The position numbers were made by a program, and so were the translations under genes. Positions 1-45,217 of a DNA stretch of 45,217 nucleotides are shown here, piece after piece. The stretch spans positions 1-45,217 of the forward strand of contig NZ_RQYT01000022.1 in the NCBI RefSeq assembly GCF_003932785.1, written 5' to 3'. This DNA is from Arachnia propionica (lineage in GTDB: Bacteria; Actinomycetota; Actinomycetes; Propionibacteriales; Propionibacteriaceae). The first letter of the stretch is position 1. The number at the start of each line of letters is the position of its first letter. The notes under the pieces are model-generated. The model had not been told where the DNA came from and did no database searches. It saw only the letters and a program-made list of their open reading frames with translations.

Positions 1-13
1 CGCCTTCTTCACC

Positions 14-157
14 GTTGGTCGAGCCGGGCCCGGAGCCTGCGGAGGGCCCGTGTCGAGACCTCCGCGGGATTCCCGCTCAGCTCGAGTTCCTGCACCGTGC
101 GCCAGGGGTCTCGACACGGACGGCGCGCTGGCGCGCACGGTCCGGCTCGACCAGCGG
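14..157. repeat. Family A palindromic intergenic repeat, copy 1
   Basis: The outer arms are GTTGGTCGAGCC and its near complement GGCTCGACCAGCGG. The inner arms are GTGTCGAGACC and GGTCTCGACAC, with about 45 bp between them. The same architecture recurs at 1463-1581, 3003-3145, 3198-3317 and 3391-3528. I see no gene in it; short reading frames across it only reflect the GC-rich palindrome. It is probably a REP/MITE-like element. Confidence 0.8.
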
Positions 158-180
158 AGAAGAAGGTCGTGAATAACGCC

Positions 181-231
181 TTAAGACAGGCAATTCCGAA
201 CAAGGCAGGCATTTCCATCCCAAGGCAGGCG
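181..231. repeat. Family B phased repeat, half array (copy 1)
   Basis: CAGGC cores occur at 187, 206 and 226, each preceded by A/G-rich sequence (AAGGCAGGC in the last two), giving a period of 19-20 bp. It matches the right-hand half of the fuller array at 30350-30500. The left half, with TCGCCTG cores, is absent; family A copy 1 ends about 25 bp earlier. Confidence 0.7.
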
Positions 232-254
232 AAATCCTGTCGCAGCGAGTCGGG

Positions 255-1340
255 TCAGCGACCTCCCCAGTTCCATGGTGGCCGGTCCCCCAGCTGCTGC
301 CCGCTGACCAACGTTTCGCCGTGGTCCTTGACCAGTTCGACGACGGCGTGATCCGCGGCCGCCGCCGCGATCGCGTCGATGAGGGCCTCGGAGTGGGTGA
401 CGACGACGACCTGGGTGTCGGTGACGCTGGCGATGAGCCGCCCCAGGGCCGGGATGAGGCTGGGGTGGAGGCTGGTCTCGGGCTCGTTGAGGGCCATCAG
501 GGGTGGGCGGCGCGGCGCGTGGAGGGCGGCCAGCAGCATGAGGTGGCGCAGGGTGCCGTCGGAGAGTTCGGCGGCGGTCAGGGGGCGCACCATCCCGGGC
601 TGGGTCATGGTCAGCTCGAACACCCCGTTGTCCGCCTGGATCTCGACGCGACTGCCGGGGAAGGCGTCTTCGACGAGGGCGTCGAGGTCGGTGCGGCCGT
701 GTTCGACGATGGTCTGCAGCACGGCGGCGACGTCCGCCCCGTCACTGGAGAGCGTCCAGGTGCGGGTGCCGATCCGGGGTCGCCTGGCCGGGGCGGCGGC
801 GTCGGTGCGCAGCGAGTCGTAGAACCGCCACGACGCGAGGTCGTCGCGCAGCGGTCGCAGCTCCGGCGCCTCGAACAGCATCGACGCATGGCTGGGGACC
901 GACGACGGCTCACCCCCGGCGACGTCGTGCAGGGAGATGTGGCCGTTTCGGCGGTCAGCGACGAGGGTGGATCTCCGCATGACGGGGCCGCCCCACACGG
1001 CCTCACGTTTGATCTCCGGATCCCGGTTGAAGGCACTGTGGTGAGAGTGCTGGGGCAGACCGAGGTCGACGAGGTAGGAGAACCCGTCAGCTCCGACCCC
1101 GAGTCGAAGCGACACGGGGCCCGTTCGGCTGGCGCCGGCCCACAGGGCCGAGCCGAGGCCGCCCTCCTGGGCGAGCGCCCCGATCACCTCGCCCATCCCA
1201 CAGGCCGCCAGGAGCCGCAAGGCCCGATAAAGGCTCGACTTCCCGGCCCCGTTGGCCCCGGTCACGACGGTGACCTGACTGAGCGGGACGACGATCTCCC
1301 GCAGACTGCGGTACCCCGCCACCGCCACACTCCGATACAT
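255..1340 (-). CDS. AAA family ATPase (RecF/OLD-like, AAA_21 type)
   Basis: A 361-residue predicted ATPase of the kind that resembles the head domain of RecF, SMC or OLD proteins. Walker A is GANGAGKSS at residues 28-36. A signature-like LSDGTLRHLMLL lies near 260-271, and the Walker B region LMALNEPETSLHP near 282-293. A switch histidine follows in VVVVTHSE. The protein is nearly all ATPase with no nuclease or TOPRIM domain, so it could act alone or with an unlinked partner. The ATG is preceded at 6 nt by TAGGCT (1347-1352 on the minus strand), suggesting a leaderless message starting at the codon. The family is clear; the cellular role is unknown. Confidence 0.88.
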   Translation of the reverse strand: MYRSVAVAGYRSLREIVVPLSQVTVVTGANGAGKSSLYRALRLLAACGMGEVIGALAQEGGLGSALWAGASRTGPVSLRLGVGADGFSYLVDLGLPQHSHHSAFNRDPEIKREAVWGGPVMRRSTLVADRRNGHISLHDVAGGEPSSVPSHASMLFEAPELRPLRDDLASWRFYDSLRTDAAAPARRPRIGTRTWTLSSDGADVAAVLQTIVEHGRTDLDALVEDAFPGSRVEIQADNGVFELTMTQPGMVRPLTAAELSDGTLRHLMLLAALHAPRRPPLMALNEPETSLHPSLIPALGRLIASVTDTQVVVVTHSEALIDAIAAAAADHAVVELVKDHGETLVSGQQLGDRPPWNWGGR

Positions 1341-1346
1341 GGGGCA

Positions 1347-1352
1347 AGCCTA
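1347..1352 (-). promoter_or_regulatory. -10 box TAGGCT of AAA ATPase gene
   Basis: TAGGCT on the minus strand lies 6 nt before the ATG at 1340, the spacing expected for leaderless transcription. No Shine-Dalgarno sequence lies between. Confidence 0.6.
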
Positions 1353-1376
1353 GGGGGTCCCGTCGGGATGCTCCTT

Positions 1377-1428
1377 GTCCGTTGGGAGCCGGACCGCGAG
1401 CCTCGCGAGCCGTCCGTGTCGAGACCAC
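1377..1428. repeat. Degenerate half of a family A repeat
   Basis: Contains CGTTGGGAGCCGGACCGCGA and then CCGTGTCGAGACCACC, resembling the left half of family A. The right half is missing. With the full copy at 1463-1581 it fills most of the gap between the ATPase gene and the HNH gene. Confidence 0.5.
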
Positions 1429-1462
1429 CCACGCCACGTGTGGGGCCCGGCTCCCTTCCCTC

Positions 1463-1581
1463 CGCTGGTCGAGCCGAGGCCGCAGGCCTCGTGTCGAGAC
1501 CTCCGCAACAGTCCCCGCGAACCCTCACCGGGTCTCGACACGGCCCCTGTCACTTCGTTCCGGGACCGGCTCGACCAACGG
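1463..1581. repeat. Family A palindromic intergenic repeat, copy 2
   Basis: Outer arms are GCTGGTCGAGCC and GGCTCGACCAACGG; inner arms are CGTGTCGAGACCTCCGC and GGTCTCGACACGG. It ends 28 bp before the -35 of the DUF222-HNH gene. Confidence 0.8.
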
Positions 1582-1609
1582 AAACCGGAGATAAGTTCTT
1601 CCCAACCCC

Positions 1610-1638
1610 TTGCGCTAGAACACTCATTCGATTACAAT
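1610..1638 (+). promoter_or_regulatory. Promoter with LexA-like box for the HNH gene
   Basis: TTGCGC (1610-1615), a 17-bp spacer and TACAAT (1633-1638) form a good sigma-70-type promoter. The ATG is 6 nt further, so the message should be leaderless. The spacer is almost entirely TAGAACACTCATTCGA (1616-1631), which matches 10 of 12 fixed positions of the actinobacterial SOS box TCGAAC-N4-GTTCGA. Bound LexA would block the promoter. DUF222-type (13E12) genes of Mycobacterium tuberculosis are known to carry SOS boxes. Confidence 0.7.
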
Positions 1639-1644
1639 GGGGTC

Positions 1645-2985
1645 ATGAACCCACTCCCCGCCACCCTCACCGAGGCCTACCTGGCCATCCACGAGGCCGA
1701 CGCCCATGTTCGGGCGGCGGAGGTGGCCCTCATGGTCGGGATCGCGAAAGCAGCCGAACTCTATGAGATCGACGACAACGCGGTGATGGAGGCTGTGGAA
1801 GGGTTCCTCGAGCCGGGTGGGGATGGGACTCCGTCGGTGGGTGAGTTCCTCGCCCACGAACTCGCCGGGATCCTCCAGATCTCCCCCGATGCGGCGTTGG
1901 AGAGGATCGGAACCGTCCTGGACGTGCGGTTCCGATTCCCCGCTCTCTGGGAGGCCTTCCTATCCGGGAATCTTCGCTGGTGGCAGGTCGCCGAGGTGGT
2001 GAACCGACCAGCCATCTCCCACCTGAATGCTGAGGCAGCCTCACGGTTGGATCGGAAACTTGCTGTCGCGTTGAGGTTGTGGTCGTGGCAGCGGATCCGC
2101 CGCAACCTGGAGGCGTGGATCATCGCCGCCGACCCCAACACAGCCCGGGAACGAGAGGCCCGGCAGCGGGAAAACCGGTACGTGGCAGTCGATACCGTCA
2201 AGAACGGCCACTGCGCGTTGTATGGGCTGTTGGATCCCCGCGACGCGATCGACTTCGACCACGCCCTGACTGAGGTTGCGAAAACCCTCCCCAGCGAGGC
2301 GGGGGATCTGCGGCAGCGTCGCGCCGCCGCCGTCGGGGTATTGGCCCGCCAGGCGGGCGGGCAGGACATGCTGCCCCAGGCCACAGTGTTCGTCCACATC
2401 AACGCCGACGACCCCGCCCTCAATCCCGACAATGAATCCTCCGGGGTTGCTGAGGTGGAGCGGTGGGGCGCGTTCCTCACCAGCCGGTTGCCGGAGTTCT
2501 TGAAGGACTCCCGCGTGACGGTCCGGCCGATCTTTGATCCCCTTCGGCACGCACCCGAGGATCTTCATGATCCGTCGGTCGGGTTGCGGATGGCAGTCAC
2601 GGCATTGATGCCAGTCGATGTGTTCCCCTACGCTGCCCGCACCTCCAGGGCGTGTGATCTGGATCACACGATCCCGTACCGGGACGGCGAATCGGGTCAG
2701 ACCCGGTGGGGCAACCTCGCCCCGCTGGCGCGTAGGTCACATCGGGCAAAGACCTTCGGCGGCTGGACACTCACCCAACCAGCCCCCGGCTGGTTCCACT
2801 GGCGCTCTCCGGCAGGGTTTGAGTATCTGGTGCATGCCACCGGCGGCACAATGTGTCTCCGAACTCCGGAACCAGAACCCAGGGTGGAGGAACCACCCCC
2901 GCCATGGCTTGATCCGCCCGAACCCCCAGAGACCAGGCCAGTGGAATCCGAGGCCTGGGAATGGGTCCAATACTCCCTGTACTGA
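1645..2985 (+). CDS. DUF222 / HNH endonuclease domain protein (13E12-like)
   Basis: A 446-residue member of the multi-copy actinobacterial DUF222-HNH family. Residues about 1-300 are the helical DUF222 region, including the stretch near 100-170 with FLSGNLRWWQVAEVV. The C-terminal HNH nuclease runs from about 333 to 380, with CDLDHTIPYRDG followed by NLAPLARRSHRAKT, which supplies the His and Asn metal and catalytic positions. The last 40 residues are Pro/Glu-rich. An in-frame extension back to 1375 runs through family A repeat and is rejected, because the ATG at 1645 sits 6 nt after a -10 box. The SOS-like box predicts damage induction. Family function is unproven; it is often proposed to be mobile or recombination-linked. 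Confidence 0.9.
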   Translation: MNPLPATLTEAYLAIHEADAHVRAAEVALMVGIAKAAELYEIDDNAVMEAVEGFLEPGGDGTPSVGEFLAHELAGILQISPDAALERIGTVLDVRFRFPALWEAFLSGNLRWWQVAEVVNRPAISHLNAEAASRLDRKLAVALRLWSWQRIRRNLEAWIIAADPNTAREREARQRENRYVAVDTVKNGHCALYGLLDPRDAIDFDHALTEVAKTLPSEAGDLRQRRAAAVGVLARQAGGQDMLPQATVFVHINADDPALNPDNESSGVAEVERWGAFLTSRLPEFLKDSRVTVRPIFDPLRHAPEDLHDPSVGLRMAVTALMPVDVFPYAARTSRACDLDHTIPYRDGESGQTRWGNLAPLARRSHRAKTFGGWTLTQPAPGWFHWRSPAGFEYLVHATGGTMCLRTPEPEPRVEEPPPPWLDPPEPPETRPVESEAWEWVQYSLY

Positions 2986-3002
2986 ACACCCTCTTCCCAC
3001 CC

Positions 3003-3145
3003 CGCTGGTCGAACTGAGGGCTCCTCTCCTCCCGCTGGTCGAGCTGAGGGCGCAGCGCGCCCGATAGTCGAGACCCGGCGACGGCTCGCTGGAACTGTCG
3101 CGGAGGTCTCGACACGCTCGCTTCGCTTCGCGGCTCGACCAGCGG
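3003..3145. repeat. Family A palindromic repeat, copy 3
   Basis: Two successive left arms (CGCTGGTCGAACTGAGGG at 3003 and CGCTGGTCGAGCTGAGGG at 3033) are followed by inner arms ATAGTCGAGACC and GGTCTCGACACG, and one right arm CGGCTCGACCAGCGG. With copies 4 and 5 it occupies the 612-bp gap between the HNH gene and the ABC operon, which holds no gene. Confidence 0.8.
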
Positions 3146-3197
3146 AAAAGCAGCGACCCGGGCGCCCGTGCTGCCCGTCGCCGGTTCTCCCGTTCTC

Positions 3198-3317
3198 CGT
3201 TGGTCGAGCCGGGTCCCGAAACGCAGTGAAGGGCCCCGTGTCGAGACCCGGTGAGAGTTCGCAGAGACCGTTGCGGAGGTCTCGACACGAGGCCTGCGGC
3301 CTCGGCTCGACCAGCGG
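3198..3317. repeat. Family A palindromic repeat, copy 4
   Basis: Left arm CGTTGGTCGAGCCGGG, inner arms CGTGTCGAGACC and GGTCTCGACACGAGGCC, right arm CTCGGCTCGACCAGCGG. Confidence 0.8.
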
Positions 3318-3390
3318 AGAAGTACCGACCCGGGCGCGCATGTCGCCCGAGTGCTGGTCATTCTTCCCCCGGCTGATGGTCCCCTTCCCC

Positions 3391-3528
3391 CGCTGGTCGA
3401 GCCGGGACCCGAAACGAAGTGGAGGGGCCCGTGTCGAGACCCCGTGAGGATTTGCAGGAACCCCTCCAGAGGTCTCGACACGAGGCCTCCGGCCTCGGCT
3501 CGACCAGCGGAGAAAGCTCGACCAGCGG
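3391..3528. repeat. Family A palindromic repeat, copy 5
   Basis: Left arm CGCTGGTCGAGCCGGG and inner arms as in copy 4. The right arm CTCGACCAGCGG is duplicated in tandem (ends at 3510 and 3528), separated by AGAAAG. This suggests slippage or a partial second insertion. Confidence 0.8.
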
Positions 3529-3551
3529 AAAAGCAGCGGGACGGGAACCTG

Positions 3552-3583
3552 AACCGGCCGGGTCCCGTGGGACCCGGCCGGTT
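3552..3583. terminator. Strong hairpin after the ABC exporter operon
   Basis: AACCGGCCGGGTCCC and GGGACCCGGCCGGTT form a perfect 15-bp stem around a 2-nt loop. It lies 15 bp beyond the stop of the permease gene on the minus strand. There is no U-tract, which is common for actinobacterial terminators. Confidence 0.7.
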
Positions 3584-3597
3584 GCTGACTGGGTGGT

Positions 3598-4701
3598 TCA
3601 CTCGGCCTTGGCCAGGGCTTCCCGCCACTTCATGGGCTTGCCCGTCTGCAGCAGGCCCCGGTCGTAGACCCGGGAGGCCAACAGGATCACCAGGACGGTG
3701 GTCACGATGAGCAGCGCCACAGAGACTCCCACCTGCCACCACTCCATCCGTCCCAGGAACAGCTGGATGGGCACCGCGACCGGAGAACTGAACGGGATGT
3801 AGCTCATCGCGGTCATCAACGACTGGTTGGAGTTCCCGAAGACCACCGCGAAGTAGGGAAGCATGACGATCCACATCATCGGCTGCACCACACTGTTGAG
3901 GTCCTCAGCCCGCGACACCAGAGCGGCAGCCGCTGCGTACATCGACGCGATCATGACGAAGCCGATGAGGAACAACGGCACGAAGACCAGGATCGGGACC
4001 AGCAGCTCACCCACCGGCAAGGAATCACCGTTGATGGCGAACCCCAGCAGCACCGTGGCCACGATGAGTGTGATCTGAACCAGCGCTGCGACGCTGTTGC
4101 CGATGATCTTGCCGGTGAGCAGCGCCCTGGAGGTCACACTGGCCAGCAGGATCTCAACGATGCGGGTCTGCTTCTCCTCCACCACGGACTGGGCGATGCT
4201 CATGCCGAACGTGATGCCAGCCATCATCCACACCGCTCCGAACGCGGCCGACAAGAGGTACTGGAACGCCGGGTTCTGTGCGTTCGGGTCCAGCAATTCC
4301 ACCCGAGGGGCCACCGACAGACTCTGCATCAGACCCGTCGGCACGTCGCGCAGGCTCAAAACCTTGATGCCGAGCGGGCTGGACGGGTCCGAGACGAGCG
4401 CCGCCTCAGCCGTCTCATCCAGGACCGCCTGCCGGGCCGCCGCCTCATCAGTGACCTGGACCAGCTCGGCACCCGGAATCCTGTGCACCATCTCGACGTG
4501 CTCCGACGTCGTGGCAACACTGGACGCCCCACCGGCGAAGAACTCCCCCAAGCGGGGGGCAAGCACGACGACGGCCATGATGATCACCAGCGTGACAAGC
4601 GTGGAGACGATGAACGCCTTGGACAGGAAACGCACCTTGATCTCGCGCTGCGCGACGATACCGACGGTGGACCAGAAACTTGGACGGGTGTGCGTGTTCA
4701 C
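3598..4701 (-). CDS. ABC-2 type transporter permease (NatB-like)
   Basis: A 367-residue integral membrane subunit of an ABC exporter. A first transmembrane segment lies at about 28-50 (AFIVSTLVTLVIIMAVVVLA). A large non-cytoplasmic domain of about 110 residues follows, and then five or six helices in the C-terminal half, ending in a basic tail. This layout is that of NatB/YhaP-type ABC-2 permeases. Its start overlaps the stop of the ATPase gene by 4 nt (ATGA), so the two are translationally coupled. The adjacent sensor and regulator suggest export of a stress-related substrate, possibly an antimicrobial or ions. The substrate cannot be read from sequence. Confidence 0.87.
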   Translation of the reverse strand: MNTHTRPSFWSTVGIVAQREIKVRFLSKAFIVSTLVTLVIIMAVVVLAPRLGEFFAGGASSVATTSEHVEMVHRIPGAELVQVTDEAAARQAVLDETAEAALVSDPSSPLGIKVLSLRDVPTGLMQSLSVAPRVELLDPNAQNPAFQYLLSAAFGAVWMMAGITFGMSIAQSVVEEKQTRIVEILLASVTSRALLTGKIIGNSVAALVQITLIVATVLLGFAINGDSLPVGELLVPILVFVPLFLIGFVMIASMYAAAAALVSRAEDLNSVVQPMMWIVMLPYFAVVFGNSNQSLMTAMSYIPFSSPVAVPIQLFLGRMEWWQVGVSVALLIVTTVLVILLASRVYDRGLLQTGKPMKWREALAKAE

Positions 4702-5579
4702 TTCGACATCTCCTTGTAGATCTCGTGCAGGCTGCGGACCACGGGCTGGAACCGGGTGACGGTGCCGCGCTGGAGCGCCTGGGCCAGGATGGAATTCGCG
4801 ACGCCCGGATCAGGGGTCCGGAAGCAGACGTAGCGGCCATCGACATCGATGACCTCGACGCCGGTCTCCCGCACCCACCCGGTGTCGACGCTGCTCTCAA
4901 GCTCCCACTCGTTGGTGGCGTTGGCGGCCTGCAACTCGGTGCGGGTGCCGTCGGCACGAATCTCCCCGTCACGGATGATGACCAGTCGGTCACACAGCCG
5001 CTCAACGACGTCCAGCTGGTGCGACGAGAACAGCACCGGCGCGCCCGTGGCGGCGAACTCCCGCAGCACCTGGACGGTGATCTCGACGGACTCCGGATCG
5101 AGCCCGGAGAACGGCTCATCGAGGATCAGGGCGGAGGGCCGGTGGATGAGGGCCGCCGCGATCTGCACCCGCTGCTGGTTGCCCAGCGACAGCGACTCCA
5201 GCGTGTCGGTCGGCTTGCCCTTGAGCTGCAGCCGCTCCAGCAGCTCAAGGCCGTACCGCTTCGCCTGCTGCGCCTCGACCCCGTGCAGCTGGGCGAGGTA
5301 GACCAGCTGGTCGATGATCTTCATCTTGGGGTACAGCCCCCGCTCCTCCGGCATGTATCCGATCGCGGCCCGGTGCTCGGGCGTGATGGGCACACCGTCG
5401 GCGAGGACGTGCCCGTTCTGGGCAGCGAGTACCCCGAGGATGATTCGCATCGTCGTGGTCTTGCCCGCGCCGTTGCCGCCGACGAAGCCAGTCATGAGGC
5501 CGGGATGGATGTCGAAGCTGACATCCTTGAGGACGTGCTTCTCACCGAAGAACCGGTGGATGTTCCGTACGCTGATCAT
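4698..5579 (-). CDS. ABC transporter ATP-binding protein (NatA-like)
   Basis: A 293-residue ATPase subunit that powers the downstream permease. Walker A is GGNGAGKTT at about 34-42, the signature LSLGNQQR near 138, Walker B ALILDEPFSGLDP near 157-169, and the switch His in LFSSHQLD. The C-terminal 80 residues form the extension typical of DrrA/NatA-type exporters. I place the start at MISVRN because this aligns with family N-termini and because TAGCGT (5587-5592) sits 7 nt upstream. An in-frame extension to 5609 would begin inside that promoter. A 106-bp gap separates it from the response regulator, so it may have its own promoter. Confidence 0.9.
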   Translation of the reverse strand: MISVRNIHRFFGEKHVLKDVSFDIHPGLMTGFVGGNGAGKTTTMRIILGVLAAQNGHVLADGVPITPEHRAAIGYMPEERGLYPKMKIIDQLVYLAQLHGVEAQQAKRYGLELLERLQLKGKPTDTLESLSLGNQQRVQIAAALIHRPSALILDEPFSGLDPESVEITVQVLREFAATGAPVLFSSHQLDVVERLCDRLVIIRDGEIRADGTRTELQAANATNEWELESSVDTGWVRETGVEVIDVDGRYVCFRTPDPGVANSILAQALQRGTVTRFQPVVRSLHEIYKEMSK

Positions 5580-5586
5580 GCCCTCA

Positions 5587-5592
5587 ACGCTA
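5587..5592 (-). promoter_or_regulatory. -10 box TAGCGT of ABC exporter operon
   Basis: TAGCGT on the minus strand is 7 nt before the ATG at 5579. Just upstream are two CCCGCACGGGGG direct repeats (about 5619 and 5645). These could be hairpins ending the regulator message or sites for the neighbouring response regulator. Confidence 0.5.
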
Positions 5593-5685
5593 CGGCGACG
5601 CCCTCTCACCGCACATCCCGCACGGGGGTGAAATCGGCTCTCCCCCGCACGGGGGACTCCCCGACCCGAGCCGGGGGATGGACGG

Positions 5686-6330
5686 TCAGGACCTGGGCAC
5701 CAGCCCGTGCTCGAAGGCCCAGATCACCGCGTTGATCCGGTCCCGCAACCCCAGTTTCGCGAGGATGTTGGAGACGTGGGTCTTCACCGTCTCGGCGCTG
5801 ACGTACAGCTCCGCCGCGATCTCGGCATTGCTGAGCCCCCGGGCCAGGCAGCGCAGGGTGTCGATCTCCCGTTCGGTCAGGACGTCCACCTTCGCGTCGA
5901 CGGGGGCTGAGGTCGCCGTGAACCTTCCGATGACCCGACGGGTCACCTCGGGCGCGAGCAGTGCCTCGCCCCGGCCGAGCACCTGGACGGCCTCGATGAG
6001 CTTCTCCGCCTCGGCGGTCTTCAACAGAAATCCCGACGCCCCCGCCTGCAGGGTCTCGAACAGGAAGTCGTCCCGATCGAAGGTGGTGAGGATGAGGATC
6101 GCGGCACGGCACCCCTGCTCCGTGAGCCTTCGGGTGGCGGCGATCCCGTCCAGCTTCGGCATCTGCACATCCATGCAGATCACGTCCGGATCGAGGTCCT
6201 GGGCCAAGGCGACGCCCTCCTCGCCGTTCGCGGCCTCCCCCACCACCTCGATGCCCGGCTCGGATTCCAGGATGGTCTTGAACCCGATCCGGATGAGCGC
6301 CTGGTCGTCGACCAGCAGTACCCGGATCAT
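5686..6330 (-). CDS. NarL/FixJ family response regulator
   Basis: A 214-residue two-component transcription regulator. The receiver domain (1-120) has acidic residues D8 and D9, the phospho-acceptor D54 in VICMDVQMP, and the conserved Lys in FLLKTAEAEK. The LuxR-type helix-turn-helix (about 148-205) is clear in LTEREIDTLRCLARG and AETVKTHVSNILAKLGL. The start overlaps the stop of the histidine kinase gene by 4 nt, so the pair is made together. The usual inference is that it controls the ABC exporter genes immediately downstream. The DNA target is not determined. Confidence 0.93.
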   Translation of the reverse strand: MIRVLLVDDQALIRIGFKTILESEPGIEVVGEAANGEEGVALAQDLDPDVICMDVQMPKLDGIAATRRLTEQGCRAAILILTTFDRDDFLFETLQAGASGFLLKTAEAEKLIEAVQVLGRGEALLAPEVTRRVIGRFTATSAPVDAKVDVLTEREIDTLRCLARGLSNAEIAAELYVSAETVKTHVSNILAKLGLRDRINAVIWAFEHGLVPRS

Positions 6331-7553
6331 GCGGGCACCCCCGTCGGGATCTCGGCGCGCACCCGGAACCCACCACGGTTCTTGGCGCCCGTGGTGAGGG
6401 TGCCACCGACAGCCTCGACACGTTCCCGCATCCCGATGAGCCCGGTTCCGGTGCCGGGGGCGTCGGTGTGGGTGCCGCGACCGTCGTCCGAGACCTCCAG
6501 CTCCACCAGGTCGGGACGCCCACGCAGCCTCACCTCGACGTGGGCGCTCGGCCCTGCGTGCTTGGCGGCATTGGTGAGGCCCTCCTGGGCGACGCGGTAG
6601 AGGGTCAGTCCGACGGCGGGAGTCACCTCGGGCACGTCGCCGAGGATCTCGAAGGCCACGTCGAGGCCGCTGTTGCGGGCCGCCTCGATGAGCTCGGGAA
6701 GGTCGGTGGCGGTCGGTGGCGCGGAGGTGTCGCCGTCGTTGGATCTGAGGGTCGTCACCATGGTCCGGAGCTCCCCGACAGCGTGCCGGGCGCTGGTCTC
6801 GATGTGTTTGAGAGCCGTGGCTGCCGTCTCGGGGTCACGCATGATGAGCCGTCTCGCGGCGGCGGCCTGCACGGACATCGTCGTGATGTGGTGGGCGACG
6901 ACGTCGTGGAGTTCCCGCGCGATCCTGAGGCGCTCCTGCTCGATCGCGGAGTCGACGAGTTCCTGCTTCAGGTCCTGGATGGCGGCATTGGCCCGTTCCA
7001 ACTCCTCCCGCTCCACGGCCTGGGTCCAGGCGCGGTTCCCGAAGATCCAGGCACCGGTGAAGAAGGCGATGTTGAGGGACACCTGGAGGGTGAACCCGGC
7101 GAGGAGCACCCCCACAGGTAGGGCGGTGGCGGTCCCCTCCAGCTGCCGGACGGTCCTGAGGATGAAGCCGACGATGAGCCACAGCCCCATACCGGCGCTG
7201 ATGAGGATGCGGGTGAGATCGGCTCGTTGGCGCTGCAGCGACCATGCCCCGATGGAGTAGAAGGACATGAACAGCACCACCTGCGAGGTGTAGAGGTCCA
7301 GGCCCATCGTGGAGATCACGATCCCGTAGACGATGGCCACCACGATTCCGGAGGACAGCGGGTAGCGACGGCGCCACACCAGCGGCACCGCCAGCAGGAG
7401 GCTGCCGAGGGCATGCAGCCACACGGGGGTGTCGAAGATTCCCCGCTGGACCAGGTGTGCGAGCCACGCCAGGAAGCAGCCCAACAGCCCCATGGCCGCC
7501 GCCAGCACGGCATCGGTGCGAAACCACCCTGAGGGAAGTTCTCGAGTGCGCAT
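6327..7553 (-). CDS. Sensor histidine kinase, NarL-partner (HisKA_3) type
   Basis: A 408-residue membrane sensor. Five or six hydrophobic segments fill about residues 10-165 with little extracellular domain, so it probably senses something in or at the membrane. A short coiled region follows, then the HisKA_3 phospho-acceptor in RIARELHDVVAHHITTM. The HATPase domain has VSDDGRG and GTGLIGMRERVEAVGG. I prefer the ATG at 7553 because AGGCAGGA lies about 9 nt upstream. A GTG at 7571, overlapping the stop of the RNA phosphotransferase gene by 4 nt, would add six residues. It is coupled to the downstream regulator gene. Confidence 0.9.
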   Translation of the reverse strand: MRTRELPSGWFRTDAVLAAAMGLLGCFLAWLAHLVQRGIFDTPVWLHALGSLLLAVPLVWRRRYPLSSGIVVAIVYGIVISTMGLDLYTSQVVLFMSFYSIGAWSLQRQRADLTRILISAGMGLWLIVGFILRTVRQLEGTATALPVGVLLAGFTLQVSLNIAFFTGAWIFGNRAWTQAVEREELERANAAIQDLKQELVDSAIEQERLRIARELHDVVAHHITTMSVQAAAARRLIMRDPETAATALKHIETSARHAVGELRTMVTTLRSNDGDTSAPPTATDLPELIEAARNSGLDVAFEILGDVPEVTPAVGLTLYRVAQEGLTNAAKHAGPSAHVEVRLRGRPDLVELEVSDDGRGTHTDAPGTGTGLIGMRERVEAVGGTLTTGAKNRGGFRVRAEIPTGVPA

Positions 7554-7567
7554 GTGACGATCCTGCC

Positions 7568-8107
7568 TCACAGCTCGGAGAGATACCGTGCAGGGATGGT
7601 GTCGGCCATCCAGACGCGATCGCTCCCCGGGTAGAACCGGATGCCCGCCTCATGGGCGGCGGCCGCATCGACGCGGAGGATGACGGGATGGGGCGCGTGG
7701 CGGGAGCCGACGGCGCGCGCCATCTCGACGTCGGTGGCCATGTGGACCTGCTGGCGCCCCATGGGGAGCAACCCGTCGGCGAACACCGACCCCAGGTTGG
7801 CCGGGGCGGTGCCGTGGTAGAGGACCTCCGGGAGCCTCGCCGGGGTGTGCTCGATGCGGGTGGCGACGGAGTGCCCGTAGACGGCGCGGATCCGGCCGTC
7901 ACGGATCTCGTGCCGCTGCTTGCTGGCCGACGAGACGGCCTGCTCGATGTCGGCGCGGCTCACCCGGCGATGCTTCCGGTGGAACGCCGCCACCATGTCG
8001 TCGAGATCGACCCAGCCCTCCGCGTCGAGGGTGAGGCCATAGCTGCCGGGGTCGTGCCTGAGGGCGTGGGACAGGGTCCTGCTGATGTCGGTCAGGCGTT
8101 TGTCCAT
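7568..8107 (-). CDS. kptA: RNA 2'-phosphotransferase (KptA/Tpt1 family)
   Basis: A 179-residue protein of the Tpt1/KptA family, which moves an internal RNA 2'-phosphate to NAD+, releasing ADP-ribose 1'',2''-cyclic phosphate. The RNA-binding half has the hallmark LSHALRHDP near residue 12. The NAD-binding half has IRAVYGHSV, VLYHGTAP and VHMATDVEMA, matching the conserved Arg-His and HGT motifs. The length is normal and the active-site motifs look intact. Bacteria lack the eukaryotic tRNA splicing that makes its substrate, so its natural job is open. TAGGCT (8114-8119, minus strand) lies 6 nt before the ATG. Its stop abuts the histidine kinase gene. Confidence 0.93.
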   Translation of the reverse strand: MDKRLTDISRTLSHALRHDPGSYGLTLDAEGWVDLDDMVAAFHRKHRRVSRADIEQAVSSASKQRHEIRDGRIRAVYGHSVATRIEHTPARLPEVLYHGTAPANLGSVFADGLLPMGRQQVHMATDVEMARAVGSRHAPHPVILRVDAAAAHEAGIRFYPGSDRVWMADTIPARYLSEL

Positions 8108-8113
8108 GGCCCC

Positions 8114-8137
8114 AGCCTATGACCTCCCGCCTATGCT
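8114..8137. promoter_or_regulatory. Back-to-back leaderless promoters (kptA / propeller gene)
   Basis: Only 36 bp separate the two divergent start codons. On the minus strand TAGGCT (8114-8119) is 6 nt from the kptA ATG. On the plus strand TATGCT (8132-8137) is 6 nt from the ATG at 8144. The -10 boxes are 12 bp apart, so each -35 region must lie within the other promoter or gene. Confidence 0.65.
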
Positions 8138-8143
8138 GTCCCC

Positions 8144-9652
8144 ATGACCACCCAGCCACGCATTCTCGCCGGTCTCGGGGGCTGGGAGAACCTGTGGACC
8201 ACCGATGGGACGTACCTGTGGTGGACGAGCGACGGTGATCGTGTGCTGGCAAGGAACCGGGACCTGTTCCTCCACGACGCCAACACCGGGGCACTGCTCC
8301 GGGTCTTCCCACAGGCCCGCTTCCACGTCCACGGCCGCCCCCTCAGCCACGACGACGAGCGGGTGCTGGCGGGCGACGGGGTGTGGGCCACGGCGACGAT
8401 GCGGGAACTGTTCCACCTCCCCCACCCTCGCGGGACCACCGCCGAGTGGAGCCCCGACGGGACCCTCATCGCGCTGACCTCCCCCGGTCAGCCCATCGAC
8501 CTGGTCGACGGCCGCACCGGCGCGCTGCGGCACCGGCTCGGGACCGGCGCGGAGCATCAGTACGCGCCCGCCTGGTCGCCGGATGGCCGCCACCTCGCTG
8601 TCGGCGGGATCGCCTGCGCCTTCGTGTGGGACGCGGCGACGGGCGAGCAGGTCGTCGAGGTCCGGCGGGAACGGGGACCGCGCCGCCGTCACGCCGGGCC
8701 GGAGCACTGGCGGGTGTTCTGGGAGTCCGACGATGTGCTGATCGCCGACTCCGTCGAGGACCTCACCAGGTGGGCCCTCGACGGCACCCCACTCGGCCTC
8801 GCCACCGACCCCGGAATCACCCCACCTGACCTCACCAGCCCGGACGGGACGCGTCGTCTCGTGCCGGAGGGGAGGACGCTCCACGTCGTGACCGAGGCGA
8901 CGGGGCACACCGTGCCGCTGGCCAGGGCCGTCGTCGAGGAGCGGCCACTGAGGATGACCGGGCAGCACCTCGTCATCGGGGATCCTCCGCTCCGGGTGGA
9001 TCTCGCCACGGGTGCCCTCAGCGCATCCGGGGACACTCCCTCCGACCCGCAACCCGCCGCCTCGCCTGACGGTCACCCCGTCGACGAGGCACTGCCCGGC
9101 CCGGATGGTCGGTGGCTCGCCTGTCTCGACCACGGCGGCTGCCTGGAGGGTGAGGGGCTGGTGGGCCTGTGGCGGGACGAACAGCTCCTGCACCGCTTCG
9201 AGCCGCTCGGCGACGTCACGGACCTGGCCTGGAGCCCCGACGGGACGCGGCTGCTGGCCGTCGGCGAGTTCATGGGACTGCGCATCCTCGACGTCGATTC
9301 CTTCGAGGTGACCGATCTCGCGCTCCCCCACCCGAACAGCGCCGCCTGGAGCCCCGACGGGAGGCACATCGTCGCCGCCAACGAGTTCGGCCTCGTGGTC
9401 CTCGACCAGGACGGCCACCGCCGACACGACTGGGCCGGGGAGGCGAGGGAGCTCCACTGGGTGCAGCCGGAACGGATCGTCGCCCTCACCCCGCGGGGAG
9501 CGCAGCAGTGGGATCCCGCCGGGAAGCCCGTCGGACCCCGCGTCGACCTCCTCCCCGAGGGCGACCTGCTGGTCCGCGACGCCGTCACGGGCACCGTTCT
9601 CAGCGCCACCCCGGGGGCACGACGCTGGCTCGGCGACCTCCCACCGCTGTGA
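8144..9652 (+). CDS. WD40/TolB-like beta-propeller protein
   Basis: A 502-residue protein with no signal peptide, so probably cytoplasmic. WSPDG motifs recur at about residues 103, 143, 362 and 402, each followed by a beta-rich stretch. This is the pattern of WD40-like (PD40/TolB-type) blades. Spacing allows a seven- or eight-bladed propeller or two half propellers. There are no enzymatic motifs, so it probably serves as a binding scaffold. It reads away from kptA and is followed after 12 bp by the methyltransferase gene. I do not recognise a specific function. Confidence 0.8.
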   Translation: MTTQPRILAGLGGWENLWTTDGTYLWWTSDGDRVLARNRDLFLHDANTGALLRVFPQARFHVHGRPLSHDDERVLAGDGVWATATMRELFHLPHPRGTTAEWSPDGTLIALTSPGQPIDLVDGRTGALRHRLGTGAEHQYAPAWSPDGRHLAVGGIACAFVWDAATGEQVVEVRRERGPRRRHAGPEHWRVFWESDDVLIADSVEDLTRWALDGTPLGLATDPGITPPDLTSPDGTRRLVPEGRTLHVVTEATGHTVPLARAVVEERPLRMTGQHLVIGDPPLRVDLATGALSASGDTPSDPQPAASPDGHPVDEALPGPDGRWLACLDHGGCLEGEGLVGLWRDEQLLHRFEPLGDVTDLAWSPDGTRLLAVGEFMGLRILDVDSFEVTDLALPHPNSAAWSPDGRHIVAANEFGLVVLDQDGHRRHDWAGEARELHWVQPERIVALTPRGAQQWDPAGKPVGPRVDLLPEGDLLVRDAVTGTVLSATPGARRWLGDLPPL

Positions 9653-9664
9653 GAGGATTCCCGC

Positions 9665-10642
9665 ATGTCGCACCCCGTCGATCCCCTCATCCTGGACGAG
9701 TCCCCCGCCCGCGCCACCGCCCTGGCCGTCATCGACGCGCCCGGCCTGGTGGCGGCCGCCCTCGAACGCTCCGACGACGTGCGCGTCTTCTGCGACGACC
9801 TGCGCGACGCCCAGCAGGTCGAGGCCCTCGGCGAGGGACTCCTCGTCGGGCACCCCACCGAGCTGGCCGGGGTCGACCTCGCGTGGGGGCACCTGCCGAA
9901 GTCGCTGGCCGCCCTCGACGAACACTGCTGCTGGATCCAGGGCGCGACGGACGTGATGTTCCTCACCGGAGCCCGCGTCAAGCACATGAACCGTTCCATG
10001 AACGAGGTCCTCGGCCGCCACTTCACCGCCGTCAACGCGTCGCTGGGCCGCGCGAAGAGTCGCGTGCTGCGCGCCTGGGGCCCGAACCAGCTGGCGAACC
10101 CGTGGCCGAAGCTGCGCCGCCACGACGACCTCGGGCTCACCCTCGCCGGGCACGGCGCCACGTTCAACGGCAACCGCGTCGACGACGGCACCCGCCTGCT
10201 GCTGGACCATCTCGACGTCGAGGGCACCACGGCCCTCGACCTGGGATCGGGCAACGGGGTCATCGCCGCGACCCTCGCCTCGCGGGGCCTCCGCATGACC
10301 GCCGTCGACGTGTCCTGGGCCGCGACGGCCGCGACCTTCGCCACCGCCGAGGCGAACGGCCTCGACATCGACGTCCACTGGGGTGATGGCCTGGGCGGCT
10401 ACGACGACCACAGTTTCGACGTCATCGTGACCAACCCGCCGTTCCACCAGGGGGTGGCGAAGGAGTCCGAGCCGACCCTGGCCATGTTCGACGACGCCGC
10501 GCGGGTGCTGCGTCCGGGGGGCCAGTTCTGGTGCGTGTTCAACTCCCACCTGCCGTGGCGTCGGGAGCTGGGATCCCGGCTCGGCCCGACCCGCGTGGTC
10601 GCCCAGGACCGCCACTACACGGTGACGGTGACCAACCCCTGA
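9665..10642 (+). CDS. Class I SAM methyltransferase, RsmC/RlmG-like
   Basis: A 325-residue protein with the two-domain layout of the rRNA guanine-N2 methyltransferases RsmC and RlmG. The N-terminal 150 residues are a degenerate methyltransferase-like domain. The C-terminal domain is catalytic, with the SAM loop ALDLGSGNGVIAATLASRG, the acidic AVDVSWAAT, and the base-methylating motif VTNPPFHQG near residue 257. NPPF supports N-methylation of a base. Whether it modifies 16S or 23S RNA cannot be told here. It follows the propeller gene by 12 bp and may be cotranscribed. Confidence 0.85.
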   Translation: MSHPVDPLILDESPARATALAVIDAPGLVAAALERSDDVRVFCDDLRDAQQVEALGEGLLVGHPTELAGVDLAWGHLPKSLAALDEHCCWIQGATDVMFLTGARVKHMNRSMNEVLGRHFTAVNASLGRAKSRVLRAWGPNQLANPWPKLRRHDDLGLTLAGHGATFNGNRVDDGTRLLLDHLDVEGTTALDLGSGNGVIAATLASRGLRMTAVDVSWAATAATFATAEANGLDIDVHWGDGLGGYDDHSFDVIVTNPPFHQGVAKESEPTLAMFDDAARVLRPGGQFWCVFNSHLPWRRELGSRLGPTRVVAQDRHYTVTVTNP

Positions 10643-10663
10643 CAGGTCACAGCCGACGCGGGG

Positions 10664-10704
10664 CCGACTCACAGGAAACCCACAGCAACCGCGGGTTGAG
10701 TCGG
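10664..10704 (+). other. Hairpin in leader of HtrA-like gene
   Basis: CCGACTCA (10664-10671) and TGAGTCGG (10697-10704) form an 8-bp stem with a smaller AACCC/GGGTT stem inside. It is either the terminator of the methyltransferase gene or a leader structure of the protease message. Confidence 0.5.
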
Positions 10705-10730
10705 GATCACACCCCACGAAGGAGAGTTCG

Positions 10731-11903
10731 ATGACCACCACTCCCCCGACCTGGACCCCGCAGGCCTGGAACATCCCCACCCACCAGCCGATGCCACCGC
10801 AGCCGCGTCGGCGCCCGGGCATCAGCGCCATCGGCGCCCTCACCCTCGCCCTCGTCTCCGCCGGGATCGGTGGCGGGGCCGCCCTGGCGGTGAACCAACA
10901 CCTGGCCCCCGTCGCCCCGGCCTCGGCCCCGGCCACCTCCACCTCCGTCGTCCACGCAGCAGCCGACTCGCCCGACTGGGCGGCCACCGCCCGCGCGGTG
11001 CAGGACGCCGTCGTCGCGATCCAGGTGTCGGGCAACTCCGGCTCCGGTCAGGGCTCAGGGGTCATCATCGACACGGGAGGCCACATCGTCACCAACAACC
11101 ATGTCGTCTCCGGGGCGGGGCAGGGGGCCCGGATCGCCGTCATCATCGGCGACCGGAGCCATGCGGCGAGCGTCGTCGGCACCGACCCGTCCACCGACCT
11201 CGCCGTGCTCCGCCTCGACGAGGTACCCGAGACCCTGTCCGTCATCGCGTGGGGGGACTCCTCCTCCCTCGTCGTGGGCCAAGGGGTCATGGCGGTCGGC
11301 AACCCCCTCGGCCTCGCCGACACCGTCACCACCGGGATCATCTCGGCCCTCAACCGGCCCGTCACCACGAAGGCAGTCGGGGTGCAGCCAACGGCCCACT
11401 CCGGTGGCGACCTCGTCGTCACCGCCGCCATCCAGACCAACGCAGCCATCAACCCCGGCAACTCCGGGGGCGCGCTCGTCGACGCCTCCGGGAGGCTCAT
11501 CGGCATCACGAGCTCCATCGCGACGGTGACCTCGGGGGCCGACCGGGCGGGCAACATCGGCATCGGTTTCGCCATCCCTGTCTCGCAGGTGCGCGACGTG
11601 GTCGACCAACTCATCGCCACCGGCGCCGCACAGCATCCCCAGTTGGGCATCAGTGCCCGCGACGGCGTCGAGGGCACCCAGCTCGGCGCGAGCGTCGAGG
11701 AGGTGTCCCCCGACTCCGCCGCGGCGAGGTCAGGACTGCAGCAGGGTGACCTCATCACCGCCGTCGACGACGCCCCCGTCGTCAGCACGGAATCCCTCGT
11801 CGCCCTCATCCGCACGCACGCGGTGGGGCAGGAGGTCGTGCTGCGGGTGCTCCGCAACGGCGACCCCGAGGAGATCCGTGTCGTGCTCAATCGGGCCGGC
11901 TGA
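10731..11903 (+). CDS. Trypsin-like serine protease with PDZ domain (HtrA/DegP family)
   Basis: A 390-residue membrane-anchored quality-control protease. A Pro-rich cytoplasmic N-terminus (about 1-33) precedes one transmembrane segment (about 34-58), placing the protease outside. The catalytic triad is visible: His in IVTNNHVVSG, Asp in STDLAVLRLD, and Ser in NPGNSGGALVD. A PDZ domain (about 300-385) has LGASVEEVSPDSAAARSGLQ. A Shine-Dalgarno AAGGAGA lies 8 nt before the ATG, unlike the leaderless genes nearby. Its 3' end overlaps the convergent fucosidase gene by 17 nt. Family members degrade or refold misfolded exported proteins. Confidence 0.92.
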   Translation: MTTTPPTWTPQAWNIPTHQPMPPQPRRRPGISAIGALTLALVSAGIGGGAALAVNQHLAPVAPASAPATSTSVVHAAADSPDWAATARAVQDAVVAIQVSGNSGSGQGSGVIIDTGGHIVTNNHVVSGAGQGARIAVIIGDRSHAASVVGTDPSTDLAVLRLDEVPETLSVIAWGDSSSLVVGQGVMAVGNPLGLADTVTTGIISALNRPVTTKAVGVQPTAHSGGDLVVTAAIQTNAAINPGNSGGALVDASGRLIGITSSIATVTSGADRAGNIGIGFAIPVSQVRDVVDQLIATGAAQHPQLGISARDGVEGTQLGASVEEVSPDSAAARSGLQQGDLITAVDDAPVVSTESLVALIRTHAVGQEVVLRVLRNGDPEEIRVVLNRAG

Positions 11904-13152
11904 TGGACTCCGGTTCGACGGTGGGGGCGATGTACTCCAGATCAGGTGCGCCCCTGCCGCCGGTGTCGAAACCGAGCACCCGTGCCAGCCGCGGCTCGTC
12001 GCCCTCGACCTCGACGGCCAGCTCCGTCACCTCGGCTGGGGCGAAGGCGTGAAGTCGGTGCTCACCGACGGTCAGCCCCTCGGCGAGCAGTCGACCGTCG
12101 AGGAGGACCCGGTGTCGCGTGATCCGCTGCCCGTCCGAGTAGTCCTCCTCCAGGGCAACGTGATCGAGGCGGGTGGCCTCGGGGAACACTGCCCGCCAGC
12201 CCTTGCCGTCGCGCTCCAACCGTGCCTCGACCGGATGACCGAACCGGGAGTCCAGCTCGTCGCGCCATTCCCGCAGCCGGGCGACGTCCTCCTCGGGGAT
12301 CAGACCGCGACGATCCGGAGGCACGTTGAGCAGCAGCCCCGCACCCATTCCGATCGAACGGTAGTGGATGCCGAGCAGATGGTTCAGTGACTTCGGCTGG
12401 TCTTCCTCGGCCCAGAACCAGCCCCGGCGCAGCGAGACGTCACACTCCGGTGGCAGGTACCTGCCCGCTCCCTGCCCCATGGTGACGTCACCATAGTTGT
12501 TGAGGTCCAGCAGATCGGTGACGTACTCCACCGGGTCACAGGCCATCCCGTCCTCGTTGCCGACCCAGCGGATGGTGGGGGAACCCATGTTGAACACCAT
12601 CGCTCCCGGCTGGTGCTCCCGGACGACCGCCATGATCCGATCCCAGTCGTACTCGCGTCCATCGGATCCGGCTCCGTCGAACCAGAGCTCCACCAGGTCG
12701 CCGTAGCGGGTGCAGAGTTCCTCCAGCTGGGTGCAGTAGAAGTCGTCGTAGGCCGCGGCGTCCTCGTAGCAGGCCGCGTTGCGATCCCACGGCGAGAGGT
12801 ACAGACCCACGGCGATCCCTCTCCGACGGAAGGCCGAGACGAACTCGCCGACGACGTCACCGCGGCCGTCCCGCCAGGGCGATGACGCCACCGAGTACTC
12901 GGTGGTGGCCGTCGGCCACAGGCAGAACCCGTCGTGGTGCTTCGCCGTGAGCACGGCGTACCGGGCTCCCATCGAGGCCGCGACATCGGCCCACTGGTCG
13001 GCGTCGAGTTCCTTCGGGTCAAATGCCTCGGCGGGCAGGGTGCCGTCGCTCCACTCGGCCCCGAAGAAGGTGTTGACACCGAAGTGGAGGAACATGCCGA
13101 GTCGCATCCGCTGCCAGGCGAGTTGCTCGGGTGTCGGAGAGGGAACGCTCAT
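11887..13152 (-). CDS. GH29 family alpha-L-fucosidase
   Basis: A 421-residue glycoside hydrolase that should release L-fucose from glycans by a retaining mechanism. Family marks are RLGMFLHFGVNTF (17-29), AKHHDGFCLWP (70-80) and the nucleophile Asp159 in VELWFDGAG. The C-terminal region is a small beta-sandwich. No signal peptide is visible, so it probably acts in the cytoplasm on imported fuco-oligosaccharides. It is the last gene of the importer operon, starting 4 bp after the stop of the binding-protein gene. Context suggests the importer's substrate is a fucosylated sugar. It is shorter than many GH29 enzymes but the catalytic core is complete. Confidence 0.9.
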   Translation of the reverse strand: MSVPSPTPEQLAWQRMRLGMFLHFGVNTFFGAEWSDGTLPAEAFDPKELDADQWADVAASMGARYAVLTAKHHDGFCLWPTATTEYSVASSPWRDGRGDVVGEFVSAFRRRGIAVGLYLSPWDRNAACYEDAAAYDDFYCTQLEELCTRYGDLVELWFDGAGSDGREYDWDRIMAVVREHQPGAMVFNMGSPTIRWVGNEDGMACDPVEYVTDLLDLNNYGDVTMGQGAGRYLPPECDVSLRRGWFWAEEDQPKSLNHLLGIHYRSIGMGAGLLLNVPPDRRGLIPEEDVARLREWRDELDSRFGHPVEARLERDGKGWRAVFPEATRLDHVALEEDYSDGQRITRHRVLLDGRLLAEGLTVGEHRLHAFAPAEVTELAVEVEGDEPRLARVLGFDTGGRGAPDLEYIAPTVEPESISRPD

Positions 13153-13156
13153 GGCA

Positions 13157-14899
13157 TCAGGCCTTGTCCGCTGCTTCGAGGATCTCGAGGTAGCGATCCA
13201 CCCCGGCTGCCTTGACGGAGGTCTTGTAGCTCTCCCAGTCCGCGTCCTTCTCGGGGTCCAGCTTGCCGAGCGCCAGGTTCGTCATGCCCTGCTTGAAGGC
13301 GTTGTCGATGTTGGTGCGCAGCTCACCGACCTCGGCGGCCTGGGTCTCGTCGAAGAAGGGCTCCATGAAGAACTCGTCCTCCTTCATCGCGAAGGGCTCG
13401 TACATCTTGCCCGCACGGTAGAGCGACGGTTCGATGGAGGACGCGTCGTCGACGGCCTCGCCATGGCGCACGTCGAGCACCAGGTTGTAGGTGCACCACT
13501 CCCACCAGTTGCCGTTCTTCGGTGCAGGTTCGGTGACCTTGTAGATGGCCTGGCGCTCGTCGATGCCCTTCTCCCCCTCCGTGGCCCAGGCCCAGTTGTT
13601 GTTCGGGCCGAGCCTCATGTTGAGGGTGGAGACGAGACCGAGCTGGTAGTCCGCCCACTGGGCGATCTCCTCCGGCTTCTGGGCCTTCGACGGGATGATG
13701 AGGCCAACCACCGCACCCGGGTCGTAGGACCAGCCCACCGTCGCCTTGCCATCGGGCCCGGTGAACGGCTTGAAGGGGATGAACTCGCGGTGCCGGGATG
13801 CGGGATCGGTGAGATCGACCGTGGCGAAATCACCCTGCGACTGGCCAGCGACCACGGCCACCCTGCTGCCCGCCGGGTCCATGGCGAGCCGGGTGAGCTG
13901 GTCCTTGGTCTGGGTGAAGGCCGCCTCATCGGTGAGCTTGTCCTTGACCAGCTTGTTCATGAAGGCCATCGCCTCGCGGAACTTCTCGTCCAGCGGCGTG
14001 TAGACGGGCTTGCCACCCTCACGACGCAGATGGTCGATGCCGAGGTTGAGGAACGCGGCGCACACCAGCGCGATGGGCGGCAGGTCCTGGTGCCCGCTGA
14101 GCGGGGTCATCTCCGGATGGGCGGCCTTGATGTCACGGAGCAGCTTCTCGAACTCGTCGATCGTGTTGACGCCATTGGTCGCTGCGACGCCGAACTCCTC
14201 GGCGATGGGGGTGTGGATCCAGGTGCGGTGCGCCGCCGAGGCACAGTGGTAGCACTGGTTGGCCGCCGGGATCGCGTACAGGGTCCCGTCGGGGGTGGTC
14301 ATGACCTCCCGCAGCTTCGGGTTGGTCTTGAACATCTCCAACGCCTCGGGCATGTACTCGTCGACGAGCTGGTTGAGATCCATGAACAGACCCTGCTTGC
14401 CGTAGGCCCACAGCTGGGAGCGGGAGAACCCGCCCATCCACCGCGGCCCGGTCATGAAGGCATCCGGCAGATCCCCGGAGGTGATCATGGCGTTGAGCTT
14501 GGGGGCACCGTCGTCACCCGGGGGGATCGCCTCGTAGGTGACCTTCATCCCGGTGGCCTCCTCAAGGTGCTTGGAGAAGGCGTTCGTGGCGAGGTCGAAA
14601 TCGGGGAACTGTCGACCGACGATGCGGAAGTTCGTCGAACCGTCGGAGAAGGGCTTGAACTCCCGCGCCTTCGGGCCGATGTAGCCCTCCGGGTAGAGGA
14701 CCCCCTCGATCTCCTTGCCGAGTTCGACCTTCAGGCTGGCGGTGCCGGGCTTGTAGTTGGAGCCGCCGCCTGAAGAACCGGCACCACCGCCACCGTTGGC
14801 ATTCTTCCCACCACCGCCGCAGCCGGCGACGGCCGCAGCCGCGACGCCACCCGCACCGGTGAGGAGGGCTCGCCTGGAGAATCGCTGGAACATGGACAT
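13157..14899 (-). CDS. ABC sugar transporter substrate-binding lipoprotein (LplA-like)
   Basis: A 580-residue extracellular solute-binding protein of the large LplA type. The N-terminus has a twin arginine (SRRALL, 9-13) followed by a hydrophobic stretch and a lipobox ending in AVAGC (Cys27). This suggests Tat export and lipid anchoring. A Gly/Ser linker follows, and then the mature binding fold. I choose the ATG at 14899 over an in-frame start at 14941, because AAGGGAAG lies just upstream and the signal peptide then starts correctly. It binds the sugar delivered to the two downstream-facing permeases; fucosidase linkage suggests a fucosylated oligosaccharide. Confidence 0.9.
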   Translation of the reverse strand: MSMFQRFSRRALLTGAGGVAAAAVAGCGGGGKNANGGGGAGSSGGGSNYKPGTASLKVELGKEIEGVLYPEGYIGPKAREFKPFSDGSTNFRIVGRQFPDFDLATNAFSKHLEEATGMKVTYEAIPPGDDGAPKLNAMITSGDLPDAFMTGPRWMGGFSRSQLWAYGKQGLFMDLNQLVDEYMPEALEMFKTNPKLREVMTTPDGTLYAIPAANQCYHCASAAHRTWIHTPIAEEFGVAATNGVNTIDEFEKLLRDIKAAHPEMTPLSGHQDLPPIALVCAAFLNLGIDHLRREGGKPVYTPLDEKFREAMAFMNKLVKDKLTDEAAFTQTKDQLTRLAMDPAGSRVAVVAGQSQGDFATVDLTDPASRHREFIPFKPFTGPDGKATVGWSYDPGAVVGLIIPSKAQKPEEIAQWADYQLGLVSTLNMRLGPNNNWAWATEGEKGIDERQAIYKVTEPAPKNGNWWEWCTYNLVLDVRHGEAVDDASSIEPSLYRAGKMYEPFAMKEDEFFMEPFFDETQAAEVGELRTNIDNAFKQGMTNLALGKLDPEKDADWESYKTSVKAAGVDRYLEILEAADKA

Positions 14900-14927
14900 G
14901 TGTCTTCCCTTTCGGTGTGTTGGCCCC

Positions 14928-15881
14928 TCAGAACAGGCCACTTCGGGTGGTCCGCTTCGCGAACCAGTTGACGGACAACAACAGCACGAGACCGATGACG
15001 CTCTTGAAGAGTCCGATGGCGGTCGAGTAGCTGTACTGGGGGATCGGGGACTTCAGACCAACCTCGTAGACGTAGGTGTCGATGACCTGGGAGACGCCCA
15101 GGTTGAGGGGGTTCTGGAGGAGCAGGACCTTCTCGAATCCGACGGACAGGATGTTGCCCGTGCTGAGGATGAGCAGGATCACCGCGATCGGCATGATGGA
15201 GGGCAGGTCGATGTGGATGATGCGACGGAACAGCGATGCGCCGTCGACCTTCGCCGCCTCGTGGTACTCGGGGGGCACGCTGGACAGGGCGGCCAGGTAC
15301 ATGATCGCCGAGAAGCCGGCGGTCTGCCACACCCCGGACCACACGTAGATGTGCCGGAACCAGCCCGGGTCGGTGAGGAAGGATGAGGGCTCCATCCCCA
15401 TCGAGGAAAGGACCTTCGGCACCACACCCGTGCTCGGGTCGAGCAGCATCATGACGATGCCGACGACGACCACGACGGACAGGAAGTTCGGCGCGTAGGT
15501 GATGAGCTGGATGGAACGGCTGAAGTACTTGTGGCGCAGCGCGTTGAGGGCCAGCGCCAGGATGATGGGCACCGGGAAGGCCGCGATGAGTTCGTAGAGT
15601 GCCAGCGACAGTGTGTTCCACAGCAGGGGCCAGAAGTTGTTGCTGGCGAAGAACCTCTCGAAGTGCTTGAAACCGACCCATTCGCCGCCCGCGATGCCCG
15701 TGAGGGGGGTGAAGTCACGGAAGGCGATCTGCACCCCGTACATGGGGATGTACTGGAAGATGATGAGCCACAACAGGGCGGGCAGGAGCAGCACGTAGAG
15801 CTGCCAGGCGCGAGTGACCTTGCGCCACAACGGCACCTTGCGGGTGTTGAGCTGCGCGAGTTCCTGATCCATGGTCGTCAC
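14928..15881 (-). CDS. ABC sugar transporter permease (LplB-like)
   Basis: A 317-residue permease of the CUT1 sugar-importer type, LplB branch. Six transmembrane segments are visible, the first at about 25-47 (LYVLLLPALLWLIIFQYIPM). The EAA-type ATPase-contact loop is EYHEAAKVDGASLFRRIIHI near 209-228. The N-terminus is basic and cytoplasmic. Its start overlaps the LplC gene stop by 4 nt. No ATP-binding subunit is encoded in the window, so it probably uses a shared MsmK-type ATPase, as many CUT1 importers do. Confidence 0.93.
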   Translation of the reverse strand: MTTMDQELAQLNTRKVPLWRKVTRAWQLYVLLLPALLWLIIFQYIPMYGVQIAFRDFTPLTGIAGGEWVGFKHFERFFASNNFWPLLWNTLSLALYELIAAFPVPIILALALNALRHKYFSRSIQLITYAPNFLSVVVVVGIVMMLLDPSTGVVPKVLSSMGMEPSSFLTDPGWFRHIYVWSGVWQTAGFSAIMYLAALSSVPPEYHEAAKVDGASLFRRIIHIDLPSIMPIAVILLILSTGNILSVGFEKVLLLQNPLNLGVSQVIDTYVYEVGLKSPIPQYSYSTAIGLFKSVIGLVLLLSVNWFAKRTTRSGLF

Positions 15882-16813
15882 CCCTTGACCGATCCGAGCA
15901 TCATGCCCTTGACGAAGTGTTTCTGGACGAATGGGTAGGCGATGAGGGGCGGGATGCTGGAGACGACGATGAGTGCGAACTTCAGCTTCGCGGCGACCTC
16001 CTGCATCTGGGCGATCTTCTGGGGATCGGCCTCGGCAAGCTTGGTGGCGTCGAAGGTGTTCTGGACCAGGATGTTCCTCATGGCCAGCTGCATCGGGTAG
16101 AGCGACTCATCGGTGAGGTAGATGAGGCCGTTGAAGTAGGCGTTCCACGTCGAGACGCCGTAGAGCAGCATGTTGACCGCGAGGATCGGGATGGACAGGG
16201 GCAGGGCGATGCGGAAGAAGAAGGTGAAGTCGTTGGCCCCGTCCATGCGTGAACTCTCCAGGAGTTCGTGCGGGATGGTCGTCTCGAAGAATGCCTTGGT
16301 GATGATGAGCTGCCACACGCTCACCGCGGCGGGGAGCACCATCGCCCACGGGGTGTTGAGCAACCCCAAGCTCTGCACGAGCAGGTAGGTGGGGATCATG
16401 CCGCCGCTGAACAGCATCGTCAGCATGATGAGGAAGGTCAGGACCCTGCGGAACGGCAGATCCTTCCGGGACAGGGCGTATCCGGCGGCCATGGTGATCG
16501 AGGTGCCGAGCAGGATGACCGCGCCCGAGTATCCGAGCGAGTTGAGGAAGCTGCGTAGCAGCACCGGGGAGTCGAACAACGCCTGGTAGGCCTCGAAACC
16601 GAAGCCGACGGGGAAGAGCACGACCTCGCCGGAGCGCACGGCGCTGGCATCGGACAGGGATGCGCTGACAACGTAGACAAGCGGGTAGATGATGGACACG
16701 GCGAAGATGAGGAGGATGACCACGAGGCCACCTTGGAGGGCTTTGTCACTGAGTGGCTCCCTGACCACTCTCGCCTGTTCACGGACCCGGGCTCCCTTGG
16801 CCATGTCAACCAC
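15878..16813 (-). CDS. ABC sugar transporter permease (LplC-like)
   Basis: A 311-residue permease that pairs with the LplB-like protein. There are six transmembrane segments, the first at about 30-52. The cytoplasmic EAA loop is present in LLESSRMDGANDFTFFFRI, after TTIPHE. Translation may start at GTG 16813 or ATG 16804; neither has a strong Shine-Dalgarno sequence. It is the first gene of the importer operon (LplC, LplB, binding protein, fucosidase). The 5' region carries a perfect LacI-type operator about 145 bp upstream. Confidence 0.92.
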   Translation of the reverse strand: MVDMAKGARVREQARVVREPLSDKALQGGLVVILLIFAVSIIYPLVYVVSASLSDASAVRSGEVVLFPVGFGFEAYQALFDSPVLLRSFLNSLGYSGAVILLGTSITMAAGYALSRKDLPFRRVLTFLIMLTMLFSGGMIPTYLLVQSLGLLNTPWAMVLPAAVSVWQLIITKAFFETTIPHELLESSRMDGANDFTFFFRIALPLSIPILAVNMLLYGVSTWNAYFNGLIYLTDESLYPMQLAMRNILVQNTFDATKLAEADPQKIAQMQEVAAKLKFALIVVSSIPPLIAYPFVQKHFVKGMMLGSVKG

Positions 16814-16910
16814 CCAGACCCCGTCGATGTCCCGTTGTGCGCATCATCGCCGCCTTCGTCCGGGGCTCGATTCCTCCCGGCCGTGCACCCCGGCGTGCCG
16901 CCGACCGTCG

Positions 16911-16933
16911 CATTCCTCGAATGCTGAGGAATG
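16911..16933. promoter_or_regulatory. Inverted repeat CATTCCTC-N7-GAGGAATG
   Basis: The 8-bp arms match perfectly around a 7-nt loop. It lies just downstream of a possible minus-strand -10 (TAGACA, 16932-16937) for the importer operon. It could be an operator or the base of a leader hairpin. Confidence 0.5.
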
Positions 16934-16957
16934 TCTACCACTCACGACGCCCCCACA

Positions 16958-16975
16958 AATGGCAACGTTGCCATT
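16958..16975. promoter_or_regulatory. LacI/GalR-type operator, perfect 18-bp palindrome
   Basis: AATGGCAACGTTGCCATT is self-complementary with a central CG, the typical form of LacI-family operators. It lies upstream of the possible minus-strand promoter TTTGTG-N16-TAGACA of the importer operon, abutting the -35. ATTCCGGG-C-CCCGGAAT (16973-16989) is a second palindrome overlapping its edge by 3 bp. No LacI-family gene is present in the window. The operator also lies 120 bp upstream of serB, but sugar control of the importer is the natural reading. Confidence 0.75.
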
Positions 16976-17095
16976 CCGGGCCCCGGAATCGACCACTTTG
17001 ACCAAAAGGATGACAGGATTGGGCATCCTTCGGCTCCCGTGCGGGTCCCCCCGGGATCCTGCGCCGCAGCGCCACCGCGGGTACCATCGATGCCC

Positions 17096-17914
17096 ATGCG
17101 AGCCCGAGTCGTCGCCCTCCATCCCCATCCGACCCCACTCCCCTTCGACGCCGAATGGGAGGACGCCGCTTTCGGAGCGGTGGCGACGATCGACATGGAC
17201 ACCGAGGATCCCGAGGGGCTGCGATCATCGCTCCTCGCCGAGGGCGTCTCCGGCGGGGTGATCACCGGTCCGCTGACGGACTCCCCCGCACGGCTGGTCA
17301 TGTGTGATGTCGACTCGACCCTCACCACCACCGAGGCCATCGACCTCATCGCCGAGCATGCCGGGACCGCGGGGAAGGTCGCCGCCATCACGGAGCAGGC
17401 CATGCGGGGCGAGCTCGACTTCGAGGCCTCGCTGCGGCAACGGGTCGCCACCCTGGCGGGTGTCCCCGTCTCCGTCATGGACGAGGTGCTGCCGAGGATG
17501 ACGCTCTCCCCGGGGGCGCGGGACCTGGTGTCCACGTTGCAGGGCGCGGGCGTGCGGGTCGGGGTCACCTCCGGTGGGTTCACCTGCCTCGTCGGGCCGC
17601 TCGCGGAGGAGCTCGGGCTGGACTTCTTCAACGCGAATCACCTGGAGGTCCGCGACGGGCACCTCACCGGACAGGTCACCGGGACCGTCGTCGACCGCGG
17701 GCAGAAGGCCAGGGACTTGACCGCCTTCGCAGCCGCCCATGGGCTACCACTGGAACTGACGGTGGCGGTGGGCGACGGCGCGAATGACCTGGCGATGCTC
17801 GCCACCGCCGGGCTGGGCGTGGCGTACTGCGCCAAACCGGTCACGGCCGTGCAGGCCGACGCGGTGATCTCCTTCCCCCGCCTCGACGCGGTGCTCCCCC
17901 TCGCCCTGAACTGA
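17096..17914 (+). CDS. serB: Phosphoserine phosphatase (SerB-like HAD hydrolase)
   Basis: A 272-residue HAD-superfamily phosphatase for the last step of serine synthesis. The nucleophile motif is CDVDSTLT (Asp71, acid-base Asp73). Motif II is in VGVTSGGFT, a Lys occurs in DRGQKARDL, and the metal motif is VAVGDGANDLAML. All catalytic residues are present. The N-terminal 65 residues do not look like the ACT domains of longer SerB proteins. The start is uncertain: ATG at 17096 has TACCAT 8 nt upstream, while ATG at 17090 would add two residues. The reading frame continues open to 16931 but runs through the operator region. Confidence 0.9.
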   Translation: MRARVVALHPHPTPLPFDAEWEDAAFGAVATIDMDTEDPEGLRSSLLAEGVSGGVITGPLTDSPARLVMCDVDSTLTTTEAIDLIAEHAGTAGKVAAITEQAMRGELDFEASLRQRVATLAGVPVSVMDEVLPRMTLSPGARDLVSTLQGAGVRVGVTSGGFTCLVGPLAEELGLDFFNANHLEVRDGHLTGQVTGTVVDRGQKARDLTAFAAAHGLPLELTVAVGDGANDLAMLATAGLGVAYCAKPVTAVQADAVISFPRLDAVLPLALN

Positions 17915-17973
17915 AGGATCACACGGAGGGTGCACGGCGAGGGGGCGGGATGCCGCCACCATGGTTGAGCCAC

Positions 17974-17979
17974 TAGTCT
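17974..17979 (+). promoter_or_regulatory. -10 box TAGTCT of CoA-transferase gene
   Basis: TAGTCT lies 32 nt before the ATG. A start site near 17986 would give a short leader carrying the strong Shine-Dalgarno AAGGAGGG (18001-18008). Confidence 0.45.
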
Positions 17980-18011
17980 TGCTGCCACGCGAAACTTTCC
18001 AAGGAGGGAAC

Positions 18012-19526
18012 ATGTCAGGTCGGATTCGCAATGAGGGTTTCCGTTCCAAGGTGATGTCTGCTGCCGACGCCGCCGCGATCGTGGAGAACGGCTGGAACAT
18101 CGGTTTCTCCGGCTTCACCGGGTCGGGCTACCCGAAGGCATTCCCGGGCGCCCTGGCCGAACGCATCACGCAGGCCCACGACAAGGGCGAGGAGTTCAAG
18201 GTCGGGGTGTGGACCGGCGCGTCGACCGCCCCTGAGCTCGACGGTGCACTGGCGAAGACCGGCGGCATCGGCTACCGGCAGCCGTACCAGTCTGATCCCG
18301 ACATGCGCACCGCCATCAACAAGGGCATCTCGAACTACACCGACATCCACCTCTCCCACGTCGGCCCGCAGGTCAGCCAGGGCTTCCTCGGCAAGCTGCA
18401 CCTCGCCGTGATCGAGGCCACCGCCATCACGGAGGACGGCGAGATCGTCCCCTCCTCCTCGGTCGGCATGAACCGCACCTACGTCGACCACGCCGACAAG
18501 GTCATCATCGAGATCAACGAGTGGCAGTCCGAGGGGCTGTACGGCATGCACGACATCTACTACCCCATCGGCGCCCTGCCGCCGAACCGGGTGGCGCTGC
18601 CGATCCTCAACGCCGGTGACCGCATCGGCGGGCTCACCATGAAGGTCGATCCGGAGAAGGTCGTCGGCATCATCGTCACCGACGCGCCCGACCGCAACTC
18701 CCCCTTCAAGCCGCTCGACGACGACTCCCTCGCCATCGCCGGCCACCTGCTCGACTTCCTCGGCAACGAGGTCAAGCAGGGCCGCCTGCCGGAGAACCTC
18801 CTGCCGCTGCAGTCCGGCGTCGGCAACATCGCCAACGCGGTGCTGGCCGGCCTGCTGGAGGGCCCGTTCGAGAACCTCACCTCCTACACCGAGGTGATCC
18901 AGGACGGCATGGTGGACCTGCTGGACTCCGGCAAGCTGCTCGTCGCCTCCGCCACCGCGTTCTCGCTGTCCCCCGAGGCCGCCGAGAAGATGAACAACAA
19001 CGCCGCCGACTACGCCAAGAAGATCATCCTGCGGCCGCAGGACGTCTCCAACCACCCCGAGGCCATCCGCCGCATGGGTGTCATCGCCTGCAACGGCATG
19101 ATCGAGGCCGACATCTACGGCAACGTGAACTCCACCCACATCATGGGCTCGCGGATGCAGAACGGCATCGGCGGCTCGGGCGATTTCACCCGCAACGGCT
19201 ACTTCGCCGCCTTCGTCACCCCGTCGACGGCCAAGGGCGGCGCCATCTCGGCCATCGTCCCGATGGTGAGCCACGTCGACCACACGGAGCACGATGTCGA
19301 CGTCATCATCACCGAGCAGGGTCTCGCCGACCTGCGGGGGCTCGCCCCGCGCCAGCGCGCGAACGTCATCATCGAGAACTGCGCGCACCCGGACTTCAAG
19401 GAGCCGCTGCGCGAGTACGTCAAGCTCGCCGCCACGAAGGCCAACGGTCAACACACCCCGCACGACCTGGCCTCGGCGCTCAACTGGCACATCCGGTTCC
19501 TCGAGACCGGCTCCATGAAGGCCTGA
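18012..19526 (+). CDS. Acetyl-CoA hydrolase / succinyl-CoA:acetate CoA-transferase family
   Basis: A 504-residue class I CoA-transferase of the AarC/Cat1/ScpC group. Family marks include GFTGSGYPKAFP near the N-terminus, the HLSHVGPQVSQGFLG block, LQSGVGNIANAVLAGL, and the glycine-rich NGIGGSGDF loop that binds CoA late in the protein. In propionibacteria such enzymes exchange CoA between succinyl-CoA or propionyl-CoA and acetate or succinate, tying the Wood-Werkman cycle to acetate output. The exact substrate pair cannot be read here. The start is set by AAGGAGGG 4 nt before the ATG; the frame is open 17 codons further but without support. A strong terminator follows. Confidence 0.92.
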   Translation: MSGRIRNEGFRSKVMSAADAAAIVENGWNIGFSGFTGSGYPKAFPGALAERITQAHDKGEEFKVGVWTGASTAPELDGALAKTGGIGYRQPYQSDPDMRTAINKGISNYTDIHLSHVGPQVSQGFLGKLHLAVIEATAITEDGEIVPSSSVGMNRTYVDHADKVIIEINEWQSEGLYGMHDIYYPIGALPPNRVALPILNAGDRIGGLTMKVDPEKVVGIIVTDAPDRNSPFKPLDDDSLAIAGHLLDFLGNEVKQGRLPENLLPLQSGVGNIANAVLAGLLEGPFENLTSYTEVIQDGMVDLLDSGKLLVASATAFSLSPEAAEKMNNNAADYAKKIILRPQDVSNHPEAIRRMGVIACNGMIEADIYGNVNSTHIMGSRMQNGIGGSGDFTRNGYFAAFVTPSTAKGGAISAIVPMVSHVDHTEHDVDVIITEQGLADLRGLAPRQRANVIIENCAHPDFKEPLREYVKLAATKANGQHTPHDLASALNWHIRFLETGSMKA

Positions 19527-19536
19527 CGACGTCACG

Positions 19537-19574
19537 ACGGGTGGTGTTCCGGGAGACCGGGGCACCACCCGTTT
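19537..19574 (+). terminator. Rho-independent-like terminator after CoA-transferase
   Basis: ACGGGTGGTG (19537-19546) and CACCACCCGT (19563-19572) pair perfectly and are followed by TTTCGTGTG. Confidence 0.85.
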
Positions 19575-19586
19575 CGTGTGTCGCCG

Positions 19587-20132
19587 TCAGGAACCGAGCG
19601 CGTAGGTGCGGTGCCGTCGCCACGCGCCGGTGCCGGGCGGTGGCCCGGACCACAGCTCCACCGTCGTGCAGCGTTGGACGATGGGCAGGTGCTTGAGCAC
19701 CCGCACCTCCGCGGCCTTGAGGGCCTCGAGCGGGGCACGCTTGCCGATCGTGACGTGTGGGATCGCCCGTTCCGGGACGGCCCCGAAGGCGGGATGATCC
19801 GGGAAGAGGTCACGGATGCGGGTCACCAGATTGTTGAGGATCACCGGGTCCGTGGGTGGCAGGTAGACGGAATCCGTACCGAACCACGCGGTGGTCGAGA
19901 ACTCCAGCTGGAATCTCCCGAAATCCCGCAGCACCTGGTTGAGCTGATCGTCCTGCTCCACCGACAACCTGGTGGTGAAGGGGTAGAGCAGGTTCAGGTG
20001 AGCGGGCACCCCGTCCGCGGCCGATGGGTCGAGGGCCATGCGGATGTCGTGCAGGGCCGGCTCCAGATCGGCACAATTCAGCATCAGTGCTGACTGCCGG
20101 AGCACAACGTAGGGCTCAGGCGGGGATTCCAT
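19587..20132 (-). CDS. 2H phosphoesterase (2'-5' RNA ligase superfamily)
   Basis: A 181-residue member of the 2H superfamily, named for two H-x-[ST]/[L] motifs. Here they are AHLNLLYPF (about residues 56-64) and PHVTIGKRA (about 127-135). Members handle 2'-5' RNA linkages or cyclic phosphates; the substrate of this one is unknown. I start it at ATG 20132, since TACAAT (20139-20144, minus strand) lies 6 nt upstream; an in-frame start at 20213 would include the promoter. It converges on the CoA-transferase gene and diverges from the M20 gene. Confidence 0.85.
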   Translation of the reverse strand: MESPPEPYVVLRQSALMLNCADLEPALHDIRMALDPSAADGVPAHLNLLYPFTTRLSVEQDDQLNQVLRDFGRFQLEFSTTAWFGTDSVYLPPTDPVILNNLVTRIRDLFPDHPAFGAVPERAIPHVTIGKRAPLEALKAAEVRVLKHLPIVQRCTTVELWSGPPPGTGAWRRHRTYALGS

Positions 20133-20138
20133 GGGGAC

Positions 20139-20144
20139 ATTGTA
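20139..20144 (-). promoter_or_regulatory. -10 box TACAAT of 2H phosphoesterase gene
   Basis: TACAAT (minus strand) is followed by GTCCCC and the ATG, the same 6-nt spacer as at 8138-8143 and 26955-26960. A leaderless start is likely. Confidence 0.6.
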
Positions 20145-20234
20145 AGGCCTTGCCCCCTCGACCCGGCGGGGCGACGTACCGATGACGGGGGAAGTCGATG
20201 TGGCCGATTTCATGATGGGTGCCAGACTTCACCT

Positions 20235-21443
20235 GTGAGCATTCGTGATTTCCTTGCAGACATCGAGGAGGAGCTGATCGCTCTGCGCCGTGATCTCCAC
20301 CAGATCCCGGAGGTGGGGCTCCAGCTTCCTCGGACCCAGGCCAGGATCCTGGCCGCGCTGGAGGGTCTCCCCCTGGAGATCACCCTCGGGAGGAAGGTGA
20401 GCAGCATCGTCGCGGTCCTGCGCGGCACCGCCCCGGGCGACGGGGAACGCCCCGTTGTCCTCCTCCGTGGCGACATGGACGCCCTCCCGGTGCGGGAGCT
20501 GTCCGGCGAGCCCTTCGCCGCCACCAACGGCAACATGCACGCCTGCGGCCACGATCTCCACATGGCGCTGCTCGTCGGCGCGGTCCGGGCGCTGTGTGAG
20601 CACCGGGACCGGCTCGCGGGCGATGTCATCTTCCAGTTCCAGCCCGGCGAGGAGGGGGTCGACGGCTGCCGATACATGTTGGAGGAGGGGCTCCTCGACG
20701 TGGCCGGACGCCGACCGGTCGCGGCCTGGGCGATCCACGTCTGGTCCGCGATGGATCCGTGCGGGGTGTTCTCCACCAAACCCGGCACCGTCATGGCCTC
20801 CTCCGATGAGTTCCGGGTGAAGGTGCTCGGCCGCGGCGGCCACGGCTCCGCCCCGCAGCGGGCCGCCGATCCGGTGGCCCCGATGGCGGCGATGATCTCC
20901 GCCACCCACGACGTCGTGACGCGTCGTTTCGACGTGTTCGACCCGGTGGTGGTGACGGTCGGTCGGGTCGCGGCGGGCACCGCCCACAACGTCATCCCGG
21001 AGCACGCCGAGTTCGACGGCACCTTCCGGGCCTTCTCCGACGAGGCCCGCGCCCGGGTGGCCGACCTGCTGCCCCGGCTGTTCCACGGCATCGCCGCCGC
21101 CCACGGCGTCGAGGTGGACTACGAACGGGTGGAGCAGTACCCCGTGACCGTCAACGACGACGCCGAGACCGAGAACGTCGCCCGGGTGGTCGCCGACCTG
21201 TTCGGGGCCGACCGGCACGTCCGTTGGGAGCATCCGCTGTCGGCGGCGGAGGACTTCTCCCGCATCCTGCAGGCCGCCCCGGGCTGCTTCATCGGGCTGA
21301 GCGCCTGCCCCCCGGACCTGAACCCGGCGACCGCCCCCATGAACCACTCCGCCCACGCCCGTTTCGACGACCGGGTCGTCGCGGACGGAGCGGCCCTCCT
21401 CGCGGAGCTCGCCGCGAGGAGGATCGCCCCCGCCGGGCGGTAG
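20235..21443 (+). CDS. M20 family amidohydrolase / metallopeptidase
   Basis: A 402-residue M20D-type enzyme that should hydrolyse an N-acyl amino acid or similar amide with two metal ions. Metal ligands are visible in MHACGHDLHMA (His102, Cys104, His106), EEGVDG, and the late HPLSAAEDFS. RGDMDALPVREL is the usual strand before them. The dimerisation lid lies at about 185-300, with GRGGHGSAPQ. The start codon is GTG at 20235. The relative is a carboxypeptidase Ss1/hippurate hydrolase type; the actual substrate is not evident. The TAG stop is part of the -10 box of the next gene. Confidence 0.9.
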   Translation: MSIRDFLADIEEELIALRRDLHQIPEVGLQLPRTQARILAALEGLPLEITLGRKVSSIVAVLRGTAPGDGERPVVLLRGDMDALPVRELSGEPFAATNGNMHACGHDLHMALLVGAVRALCEHRDRLAGDVIFQFQPGEEGVDGCRYMLEEGLLDVAGRRPVAAWAIHVWSAMDPCGVFSTKPGTVMASSDEFRVKVLGRGGHGSAPQRAADPVAPMAAMISATHDVVTRRFDVFDPVVVTVGRVAAGTAHNVIPEHAEFDGTFRAFSDEARARVADLLPRLFHGIAAAHGVEVDYERVEQYPVTVNDDAETENVARVVADLFGADRHVRWEHPLSAAEDFSRILQAAPGCFIGLSACPPDLNPATAPMNHSAHARFDDRVVADGAALLAELAARRIAPAGR

Positions 21444-21446
21444 GCT
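21441..21446 (+). promoter_or_regulatory. -10 box TAGGCT of small membrane protein gene
   Basis: TAGGCT begins with the stop codon of the M20 gene and is 8 nt before the ATG at 21455. Confidence 0.5.
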
Positions 21447-21454
21447 GAACCACG

Positions 21455-22048
21455 ATGACCACCCCGATGCCCCCGGCCCCACCCAAGCAGATCGCGACGC
21501 TGCCCCCGCTCCCCGCCAGCAACGGGGCGGTGGCAATGTCGCCCCGCACGGGCGAACCCACCCGCCCCTGGACCGTCACGGTGGCGCTGGTCGTGATGTG
21601 TGTGGCGGCCGCCGTCGTCGCCGTCGTCTACGGCAGGCACTGGTGGCTGGCGGTGCACCCGGCGTCGTACCCGACGTCGGCGCAGCTGGTCGAATGGGTG
21701 GCCCCCGACCCGGGCAAGTGGCTGTCCCTCACCCTCGAGGGGGTGCTCGCCCTCGTCGCGTTCCTGGCGGCCGGGGCCTGCGGTTGGGCCGGATTCCAGG
21801 GCTGGAACGGCTGGTCCTTCTCCCGGTGGGCGGGGATCACCGCCATCGCCCTCACCGGGGTGGCGACGGCGGTGTTCAGCATCCACGGGCTCGTCGCGGT
21901 GGTCCTGGCGGTGGTGTCGACGCTGCTGCTGATGCTGCCCGCGAGCATTCGGTTCTTCCACGGCTTCGACGCCCACCGCAGGGTTCCGGAGACGGGCTGG
22001 AGGCGCCCGCCCCGGATCCACTACGGTCGGCTGCCGAGGTTCCGCTGA
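21455..22048 (+). CDS. Hypothetical membrane protein
   Basis: A 197-residue protein I do not recognise. The first 40 residues are Pro/Ala-rich and cytoplasmic. Four hydrophobic segments follow, at about 42-60, 90-110, 118-138 and 142-158 (LVAVVLAVVSTLLLMLPASI). A basic C-terminal tail contains HRRVPETGWRRPPR. There are no catalytic motifs. It lies between the M20 gene and the convergent methionine transporter, 6 bp from the stop of metQ. Confidence 0.75.
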   Translation: MTTPMPPAPPKQIATLPPLPASNGAVAMSPRTGEPTRPWTVTVALVVMCVAAAVVAVVYGRHWWLAVHPASYPTSAQLVEWVAPDPGKWLSLTLEGVLALVAFLAAGACGWAGFQGWNGWSFSRWAGITAIALTGVATAVFSIHGLVAVVLAVVSTLLLMLPASIRFFHGFDAHRRVPETGWRRPPRIHYGRLPRFR

Positions 22049-22054
22049 CCTCCG

Positions 22055-22894
22055 TCAGGCGGGGGTGACGTCGCCGCTCGGCCACTCCTTGGCGATGTAC
22101 TCCTTGACCTCAGGGCTGTGGAGCAACTCGTCCAGCTTCTCCACACCCGGCTTGGCGTCACCGGTGCGCCACACGAGGACGTTGGCGTAGGGGTTGCCGG
22201 CCACCTCCTCGACGATGAGCGCACCCTCGGTGGTGAGACCCGCCGTGAGGATGAAGTTGCCGTTGATGACGGCGAGGTCGATGGCGGGGTCGTCCTTGAG
22301 CTGGACGATGATCTCCGGCTGGTTCTCCTCGAAGGTCAACCCGCGCGGGTTCTGCTCGGCGGTCAGCGAGAGGGCGGAGGTGCCCTCCGTGATGTTCTGC
22401 AGCAACCCGCCCTTCTCCAGCAGCTTCAGGGCCCGGTACTGGTTGGAGACGTCGTTGGTGATGGCGACCTTCGCGCCGTCGGGGACCTCCGCGACGCTGC
22501 CGAACTTCGACGAGAACACGGCGTAGGGCTCGATGTGGACGCCCTCCCCGTGGGTGAAGTCGTAGCCCTTGTCCTTCTCCTCGGACTCGAGGTAGGGCAG
22601 GTGCTGGAAGAAGTTCGCGTCGAGGGTGCCGTCGGCGAGGCTGGAGTTCGGCAGGACGTAATCGTCAAACTCCCGGATCTCGATCCTGAGGCCGGCGTCG
22701 GCGGCCAGGTTGTCGCGGACGAACTCCAGGATCTTCGCGTGGGGAACCGGGCTGGCCCCCACGACGATGGTCGAGGTCTCTCCCCCGCCGGACTCGGCCG
22801 TTCCACCGTTGGTGGGGGACGGATCGGAGCCGCACGCGGTGAGGGCGAGGGTGGCTGCCAACGAGGCCGCCAGGAGGGACAGGTGCTTGCGCAT
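22055..22894 (-). CDS. metQ: Methionine ABC transporter substrate-binding lipoprotein MetQ
   Basis: A 279-residue NlpA/MetQ-family lipoprotein that binds methionine outside the cell. The signal peptide ends in a lipobox, ALTACG (Cys21). The mature protein begins with IVVGASPVPHAKILEFV, and it has the DANFFQHLPYLE segment that is characteristic of MetQ. The ATG at 22894 is chosen for the signal peptide; the frame extends nine codons upstream. It is the last gene of metN-metI-metQ, 59 bp after metI. Confidence 0.93.
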   Translation of the reverse strand: MRKHLSLLAASLAATLALTACGSDPSPTNGGTAESGGGETSTIVVGASPVPHAKILEFVRDNLAADAGLRIEIREFDDYVLPNSSLADGTLDANFFQHLPYLESEEKDKGYDFTHGEGVHIEPYAVFSSKFGSVAEVPDGAKVAITNDVSNQYRALKLLEKGGLLQNITEGTSALSLTAEQNPRGLTFEENQPEIIVQLKDDPAIDLAVINGNFILTAGLTTEGALIVEEVAGNPYANVLVWRTGDAKPGVEKLDELLHSPEVKEYIAKEWPSGDVTPA

Positions 22895-22953
22895 GTCGGT
22901 GCCTTTCCGGGTCAACGACAAGTTGACCTCTCAGTTGGGGCGCGCCGCCCCGC

Positions 22954-23625
22954 TCAGCGATGGTCGACGCGCCGGATCACTGTATCCCCCAACGCCTGGA
23001 TGGCCTGAACCATTCCCATGAGCAGCACGACGGTGATCGCCATGACGAGCGGCTCGAACCGCTGGTAGCCGTAGTTGTAGCCGAGCCGCCCCAGGCCACC
23101 ACCGCCGATGAGCCCCGCCATGGCGGAGTAGCCGATGAGGGTGACGACGGTGGTCGTGACGCCCGCCACGAGGGCCGGGGCCGCCTCCGGCAGCAGCACC
23201 TTCGTGATGGTCTGGAACCGGGTGGAGCCCATGGCGTGGGCGGCGTCGATCTTGCCAGGGTGGACCTCACGCAGCGCCGACTCGACCAGCCTGGCGAAGA
23301 ACGGCACCGCGGCGATCGTGAGGGAGACCGTCGCCGCGTAGGGGCCGACGGCGGTGCCGACCAGCCACTTCGTGAACGGGATGAGGCTGAGCATGAGGAT
23401 GGCGTACGGCACCGAGCGGGTGATGTTGACCAGCCCGCTCAGGAGGAACGAGGCGACGGGGTTGGCGGCCATGGCGCCGCGCTGCGTGGTGAACAGGACC
23501 ACGCCGAGCGGCAGGCCGAGCAGCACCGTCGCGACCGCGGAGATCCCCACCATGGCGAGGGTCTCGACGATGGCGGGGCCGAGGGCCTTGAGGAGGGCGG
23601 CGGTGGTGATGTCGAGGAGGGTCAT
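22954..23625 (-). CDS. metI: Methionine ABC transporter permease MetI
   Basis: A 223-residue permease with five transmembrane segments, the first at about 21-43. The coupling motif lies in DAAHAMGSTRFQTITKVLLP (about 137-156). TRSVPYAILMLSLIPFT is typical of MetI. The start at 23625 overlaps the metN stop by 4 nt. A much longer open frame extends to 24147, but that part is antisense-like shadow of metN and is rejected. MetI forms the membrane channel for methionine uptake with MetN and MetQ. Confidence 0.94.
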   Translation of the reverse strand: MTLLDITTAALLKALGPAIVETLAMVGISAVATVLLGLPLGVVLFTTQRGAMAANPVASFLLSGLVNITRSVPYAILMLSLIPFTKWLVGTAVGPYAATVSLTIAAVPFFARLVESALREVHPGKIDAAHAMGSTRFQTITKVLLPEAAPALVAGVTTTVVTLIGYSAMAGLIGGGGLGRLGYNYGYQRFEPLVMAITVVLLMGMVQAIQALGDTVIRRVDHR

Positions 23626-24635
23626 CGTGCTTCCCCGTTCAACTCGGCGGCTGGGGTGAGACGGGCGTCGGCGCCGAGGCTGCGCAGGTAGTCGACGACC
23701 GCGTGGGGGTCGGTTCCGGTGGGGACGAGGAGCCTGAGGTGGCTGAACGTCACCCCGGCGAGGTGCTCGACGCTGCCCGCGACGATCGCGAGGGTGGCGC
23801 CGACGTGCTTCGAGGTGAGGGCGACGACCGGCTGGTCGGCGTTGCTGCCGGAGGCGAGCACGTCGACGAGCACCCCGGCGGCCTCGTCGGCGGGGTCGTG
23901 GGCGGGGATGCCGAGCAGGGCCTGCGACAGCCTGCCGTCCAGGGTGCGGATCACGTCGGTCAACGGGCCGGATTCGACGATCCTTCCGGCCTCGAGGAGG
24001 GAGACCGCGTCGCAGATGCGTTTGACGACGTGCATCTCGTGGGTGATGACGAGGACCGCGAGGTCGAGGCGGCGCCGGAGGTCGTCGATGAGGTCGAGGA
24101 TCTCGTCGGTGGTGCGGGGGTCGAGGGCCGAGGTGGGTTCGTCGCACAGCAGCACCGACGGCTCGGTGGCCAGGGCCCGCGCGATCCCGACCCGCTGCCG
24201 CTGCCCCCCGGAGAGCTGGGCCGGGTGGGCGCGCCCGGCGTCGGCGAGCCCCACCAGGCCGAGGAGGTCGGCGGCGCGGCGGCGCGCCTCCGAACGGGCC
24301 ACGCCCTGGATCTCGAGGGGGTAGGCGACGTTGTCGACGATGGTGCGGGAGTCGAAGAGGTTGGCGTGCTGGAAGACGACCCCGAGGCGGCGGCGCATGG
24401 CGCGCAACTCGATGTTGCTGGCGGAGGTGAGGGTCCTGCCCTCGATGCTGATGGTGCCGCTCGTGGGTCGGTCGAGCATCGCCAGGCAGCGCACGAGGGT
24501 GGACTTCCCGGCCCCGGAGTGGCCGATGATGCCGTGGATGCTCCCGGCTGGGACCGTGAGGGTGACGCCGTCGAGGGCGCGCACCTCCCGGTCGGGTTGG
24601 GTGTAGACCTTGCGCAGGTCCTGGACGGTGATCAC
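23622..24635 (-). CDS. metN: Methionine ABC transporter ATPase MetN
   Basis: A 337-residue ATPase. Walker A is GHSGAGKST at about 38-46, the signature LSGGQRQRVGIARAL near 141, Walker B VLLCDEPTSALDP near 160, and the switch His in VITHEMH. The C-terminal 75 residues are a NIL domain (LLVPTGTDPHAVVDYLRSLG), which binds methionine and inhibits transport when the cell is replete. The start codon is GTG, with GGAG 6 nt upstream. I found no SAM riboswitch in the 71 bp upstream. Confidence 0.94.
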   Translation of the reverse strand: MITVQDLRKVYTQPDREVRALDGVTLTVPAGSIHGIIGHSGAGKSTLVRCLAMLDRPTSGTISIEGRTLTSASNIELRAMRRRLGVVFQHANLFDSRTIVDNVAYPLEIQGVARSEARRRAADLLGLVGLADAGRAHPAQLSGGQRQRVGIARALATEPSVLLCDEPTSALDPRTTDEILDLIDDLRRRLDLAVLVITHEMHVVKRICDAVSLLEAGRIVESGPLTDVIRTLDGRLSQALLGIPAHDPADEAAGVLVDVLASGSNADQPVVALTSKHVGATLAIVAGSVEHLAGVTFSHLRLLVPTGTDPHAVVDYLRSLGADARLTPAAELNGEAR

Positions 24636-24706
24636 GGCGGCTCCAGAGGTCGTCGACGGTGGGGGTCCGGAAGGGACAACCAGGACCGTCCGGAGATTAT
24701 TCCGGC

Positions 24707-25237
24707 TCAGAGTGCCGAGCGCACCGCCGTGGCCACCTTCTGGAACCGCTTCTCGTCGAGGATGGCGCCGATGCGTCGGACCTTGTCCGGGTGCACCCGG
24801 ATGATCCGGTTGACGCGGACCTCGCTGGGGCGTCCCTTGTCATCCCACGGTCCCACCCCGATGTCCACCCATTTCCGGCCCTGCCTGGCCTCCTGACGCT
24901 TGTCGAGGTCGTGGTCCTGGGAGGTCAGCTGGAGTCCCAGCAGCCAGCCGCGGTCGCGGCCGATGAGGAGCACCGGGCGGTCCTTGCCGCGGGTGTGGTC
25001 CTCCTCGTACGGGACCCAGGTCCACACGATCTCCCCCGGGTCGGCGTCGCCGTCGTCGGAGGGGCGGTAGGTGATCCTCGGGGTGCCGCGGAAGTCGCCG
25101 GGGTAGGTCGCAGACGACGACGGGGTGCGACGGCGGCGTCTCCGGTCCTGGGTGGCCCCGGATGCCGCCCCCTTGAGGAAGGAGTTGAGCAGGTCGCGGG
25201 CGATGCGGCCGAGGTTCCCGGAGAGCCACTTGTTCAT
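24707..25237 (-). CDS. PemK/MazF family protein, no antitoxin nearby
   Basis: A 176-residue protein whose C-terminal 115 residues resemble PemK/MazF endoribonucleases: GEIVWTWVPYEED, KDRPVLLIGRDRG, and a C-terminal strand-helix with RVHPDKVRRIGAILDEKRF. The first 60 residues are an added basic segment with a run of arginines (DRRRRRRTP). No antitoxin gene flanks it. This longer solitary form is widespread in actinobacteria, and it may not be a growth toxin. TAGGGT (25244-25249, minus strand) lies 6 nt before the ATG. Confidence 0.82.
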   Translation of the reverse strand: MNKWLSGNLGRIARDLLNSFLKGAASGATQDRRRRRRTPSSSATYPGDFRGTPRITYRPSDDGDADPGEIVWTWVPYEEDHTRGKDRPVLLIGRDRGWLLGLQLTSQDHDLDKRQEARQGRKWVDIGVGPWDDKGRPSEVRVNRIIRVHPDKVRRIGAILDEKRFQKVATAVRSAL

Positions 25238-25243
25238 GGCTTC

Positions 25244-25249
25244 ACCCTA
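25244..25249 (-). promoter_or_regulatory. -10 box TAGGGT of PemK-like gene
   Basis: TAGGGT, then GAAGCC, then the ATG at 25237. It fits the leaderless pattern of the window. Confidence 0.5.
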
Positions 25250-25283
25250 ACGCCCGTCGCGGGATGGACGGGGTGAGGACATA

Positions 25284-25414
25284 AGAGAGCCCGTCCTCGC
25301 CCGATGGGGGGGTGCGGGCGAAGACGGGCTTCCTTGGGCTCCGGTTGCCCGGAGCAGTCCTTCCGCGAGCAACTCCAGCTTGGGGGGATTTGGGTCGCTT
25401 CCTGCGTTCTGGAC
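25284..25414 (-). ncRNA. 6C-type small RNA
   Basis: On the minus strand this intergenic stretch has two C-rich loops: six Cs in the region ACCCAAATCCCCCCAAGCTG and seven Cs in the loop GCACCCCCCCATCG. The second loop closes a long stem made by AGCCCGTC-TTCGCCCG and CGGGCGAGGACGGGCT, followed by CTCTTAT, and it acts as the terminator. A middle hairpin is CTCCGGGCAACCGGAG. This is the layout of the actinobacterial 6C RNA, which pairs C-loops with G-rich mRNA sites. A likely -10 is TACATT at 25421-25426, with TTTGCA 17 nt upstream. Ends are approximate. The rest of the 309-bp gap has no gene. Confidence 0.85.
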
Positions 25415-25546
25415 GGTCTAAATGTAACCGACTTTCGCGAAGATGCAAAACGGGAACTGGCCAAGAGTAAACATCGTTAAACGTCCTGCCCAAAAGGAGG
25501 ACTGTCCGAAAGTTATCCACATTCATCGTCCCTGCTCAGCCCCTGC

Positions 25547-26887
25547 TCAGCGCTCCGCCAGCTCCCGATTCTGGTACTCCGGAAGCAACAACGACGCTCC
25601 CATCGCGAGGGCGAACATCGCACCGAAAACCACGAAAAGACCCACCATCCCGAGATCCTCCCTGAGACGCAGCACCAGGAGCGGAGCGAGCAACGCGGCA
25701 AGACGACCGAAAGCGGTCGCCGCACCCGACCCGCTCGCCCGCATCGCCGTCGGGTACACCTCGGGGGTCATCGCGTAGAGCGCACCCCAGGCACCGAGGT
25801 TGAAGAAGGACAGCACACAGCCCGCCGCCAGGGCGACGGCCCCGGCACTCCAGCCGGTCGCCGTCGCGATCTGCGGCGCGAAGCCGAACAGCAGCGCCCC
25901 CACCGCGGAACCGCCGAGGAAGGAGACCAGGGTGGGGCGCCGCCCCCACACCTCGACGAGGATCGCCGCGGCGACGTAGCCGGGGAACTGCGCGAGGGTC
26001 ATCCACAGGACGAAGCCGAAGGACTGCACCATCGACATCCCCTGCTTGGTGAGCAGCGTCGGCAGCCAGATGAAGGCGCCGTAGTAGGCGAAGTTGATGC
26101 CGAACCAGGTGAGCCACAGCCCGATCGTCCGGGCGCGGAACCGGACGTCGAAGAGGGTCCGCCACGGCACCCTCGGCGCGGGTTCCGGCGTCGCCGTCGT
26201 CGCCGGGGTCCCGATGCCGGCCTCCCGCTCCAGGTCCGCGACGATCCGCTCCGCCTCGTCGGTGCGCCCCGTGGCGACGAGGAACCTCACCGATTCGGGG
26301 AGACCAAAACGCACGACGAGGGAGTACAGGGCCGGCAGCGCACCGAGGGCCAGCGCCCACCGCCACCCGTCGGCCACCGCGGGGACGAGGAAGTAGCCGA
26401 GGACGGCGGCCAGCAGCCACCCGACCGCCCAGAACGACTCCAGGATCACCACCACGCGGCCACGGATGCGGCGGGGCGCGTACTCCGAGACCAGGGTCGA
26501 CGCGACGGGCAGTTCGGCCCCGAGCCCCAGCCCCACGACGAAGCGGAGGACGATGAGCGCCGCGACGCTCCCGGCGAGCGCGGAGGCCCCCGTCGCGAGT
26601 CCGTAGACCAGCAGTGTGAGGGCGAACACCTGTCGGCGACCGATCCGGTCGGCGAGGAGGCCGCCGAGGGACGCCCCGAGCGCCATCCCGAGGAAACCCG
26701 CCGAGGCGAGGAGGGACAGCTCCGCGTCCCCCAGGGACCACTCCTTCGCCAGCGCGGCGACGACGAAGGCGATGAGCCCGATGTCCATGGCGTCGAGGGC
26801 CCACCCGACCCCGGAACCCAGCAGCATGCGGGAGTGTCGCCGGGTCCAGGGCAGCCGGTCCAGGCGCTGCGTGTGCGTCAGTGACAT
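25547..26887 (-). CDS. MFS transporter (sugar/aromatic-acid porter type)
   Basis: A 446-residue major facilitator superfamily carrier with 12 predicted helices. The loop between helices 2 and 3 has GGLLADRIGRRQVF, and the equivalent second-half loop is present as VWGRRPTL. A segment RRIRGRVVVILESFWAVGW matches the metabolite/sugar-porter branch. A central cytoplasmic loop is about 60 residues long. The substrate is not evident. GACAAT (26894-26899, minus strand) lies 6 nt before the ATG. It diverges from the aldolase-like gene across 73 bp. Confidence 0.9.
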   Translation of the reverse strand: MSLTHTQRLDRLPWTRRHSRMLLGSGVGWALDAMDIGLIAFVVAALAKEWSLGDAELSLLASAGFLGMALGASLGGLLADRIGRRQVFALTLLVYGLATGASALAGSVAALIVLRFVVGLGLGAELPVASTLVSEYAPRRIRGRVVVILESFWAVGWLLAAVLGYFLVPAVADGWRWALALGALPALYSLVVRFGLPESVRFLVATGRTDEAERIVADLEREAGIGTPATTATPEPAPRVPWRTLFDVRFRARTIGLWLTWFGINFAYYGAFIWLPTLLTKQGMSMVQSFGFVLWMTLAQFPGYVAAAILVEVWGRRPTLVSFLGGSAVGALLFGFAPQIATATGWSAGAVALAAGCVLSFFNLGAWGALYAMTPEVYPTAMRASGSGAATAFGRLAALLAPLLVLRLREDLGMVGLFVVFGAMFALAMGASLLLPEYQNRELAER

Positions 26888-26893
26888 GGCCGG

Positions 26894-26954
26894 ATTGTCG
26901 CATCACCCCGTCGCCCCGGTGCACCGTCGGCGCCGCCTCGGACACTGGCATGAT
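26894..26954. promoter_or_regulatory. Divergent leaderless promoters (MFS / aldolase-like)
   Basis: The minus-strand -10 GACAAT (26894-26899) is 6 nt from the MFS start. The plus-strand -10 CATGAT (26949-26954) is followed by GTCCCC and the ATG at 26961. Confidence 0.5.
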
Positions 26955-26960
26955 GTCCCC

Positions 26961-27545
26961 ATGTCTGATGCACCCCTGACCGGCCTCGTCGTCCTCGTGG
27001 ATCCCGCTCCCCTCAGCACGCTGGTCGGGGTGGTGGAGGTCCTGGTGCAGGAGGGGGCCGCGAACATCTCCTTGTCGGCGGAGGACGGCGCCCTGGAGCC
27101 GATGCTCGGCATGTACGGGGCACGCACCCGTATCGGGTGCCACGGTCCGCTCCCGGACGTCATGGCGGCGATGGGGATGGGCGCCCAGTTCCTCCTGCCC
27201 GATGACCTCGACGAGCCGTCGGCACGGGCGGCGAGGGAACGTGGCGTCGCCTGCTACGGCATGGCGATGACCCCGACGGAGGTGCGGCGGGCCCTGGAAC
27301 TCCCCGTCGACGGCGTGCAGCTGTTCCCCGCCGACGTGACGGGCCCGCTCATGGCGGATCGGCTGCGGAGCATCGGGCTGATCGAGCACGTCATCCCCAG
27401 GGGCGGCGTCGTCGCGTACTCGGCGAAGCAGTGGCTCAAGGCGGGGGCGCCCGCGGTGTGCGCCGACTCGGCTCTCCTGGCGGACGCCCTCACCGGGGGT
27501 GATCTGGCGGCACTGCGCGAGCGGTACCGGAACTACGTCGGCTGA
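26961..27545 (+). CDS. KDPG/KHG aldolase-like protein lacking catalytic residues
   Basis: A 194-residue protein with the fold of 2-keto-3-deoxy-6-phosphogluconate aldolase (Eda). The strand order matches, including GVQLFPADVTGPLM (118-131), the counterpart of KFFPAE in Eda. The Schiff-base lysine is replaced by Gln120. The counterpart of the Eda catalytic Glu and substrate Arg (EVTLRT) is NISLSA, with Asn35 and Ser39. It is therefore unlikely to be an aldolase and may bind a ligand or serve another reaction. The start is set by the GTCCCC-ATG leaderless pattern; longer in-frame starts overlap the MFS gene. Confidence 0.75.
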   Translation: MSDAPLTGLVVLVDPAPLSTLVGVVEVLVQEGAANISLSAEDGALEPMLGMYGARTRIGCHGPLPDVMAAMGMGAQFLLPDDLDEPSARAARERGVACYGMAMTPTEVRRALELPVDGVQLFPADVTGPLMADRLRSIGLIEHVIPRGGVVAYSAKQWLKAGAPAVCADSALLADALTGGDLAALRERYRNYVG

Positions 27546-27554
27546 CGCCGGGGA

Positions 27555-28853
27555 TCAGAGCGCGGCGCGGCGCGGGAGGGCCTGACCGCGGACGTCGGTG
27601 GACTCGACGTCACTCTCGGGCGCGATGGCGTGGCCGGGAGCGGGTCGGGAGGAGACGGTCTCGTCGTCGCGGAACCACGACGGCGGCATCGTCCTGACCG
27701 TGGGGGGCGGGGCGAACGCGGACGCGGACTCACCCAGCGGGCTCATCCCGGCGTCGTGATCCATGGGGCGGTCCCCGTCGAGGGCCCCCTCGGCCCAGGC
27801 GTCGGCCTGCTCGAGCTCGGCGTCCTCCGGCTCGCCGATGAGACCGACCTCGCCGTTGTCGGCCGGGGTGCGCTTGGGGCGCATGGCCGTCGCGATGAGC
27901 GCCAGCCCGGTCCCGGTGGCCAGCACGACGCCGATGAGGATGGCCCAGGTACCGAGGTTCGAGCCGGAATCGGACGTGGCGGTCGCGGGGGCCGCTGCCG
28001 CGTCGGTGCTGGTCGCCGTGGGACTCGCCTCAGGCGATGCCGATGCCGATGGGGCGGCCGCGGATTCGGGGGCGGCGGCGGTCTGCTCCTCGGCGGGAGC
28101 CCCGCTGGCCGATGTGGATGGGGCCTCGATCGTGATTGTGGCCTCGGCGTTGGACGGCCTCAGGGCCTGACTGCCCGGGAAGGCCACGCCGATCGTGACG
28201 GCCCCGGGGGCGAGATCCAGCGGGAGCTCGACGAAGGAGGAGAAGGTGCCGTCCCCGTCGGTGAGGGTGCTCGCGGCGGCCTGCTCCTGGCCGCCGACGC
28301 TGACGACGACGGATCCGCTGGCGATGGCCTTGCCGTCGTGCGTCGACAGACTGCCGTTCAGGGTGATGGTTTCCCCCGGCACCGCCGAGCTCGTGGACAG
28401 GCTGAGGGTCAGCACCGTCTCCTGGACGCCGTCGTCGGCCACGACCCCGTTGGCCGCAGCGCCCCCACCGCGGTAGTCGATGGCGTGACTGGCGGAGGAT
28501 GCCGCATGGATGCCATCTCCCTCGAAGGCGAGCCTCACCTCCTGAACCCCTCTGCGGGATTCCTCGGGGATGACGAAGGTCAGCGCGAAGGACCCGTCGC
28601 CCTGCGTGGTGACGGTGCCGAGCGGCGCCCCCGCCGCGATCGCGGAAATGGTGGCGCCCGGGATCGCGTTGCCCGAGGAATCCACCAGCTGCCCGGCGAT
28701 CCGAACCTCACCGTTGTCCACCGCGTCGAAGCGCGTGATCAGAGTTGTCTCGATGCCGTCGGCACGGGCGACCCCGGGGTGAAGGAAGGCCAGGAGGAGG
28801 CTCAGCAGCAAGCCAACCGCCATTTGGCTGGCCCGCAACGTCTTTCTGCTCAT
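27555..28853 (-). CDS. Secreted Ig-like/carboxypeptidase-regulatory-like membrane protein
   Basis: A 432-residue cell-surface protein. The signal peptide covers about 1-31 (cut after GVARA). Two or more beta-sandwich Ig-like or carboxypeptidase-regulatory-like repeats follow (about 35-130 and 145-250), seen in VRIAGQLVDSSGNAIPGATIS and ITLNGSLSTHDGKAIASGSV. A Ser/Ala/Thr/Pro-rich stalk of about 50 residues leads to one transmembrane helix (LGTWAILIGVVLATGTGLAL) and a long acidic cytoplasmic tail of about 110 residues. There is no sortase LPxTG motif. It diverges from the wall-protein gene at 29070 and ends 9 bp from the aldolase-like gene. Confidence 0.82.
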   Translation of the reverse strand: MSRKTLRASQMAVGLLLSLLLAFLHPGVARADGIETTLITRFDAVDNGEVRIAGQLVDSSGNAIPGATISAIAAGAPLGTVTTQGDGSFALTFVIPEESRRGVQEVRLAFEGDGIHAASSASHAIDYRGGGAAANGVVADDGVQETVLTLSLSTSSAVPGETITLNGSLSTHDGKAIASGSVVVSVGGQEQAAASTLTDGDGTFSSFVELPLDLAPGAVTIGVAFPGSQALRPSNAEATITIEAPSTSASGAPAEEQTAAAPESAAAPSASASPEASPTATSTDAAAAPATATSDSGSNLGTWAILIGVVLATGTGLALIATAMRPKRTPADNGEVGLIGEPEDAELEQADAWAEGALDGDRPMDHDAGMSPLGESASAFAPPPTVRTMPPSWFRDDETVSSRPAPGHAIAPESDVESTDVRGQALPRRAAL

Positions 28854-29069
28854 CCGTTTTCCTTAAGAAGAGGGGGACCTAGGAAGCGTACCGGCTGCTG
28901 AGCAACGTGTCACCCGAAAGGCCAGCATCCACGAGCCCTCCACCGAGAGCTCCCCACATGATGCAGCGAAACTCGTAGTGAAAGGCAAGTTGTACGTTTG
29001 GGGGACGCAGCCCACTTGAGATGACCCCCCGTCGCAACTATTCTGAGAGAAGTTCAGCTATTTCTCAAG

Positions 29070-30191
29070 ATGCGAATGAGGGACATGGTCAAGGCACGAC
29101 GGGCAGCACTCGAGGACGACATCCTCGAGGCCACGACAGTTGACACCGCCCCCCGACGCGGTGCGATTCAGGAAGTCGAGAGCGGCATCACGGGTGCTCG
29201 TGGTCGCCTCGTCACGCGCCTCATCGCACCCCTCGCCCTCACGGGCATCGTCGTCGCGGGTGCTGTCACCCTCAACCGGGAGGACAGCTCCTCGGTGGTC
29301 GCGGATCCGGTCCTGGAGACCGCCGACCTCGGGTTGAGCCGCAACCTGGCCCGCCAGGAGTTGGCGGCGCCGTCGGTGACCCCCTCCCCCACCGCGGAGG
29401 AGACCGGCCCCGTTGATCCGCTGCCGACCGCGGCGGCACCGGAGGCCACGGAGTCGGCGACGCCGGAGGCGACGGCTGAACCCACCGAGACCCCTTCCCC
29501 CGAGGCCACCGAGACCACGGAGCCCGCGCAGGAGGAGAAGGCTCCCGAGGCCGAGCCCAGCAAGAGCGCCGAGCCGAAGGCGGAGCTGCCTGCGCTGGGC
29601 AACGAGGCCGGCACGATGTTCACCACGAAGTCGGTCAACGTCCGCACCGGCCCTGGCGTCGACCATGACGTGCGCGTCACCCTGAAGGCCGCCACCGAGG
29701 TGACCATCACGGACGTCACCCAGGACGGCTGGCAGCAGATCAACCACAAGGGTTCGGCGGGCTGGATCAAGGCCTCGTTCCTGGCGGCGGAGAAGCCTGA
29801 GGAGGAGACCGTCAGTCCCAGCACCTCGGGCGCCTCCTGCAACTCGGCCTCCGCGAAGAGCATCGAGTCGGGGCTCACGTCGAGGAGCGTGGGCGTGCTC
29901 CGCGCCGTCTGCGCGGCATTCCCGGACGTGAAGTCGTACGGCGGCTACCGTCCCGACAGTGGCTACCACGGCAAGGGCCGGGCCATCGACGTCATGATCT
30001 CCGGCGAGGCGGGCTGGGAGATCGCAAGGTGGGCTCGCGCGAACGCGAAGGAGCTCGGCGTGATCGAGGTCATCTACTCGCAGCAGATCTGGACCACGCA
30101 GCGCGCATCCGAGGGCTGGCGCTCGATGTCGGACCGGGGCTCGAGGACGGCAAACCACTACGACCACGTGCATATCAGTGTTGCAGGCTGA
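29070..30191 (+). CDS. SH3b and ARB-07466-like peptidase-type wall protein
   Basis: A 373-residue exported protein. A cytoplasmic N-terminus (about 1-47) precedes one transmembrane helix (about 48-69). A Pro/Glu/Thr/Ala-rich stalk (about 90-170) spans the wall. An SH3b domain (about 180-235) has VNVRTGPGVDHDV and GSAGWIKASF. The C-terminal 115 residues are the ARB-07466-like domain with HGKGRAIDVMI and NHYDHVHISV, which supply the His/Asp metal ligands of the M15-like fold. It probably cuts or binds peptidoglycan. The start lacks a good Shine-Dalgarno; starts at 29076 or 29085 are possible. The 216 bp upstream hold no riboswitch I can recognise. Confidence 0.85.
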   Translation: MRMRDMVKARRAALEDDILEATTVDTAPRRGAIQEVESGITGARGRLVTRLIAPLALTGIVVAGAVTLNREDSSSVVADPVLETADLGLSRNLARQELAAPSVTPSPTAEETGPVDPLPTAAAPEATESATPEATAEPTETPSPEATETTEPAQEEKAPEAEPSKSAEPKAELPALGNEAGTMFTTKSVNVRTGPGVDHDVRVTLKAATEVTITDVTQDGWQQINHKGSAGWIKASFLAAEKPEEETVSPSTSGASCNSASAKSIESGLTSRSVGVLRAVCAAFPDVKSYGGYRPDSGYHGKGRAIDVMISGEAGWEIARWARANAKELGVIEVIYSQQIWTTQRASEGWRSMSDRGSRTANHYDHVHISVAG

Positions 30192-30209
30192 GAAGCCTGC
30201 AACACTGAT
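30174..30209 (+). terminator. Perfect 16-bp hairpin across the stop codon
   Basis: ATCAGTGTTGCAGGCT (30174-30189) and AGCCTGCAACACTGAT (30194-30209) pair perfectly around GAGA. The 5' arm encodes the last residues and part of the stop of the wall protein. A second hairpin, CGCGGGCT-GACA-AGCCCGCG, follows at 30239-30258. No U-tract is present. Confidence 0.75.
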
Positions 30210-30349
30210 CCCCCTCCCACACTGATCCAACACCGCGTCGCGGGCTGACAAGCCCGCGCTCCATCGTGCACGAACCGCCGCTTTGCTTCGTCGAGACCCC
30301 GATTGAAACGTTCCAAGCGAAACAGAACGGCGATTCGTGACCGTGGCGG

Positions 30350-30500
30350 GTTCGCCTGCCTTGACCCGGGTTCGCCTGTCCTGGGTGTGGCTCGCCTGCC
30401 TTGTCGGCGGCTCGCCTGTCTTGTTCGGCAGGCGTTTTGAAAGAAGGCAGGCGTTTCCGATCCAAGGCAGGCGAACCCGTCGTAAGGCAGGCGAATCAGT
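30350..30500. repeat. Family B phased 20-bp repeat array, full copy
   Basis: TCGCCTG occurs at 30352, 30372, 30392 and 30412, exactly 20 bp apart, in units of the form GGYTCGCCTGYCYTG. The array then flips: CAGGCG occurs at 30429, 30448, 30468 and 30488, again 19-20 bp apart. The whole is a four-plus-four inverted array, and GGTTCGCCTGCCTTG pairs with CCAAGGCAGGCGAACC. It fills much of the 395-bp gap before pgi, which has no gene. It is not a CRISPR, because the variable parts are only about 7-13 bp. Confidence 0.8.
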
Positions 30501-30573
30501 GGGGTGAGGCGTGACGGGCCGCGCGTCGGAGCCACCGTGGCGGGCCCCGCATCATCGAGTCGGTGCGAGGTCA

Positions 30574-30579
30574 TAGGCT
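30574..30579 (+). promoter_or_regulatory. -10 box TAGGCT of pgi
   Basis: TAGGCT is 7 nt before the ATG at 30587, with no Shine-Dalgarno sequence, so the message is probably leaderless. Confidence 0.6.
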
Positions 30580-30586
30580 TGGCACC

Positions 30587-32263
30587 ATGATGAAGCCGGT
30601 TGATGCCACCACCACTGCCGCGTGGGACGAACTCGATGACCTCGCGGACAACGCCGAACTCGATCTGCGTGAGGCTTTCGCCGCGGATCCGGATCGCGCC
30701 CAGCGGTTCACCCGCGATGTCGCCGACCTCCACGTCGACCTGTCGAAGAACCTCATCAATGACGATGTGCTCGCCGCACTGCTGCGGCTGGCGGAGCAGA
30801 CCGACGTGGCGGGGCGACGGGATGCGATGTTCGCCGGTGACCACATCAACGTCACCGAGGACCGCGCCGTCCTCCACACGGCCCTGCGTCTACCCCGTGA
30901 CCGGACGCTCGAGGTCGACGGCCAGGACGTCGTGCACGACGTCCACGAGGTGCTGGACCGCATGTACGCGTTCGCGGAGAAGGTCCGTTCCGGCGAGTGG
31001 GTGGGCGTGACCGGCAAGCGGATCGAGACGGTGGTCAACATCGGCATCGGCGGCTCCGATCTGGGCCCCGTCATGGTCTACGAGGCACTCCTGCCCTACA
31101 AGCAGGACGGCCTGGAGTGCCGCTTCATCTCGAACATCGACCCCACCGACGCACACGTCAAGACCGCCGACCTGGACCCGGAGACGACGCTGTTCATCGT
31201 CGCCTCGAAGACCTTCACCACCCTGGAGACCCTGACCAACGCCCGGATGGCCCGCACATGGCTGCTCGACGGCCTCGTCGCAGCCGGGGCCATCGAGGAC
31301 ACCGACGAGGCACGCCGCAGCGCCGTCGCCTCCCACTTCGTCGCCGTCTCGACGGCGCTGGACAAGGTGGCGGAGTTCGGCATCGACCCGGTCAACGCGT
31401 TCGGCTTCTGGAACTGGGTGGGCGGCCGCTACTCGGTGGACTCCGCGGTCGGTCTCCCCATCGCCATCGCCATCGGACCGGACGGCTTCCGCGACTTCCT
31501 GGCCGGGTTCCACGCAGTCGACGAGCACTTCCTCACGGCCGAACCGCAGCAGAATGTGCCGCTGCTCATGGGGCTCATCAACATCTGGTACGTCAACTTC
31601 CTCGGCGCGACATCCCACGCCGTGCTGCCGTACGCGCAGTACCTGCACCGGTTCGCCGCCTACCTGCAGCAGCTCACGATGGAGTCCAACGGCAAGTCGG
31701 TGCGCTGGGACGGCTCCCCGGTGACCTGCGAGACCGGGGAGGTGTTCTGGGGGGAGCCCGGCACGAACGGGCAGCACGCGTTCTACCAGCTGCTGCACCA
31801 GGGCACGCAGCTCATCCCCGCCGACTTCATCGCCGTGGCGAACCCCGCCCACCCCGTCCAGGACGGCGACGTGGATGTCCACGGCATGTTCCTGGCCAAC
31901 TTCTTCGCCCAGACCGCGGCGCTGGCTTTCGGGAAGACCGAGGAGGAGGTGCGGGCCGAGGGCACCCCTGAGGAGATCGTCCCGGCGCGGGTGTTCTCCG
32001 GGAACCGACCCACCACCTCCATCATGGCCCCGGCCCTCACCCCGTCGGTGGTGGGCCAACTCATCGCCCTGTACGAGCACATCACGTTCGTGCAGGGGAT
32101 CGTGTGGGGCATCGACAGCTTCGACCAGTGGGGCGTCGAGCTGGGGAAGAAGCTGGCCCTGGAGATCGCACCGGCCCTCTTCGGCGACGACGAGGCGCTG
32201 CAGCGTCAGGACTCCTCCACCCGGGCGCTCGTCACCTGGTACCGGGAGAACCGCTACCGTTGA
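30587..32263 (+). CDS. pgi: Glucose-6-phosphate isomerase
   Basis: A 558-residue phosphoglucose isomerase that interconverts glucose 6-phosphate and fructose 6-phosphate. The phosphate-binding motif is [11 protein letters not shown] near 155. [20 protein letters not shown] and the catalytic Glu in [18 protein letters not shown] follow. Signature 2, with the base Lys, is [15 protein letters not shown] near 512. The length is normal for the long bacterial form. Of two adjacent ATGs, 30587 is chosen by its distance from the -10 box; the frame upstream to 30563 lies in the promoter. The DUF218 gene follows at 4 bp. Confidence 0.96.
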
Positions 32264-32266
32264 CGC

Positions 32267-32944
32267 ATGCCTGAGAAACCGTCGCGCCCGCGCCGCCGTC
32301 GTCTGGAGGTCGCGGTCGCGACGGCTCTGGCGTTCCTGTTCGTCCCTATCCTGTCCGGGGCGACGCACGCCGCCGTCGCGTCGGCAGGGCGGCTCCACGG
32401 CGCCACCGACGACGACATCCCGACCCGCGACGTGCTCCTGGTTCTGGGTGCCCACGCCGAGCCCGGCCGCCCGAGCCGATTCCTCCAGGCCCGACTCGAC
32501 CTCGCCGTCGACCTGTTCAACGCCGGTCGGGGCAGGGTCATCATCGTCAGCGGCGCCAACACCGAGGCCAGCAACCACGAGACCCAGGTGATGGAGGACT
32601 ACCTCATCGGGCGTGGCATCCCCCGGAACCGGATCATCCAGGACGGTGCGGGCTTCGACACCTATGACTCGTGCATGCGTGCCCGGGACGTGTTCGGGGT
32701 GCGGGAGCTGACCCTGGTGTCGCAGATGTACCACCTCCAGCGGGCCGTGGCGACCTGCCGGGCCCTCGGGGTGGATGCGATCGGCGTGGGGGACGTGACG
32801 GCCAAGCGATGGCCGAGCCACCACATCAAGGCGGAGCTGCGGGAGTACTTGGCGGTGGTGAAGATGCAGCTTGACCTGTTGCGGGGAGCCAAGGCCACCG
32901 AATCGGAGCCCAGCGACGCTGTGCAGATCGCGTTGGAGTCCTGA
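32267..32944 (+). CDS. YdcF/SanA family protein (DUF218)
   Basis: A 225-residue membrane-anchored DUF218 protein. A basic N-terminus precedes one transmembrane segment (about 18-40). The DUF218 fold begins with DVLLVLGAHAEPGRPSRFLQARLD and contains IIVSGANTEASNHETQVMEDYLIGRG split over about 80-110, with the conserved Glu and Gly. E. coli relatives (SanA, ElyC) affect envelope integrity and vancomycin sensitivity. It follows pgi by 3 bp and is probably cotranscribed, with the tRNA genes convergent downstream. Confidence 0.88.
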   Translation: MPEKPSRPRRRRLEVAVATALAFLFVPILSGATHAAVASAGRLHGATDDDIPTRDVLLVLGAHAEPGRPSRFLQARLDLAVDLFNAGRGRVIIVSGANTEASNHETQVMEDYLIGRGIPRNRIIQDGAGFDTYDSCMRARDVFGVRELTLVSQMYHLQRAVATCRALGVDAIGVGDVTAKRWPSHHIKAELREYLAVVKMQLDLLRGAKATESEPSDAVQIALES

Positions 32945-32956
32945 CCAGCGGCGGAA

Positions 32957-32985
32957 ACAGAAAACCCCTGTCTGAGACAGGGGGC
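32957..32985 (-). terminator. Rho-independent terminator of the tRNA genes
   Basis: On the minus strand CCCCTGTC-TCA-GACAGGGG is followed by TTTTCTGTTT, a hairpin with a U-rich tail just 3' of tRNA-Phe. Confidence 0.88.
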
Positions 32986-32987
32986 TG

Positions 32988-33061
32988 TGGCCAGGGCCGG
33001 GGTCGAACCGGCGACCTTTCACTTTTCAGGCGAACGCTGCTACCAACTGAGCTACCTGGCC
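32988..33061 (-). tRNA. tRNA-Phe (GAA)
   Basis: The minus strand folds as a full cloverleaf. The acceptor stem is GGCCAGG/CCTGGCC, with discriminator A. The D-loop contains TAGCTCAGTTGGTAG, the anticodon loop is CTGAAAA with anticodon GAA, and the T-arm carries GGTTCGACCCC. CCA is not encoded. Confidence 0.96.
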
Positions 33062-33080
33062 AGTAGGGCTGGACGCCCAG

Positions 33081-33154
33081 CGACCCCGACGGGACTCGAA
33101 CCCGCGACCTCCGCCGTGACAGGGCGGCGCGCTAACCAACTGCGCCACGGGGCC
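33081..33154 (-). tRNA. tRNA-Asp (GTC)
   Basis: The minus-strand cloverleaf has acceptor GGCCCCG/CGGGGTC with one G-U pair and discriminator G. The anticodon stem CCGCC/GGCGG encloses CTGTCAC, anticodon GTC. The T-arm is CGGGTTCGAGTCCCG. It lies 19 bp upstream of tRNA-Phe, so the two are cotranscribed. Confidence 0.96.
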
Positions 33155-33206
33155 AATTTCTTGACCTGCCGGCTTGCACCGGCCCGGGTAACTCTAGCGA
33201 TCTCTT

Positions 33207-33225
33207 CCCGATTTGTGAAATCGGG
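33207..33225. terminator. Hairpin between tRNA-Glu and tRNA-Asp
   Basis: CCCGATTT-GTG-AAATCGGG is a perfect 8-bp stem. It may end or process the tRNA-Glu transcript. No clear U-tract follows. Confidence 0.5.
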
Positions 33226-33277
33226 CGTTTGTCGCTGTCAGCGACCCGTTGGGCGGGACCTGACGGCGCCCGCCTCG

Positions 33278-33350
33278 CATCCCCAACGGGATTCGAACCC
33301 GTGCTGCCGCCGTGAAAGGGCGGAGTCCTAGGCCGCTAGACGATGGGGAC
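33278..33350 (-). tRNA. tRNA-Glu (TTC)
   Basis: The minus-strand cloverleaf begins GTCCCCATCGTCTAGCGG. The anticodon stem CCGCC/GGCGG encloses CTTTCAC, anticodon TTC. The T-arm is CGGGTTCGAATCCCG and the discriminator is G. Confidence 0.96.
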
Positions 33351-33415
33351 CGGACCCGACAAGGATAGAGGGACCAACGCCTCTCAGCAAACTCGGCCGG
33401 AGGATGTCTGGGCCG

Positions 33416-33421
33416 TAAGTT
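33416..33421 (+). promoter_or_regulatory. -10 box TAAGTT of GNAT gene
   Basis: TAAGTT is 7 nt before the ATG at 33429, consistent with a leaderless start. Confidence 0.45.
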
Positions 33422-33428
33422 TGATGCC

Positions 33429-34022
33429 ATGACTCTGCAGCCCGTGACCCTGCCCGGAAACCATGTCCAACTCGTCCCACTAGACCCCGACCATCACGAC
33501 GGCCTGTGCGACGCCGTCCGGGACGGGGAGCTGTGGCGGCTCTGGTTCACCCGGGTCCCCGCCCCCGAGGCGATGGCCGACGAGATCCAAAGAAGGCTGG
33601 GGCTCCAGGAACACGGCTCCATGCTCCCGTTCACGATCATGGTGGGCAACGAGGTGGCCGGGATGACCACCTACTGCAACATCGATACGCCGAACAAGGT
33701 CCTGGAGGTGGGGTACACCTTCATCGCACGCCGGTTCCAGGGCAGCCACGTCAACCCGGAGATGAAACTCCTCATGCTTGAGTACGCCTTCGAAGCACTC
33801 GGGCAGAACCGGGTCGAGTTGCGCACCCACTCGATGAACCGGCACTCACGCTCAGCCATCGAGAAGCTGGGGGCCACGCTCGACGGGATCCTACGGCGAC
33901 ACACGATTCTCCCGAACGGAACGGTGCGCGACACCTGCGTCTACTCGATCCTCGACCACGAGTGGCCGACGGTCAGGGCTGGTCTGGAGTTCCGGCTGCA
34001 GCAGCCACCTCGGAGACGGTAG
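33429..34022 (+). CDS. GNAT family N-acetyltransferase (RimJ/RimL-like)
   Basis: A 197-residue acetyltransferase of the RimJ/RimL-like branch, which transfers acetyl from acetyl-CoA to an amine. The core strands are FTIMVGNEVAGMTTY and LEVGYTFIARRFQGSHVNPE; the latter holds the substrate and CoA-facing part. The C-terminal NRVELRTHSMNRHSRSAIEKLG is the typical helix after the CoA site, followed by LDGILRRHTILPNG. The acceptor is unknown. It reads away from the tRNA genes and is followed after 30 bp by the ribokinase-like gene. Confidence 0.9.
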   Translation: MTLQPVTLPGNHVQLVPLDPDHHDGLCDAVRDGELWRLWFTRVPAPEAMADEIQRRLGLQEHGSMLPFTIMVGNEVAGMTTYCNIDTPNKVLEVGYTFIARRFQGSHVNPEMKLLMLEYAFEALGQNRVELRTHSMNRHSRSAIEKLGATLDGILRRHTILPNGTVRDTCVYSILDHEWPTVRAGLEFRLQQPPRRR

Positions 34023-34052
34023 CCTCGACCCCAGGAACCCCAGGAGGCACCC

Positions 34053-34949
34053 ATGTCCGTCGTCGTGGCCGGATCACTCAACGTCGATCTCCACCTGCAC
34101 CTCGACCGCCACCCCCACCCCGGGGAAACCCTCCTCGCCTCCGGAGGCACCCTCTCCCCCGGCGGCAAGGGCGCCAACCAGGCCTGCGCCGCAGCCCTGG
34201 CCGGGGCGACGGTCACGTTGCTCGGCGCCGTCGGCGACGACGACGCCAGCCAGACCGCCCTTTCCCTGCTCCGCGGCGCCGGGGTGGACCTCAGCCACGT
34301 CGCCCGGGTCCCGGGGCCGACGGGACTGGCCGTGGTCTCCGTGGACGCCCGGGGCGAGAACACCGTCGTGGTGGTGCCGGGCGCGAACGCGGAGGTGACG
34401 GCCGAGACGGTCGCGGGCTGGGCCCCGATCCTCGCCGCCGCCCCCATCGTCGTGTCCCAGGGTGAACTGTCCAGGGCCGCGACCGAGGCCGTCGCCCACG
34501 CCGCGACGGGGCGGTGGCTGCTCAACCTGGCCCCGGTCATCGACCTGGACCCGGACGTCATCCGACGCGCCGATCCCCTCGTCGTCAACGAGCACGAGGC
34601 GCAGGCCGCCCTCAGCCAGCTCGGCGGGCCTGCCGTCGACGAGCCGGAGGTCCTCGTCGCGGAGTTGCGGCGGGCGGGACTCGCCTCGGTGGTGCTCACC
34701 CTGGGCGCGGCGGGCGCCATTGTCGCTGACGGGGCGGGCACCGAGCACGTGCCGAGCCCGACGGTGCACGCCGTCGACACCGTCGGCGCCGGCGACGCCT
34801 TCACAGGGGCCCTGGCCGCTCGCCTGGCCGAGGGGTCCACCCTCGTCGAGGCGGCCCGGTACGCGGCACGGTTCGCCGCCCACACCGTCCAGTTCGAGGG
34901 GGCCCAGACCTCCTACCCGGCCCCGGGAACCGAGCTCCCGCAGGTGTGA
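34053..34949 (+). CDS. PfkB family sugar kinase, ribokinase-like
   Basis: A 298-residue PfkB-family kinase. The start VVVAGSLNVDLHLHLDRHP and GGKGANQACAAALAG (about 36-50) are close to ribokinase. The C-terminal signature is HAVDTVGAGDAFTGAL, with the catalytic base Asp in GAGDAF near 247. Ribose is the likely sugar, but another pentose or nucleoside cannot be excluded. Translation starts at an ATG with AGGAGG 7 nt upstream. It lacks ribose transporter genes next to it. Confidence 0.87.
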   Translation: MSVVVAGSLNVDLHLHLDRHPHPGETLLASGGTLSPGGKGANQACAAALAGATVTLLGAVGDDDASQTALSLLRGAGVDLSHVARVPGPTGLAVVSVDARGENTVVVVPGANAEVTAETVAGWAPILAAAPIVVSQGELSRAATEAVAHAATGRWLLNLAPVIDLDPDVIRRADPLVVNEHEAQAALSQLGGPAVDEPEVLVAELRRAGLASVVLTLGAAGAIVADGAGTEHVPSPTVHAVDTVGAGDAFTGALAARLAEGSTLVEAARYAARFAAHTVQFEGAQTSYPAPGTELPQV

Positions 34950-34952
34950 CCG

Positions 34953-35183
34953 ATGCCCCGTTCCGCCCCCACGCCGATGTGTCCCCTCAGGCCGGACACC
35001 CCGTGCGGCCTGTGCGTCCCCGGGGCGGACGGACCGCACAACTGTCAGACGGTCCGGCTTGTCATGGACGACCCCGACCTCAGGAGCATGTGGCGAGAGC
35101 AGCGGGTCAGCGCGCGTAGGCAGCCAGCCAGCGCTCCACCTCGGCCAGATAACGGGCGCGGGGCTCCTTGGCCGACAGCATGA
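34953..35183 (+). CDS. Small Cys-containing protein (DUF6767-like)
   Basis: A 76-residue protein that begins 3 bp after the ribokinase-like stop. It has the motif MCPLRPDTPCGLC near residues 9-21, then GPHNC and VRLVMDDPDLR. Three or four cysteines in this pattern suggest a metal site. It resembles the actinobacterial family I know as DUF6767; the assignment is from memory. Its last 77 bp overlap the convergent hydrolase gene. The C-terminal third is Pro/Arg-rich and may be poorly conserved. Confidence 0.65.
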   Translation: MPRSAPTPMCPLRPDTPCGLCVPGADGPHNCQTVRLVMDDPDLRSMWREQRVSARRQPASAPPRPDNGRGAPWPTA

Positions 35184-36057
35184 GGTCGTGCTTGCCGCCG
35201 TCGATCCGCACGAGGGTGATGTGGTTACCGAGCATCGGGGCCCTCGCGGCGAGGGAGTCCACGTCGAGGACGACGTCAGCCTCCTTCAACTCCTCGCTCC
35301 AGGTCCGGTTGAAGTCCGAGCGGGCGCTGATGGCCATGAGGATCGGAACGTCGATTCCCAACCCGGCGGCCACCCTCGCCTGCCCCCGCATGATCGCGGT
35401 CCCCCATCCCACCCGCGGCAGGAACGCCGGGTCACCCTTGAGGTTGAGGTTGTAGTCCCACTCGCCGTCCTCGTGGATGGAGATGGAGCGACGGTAGAAG
35501 CCGGGATCGGACACCGCGAGGGCGCGCGTCGGGGACACCGCTCCCACGGCCCCGAAGGCGGCCGAGAGCGCGGGTCGCCACATCCCGTTGGAGCTGAGCT
35601 CCAGCCACGGCGAGTTCAGGATGAGTCCCTTCGCCACGTCCGGCCGCTCGGCCAGGTACAGCGCCGCGATGAGACCACCCGTGGAGTGCGCCATGAAGAC
35701 GATCTCCTCCGCCGTGCCGCGGATGATCTCGACGGCACGGTCAAGCTCCTCGAAGTACTCGGCGAGGTCCGGGGTGTACCCGGCGAGCTGCCCGGTGCGC
35801 AGCGACCTGCCGTAGCGGCGGAGGTCCAGCGCGAAGAAGTCGTACCCGAACGAGTCGACGGCATCCGCCAACTCGACCTGGAAGAAGTAGTCGTTCCAGC
35901 CGTGGAGGTACAGCAGCGCCCTGGCCCGGGTTGGCTCACGCCGACGCACCAGCGTCGCCACCACGTCCTGTTCGGGCTCGCCCGGGTAGTGGGCGGCGTC
36001 GTCAAGGACGAGCGTCAGCTCCTGGAATCCCTCGAGCTCCGAGTCGGGGACCCACAC
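35107..36057 (-). CDS. Alpha/beta hydrolase (lysophospholipase-like)
   Basis: A 316-residue serine hydrolase of the Hydrolase_4 type. The oxyanion region is LLYLHGWNDYFFQ, and the nucleophile elbow is VFMAHSTGGLIAAL. The acid and the final His are in ILMAISARSDFN and RIDGGKHDLMLS. No signal peptide is present, so it acts inside the cell, probably as an esterase or monoacylglycerol lipase. The start is uncertain. GTG at 36057 falls just after the DUF3073 stop, whereas the open frame to 36156 overlaps that gene in another frame and has a low-complexity sequence. Confidence 0.85.
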   Translation of the reverse strand: MWVPDSELEGFQELTLVLDDAAHYPGEPEQDVVATLVRRREPTRARALLYLHGWNDYFFQVELADAVDSFGYDFFALDLRRYGRSLRTGQLAGYTPDLAEYFEELDRAVEIIRGTAEEIVFMAHSTGGLIAALYLAERPDVAKGLILNSPWLELSSNGMWRPALSAAFGAVGAVSPTRALAVSDPGFYRRSISIHEDGEWDYNLNLKGDPAFLPRVGWGTAIMRGQARVAAGLGIDVPILMAISARSDFNRTWSEELKEADVVLDVDSLAARAPMLGNHITLVRIDGGKHDLMLSAKEPRARYLAEVERWLAAYAR

Positions 36058-36067
36058 CGACGTCGGG

Positions 36068-36301
36068 TCAGGGACGGTCGTCGTCGGCAGAGCCGTCGTC
36101 CTCGAACTCCACGTCCGCGTCGTCGTTGTACTGCTCCGCGAGATCGGCATACGCATCGGGAATGTCGGACGAGGACCCTCGGTCGTTGTAGCTCTCGCCC
36201 CGAAGCTCTCGCTCGAGTGACGCGAAATCGGTCTCCACCGAGCGATACTTCAGATCGCGGGCCACCTTCGTCTGCTTCGCCTTTGCACGGCCGCGCCCCA
36301 T
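36068..36301 (-). CDS. DUF3073 family protein
   Basis: A 77-residue protein typical of DUF3073, found almost only in actinobacteria. It begins with MGRGRAKAKQTKVARDLKY, a basic head that could bind nucleic acid. It ends in an Asp/Glu-rich tail (DDADVEFEDDGSADDD). GAGGGGG upstream of the ATG is a Shine-Dalgarno. The function of the family is unknown. The hydrolase gene starts about 10 bp after its stop. Confidence 0.92.
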   Translation of the reverse strand: MGRGRAKAKQTKVARDLKYRSVETDFASLERELRGESYNDRGSSSDIPDAYADLAEQYNDDADVEFEDDGSADDDRP

Positions 36302-36419
36302 ATGGGTCGACCCCCTCGCTCAATCATCGCGGTTCACCGCGGAATCTGGTCAGTTGTCTCGTGGGCCCGAGAATACCGGAGTAACGCGAGGACCTCAAAG
36401 CACACGCGTTCGCATGCCC

Positions 36420-38673
<2,254 letters not shown>

Positions 38674-38690
38674 CCGGTTGCGCACCACGC

Positions 38691-38727
38691 GTGGGGCCGT
38701 CTCTCCTCAGGGCTGGGACGGCCCCAC
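38691..38727 (+). terminator. Terminator hairpin after idh
   Basis: GTGGGGCCGTC (38691-38701) and GACGGCCCCAC (38717-38727) form an 11-bp stem, 18 bp after the stop. No U-tract is present. Confidence 0.8.
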
Positions 38728-38804
38728 ACGCCATCTGGATGACAGGGTTGAAGACGGCCTCCACTAGGCCCTGGACCCCCACCACCCCCCACCGTCCAAA
38801 CGGA

Positions 38805-38846
38805 TGACGTTGAGGCGTCAACAGCCCTTCCCCCAGTTGTTACATT
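38805..38846 (+). promoter_or_regulatory. Promoter of the glycan operon with small inverted repeat
   Basis: TCAACA (38818-38823), a 17-bp spacer and TACATT (38841-38846) make a plausible promoter. GTTGA-GGCG-TCAAC (38809-38822) and the interleaved TGACG/CGTCA sit over the -35 and could be an operator. The predicted leader of about 50 nt has AGAGGGGG before the ATG at 38902. Confidence 0.55.
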
Positions 38847-38901
38847 GCACTCCTCGGAGGCTGGTTCGACAGGGACGCTTACCAGAGGGGGTCGGACAAC
38901 C

Positions 38902-39204
38902 ATGCACCATGCGATGCTCGTGGTCGCTTTCGTCGCCCTCGCACTCGTGTTCACCATGACCGAGCTCCACATCCGTCGGCGACTGCGGCAGTTCCGCCGG
39001 GTTCAGCTGTTCTGCTACAGCAGCTCCTACCTCGGCGCGATGGCCAACGCCTCGTGCCTGCTCCACGACCCCCCGGAGGCCTTCCGCCACTGGAGTGTCC
39101 TCCTCGGCGTCGCCTGCGTCGCCGTGCAGATCCTGCTCCTGATGAGGGGCTGGACCAGGTCCCGCCTGCCGATGCGGGCGCTTCCCGCGGAATCCACCCA
39201 ATGA
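38902..39204 (+). CDS. Small three-TM protein, first gene of glycan operon
   Basis: A 100-residue membrane protein with three hydrophobic segments at about 4-22, 37-54 and 66-81. Between the first two is the basic loop RRRLRQFRR (25-33), which should be cytoplasmic. Residues 18-53 align without gaps to residues 22-57 of the PIG-L protein two genes downstream, with 10 of 36 identical, including RR, F, S, AN and CL. It therefore looks like a free-standing version of that enzyme's membrane anchor. The start is set by AGAGGGGG upstream; an in-frame start at 38845 lies in the promoter. Its stop overlaps the next start (ATGA). Function is unknown. Confidence 0.8.
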   Translation: MHHAMLVVAFVALALVFTMTELHIRRRLRQFRRVQLFCYSSSYLGAMANASCLLHDPPEAFRHWSVLLGVACVAVQILLLMRGWTRSRLPMRALPAESTQ

Positions 39205-40502
39205 GCCCCCTCATGACGGCACTCGCCGTGGTGGCCCTGCCCGGCGTGCTGCTCGGATTCGTCCACTGGGTGTGGTACCCGTTCTCGGTCCTGTTCGAGT
39301 TCCGCCAGCACTCGCCGGGAGTGCTGTACCGGGGGGTGCGGGTCAGCGTCATCATCCCCGCCTACAACGAGGGGGTCGTGCTCCACGCATCCGTGGCCTC
39401 CGTCCTCGACAGCGGCTACTCCAACCTGCAGGTCATCGTCGTCAACGACGGCTCCACCGACAACACCTGGGAGATCATGCAGGCCTTCGCGGCCGACCCC
39501 CGGGTCGTGCTCATCAACAAACCCAACGGTGGCAAGGGGTCGGCCCTCAACGCGGGCATCGACGTCGCCGACGGTGAGGTGCTGCTGTTCGTCGACGCCG
39601 ACGGACTGTTCACGAAGACCACCATCCCCAGGCTCCTCGCCGGGTTCCGGCACCACAACGTCGGAGCCGTGTGCGGCAACGACCAGCCGATCAACGTCAC
39701 CGGTCCCCTGACCCGACTGCTGGCGCTCATGACCCACGTCGGCACCGGCCTCACCCGTCGCGCCCTCGCGTTGCTCGGGATCCTGCCGATCGTCTCCGGC
39801 AACTCGGGCGCCTTCCTCGCCCGGGTGGTGCGGGAGGTCGGCGGGTTCAGGACCGACACCCTCGGCGAGGATCTCGAACTGACATGGCGGGTCCAGTTCG
39901 CCGGGTACGACGTGGAGTTCGCCCCGCGGGCCCTCGTCCTCGCCGAGGTGCCCTCCACCCTGCGGGGCCTGTGGAAGCAGCGGGTCCGTTGGCAACGCGG
40001 CCTCATCCAGACCGCGCGCATCCACCGTCACCGCGCCCTGCGCCTGCCGCGCAGCCGGTTCGACTGGTACCTACCACTCAACCTGCTCTCCATGCTCATC
40101 GCCCCGGTGCTGCAGCTCATCGCCCTCGTCCTGTTCCTCGCCGTCCTCGCGACGGGGGAGCTCCGGATCGAGTCGTGGTGGGCGGCGGTGCTGCTGCTCG
40201 GCCTCGAGGTGACGCTCGGAGCGGCGGTGATCGCCCTGCTTCTCGACCGGGCATGGCACAACCTGCCCCTGCTCATCGTCCTTCCCCTGTGGCTCCCGTT
40301 GGGCCTGTTCCTCTCCGCCGCCACCGCACGCGCCATCTGGGCCGAGCTGCGGGGCACCGCGTCGACCTGGAACAAGCTGGAACGCACCGGCGTCCGCAAC
40401 CGGACCGCCAAGGAGGAGCCGCTCGATTTCGAGGTGGGCATCGAACCACCCCCACAGTCTGGAGTCAACGCCCCAACTCCGCCCCTCACCGTTGCTCGTT
40501 GA
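39201..40502 (+). CDS. Processive GT2 glycosyltransferase (PgaC/NodC/HAS-like)
   Basis: A 433-residue membrane synthase. One transmembrane helix (about 5-31) precedes the cytoplasmic GT-A domain: VSVIIPAYNEG (48-58), VVNDGSTDNTW (80-90), the DxD in FVDADG (Asp132, Asp134), the base in GEDLEL (Glu223, Asp224), and QRVRW (260-264). QxxRW marks a polymerising enzyme like those for chitin-type, poly-N-acetylglucosamine or hyaluronan chains. Three or four C-terminal helices (about 290-318, 326-349, 354-376) could form the exit channel. The next gene encodes a sugar N-deacetylase, which suggests an N-acetylhexosamine product. The product is inferred, not shown. Confidence 0.88.
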   Translation: MSPLMTALAVVALPGVLLGFVHWVWYPFSVLFEFRQHSPGVLYRGVRVSVIIPAYNEGVVLHASVASVLDSGYSNLQVIVVNDGSTDNTWEIMQAFAADPRVVLINKPNGGKGSALNAGIDVADGEVLLFVDADGLFTKTTIPRLLAGFRHHNVGAVCGNDQPINVTGPLTRLLALMTHVGTGLTRRALALLGILPIVSGNSGAFLARVVREVGGFRTDTLGEDLELTWRVQFAGYDVEFAPRALVLAEVPSTLRGLWKQRVRWQRGLIQTARIHRHRALRLPRSRFDWYLPLNLLSMLIAPVLQLIALVLFLAVLATGELRIESWWAAVLLLGLEVTLGAAVIALLLDRAWHNLPLLIVLPLWLPLGLFLSAATARAIWAELRGTASTWNKLERTGVRNRTAKEEPLDFEVGIEPPPQSGVNAPTPPLTVAR

Positions 40503-40514
40503 AAGGAACACATC

Positions 40515-41420
40515 GTGTCGGACCCACTGGTGCATCTCACCCTGATATCCCTGCACATCCTCGCCGTGTTCCTGTACACACTGGGAAGGGTCAACCTGGC
40601 CCGCCGGATCAGCCACTACCGGCTGCTGAGTCGCTTCGCCTGCATCAGCGCCGGGGTCATGATCCCGGCCAACCTCGCCTGCCTGTCCACCCCCAGCGGG
40701 ACCATCCACCCGTTGACACAGTCCTTCTCCATCGCCTCATTGCTGGCTCTCGCCGCCCTCACCTGGTACTTCCGGCACCCTTCCTGCAAACAGGACCCCT
40801 CGCGCGTCGTCCTGGCCATCGGCGCCCATCCCGACGACCTGGAGCTCGCCTGCTCCGGAACACTGGCCCGCCTGGTCGACCACGGCCACCGGGTCCACGC
40901 GCTGGTCATGACGCACGGAGCGATCGGCGGCGACCCGAGCATCAGGCCCGATGAGGCCCGCGACGGGGCACGTTTCCTCGGCCTGACCTCCTGCGACCTC
41001 CACGACCTGCCCGACACCCACCTCGCGGAGAGCAGCCACACCATGGTCTCCCTCATCGAGGCCGCCATCGCCCGGCACAACCCGCATCTCATTCTCACCC
41101 ACTCCGCGAACGACCAGCACCAGGACCACGTCGCGGTGCACTGGGCGACGCGGCGGGCCGCGCGGAACCATCCGGCGATCATCTGCTACGAGTCCCCGTC
41201 GGCGACCCCCGCCTTCTGCCCCCACGCCTATGTCGACGTCTCCGGGTACCTCGACACGAAACAGATGGCGGTGGAACTCCACAAGGACCAGTCCGCCAAG
41301 CCCTACATGGCGAACTCCGTCCTACAGGGGATGGCGACGTTCCGCGGCAGGCAGGGACGCATGGACGACGCGGAGGGCTTCGAGGTCATCCGGCTGCCGC
41401 TGTTCGGGGGCATCCTGTGA
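40515..41420 (+). CDS. Membrane-anchored PIG-L family de-N-acetylase
   Basis: A 301-residue protein. The N-terminal 87 residues hold three transmembrane segments (about 5-23, 41-58, 70-86), and the rest is a PIG-L/LmbE zinc deacetylase. Zinc ligands are AHPDD (104-108) and HQDH (202-205), and GTLARL follows as in the family. Positive charges in loop RVNLARRISHYR (25-36) and after the third helix (RHPSCK) place the enzyme domain in the cytoplasm. It should remove acetyl from an N-acetyl amino sugar. The start is GTG with GAAAGGA upstream. Its stop overlaps the ATP-grasp start (GTGA). Most PIG-L proteins lack this anchor. Confidence 0.87.
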   Translation: MSDPLVHLTLISLHILAVFLYTLGRVNLARRISHYRLLSRFACISAGVMIPANLACLSTPSGTIHPLTQSFSIASLLALAALTWYFRHPSCKQDPSRVVLAIGAHPDDLELACSGTLARLVDHGHRVHALVMTHGAIGGDPSIRPDEARDGARFLGLTSCDLHDLPDTHLAESSHTMVSLIEAAIARHNPHLILTHSANDQHQDHVAVHWATRRAARNHPAIICYESPSATPAFCPHAYVDVSGYLDTKQMAVELHKDQSAKPYMANSVLQGMATFRGRQGRMDDAEGFEVIRLPLFGGIL

Positions 41421-42268
41421 TCCGCGTCCTCGTCACCGGTGCCTGCGGACCCGCCGGACGGTCCCTGCTCGACCAGCTGTCCGCCCGCGGGGTGACCGCA
41501 GTCGGCTGCGACATGATGCCCGAGCCGCGGGCCGACGGCATCGAGGTCCTCGGTGTCCTGCCCGCCCGCGACCCCGGCTACCTCCAGGATCTGGACCAGC
41601 TGGTCCTCGCCCAGAACGCCACCCTCCTCATCCCCACCGTCCAGGAGGAACTCCCGATCGTCGCCGAGGACCCGCCGTTCCAGGCGCTGATCTCCTCGGA
41701 GGAGACGATACGGATCTGCGACGACAAGTGGCTCACCGGCCAGCACCTGGCAGCTGCCGGGGTTCCGGTGCCCGCCACCGTCCGCGCCGAGTCCGCACTG
41801 CCTGCCGACATCGCACCCCTCGGCCTACCCGTCCTCAGCAAGCCACGTGTCTCGCGCGGTGGCCGGGGCGTGGAACTCCACGACCAGCTCAACACGATCC
41901 CGAAGGAGCAAGGCGTGCTGCTGAGCGAGTTCGCGCCCGGCACCGAGTACTGCGTGCAGATGCTGCGGGGGCTCGGCCAGGACCTGTGCGTCGTGCTGGA
42001 GAAGACCGCGCTGCGGGAGGGACGTGTGGGCAATGCCGACGCGGTGCGTCGCGTCGAGGTGCCGGATGTGGCCGAGGTGGCGACGGCGGCCTGCGAGGCC
42101 TTGGGGATCCGTGGCCCGGCTGACCTCGACATCCGACGCCGCGATGACGGCACCCCGCTCGTCATCGAGGTCAACGCCCGGTTCGGGGCCCAGAGCGCCC
42201 ACGCCCCGGAGATCATCGACGCGGTGCTCGCCTGGCACGTCGCCCGCAGGGCAGCGGCCGAGGTGTGA
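41417..42268 (+). CDS. ATP-grasp family ligase, last gene of glycan operon
   Basis: A 283-residue ATP-grasp enzyme of the carbamoyl-phosphate-synthase-like, PylC-like branch. A Rossmann-like pre-domain starts with VLVTGACGPAGRSLL. Lys142 in LSKPRVSRGGRG should bind ATP. The metal-binding residues are in LVIEVNARFG (Glu251, Asn253). Such enzymes join a carboxylate to an amine through an acyl phosphate. The amine could be one exposed by the PIG-L enzyme, but that is inference. Start GTG 41417 overlaps the upstream stop. It converges on purM with a 24-bp gap. The length is on the short side for this branch. Confidence 0.82.
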   Translation: MIRVLVTGACGPAGRSLLDQLSARGVTAVGCDMMPEPRADGIEVLGVLPARDPGYLQDLDQLVLAQNATLLIPTVQEELPIVAEDPPFQALISSEETIRICDDKWLTGQHLAAAGVPVPATVRAESALPADIAPLGLPVLSKPRVSRGGRGVELHDQLNTIPKEQGVLLSEFAPGTEYCVQMLRGLGQDLCVVLEKTALREGRVGNADAVRRVEVPDVAEVATAACEALGIRGPADLDIRRRDDGTPLVIEVNARFGAQSAHAPEIIDAVLAWHVARRAAAEV

Positions 42269-42292
42269 CAGGGGCGCCCTCTGAGACGACCT

Positions 42293-43333
42293 CTAAACCA
42301 GTTCAGCCACGCCGTCGCCGTCGTGGTCCTCGATCCGGCCGAGGACCCAGGCGTCAATCCCCCGGTCGTTGAGGAGGGTCACGGCCCGGTCGACCTCGGT
42401 GTCGGGAAGCACCGCCACCATGCCGACCCCCATGTTGAGGGTGGCCTCGATGTCGGGCTGGGACACCTTCCCGACCTGCTGGACGAGCTGGAAGATGGCG
42501 GGCGGGGTCCAGGAGTCGCGGCGCAGCACGGCCCGTTTGCCCGCCGGGATGACGCGGGCCAGGTTGTTGGCGAGTCCGCCGCCCGTGATGTGGCTGAAGG
42601 CGTGGCACTCGACCTCACGGATGAGGGCGAGCACGTCGAGCGCGTAGACCCGCGTCGGGGTGAGCAGTTCTTCACCGAGAGTGCGGCCGAGCTCGTCGAC
42701 GTGGCGGTCCAACGACCAGCCCGCCTCCGTCAGCAGCACGTGCCGGACCAGCGAGTAACCGTTGGAGTGGAGGCCCGAGGAGGCCAGCGCCAGCACCACG
42801 TCCCCGGCGCGGATGCGGTCGGCGCCGAGGATGGCGTCCCGCTCCACGACCCCCGTCGTCGCACCCGCGATGTCGTACTCGTCCGGGCCGAGAAGACCGG
42901 GATGCTCCGCGGTCTCGCCACCGACGAGGGAGCACCCGGCCGCGACGCAGGCGTCGGCGATCCCGGAGACGATGGCCGCGATGCGTTCAGGCACCACCCT
43001 GCCGCAGGCGACGTAGTCGGTGACGAACAGCGGCTCGGCCCCGCAGACGACGAGGTCGTCGACGAGCATCCCGATGAGGTCGAAGCCGATGGTGTCGTGC
43101 TTGTCGAGGGCCTGGGCGATCGCCACCTTCGTGCCCACCCCGTCGGTGGAGGTGGCCAGCACCGGATGGCGGTAGTCCTTGAGGGCGGAGGCGTCGAAGA
43201 ACCCGGCGAAACCGCCGAGGCCACCCAGCACCTCGGGACGTCGGGTGCGGGCGACGGAGGCCTTCATGAGGTCGACGGCGCGGTCCCCCGCCTCGATGTC
43301 GACCCCGGCGCGGGCGTAGGCGGATGGGCTCAT
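42293..43333 (-). CDS. purM: Phosphoribosylformylglycinamidine cyclo-ligase
   Basis: A 346-residue AIR synthetase, normal length. It converts formylglycinamidine ribonucleotide to aminoimidazole ribonucleotide in purine synthesis. The start YARAGVDIEAGDRAVDLMK, the ATP-site KDYRHPVLATSTDGVGTK split near 50-70, and VVCGAEPLFVTDYVACG, LVGGETAEHPG and FSHITGGGLANNL are all present. It overlaps the purF stop by 4 nt and is translated from the same message. Confidence 0.97.
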   Translation of the reverse strand: MSPSAYARAGVDIEAGDRAVDLMKASVARTRRPEVLGGLGGFAGFFDASALKDYRHPVLATSTDGVGTKVAIAQALDKHDTIGFDLIGMLVDDLVVCGAEPLFVTDYVACGRVVPERIAAIVSGIADACVAAGCSLVGGETAEHPGLLGPDEYDIAGATTGVVERDAILGADRIRAGDVVLALASSGLHSNGYSLVRHVLLTEAGWSLDRHVDELGRTLGEELLTPTRVYALDVLALIREVECHAFSHITGGGLANNLARVIPAGKRAVLRRDSWTPPAIFQLVQQVGKVSQPDIEATLNMGVGMVAVLPDTEVDRAVTLLNDRGIDAWVLGRIEDHDGDGVAELV

Positions 43334-44844
43334 CTGACCTCCTGGGTTGGGGTGGCGAGGGCGTCGAGGTCATCGACCCCTTCACATGCGGCCTCGCGGA
43401 GCAGCTGCTCCTGACCGCGGGGCACCTCGATGGGGTATCGACCGTCGAAGCAGGCCCGGCACAGCTCGGACGGGGCCTGGTGGGTGGCCTCGGTGAGGGC
43501 GTCGAGGGAGATGAAACCCAGCGAATCGGCCCCGATGGACCGGCAGATGGCGTCGACGGTGAGTCCGGGAGCGATGAGTTCGGCCCGGGTGGCGAAGTCG
43601 ATGCCGTAGAAGCAGGGCCATTCCACGGGTGGTGAGGAGATCCGGACGTGGACCTCCTTCGCCCCGGCCTCACGCAGCATCCTGACGAGGGCCCGCTGGG
43701 TGTTGCCGCGCACGATGGAGTCGTCGACCACCACGAGCCGCTTCCCTGCGATGACCTCCTTCAAGGGGTTGAGCTTGAGCCGGATCCCGAGTTGGCGGAT
43801 GGTCTGGCTGGGCTGGATGAAGGTGCGGCCGACGTAGGCGTTCTTCACCAGCCCGAGCCCGAAGGGGATGCCCGATGCCTCGGCGTAGCCGACCGCCGAT
43901 GGGGTCCCGGAGTCGGGGGTGGGGATGACGAGGTCGGCCTCGACGGGATGCTGCCGGGCGAGGATCCGGCCGATCTCGACACGGGTGGCGTGGACGGAAC
44001 GGCCGGAGATCGTCGTGTCGGGACGGGCGAGATAGACGTACTCGAACAGGCAGCCCTTGGGAGCGGCATCGGCGAAGCGCCGACTGCGCAGGCCCGCCTC
44101 GTCGATGGCGATGAACTCGCCGGGTTCGACCTCCCGCACGAAGCTGGCCCCGACGATGTCGAGGGCGGCGGTCTCGGAGGCGACCACCCAGCCCGCCGCG
44201 AGCCGTCCGAGGACGAGCGGCCTGACCCCTTGTGGGTCGCGTGCCGCGAACAGGGTGGTCTCGTTCATGAAGGTCAGGCAGAAGGCCCCCTTGAGGCGGG
44301 GCAGCACCTTGAGGGCGACCTGGTCGATGGGTTCGTCGCCGAAGGAGGCCATGAGGGCCGTGACGAGCGAGGTGTCGTTGGTCGAATCCATGGTCTTCTT
44401 CTCCGGAACGCGGAGTTCCGGGTCCAACTCATGGAGCCACTCGGCCAGTTCCTCGGTGTTGGTGAGGTTGCCGTTGTGGGCGAGCGCGATCCCGCCGCGA
44501 TGGGTGGCGCGGAACGTCGGCTGGGCGTTGTGCCAGACGGAGGCCCCCGTCGTTGAGTAGCGGGTGTGGCCGATACCGAGCCTGCCCTTGAGGGAGCTCA
44601 GGGTGGCCTCGTCGAAGACCTGGGAGACGAGCCCCATGTCCTTGAAGACGGTGATCCGGTTGCCGGTGGAGACGGCGATGCCGGCGGATTCCTGGCCGCG
44701 GTGCTGGAGCGCGAAGAGCCCGTAGTAGGTCAGCTGGGCGACGTCCTCGGCGGGCGCGAACACCCCGAAGACGCCGCAGGCGTCCTTGGGCCCGTGGTCG
44801 ACGGGGTCCAGATCCAGGGAGAGTCGTCCGTCCGGTCGCAGCAC
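43330..44844 (-). CDS. purF: Amidophosphoribosyltransferase
   Basis: A 504-residue first enzyme of purine synthesis, making phosphoribosylamine from PRPP and glutamine. The nucleophile is Cys23 in KDACGVFGVF, after a propeptide that should be removed. YGLFALQHRGQESAGIA is the glutaminase hallmark. The PRPP loop is VVVDDSIVRGNT near 370. C-terminal cysteines, for example in LCRACFDG, agree with the Fe-S class. The start is GTG at 44844; TAGGCT (44851-44856, minus strand) lies 6 nt upstream, so translation is probably leaderless from GTG. Confidence 0.97.
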   Translation of the reverse strand: MLRPDGRLSLDLDPVDHGPKDACGVFGVFAPAEDVAQLTYYGLFALQHRGQESAGIAVSTGNRITVFKDMGLVSQVFDEATLSSLKGRLGIGHTRYSTTGASVWHNAQPTFRATHRGGIALAHNGNLTNTEELAEWLHELDPELRVPEKKTMDSTNDTSLVTALMASFGDEPIDQVALKVLPRLKGAFCLTFMNETTLFAARDPQGVRPLVLGRLAAGWVVASETAALDIVGASFVREVEPGEFIAIDEAGLRSRRFADAAPKGCLFEYVYLARPDTTISGRSVHATRVEIGRILARQHPVEADLVIPTPDSGTPSAVGYAEASGIPFGLGLVKNAYVGRTFIQPSQTIRQLGIRLKLNPLKEVIAGKRLVVVDDSIVRGNTQRALVRMLREAGAKEVHVRISSPPVEWPCFYGIDFATRAELIAPGLTVDAICRSIGADSLGFISLDALTEATHQAPSELCRACFDGRYPIEVPRGQEQLLREAACEGVDDLDALATPTQEVR

Positions 44845-44850
44845 GCGTTC

Positions 44851-44856
44851 AGCCTA
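44851..44856 (-). promoter_or_regulatory. -10 box TAGGCT of purF-purM
   Basis: TAGGCT, then GAACGC, then the GTG start. It is the one clear GTG example of the leaderless pattern here. Confidence 0.6.
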
Positions 44857-45038
44857 TCGCCCTCACCCCGGAAACCCTGCACATGCGCGGCGGATGCCTC
44901 GCGGGAGCGCTGACAGGGCACTTGCGCCGCGTATTTGCAGGTCTACCCGGAGTCTCCAGCTCACCCGCATCCTTCACCCGCTCAGCGAGCTGCACCACCG
45001 GAGCTCCAGGTTGCGGGCCCGAAACTGTCTTGGCGCGG

Positions 45039-45128
45039 GTTCGCCTGTGCTGGGTGTGGCTCGCCTGCCTTGACGGCGGCTCGCCTGTCCAACTAGACAG
45101 GCGATTTGAATCGGCAGGCGTTTCCGAT
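45039..45128. repeat. Family B phased repeat array, truncated copy
   Basis: TCGCCTG occurs at 45041, 45061 and 45081 (20 bp apart), then CAGGCG at 45098 and 45115. Much of it matches 30370-30460 nearly base for base (for example CTGGGTGTGGCTCGCCTGCC). After GCGTTTCCGAT the match stops, where the 30350 copy continues with two more units. The 190 bp between purF and this array show no gene. Confidence 0.75.
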
Positions 45129-45217
45129 GTGATGTCTCAGGAGATCGGTGACAGTTCTGCCTCAGGACATCGGTGACGTTTCTTGTGTCAGGACATCGGT
45201 GACGGAGTGGGTGTAGA
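45129..45217. mobile_element. Left end of an insertion sequence, partial
   Basis: Three direct copies of TCAGGACATCGGTGAC lie at 45137-45152 (one mismatch), 45162-45177 and 45188-45203, spaced 25 and 26 bp. Such repeats resemble the transposase-binding ends of IS481-like elements in actinobacteria. The element begins exactly where the family B array is cut off. A transposase gene should start just past the window edge. The IS family is from memory and unproven. Confidence 0.6.

Follow-up and report, generated by a model that had tools for sequence, protein, structure and literature searches.

A recurring PIG-L, ATP-grasp and GT2 gene trio in Arachnia propionica and distant bacteria: a candidate synthase-dependent system for a modified amino-sugar polymer

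Four tightly packed genes of Arachnia propionica, encoding a small membrane protein, a GT2 enzyme, a PIG-L de-N-acetylase and an ATP-grasp enzyme, raise the question of whether they act in one pathway and what that pathway would make. We analyzed the 45,217-nt stretch of contig NZ_RQYT01000022.1 that contains them, here called the window. The reading frames between 38902 and 42268 agree with the layout described in an earlier note on this DNA: along the operon the genes overlap by 4 nt, are separated by 12 bp and overlap again by 4 nt, and the catalytic motifs are intact (Table 1). The ATP-grasp gene ends 24 bp from a convergent gene on the minus strand (42293-43333), which is purM according to that note. 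The GC-rich hairpin 3′ of the IDH gene folds with a z of -2.35, an equal or better fold being found in 2/200 shuffles, and perhaps marks the end of the IDH transcript. A sigma-70-type scan scored no promoter and no T-tailed terminator, this hairpin included, so the single promoter that the note had assigned to the operon was not recovered. When the window was compared with two congeners, dN/dS was 0.13-0.14 for GT2, 0.12-0.16 for PIG-L, 0.26-0.29 for ATP-grasp and 0.46-0.56 for gene 1.

Table 1. Features of the operon and its upstream interval, in window coordinates.
Feature	Position	Strand	Remarks
GC-rich hairpin, IDH gene/operon interval	38691..38727	+	folding against shuffles; no T run
Gene 1	38902..39204	+	100 aa; membrane protein; from reading frames
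GT2 synthase (predicted), PgaC/IcaA-like	39201..40502	+	433 aa
QRVRW motif of GT2, residues 260-264	39978..39992	+	Q, R, R and W invariant in 21/21 rows
PIG-L	40515..41420	+	301 aa; GTG start
PIG-L N-terminal three-TM domain, residues 1-98	40515..40808	+	
PIG-L de-N-acetylase catalytic domain	40809..41420	+	PF02585, residues 100-215
ATP-grasp ligase (predicted), CPSase-like (PF02655)	41417..42268	+	283 aa; GTG start

The GT2 protein (PF00535, 120.9 bits vs. a Pfam cut-off of 23.3) carries the D, DxD, ED and QxxRW motifs and the flanking TM segments of processive QxxRW synthases. One hydrophobic segment is N-terminal and three are C-terminal, and a fifth (residues 180-198) falls within the GT domain. 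QRxRW, DAD and ED are invariant in 21/21 family alignment rows, in line with the QxxRW assignment of the earlier note (the GT2 tree omits L066, and its rows were cut at 480 residues). The best NCBIfam model is PgaC, at 178.7 bits and far under its equivalog cut-off of 422.3; the protein is predicted to be a processive QxxRW-type synthase closest to PgaC/IcaA. In the PIG-L protein, PF02585 (87.2 vs. 28.2 bits) is the sole Pfam match, with no N-terminal Response_reg domain. It has the motifs AHPDD (residues 104-108) and HQDH (202-205), and AHPDD and HxDH are invariant in 28/28 family alignment rows. A hydrophobicity scan found three segments; by eye, the first loop holds Arg, and Arg/Lys follow the third segment. 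Because of this placement and the positive-inside rule, the enzyme is predicted to be tethered with its catalytic domain on the cytoplasmic side, as had been proposed from its charges. The ATP-grasp protein (ATP-grasp_3, PF02655, 58.9 vs. 23.2 bits) meets no NCBIfam cut-off; its K104, K142, E251 and N253 are invariant in 25/25 alignment rows, and it shares its fold and its nucleotide and metal residues with CPSase-like ATP-grasp enzymes (2pn1, PylC, L-amino acid ligases). Fold neighbours include amine ligases, and also carboxylases. The amine ligation suggested earlier accordingly has structural counterparts, while the ligation itself, like the sugar identity and the deacetylation, is something that we infer.

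The earlier note had treated the 3-TM protein as a component in its own right. Gene 1 does encode a membrane protein, likely with three TM segments (two found by hydrophobicity scan, a weaker middle one by eye), but it matches PIG-L N-termini (phmmer, best E 1.6e-10) and is a separately encoded copy of the membrane domain that PIG-L carries at its N-terminus. It has no Pfam family above cut-off, and is also present in G010, G034 and G006. Known small membrane proteins were rejected as candidates, since the matches to PspM/Rv2743c, CopD and PMP1 were all far below cut-off. The expectation that the genes would be conserved as neighbours in this order held for adjacency of the enzyme genes but not for order. 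Only the window and three congeners, one of these split over two contigs, share the arrangement; in the nine other TM-type loci the order is PIG-L-ATP-grasp-GT2. A tandem PIG-L-ATP-grasp-GT2 duplication, followed by a deletion that spared only the first PIG-L membrane domain, is possible, since it fits the permuted gene order.

Co-occurrence in other genomes, the check that had been recommended, was found from two query directions. Out of 116 genomes, the three enzymes have their best matches in one common set of 8. Both partners lay within 5 kb of 30/40 long PIG-Ls vs. 0/39 short ones, where gene starts in relatives came from a simple gene caller made for this analysis, the labelling profiles were derived from the same loci as those labelled, "long" means at least 290 aa by the caller and includes L096 (its extra length seemingly C-terminal), "short" includes L063, L069 and L111 (gene call cut or failed), and the broken PIG-L of L049 is counted separately. 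Ten of the 40 long PIG-Ls were without one or both partners in the available stretch, four of them without both. With ATP-grasp as the query, 17 of 18 further loci held both PIG-L and GT2. At E <1e-90, a window-type ATP-grasp profile found both partners in 8/8 relatives (on two contigs in G006), and the f3 genomes had both in 12/12. The adjacency recurs in Actinomycetota and Pseudomonadota, environmental Arthrobacter isolates are among the hosts of the trio, and these sequence comparisons indicate that the trio is a real unit. A phylum-wide search at E 1e-50 returned 1/396 genomes, the window's own, with about six candidates scored per genome, a count that speaks for rarity rather than absence. 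Three genomes keep the ATP-grasp gene without partners, two of these with damaged active sites. The copies in G025 and G039 have lost catalytic lysines and E251, a loss to be expected if they are relics; the partnerless copy of L121 has its main catalytic residues intact and an adjoining histidine kinase.

The earlier note had reported no hydrolase or export gene, and the window indeed has none. Some relatives, Arthrobacter among them, do encode a secreted enzyme resembling the PgaB hydrolase, and TPR outer-membrane-type proteins, found in Gram-negatives, occur in 14/40 long-PIG-L loci. In Collimonas, the PIG-L row of which lies on a long branch with a warning from the tree program, the hydrolase is fused to the synthase; it accompanies the trio genes in 11/11 further f3 loci. 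It was not found adjoining the trio in G029, G017, L043 or L044, nor in the window genome, and matches in four other genomes (E 0.05-0.22) are at chance level. Ranked by E-value, Foldseek placed a beta-amylase complex (8j5d) and Cwp19 first and PgaB from rank 4, with higher TM-scores, and the hydrolase profile gave one chance match against PDB sequences. The catalytic residue of PgaB is given as D474 (PMC5933820). Histidine kinases accompany the trio in some relatives, and a PHP or histidine-phosphatase-like protein lies within 5 kb in 23/40 long-PIG-L loci. In a sister clade, a phospho-receiver domain replaces the PIG-L membrane anchor (PF00072 in 14/28 alignment rows).

The window system shares a QxxRW GT2 synthase and a de-N-acetylase with PgaABCD/IcaADBC, and some trio relatives also share the PgaB-hydrolase-like TIM barrel and the TPR outer-membrane-type proteins. 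The Pga/Ica deacetylase is an extracytoplasmic CE4 enzyme, whereas that of the window is a predicted cytoplasmic PIG-L; Pfam found no CE4 deacetylase PgaB/IcaB domain among the four window proteins, an ATP-grasp enzyme is added, and the GT2 scores under the PgaC cut-off. Our best reading is a Pga/Ica-like synthase system with intracellular deacetylation and an added ATP-dependent ligation. The GT2 enzyme would build an N-acetylhexosamine chain at the inner membrane face, and PIG-L, anchored there by its three-TM domain, would strip N-acetyl groups in the cytoplasm, the side being suggested by the charge pattern and the reaction by the intact motifs. In the weakest step, the amine exposed in this way would be joined by ATP-grasp to a carboxylate, which may be an amino acid. 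Gene 1 may be an adaptor that keeps the enzymes at the synthase. Where relatives have the secreted PgaB-like hydrolase, that enzyme probably shortens the chain; the sister-clade PIG-L is probably controlled by a histidine kinase that acts through the receiver domain.

That the product is an exported, modified amino-sugar polymer made by a synthase-dependent system is a view we lean toward by a small degree. The GT2 score against PgaC speaks against this view, and the hydrolase argument in its favour draws on part of the relatives, the window genome being without the enzyme. The anchorless sister-clade PIG-L fits a soluble precursor substrate. In a rival reading, a cytosolic activated sugar or other small precursor is deacetylated and ligated, and the GT2 then polymerises premodified sugar. 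Known PIG-L/LmbE enzymes act mostly on small conjugates (PMC4101496), the nearest NCBIfam of the window PIG-L is BshB1, and the neighbouring PHP/histidine-phosphatase-like proteins would also suit this reading. We nevertheless think it unlikely, though the strongest competitor, given that the window-clade PIG-L is tethered and a second copy of its membrane domain adjoins the synthase gene. A short glycolipid, in which GT2 places one or a few sugars on a lipid before PIG-L frees the amine and ATP-grasp caps it, recalls the action of PIG-L itself on the glycolipid GlcNAc-PI (PMC4101496), and the glycolipid-type HpnI model does match the GT2, weakly (24.5 bits). The superior PgaC match, the hydrolase of the f3 loci and the TPR proteins make it improbable.

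Other alternatives concern the unity of the pathway. ATP-grasp could instead serve a purpose of its own, for example producing a small amide as a signal to the histidine kinase nearby, and its link to the glycan genes would then reflect shared regulation: G025 and G026 keep ATP-grasp with a histidine kinase and a regulator but without PIG-L and GT2, and a distant relative in Sinorhizobium (31% identical) lies beside a PHP protein and sulfate-activation genes. Together with the partnerless ATP-grasp genes, L121 included, the long PIG-Ls that are without full partners and the lack of the hydrolase in the window genome, the Sinorhizobium relative counts against a single pathway. The consistent presence of both partners at E <1e-90, and the relic-like state of the G025 and G039 copies, leave a separate job with a low probability. 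The patchy occurrence in relatives and across the phylum (few candidates having been scored per genome there) would suit genes that cluster by chance, or are linked loosely, and share no pathway, an explanation that the repeated adjacency in two phyla renders barely credible.

Returning to the polymer, we tentatively extend the best reading to a Pga-like family in which intracellular deacetylation by receiver-PIG-L is switched by phosphorylation and the amines are capped by ATP-grasp before export, the window lineage having exchanged the receiver for an anchor and later copied the anchor as a free adaptor; as a whole this is doubtful but conceivable. If true, a kinase signal would set coat charge and acylation without new transcription. 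The simpler pathway would be one for an amino-sugar exopolysaccharide with cytoplasmic PIG-L de-N-acetylation and ATP-dependent amine capping, spread over Actinomycetota and Pseudomonadota, including many distantly related bacteria. It would provide a case of a receiver-domain enzyme acting on a surface polymer, and a matrix material, cationic or acylated, that comes with a dedicated hydrolase. To our knowledge, neither the cytoplasmic de-N-acetylation nor the capping step is known in Pga/Ica systems. We found no description of the trio or the receiver-PIG-L fusion in the literature searched, which left most subscription papers outside. A C. difficile pig-L gene was tied to biofilm in 2025 in a paper whose text contains neither 'operon' nor 'ATP-grasp' (PMC12613277).

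Partial parallels exist elsewhere. In E. coli yaiS-yaiP-yaiX-yaiO, found on the K-12 chromosome and an IncF plasmid, PIG-L stands beside GT2 as in the window, but ATP-grasp is missing, and the cluster instead includes an acyl/acetyltransferase together with YaiO, an outer-membrane protein; Pfam found neither of these among the four window proteins. The match to the plasmid copy spans PIG-L residues 92-294 only, without the membrane domain. BshB1, BshB2, MshB and Mca share the PF02585 domain and motifs with the window PIG-L, which scores under all four equivalog cut-offs (NCBIfam); unlike them, PIG-L of this family has an N-terminal TM or receiver domain and a glycan-synthase partner.

Re-reading of the reading frames bore out the four genes of the operon, with the coordinates and overlaps claimed in the earlier note; the upstream neighbor is a monomeric isocitrate dehydrogenase (PF03971). 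Proteins 2-4 scored above cut-off in the Pfam families GT2, PIG-L and ATP-grasp_3, and the 100-aa membrane protein of gene 1 had no Pfam family above cut-off. The nearest NCBIfam models were PgaC_IcaA for the GT2 synthase (178.7 bits, cut-off 422.3), bacillithiol deacetylase BshB1 for the PIG-L de-N-acetylase (82.8 bits, cut-off 182.5) and PRK12767, "carbamoyl phosphate synthase-like," for the ATP-grasp ligase (87, cut-off 218). Since all three fall under these cut-offs, none belongs to a named equivalog. Catalytic motifs are unchanged across the family alignments (28 PIG-L, 25 ATP-grasp and 21 GT2 rows).

The GT2, PIG-L and ATP-grasp genes form a unit, on which phyletic, named-genome and reverse-direction tests agree. 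In the phyletic test (116 genomes, the window's own among them; one search for each of the three proteins), ATP-grasp at E < 1e-100 and GT2 at E < 1e-150 matched the same 8 of 116 genomes, with next matches at 1e-79 and 2e-84, respectively. PIG-L at E < 1e-30 recovered those eight too with no gap after them, the next being G024 (1.5e-30), a genome that has all three genes in their sister-clade form. A single PIG-L scan of named genomes gave 80 loci, of which L049, with a broken PIG-L, was excluded from both length classes. Within 5 kb, long PIG-Ls (at least 290 aa) had an ATP-grasp partner at 34/40 loci, GT2 at 32/40 and both at 30/40, vs. 2/39, 3/39 and 0/39 for short PIG-Ls. For three of the ten long-PIG-L misses (L055, L057 and L076) the contig is short or ends at the locus, and both partners are missing at L056, L092, L095 and L096. 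Starting from ATP-grasp, strong matches occurred in 12/294 genomes of genome family f3 and 11/394 genomes of the class; these 23 comprise the window, 3 repeats and 19 others, one of which (G115, equal to L039) was already in the set. PIG-L and GT2 were both present at 17 of the 18 further loci, and L170, near a contig end, had neither in 9 kb.

Conservation "in this order," which the earlier note had proposed to search for, did not extend beyond the window and three congeners. The order gene 1-GT2-PIG-L-ATP-grasp occurs in the window and its congeners G010, G034 and G006 (in G006 divided between two contigs), with the same flanking neighbors in the window, G010 and G034. Nine other loci whose PIG-L carries an N-terminal three-TM domain (TM-type: L036, L037, L038, L042-L047), from congeners, Trueperella, Isoptericola, two Arthrobacter, one unclassified host and Collimonas, have PIG-L-ATP-grasp-GT2. 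Propionibacteriaceae bacterium P6A17 is a member of the window's genus. TM-type PIG-Ls form a single clade (support 100/98), and gene order is more variable in the sister clade, where a response-regulator receiver domain replaces the three-TM domain. In G115, ATP-grasp and GT2 fall with the window type in trees and PIG-L is receiver-type; eleven genomes of its family look similar by profile score. These mixtures suggest that one kind of PIG-L can stand in for the other within a single system. The three proteins have correlated pairwise distances (Mantel r 0.79, 0.83 and 0.92 over 21 loci; 0.62-0.87 over 11 loci of the window clade), a pattern that common descent by itself can yield.

Against a single pathway, G025, G026 and G039 have a window-clade ATP-grasp and no adjacent PIG-L or GT2. 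In G025 and G026 it adjoins a histidine kinase and regulator resembling those after GT2 in G017 and G029. Since K104, K142, E177 and E251 are lost in G025, and K104, K142 and E251 (Asp at this position) in G039, these two look like relics; the G026 protein retains all four residues and may be active on its own.

Gene 1 is 56, 56 and 39% identical to its three congener copies. It is homologous to the PIG-L N-terminal membrane domain, best matching the copies in G029 (E 1.6e-10) and G017 (1.1e-8) in a small target set of PIG-L N-termini; membrane segments may inflate such scores, but the alignment nonetheless covers the charged loop between them. This homology makes gene 1 a free-standing copy of the domain that anchors the deacetylase, in place of the separate fourth component, a 3-TM protein, of the earlier note. 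Gene 1 has a higher dN/dS (about 0.5) than the other three genes, yet below 1.

Beyond the gene content, motif integrity, linkage and predicted folds demonstrated here, the enzyme families suggest that GT2 would build an N-acetylhexosamine chain, PIG-L would de-N-acetylate it and ATP-grasp would employ acyl-phosphate chemistry, with the deacetylase domain probably cytoplasmic from its charge pattern. Least certain is that the amine freed by PIG-L is the ATP-grasp acceptor. Among the Foldseek neighbors of ATP-grasp are L-amino acid ligase, PylC and LysX; PurK and biotin carboxylase are there as well, and the nearest sequences to the ATP-grasp profile are 2pn1, then carbamoyl phosphate synthase; carboxylation or carbamoylation is therefore possible. 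Others have proposed a modified-polysaccharide neighborhood that includes an "ATP-grasp amino acyl ligase" for a different cluster, in Clostridium (PMC4000134). The operon would work like a Pga/Ica system whose deacetylase sits inside the cell and which has gained a ligase. However, it falls outside both PgaC and CE4, and we therefore do not class it as Pga/Ica. In a published survey the hydrolase domain goes with the pga operons of Gram-negatives, Kitasatospora being among the dual-domain exceptions (PMC7112194). The earlier statement that no hydrolase is present held for the window; a search of its genome gave no PgaB-like hydrolase either, a result that counts against a single pathway. The main text of that 2020 survey of synthase-dependent operons contains neither "PIG-L" nor "ATP-grasp" (PMC7112194). 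The E. coli Yai locus has an acyltransferase and lacks the ATP-grasp found here, a difference that hints at more than one route to capping such an amine.

Related loci in other contigs and genomes
Locus	Source	Positions	Content
L047	Collimonas	11698-14079	GT2 with C-terminally fused PgaB-like hydrolase domain, preceded by an additional RR-plus-hydrophobic segment (seen by eye)
L131	E. coli IncF plasmid pEC012-3	5980-10210	yai-like operon: PIG-L, GT2, acetyltransferase, YaiO, then AraC regulator
L173	E. coli K-12	4070-8617	yai locus; IS2 interrupts acyltransferase gene yaiX
L128	Sinorhizobium medicae pMl3	4583-10928	PHP protein and ATP-grasp directly 3' of sulfate-activation genes cysD-nodQ-cysQ
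L049	Asanoa siamensis	9790-11797	PIG-L, ATP-grasp and GT2 matches, frames broken or overlapping
L126	Window genome, contig C98	6375-7013	Second, short PIG-L adjoining a WbqC-like protein (by eye)

In the L128 stretch, no PIG-L or GT2 of the operon's family was labelled; its PHP protein and ATP-grasp are relatives of the sister-clade pair. This distant ATP-grasp (31% identical) also counts against a single pathway. L049 is perhaps a decaying cassette copy or an assembly error. Fusions of receiver and PIG-L, i.e., response regulators with a de-N-acetylase output domain (L066, L075, L108, L155 and other rows of the PIG-L alignment), were recorded in Actinomycetota, Pseudomonadota and Myxococcota. 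"Response regulator" and "polysaccharide" are both absent from the text of an LmbE review (PMC4101496). A receiver domain on a metabolic enzyme is in itself not new (PMC5847659).
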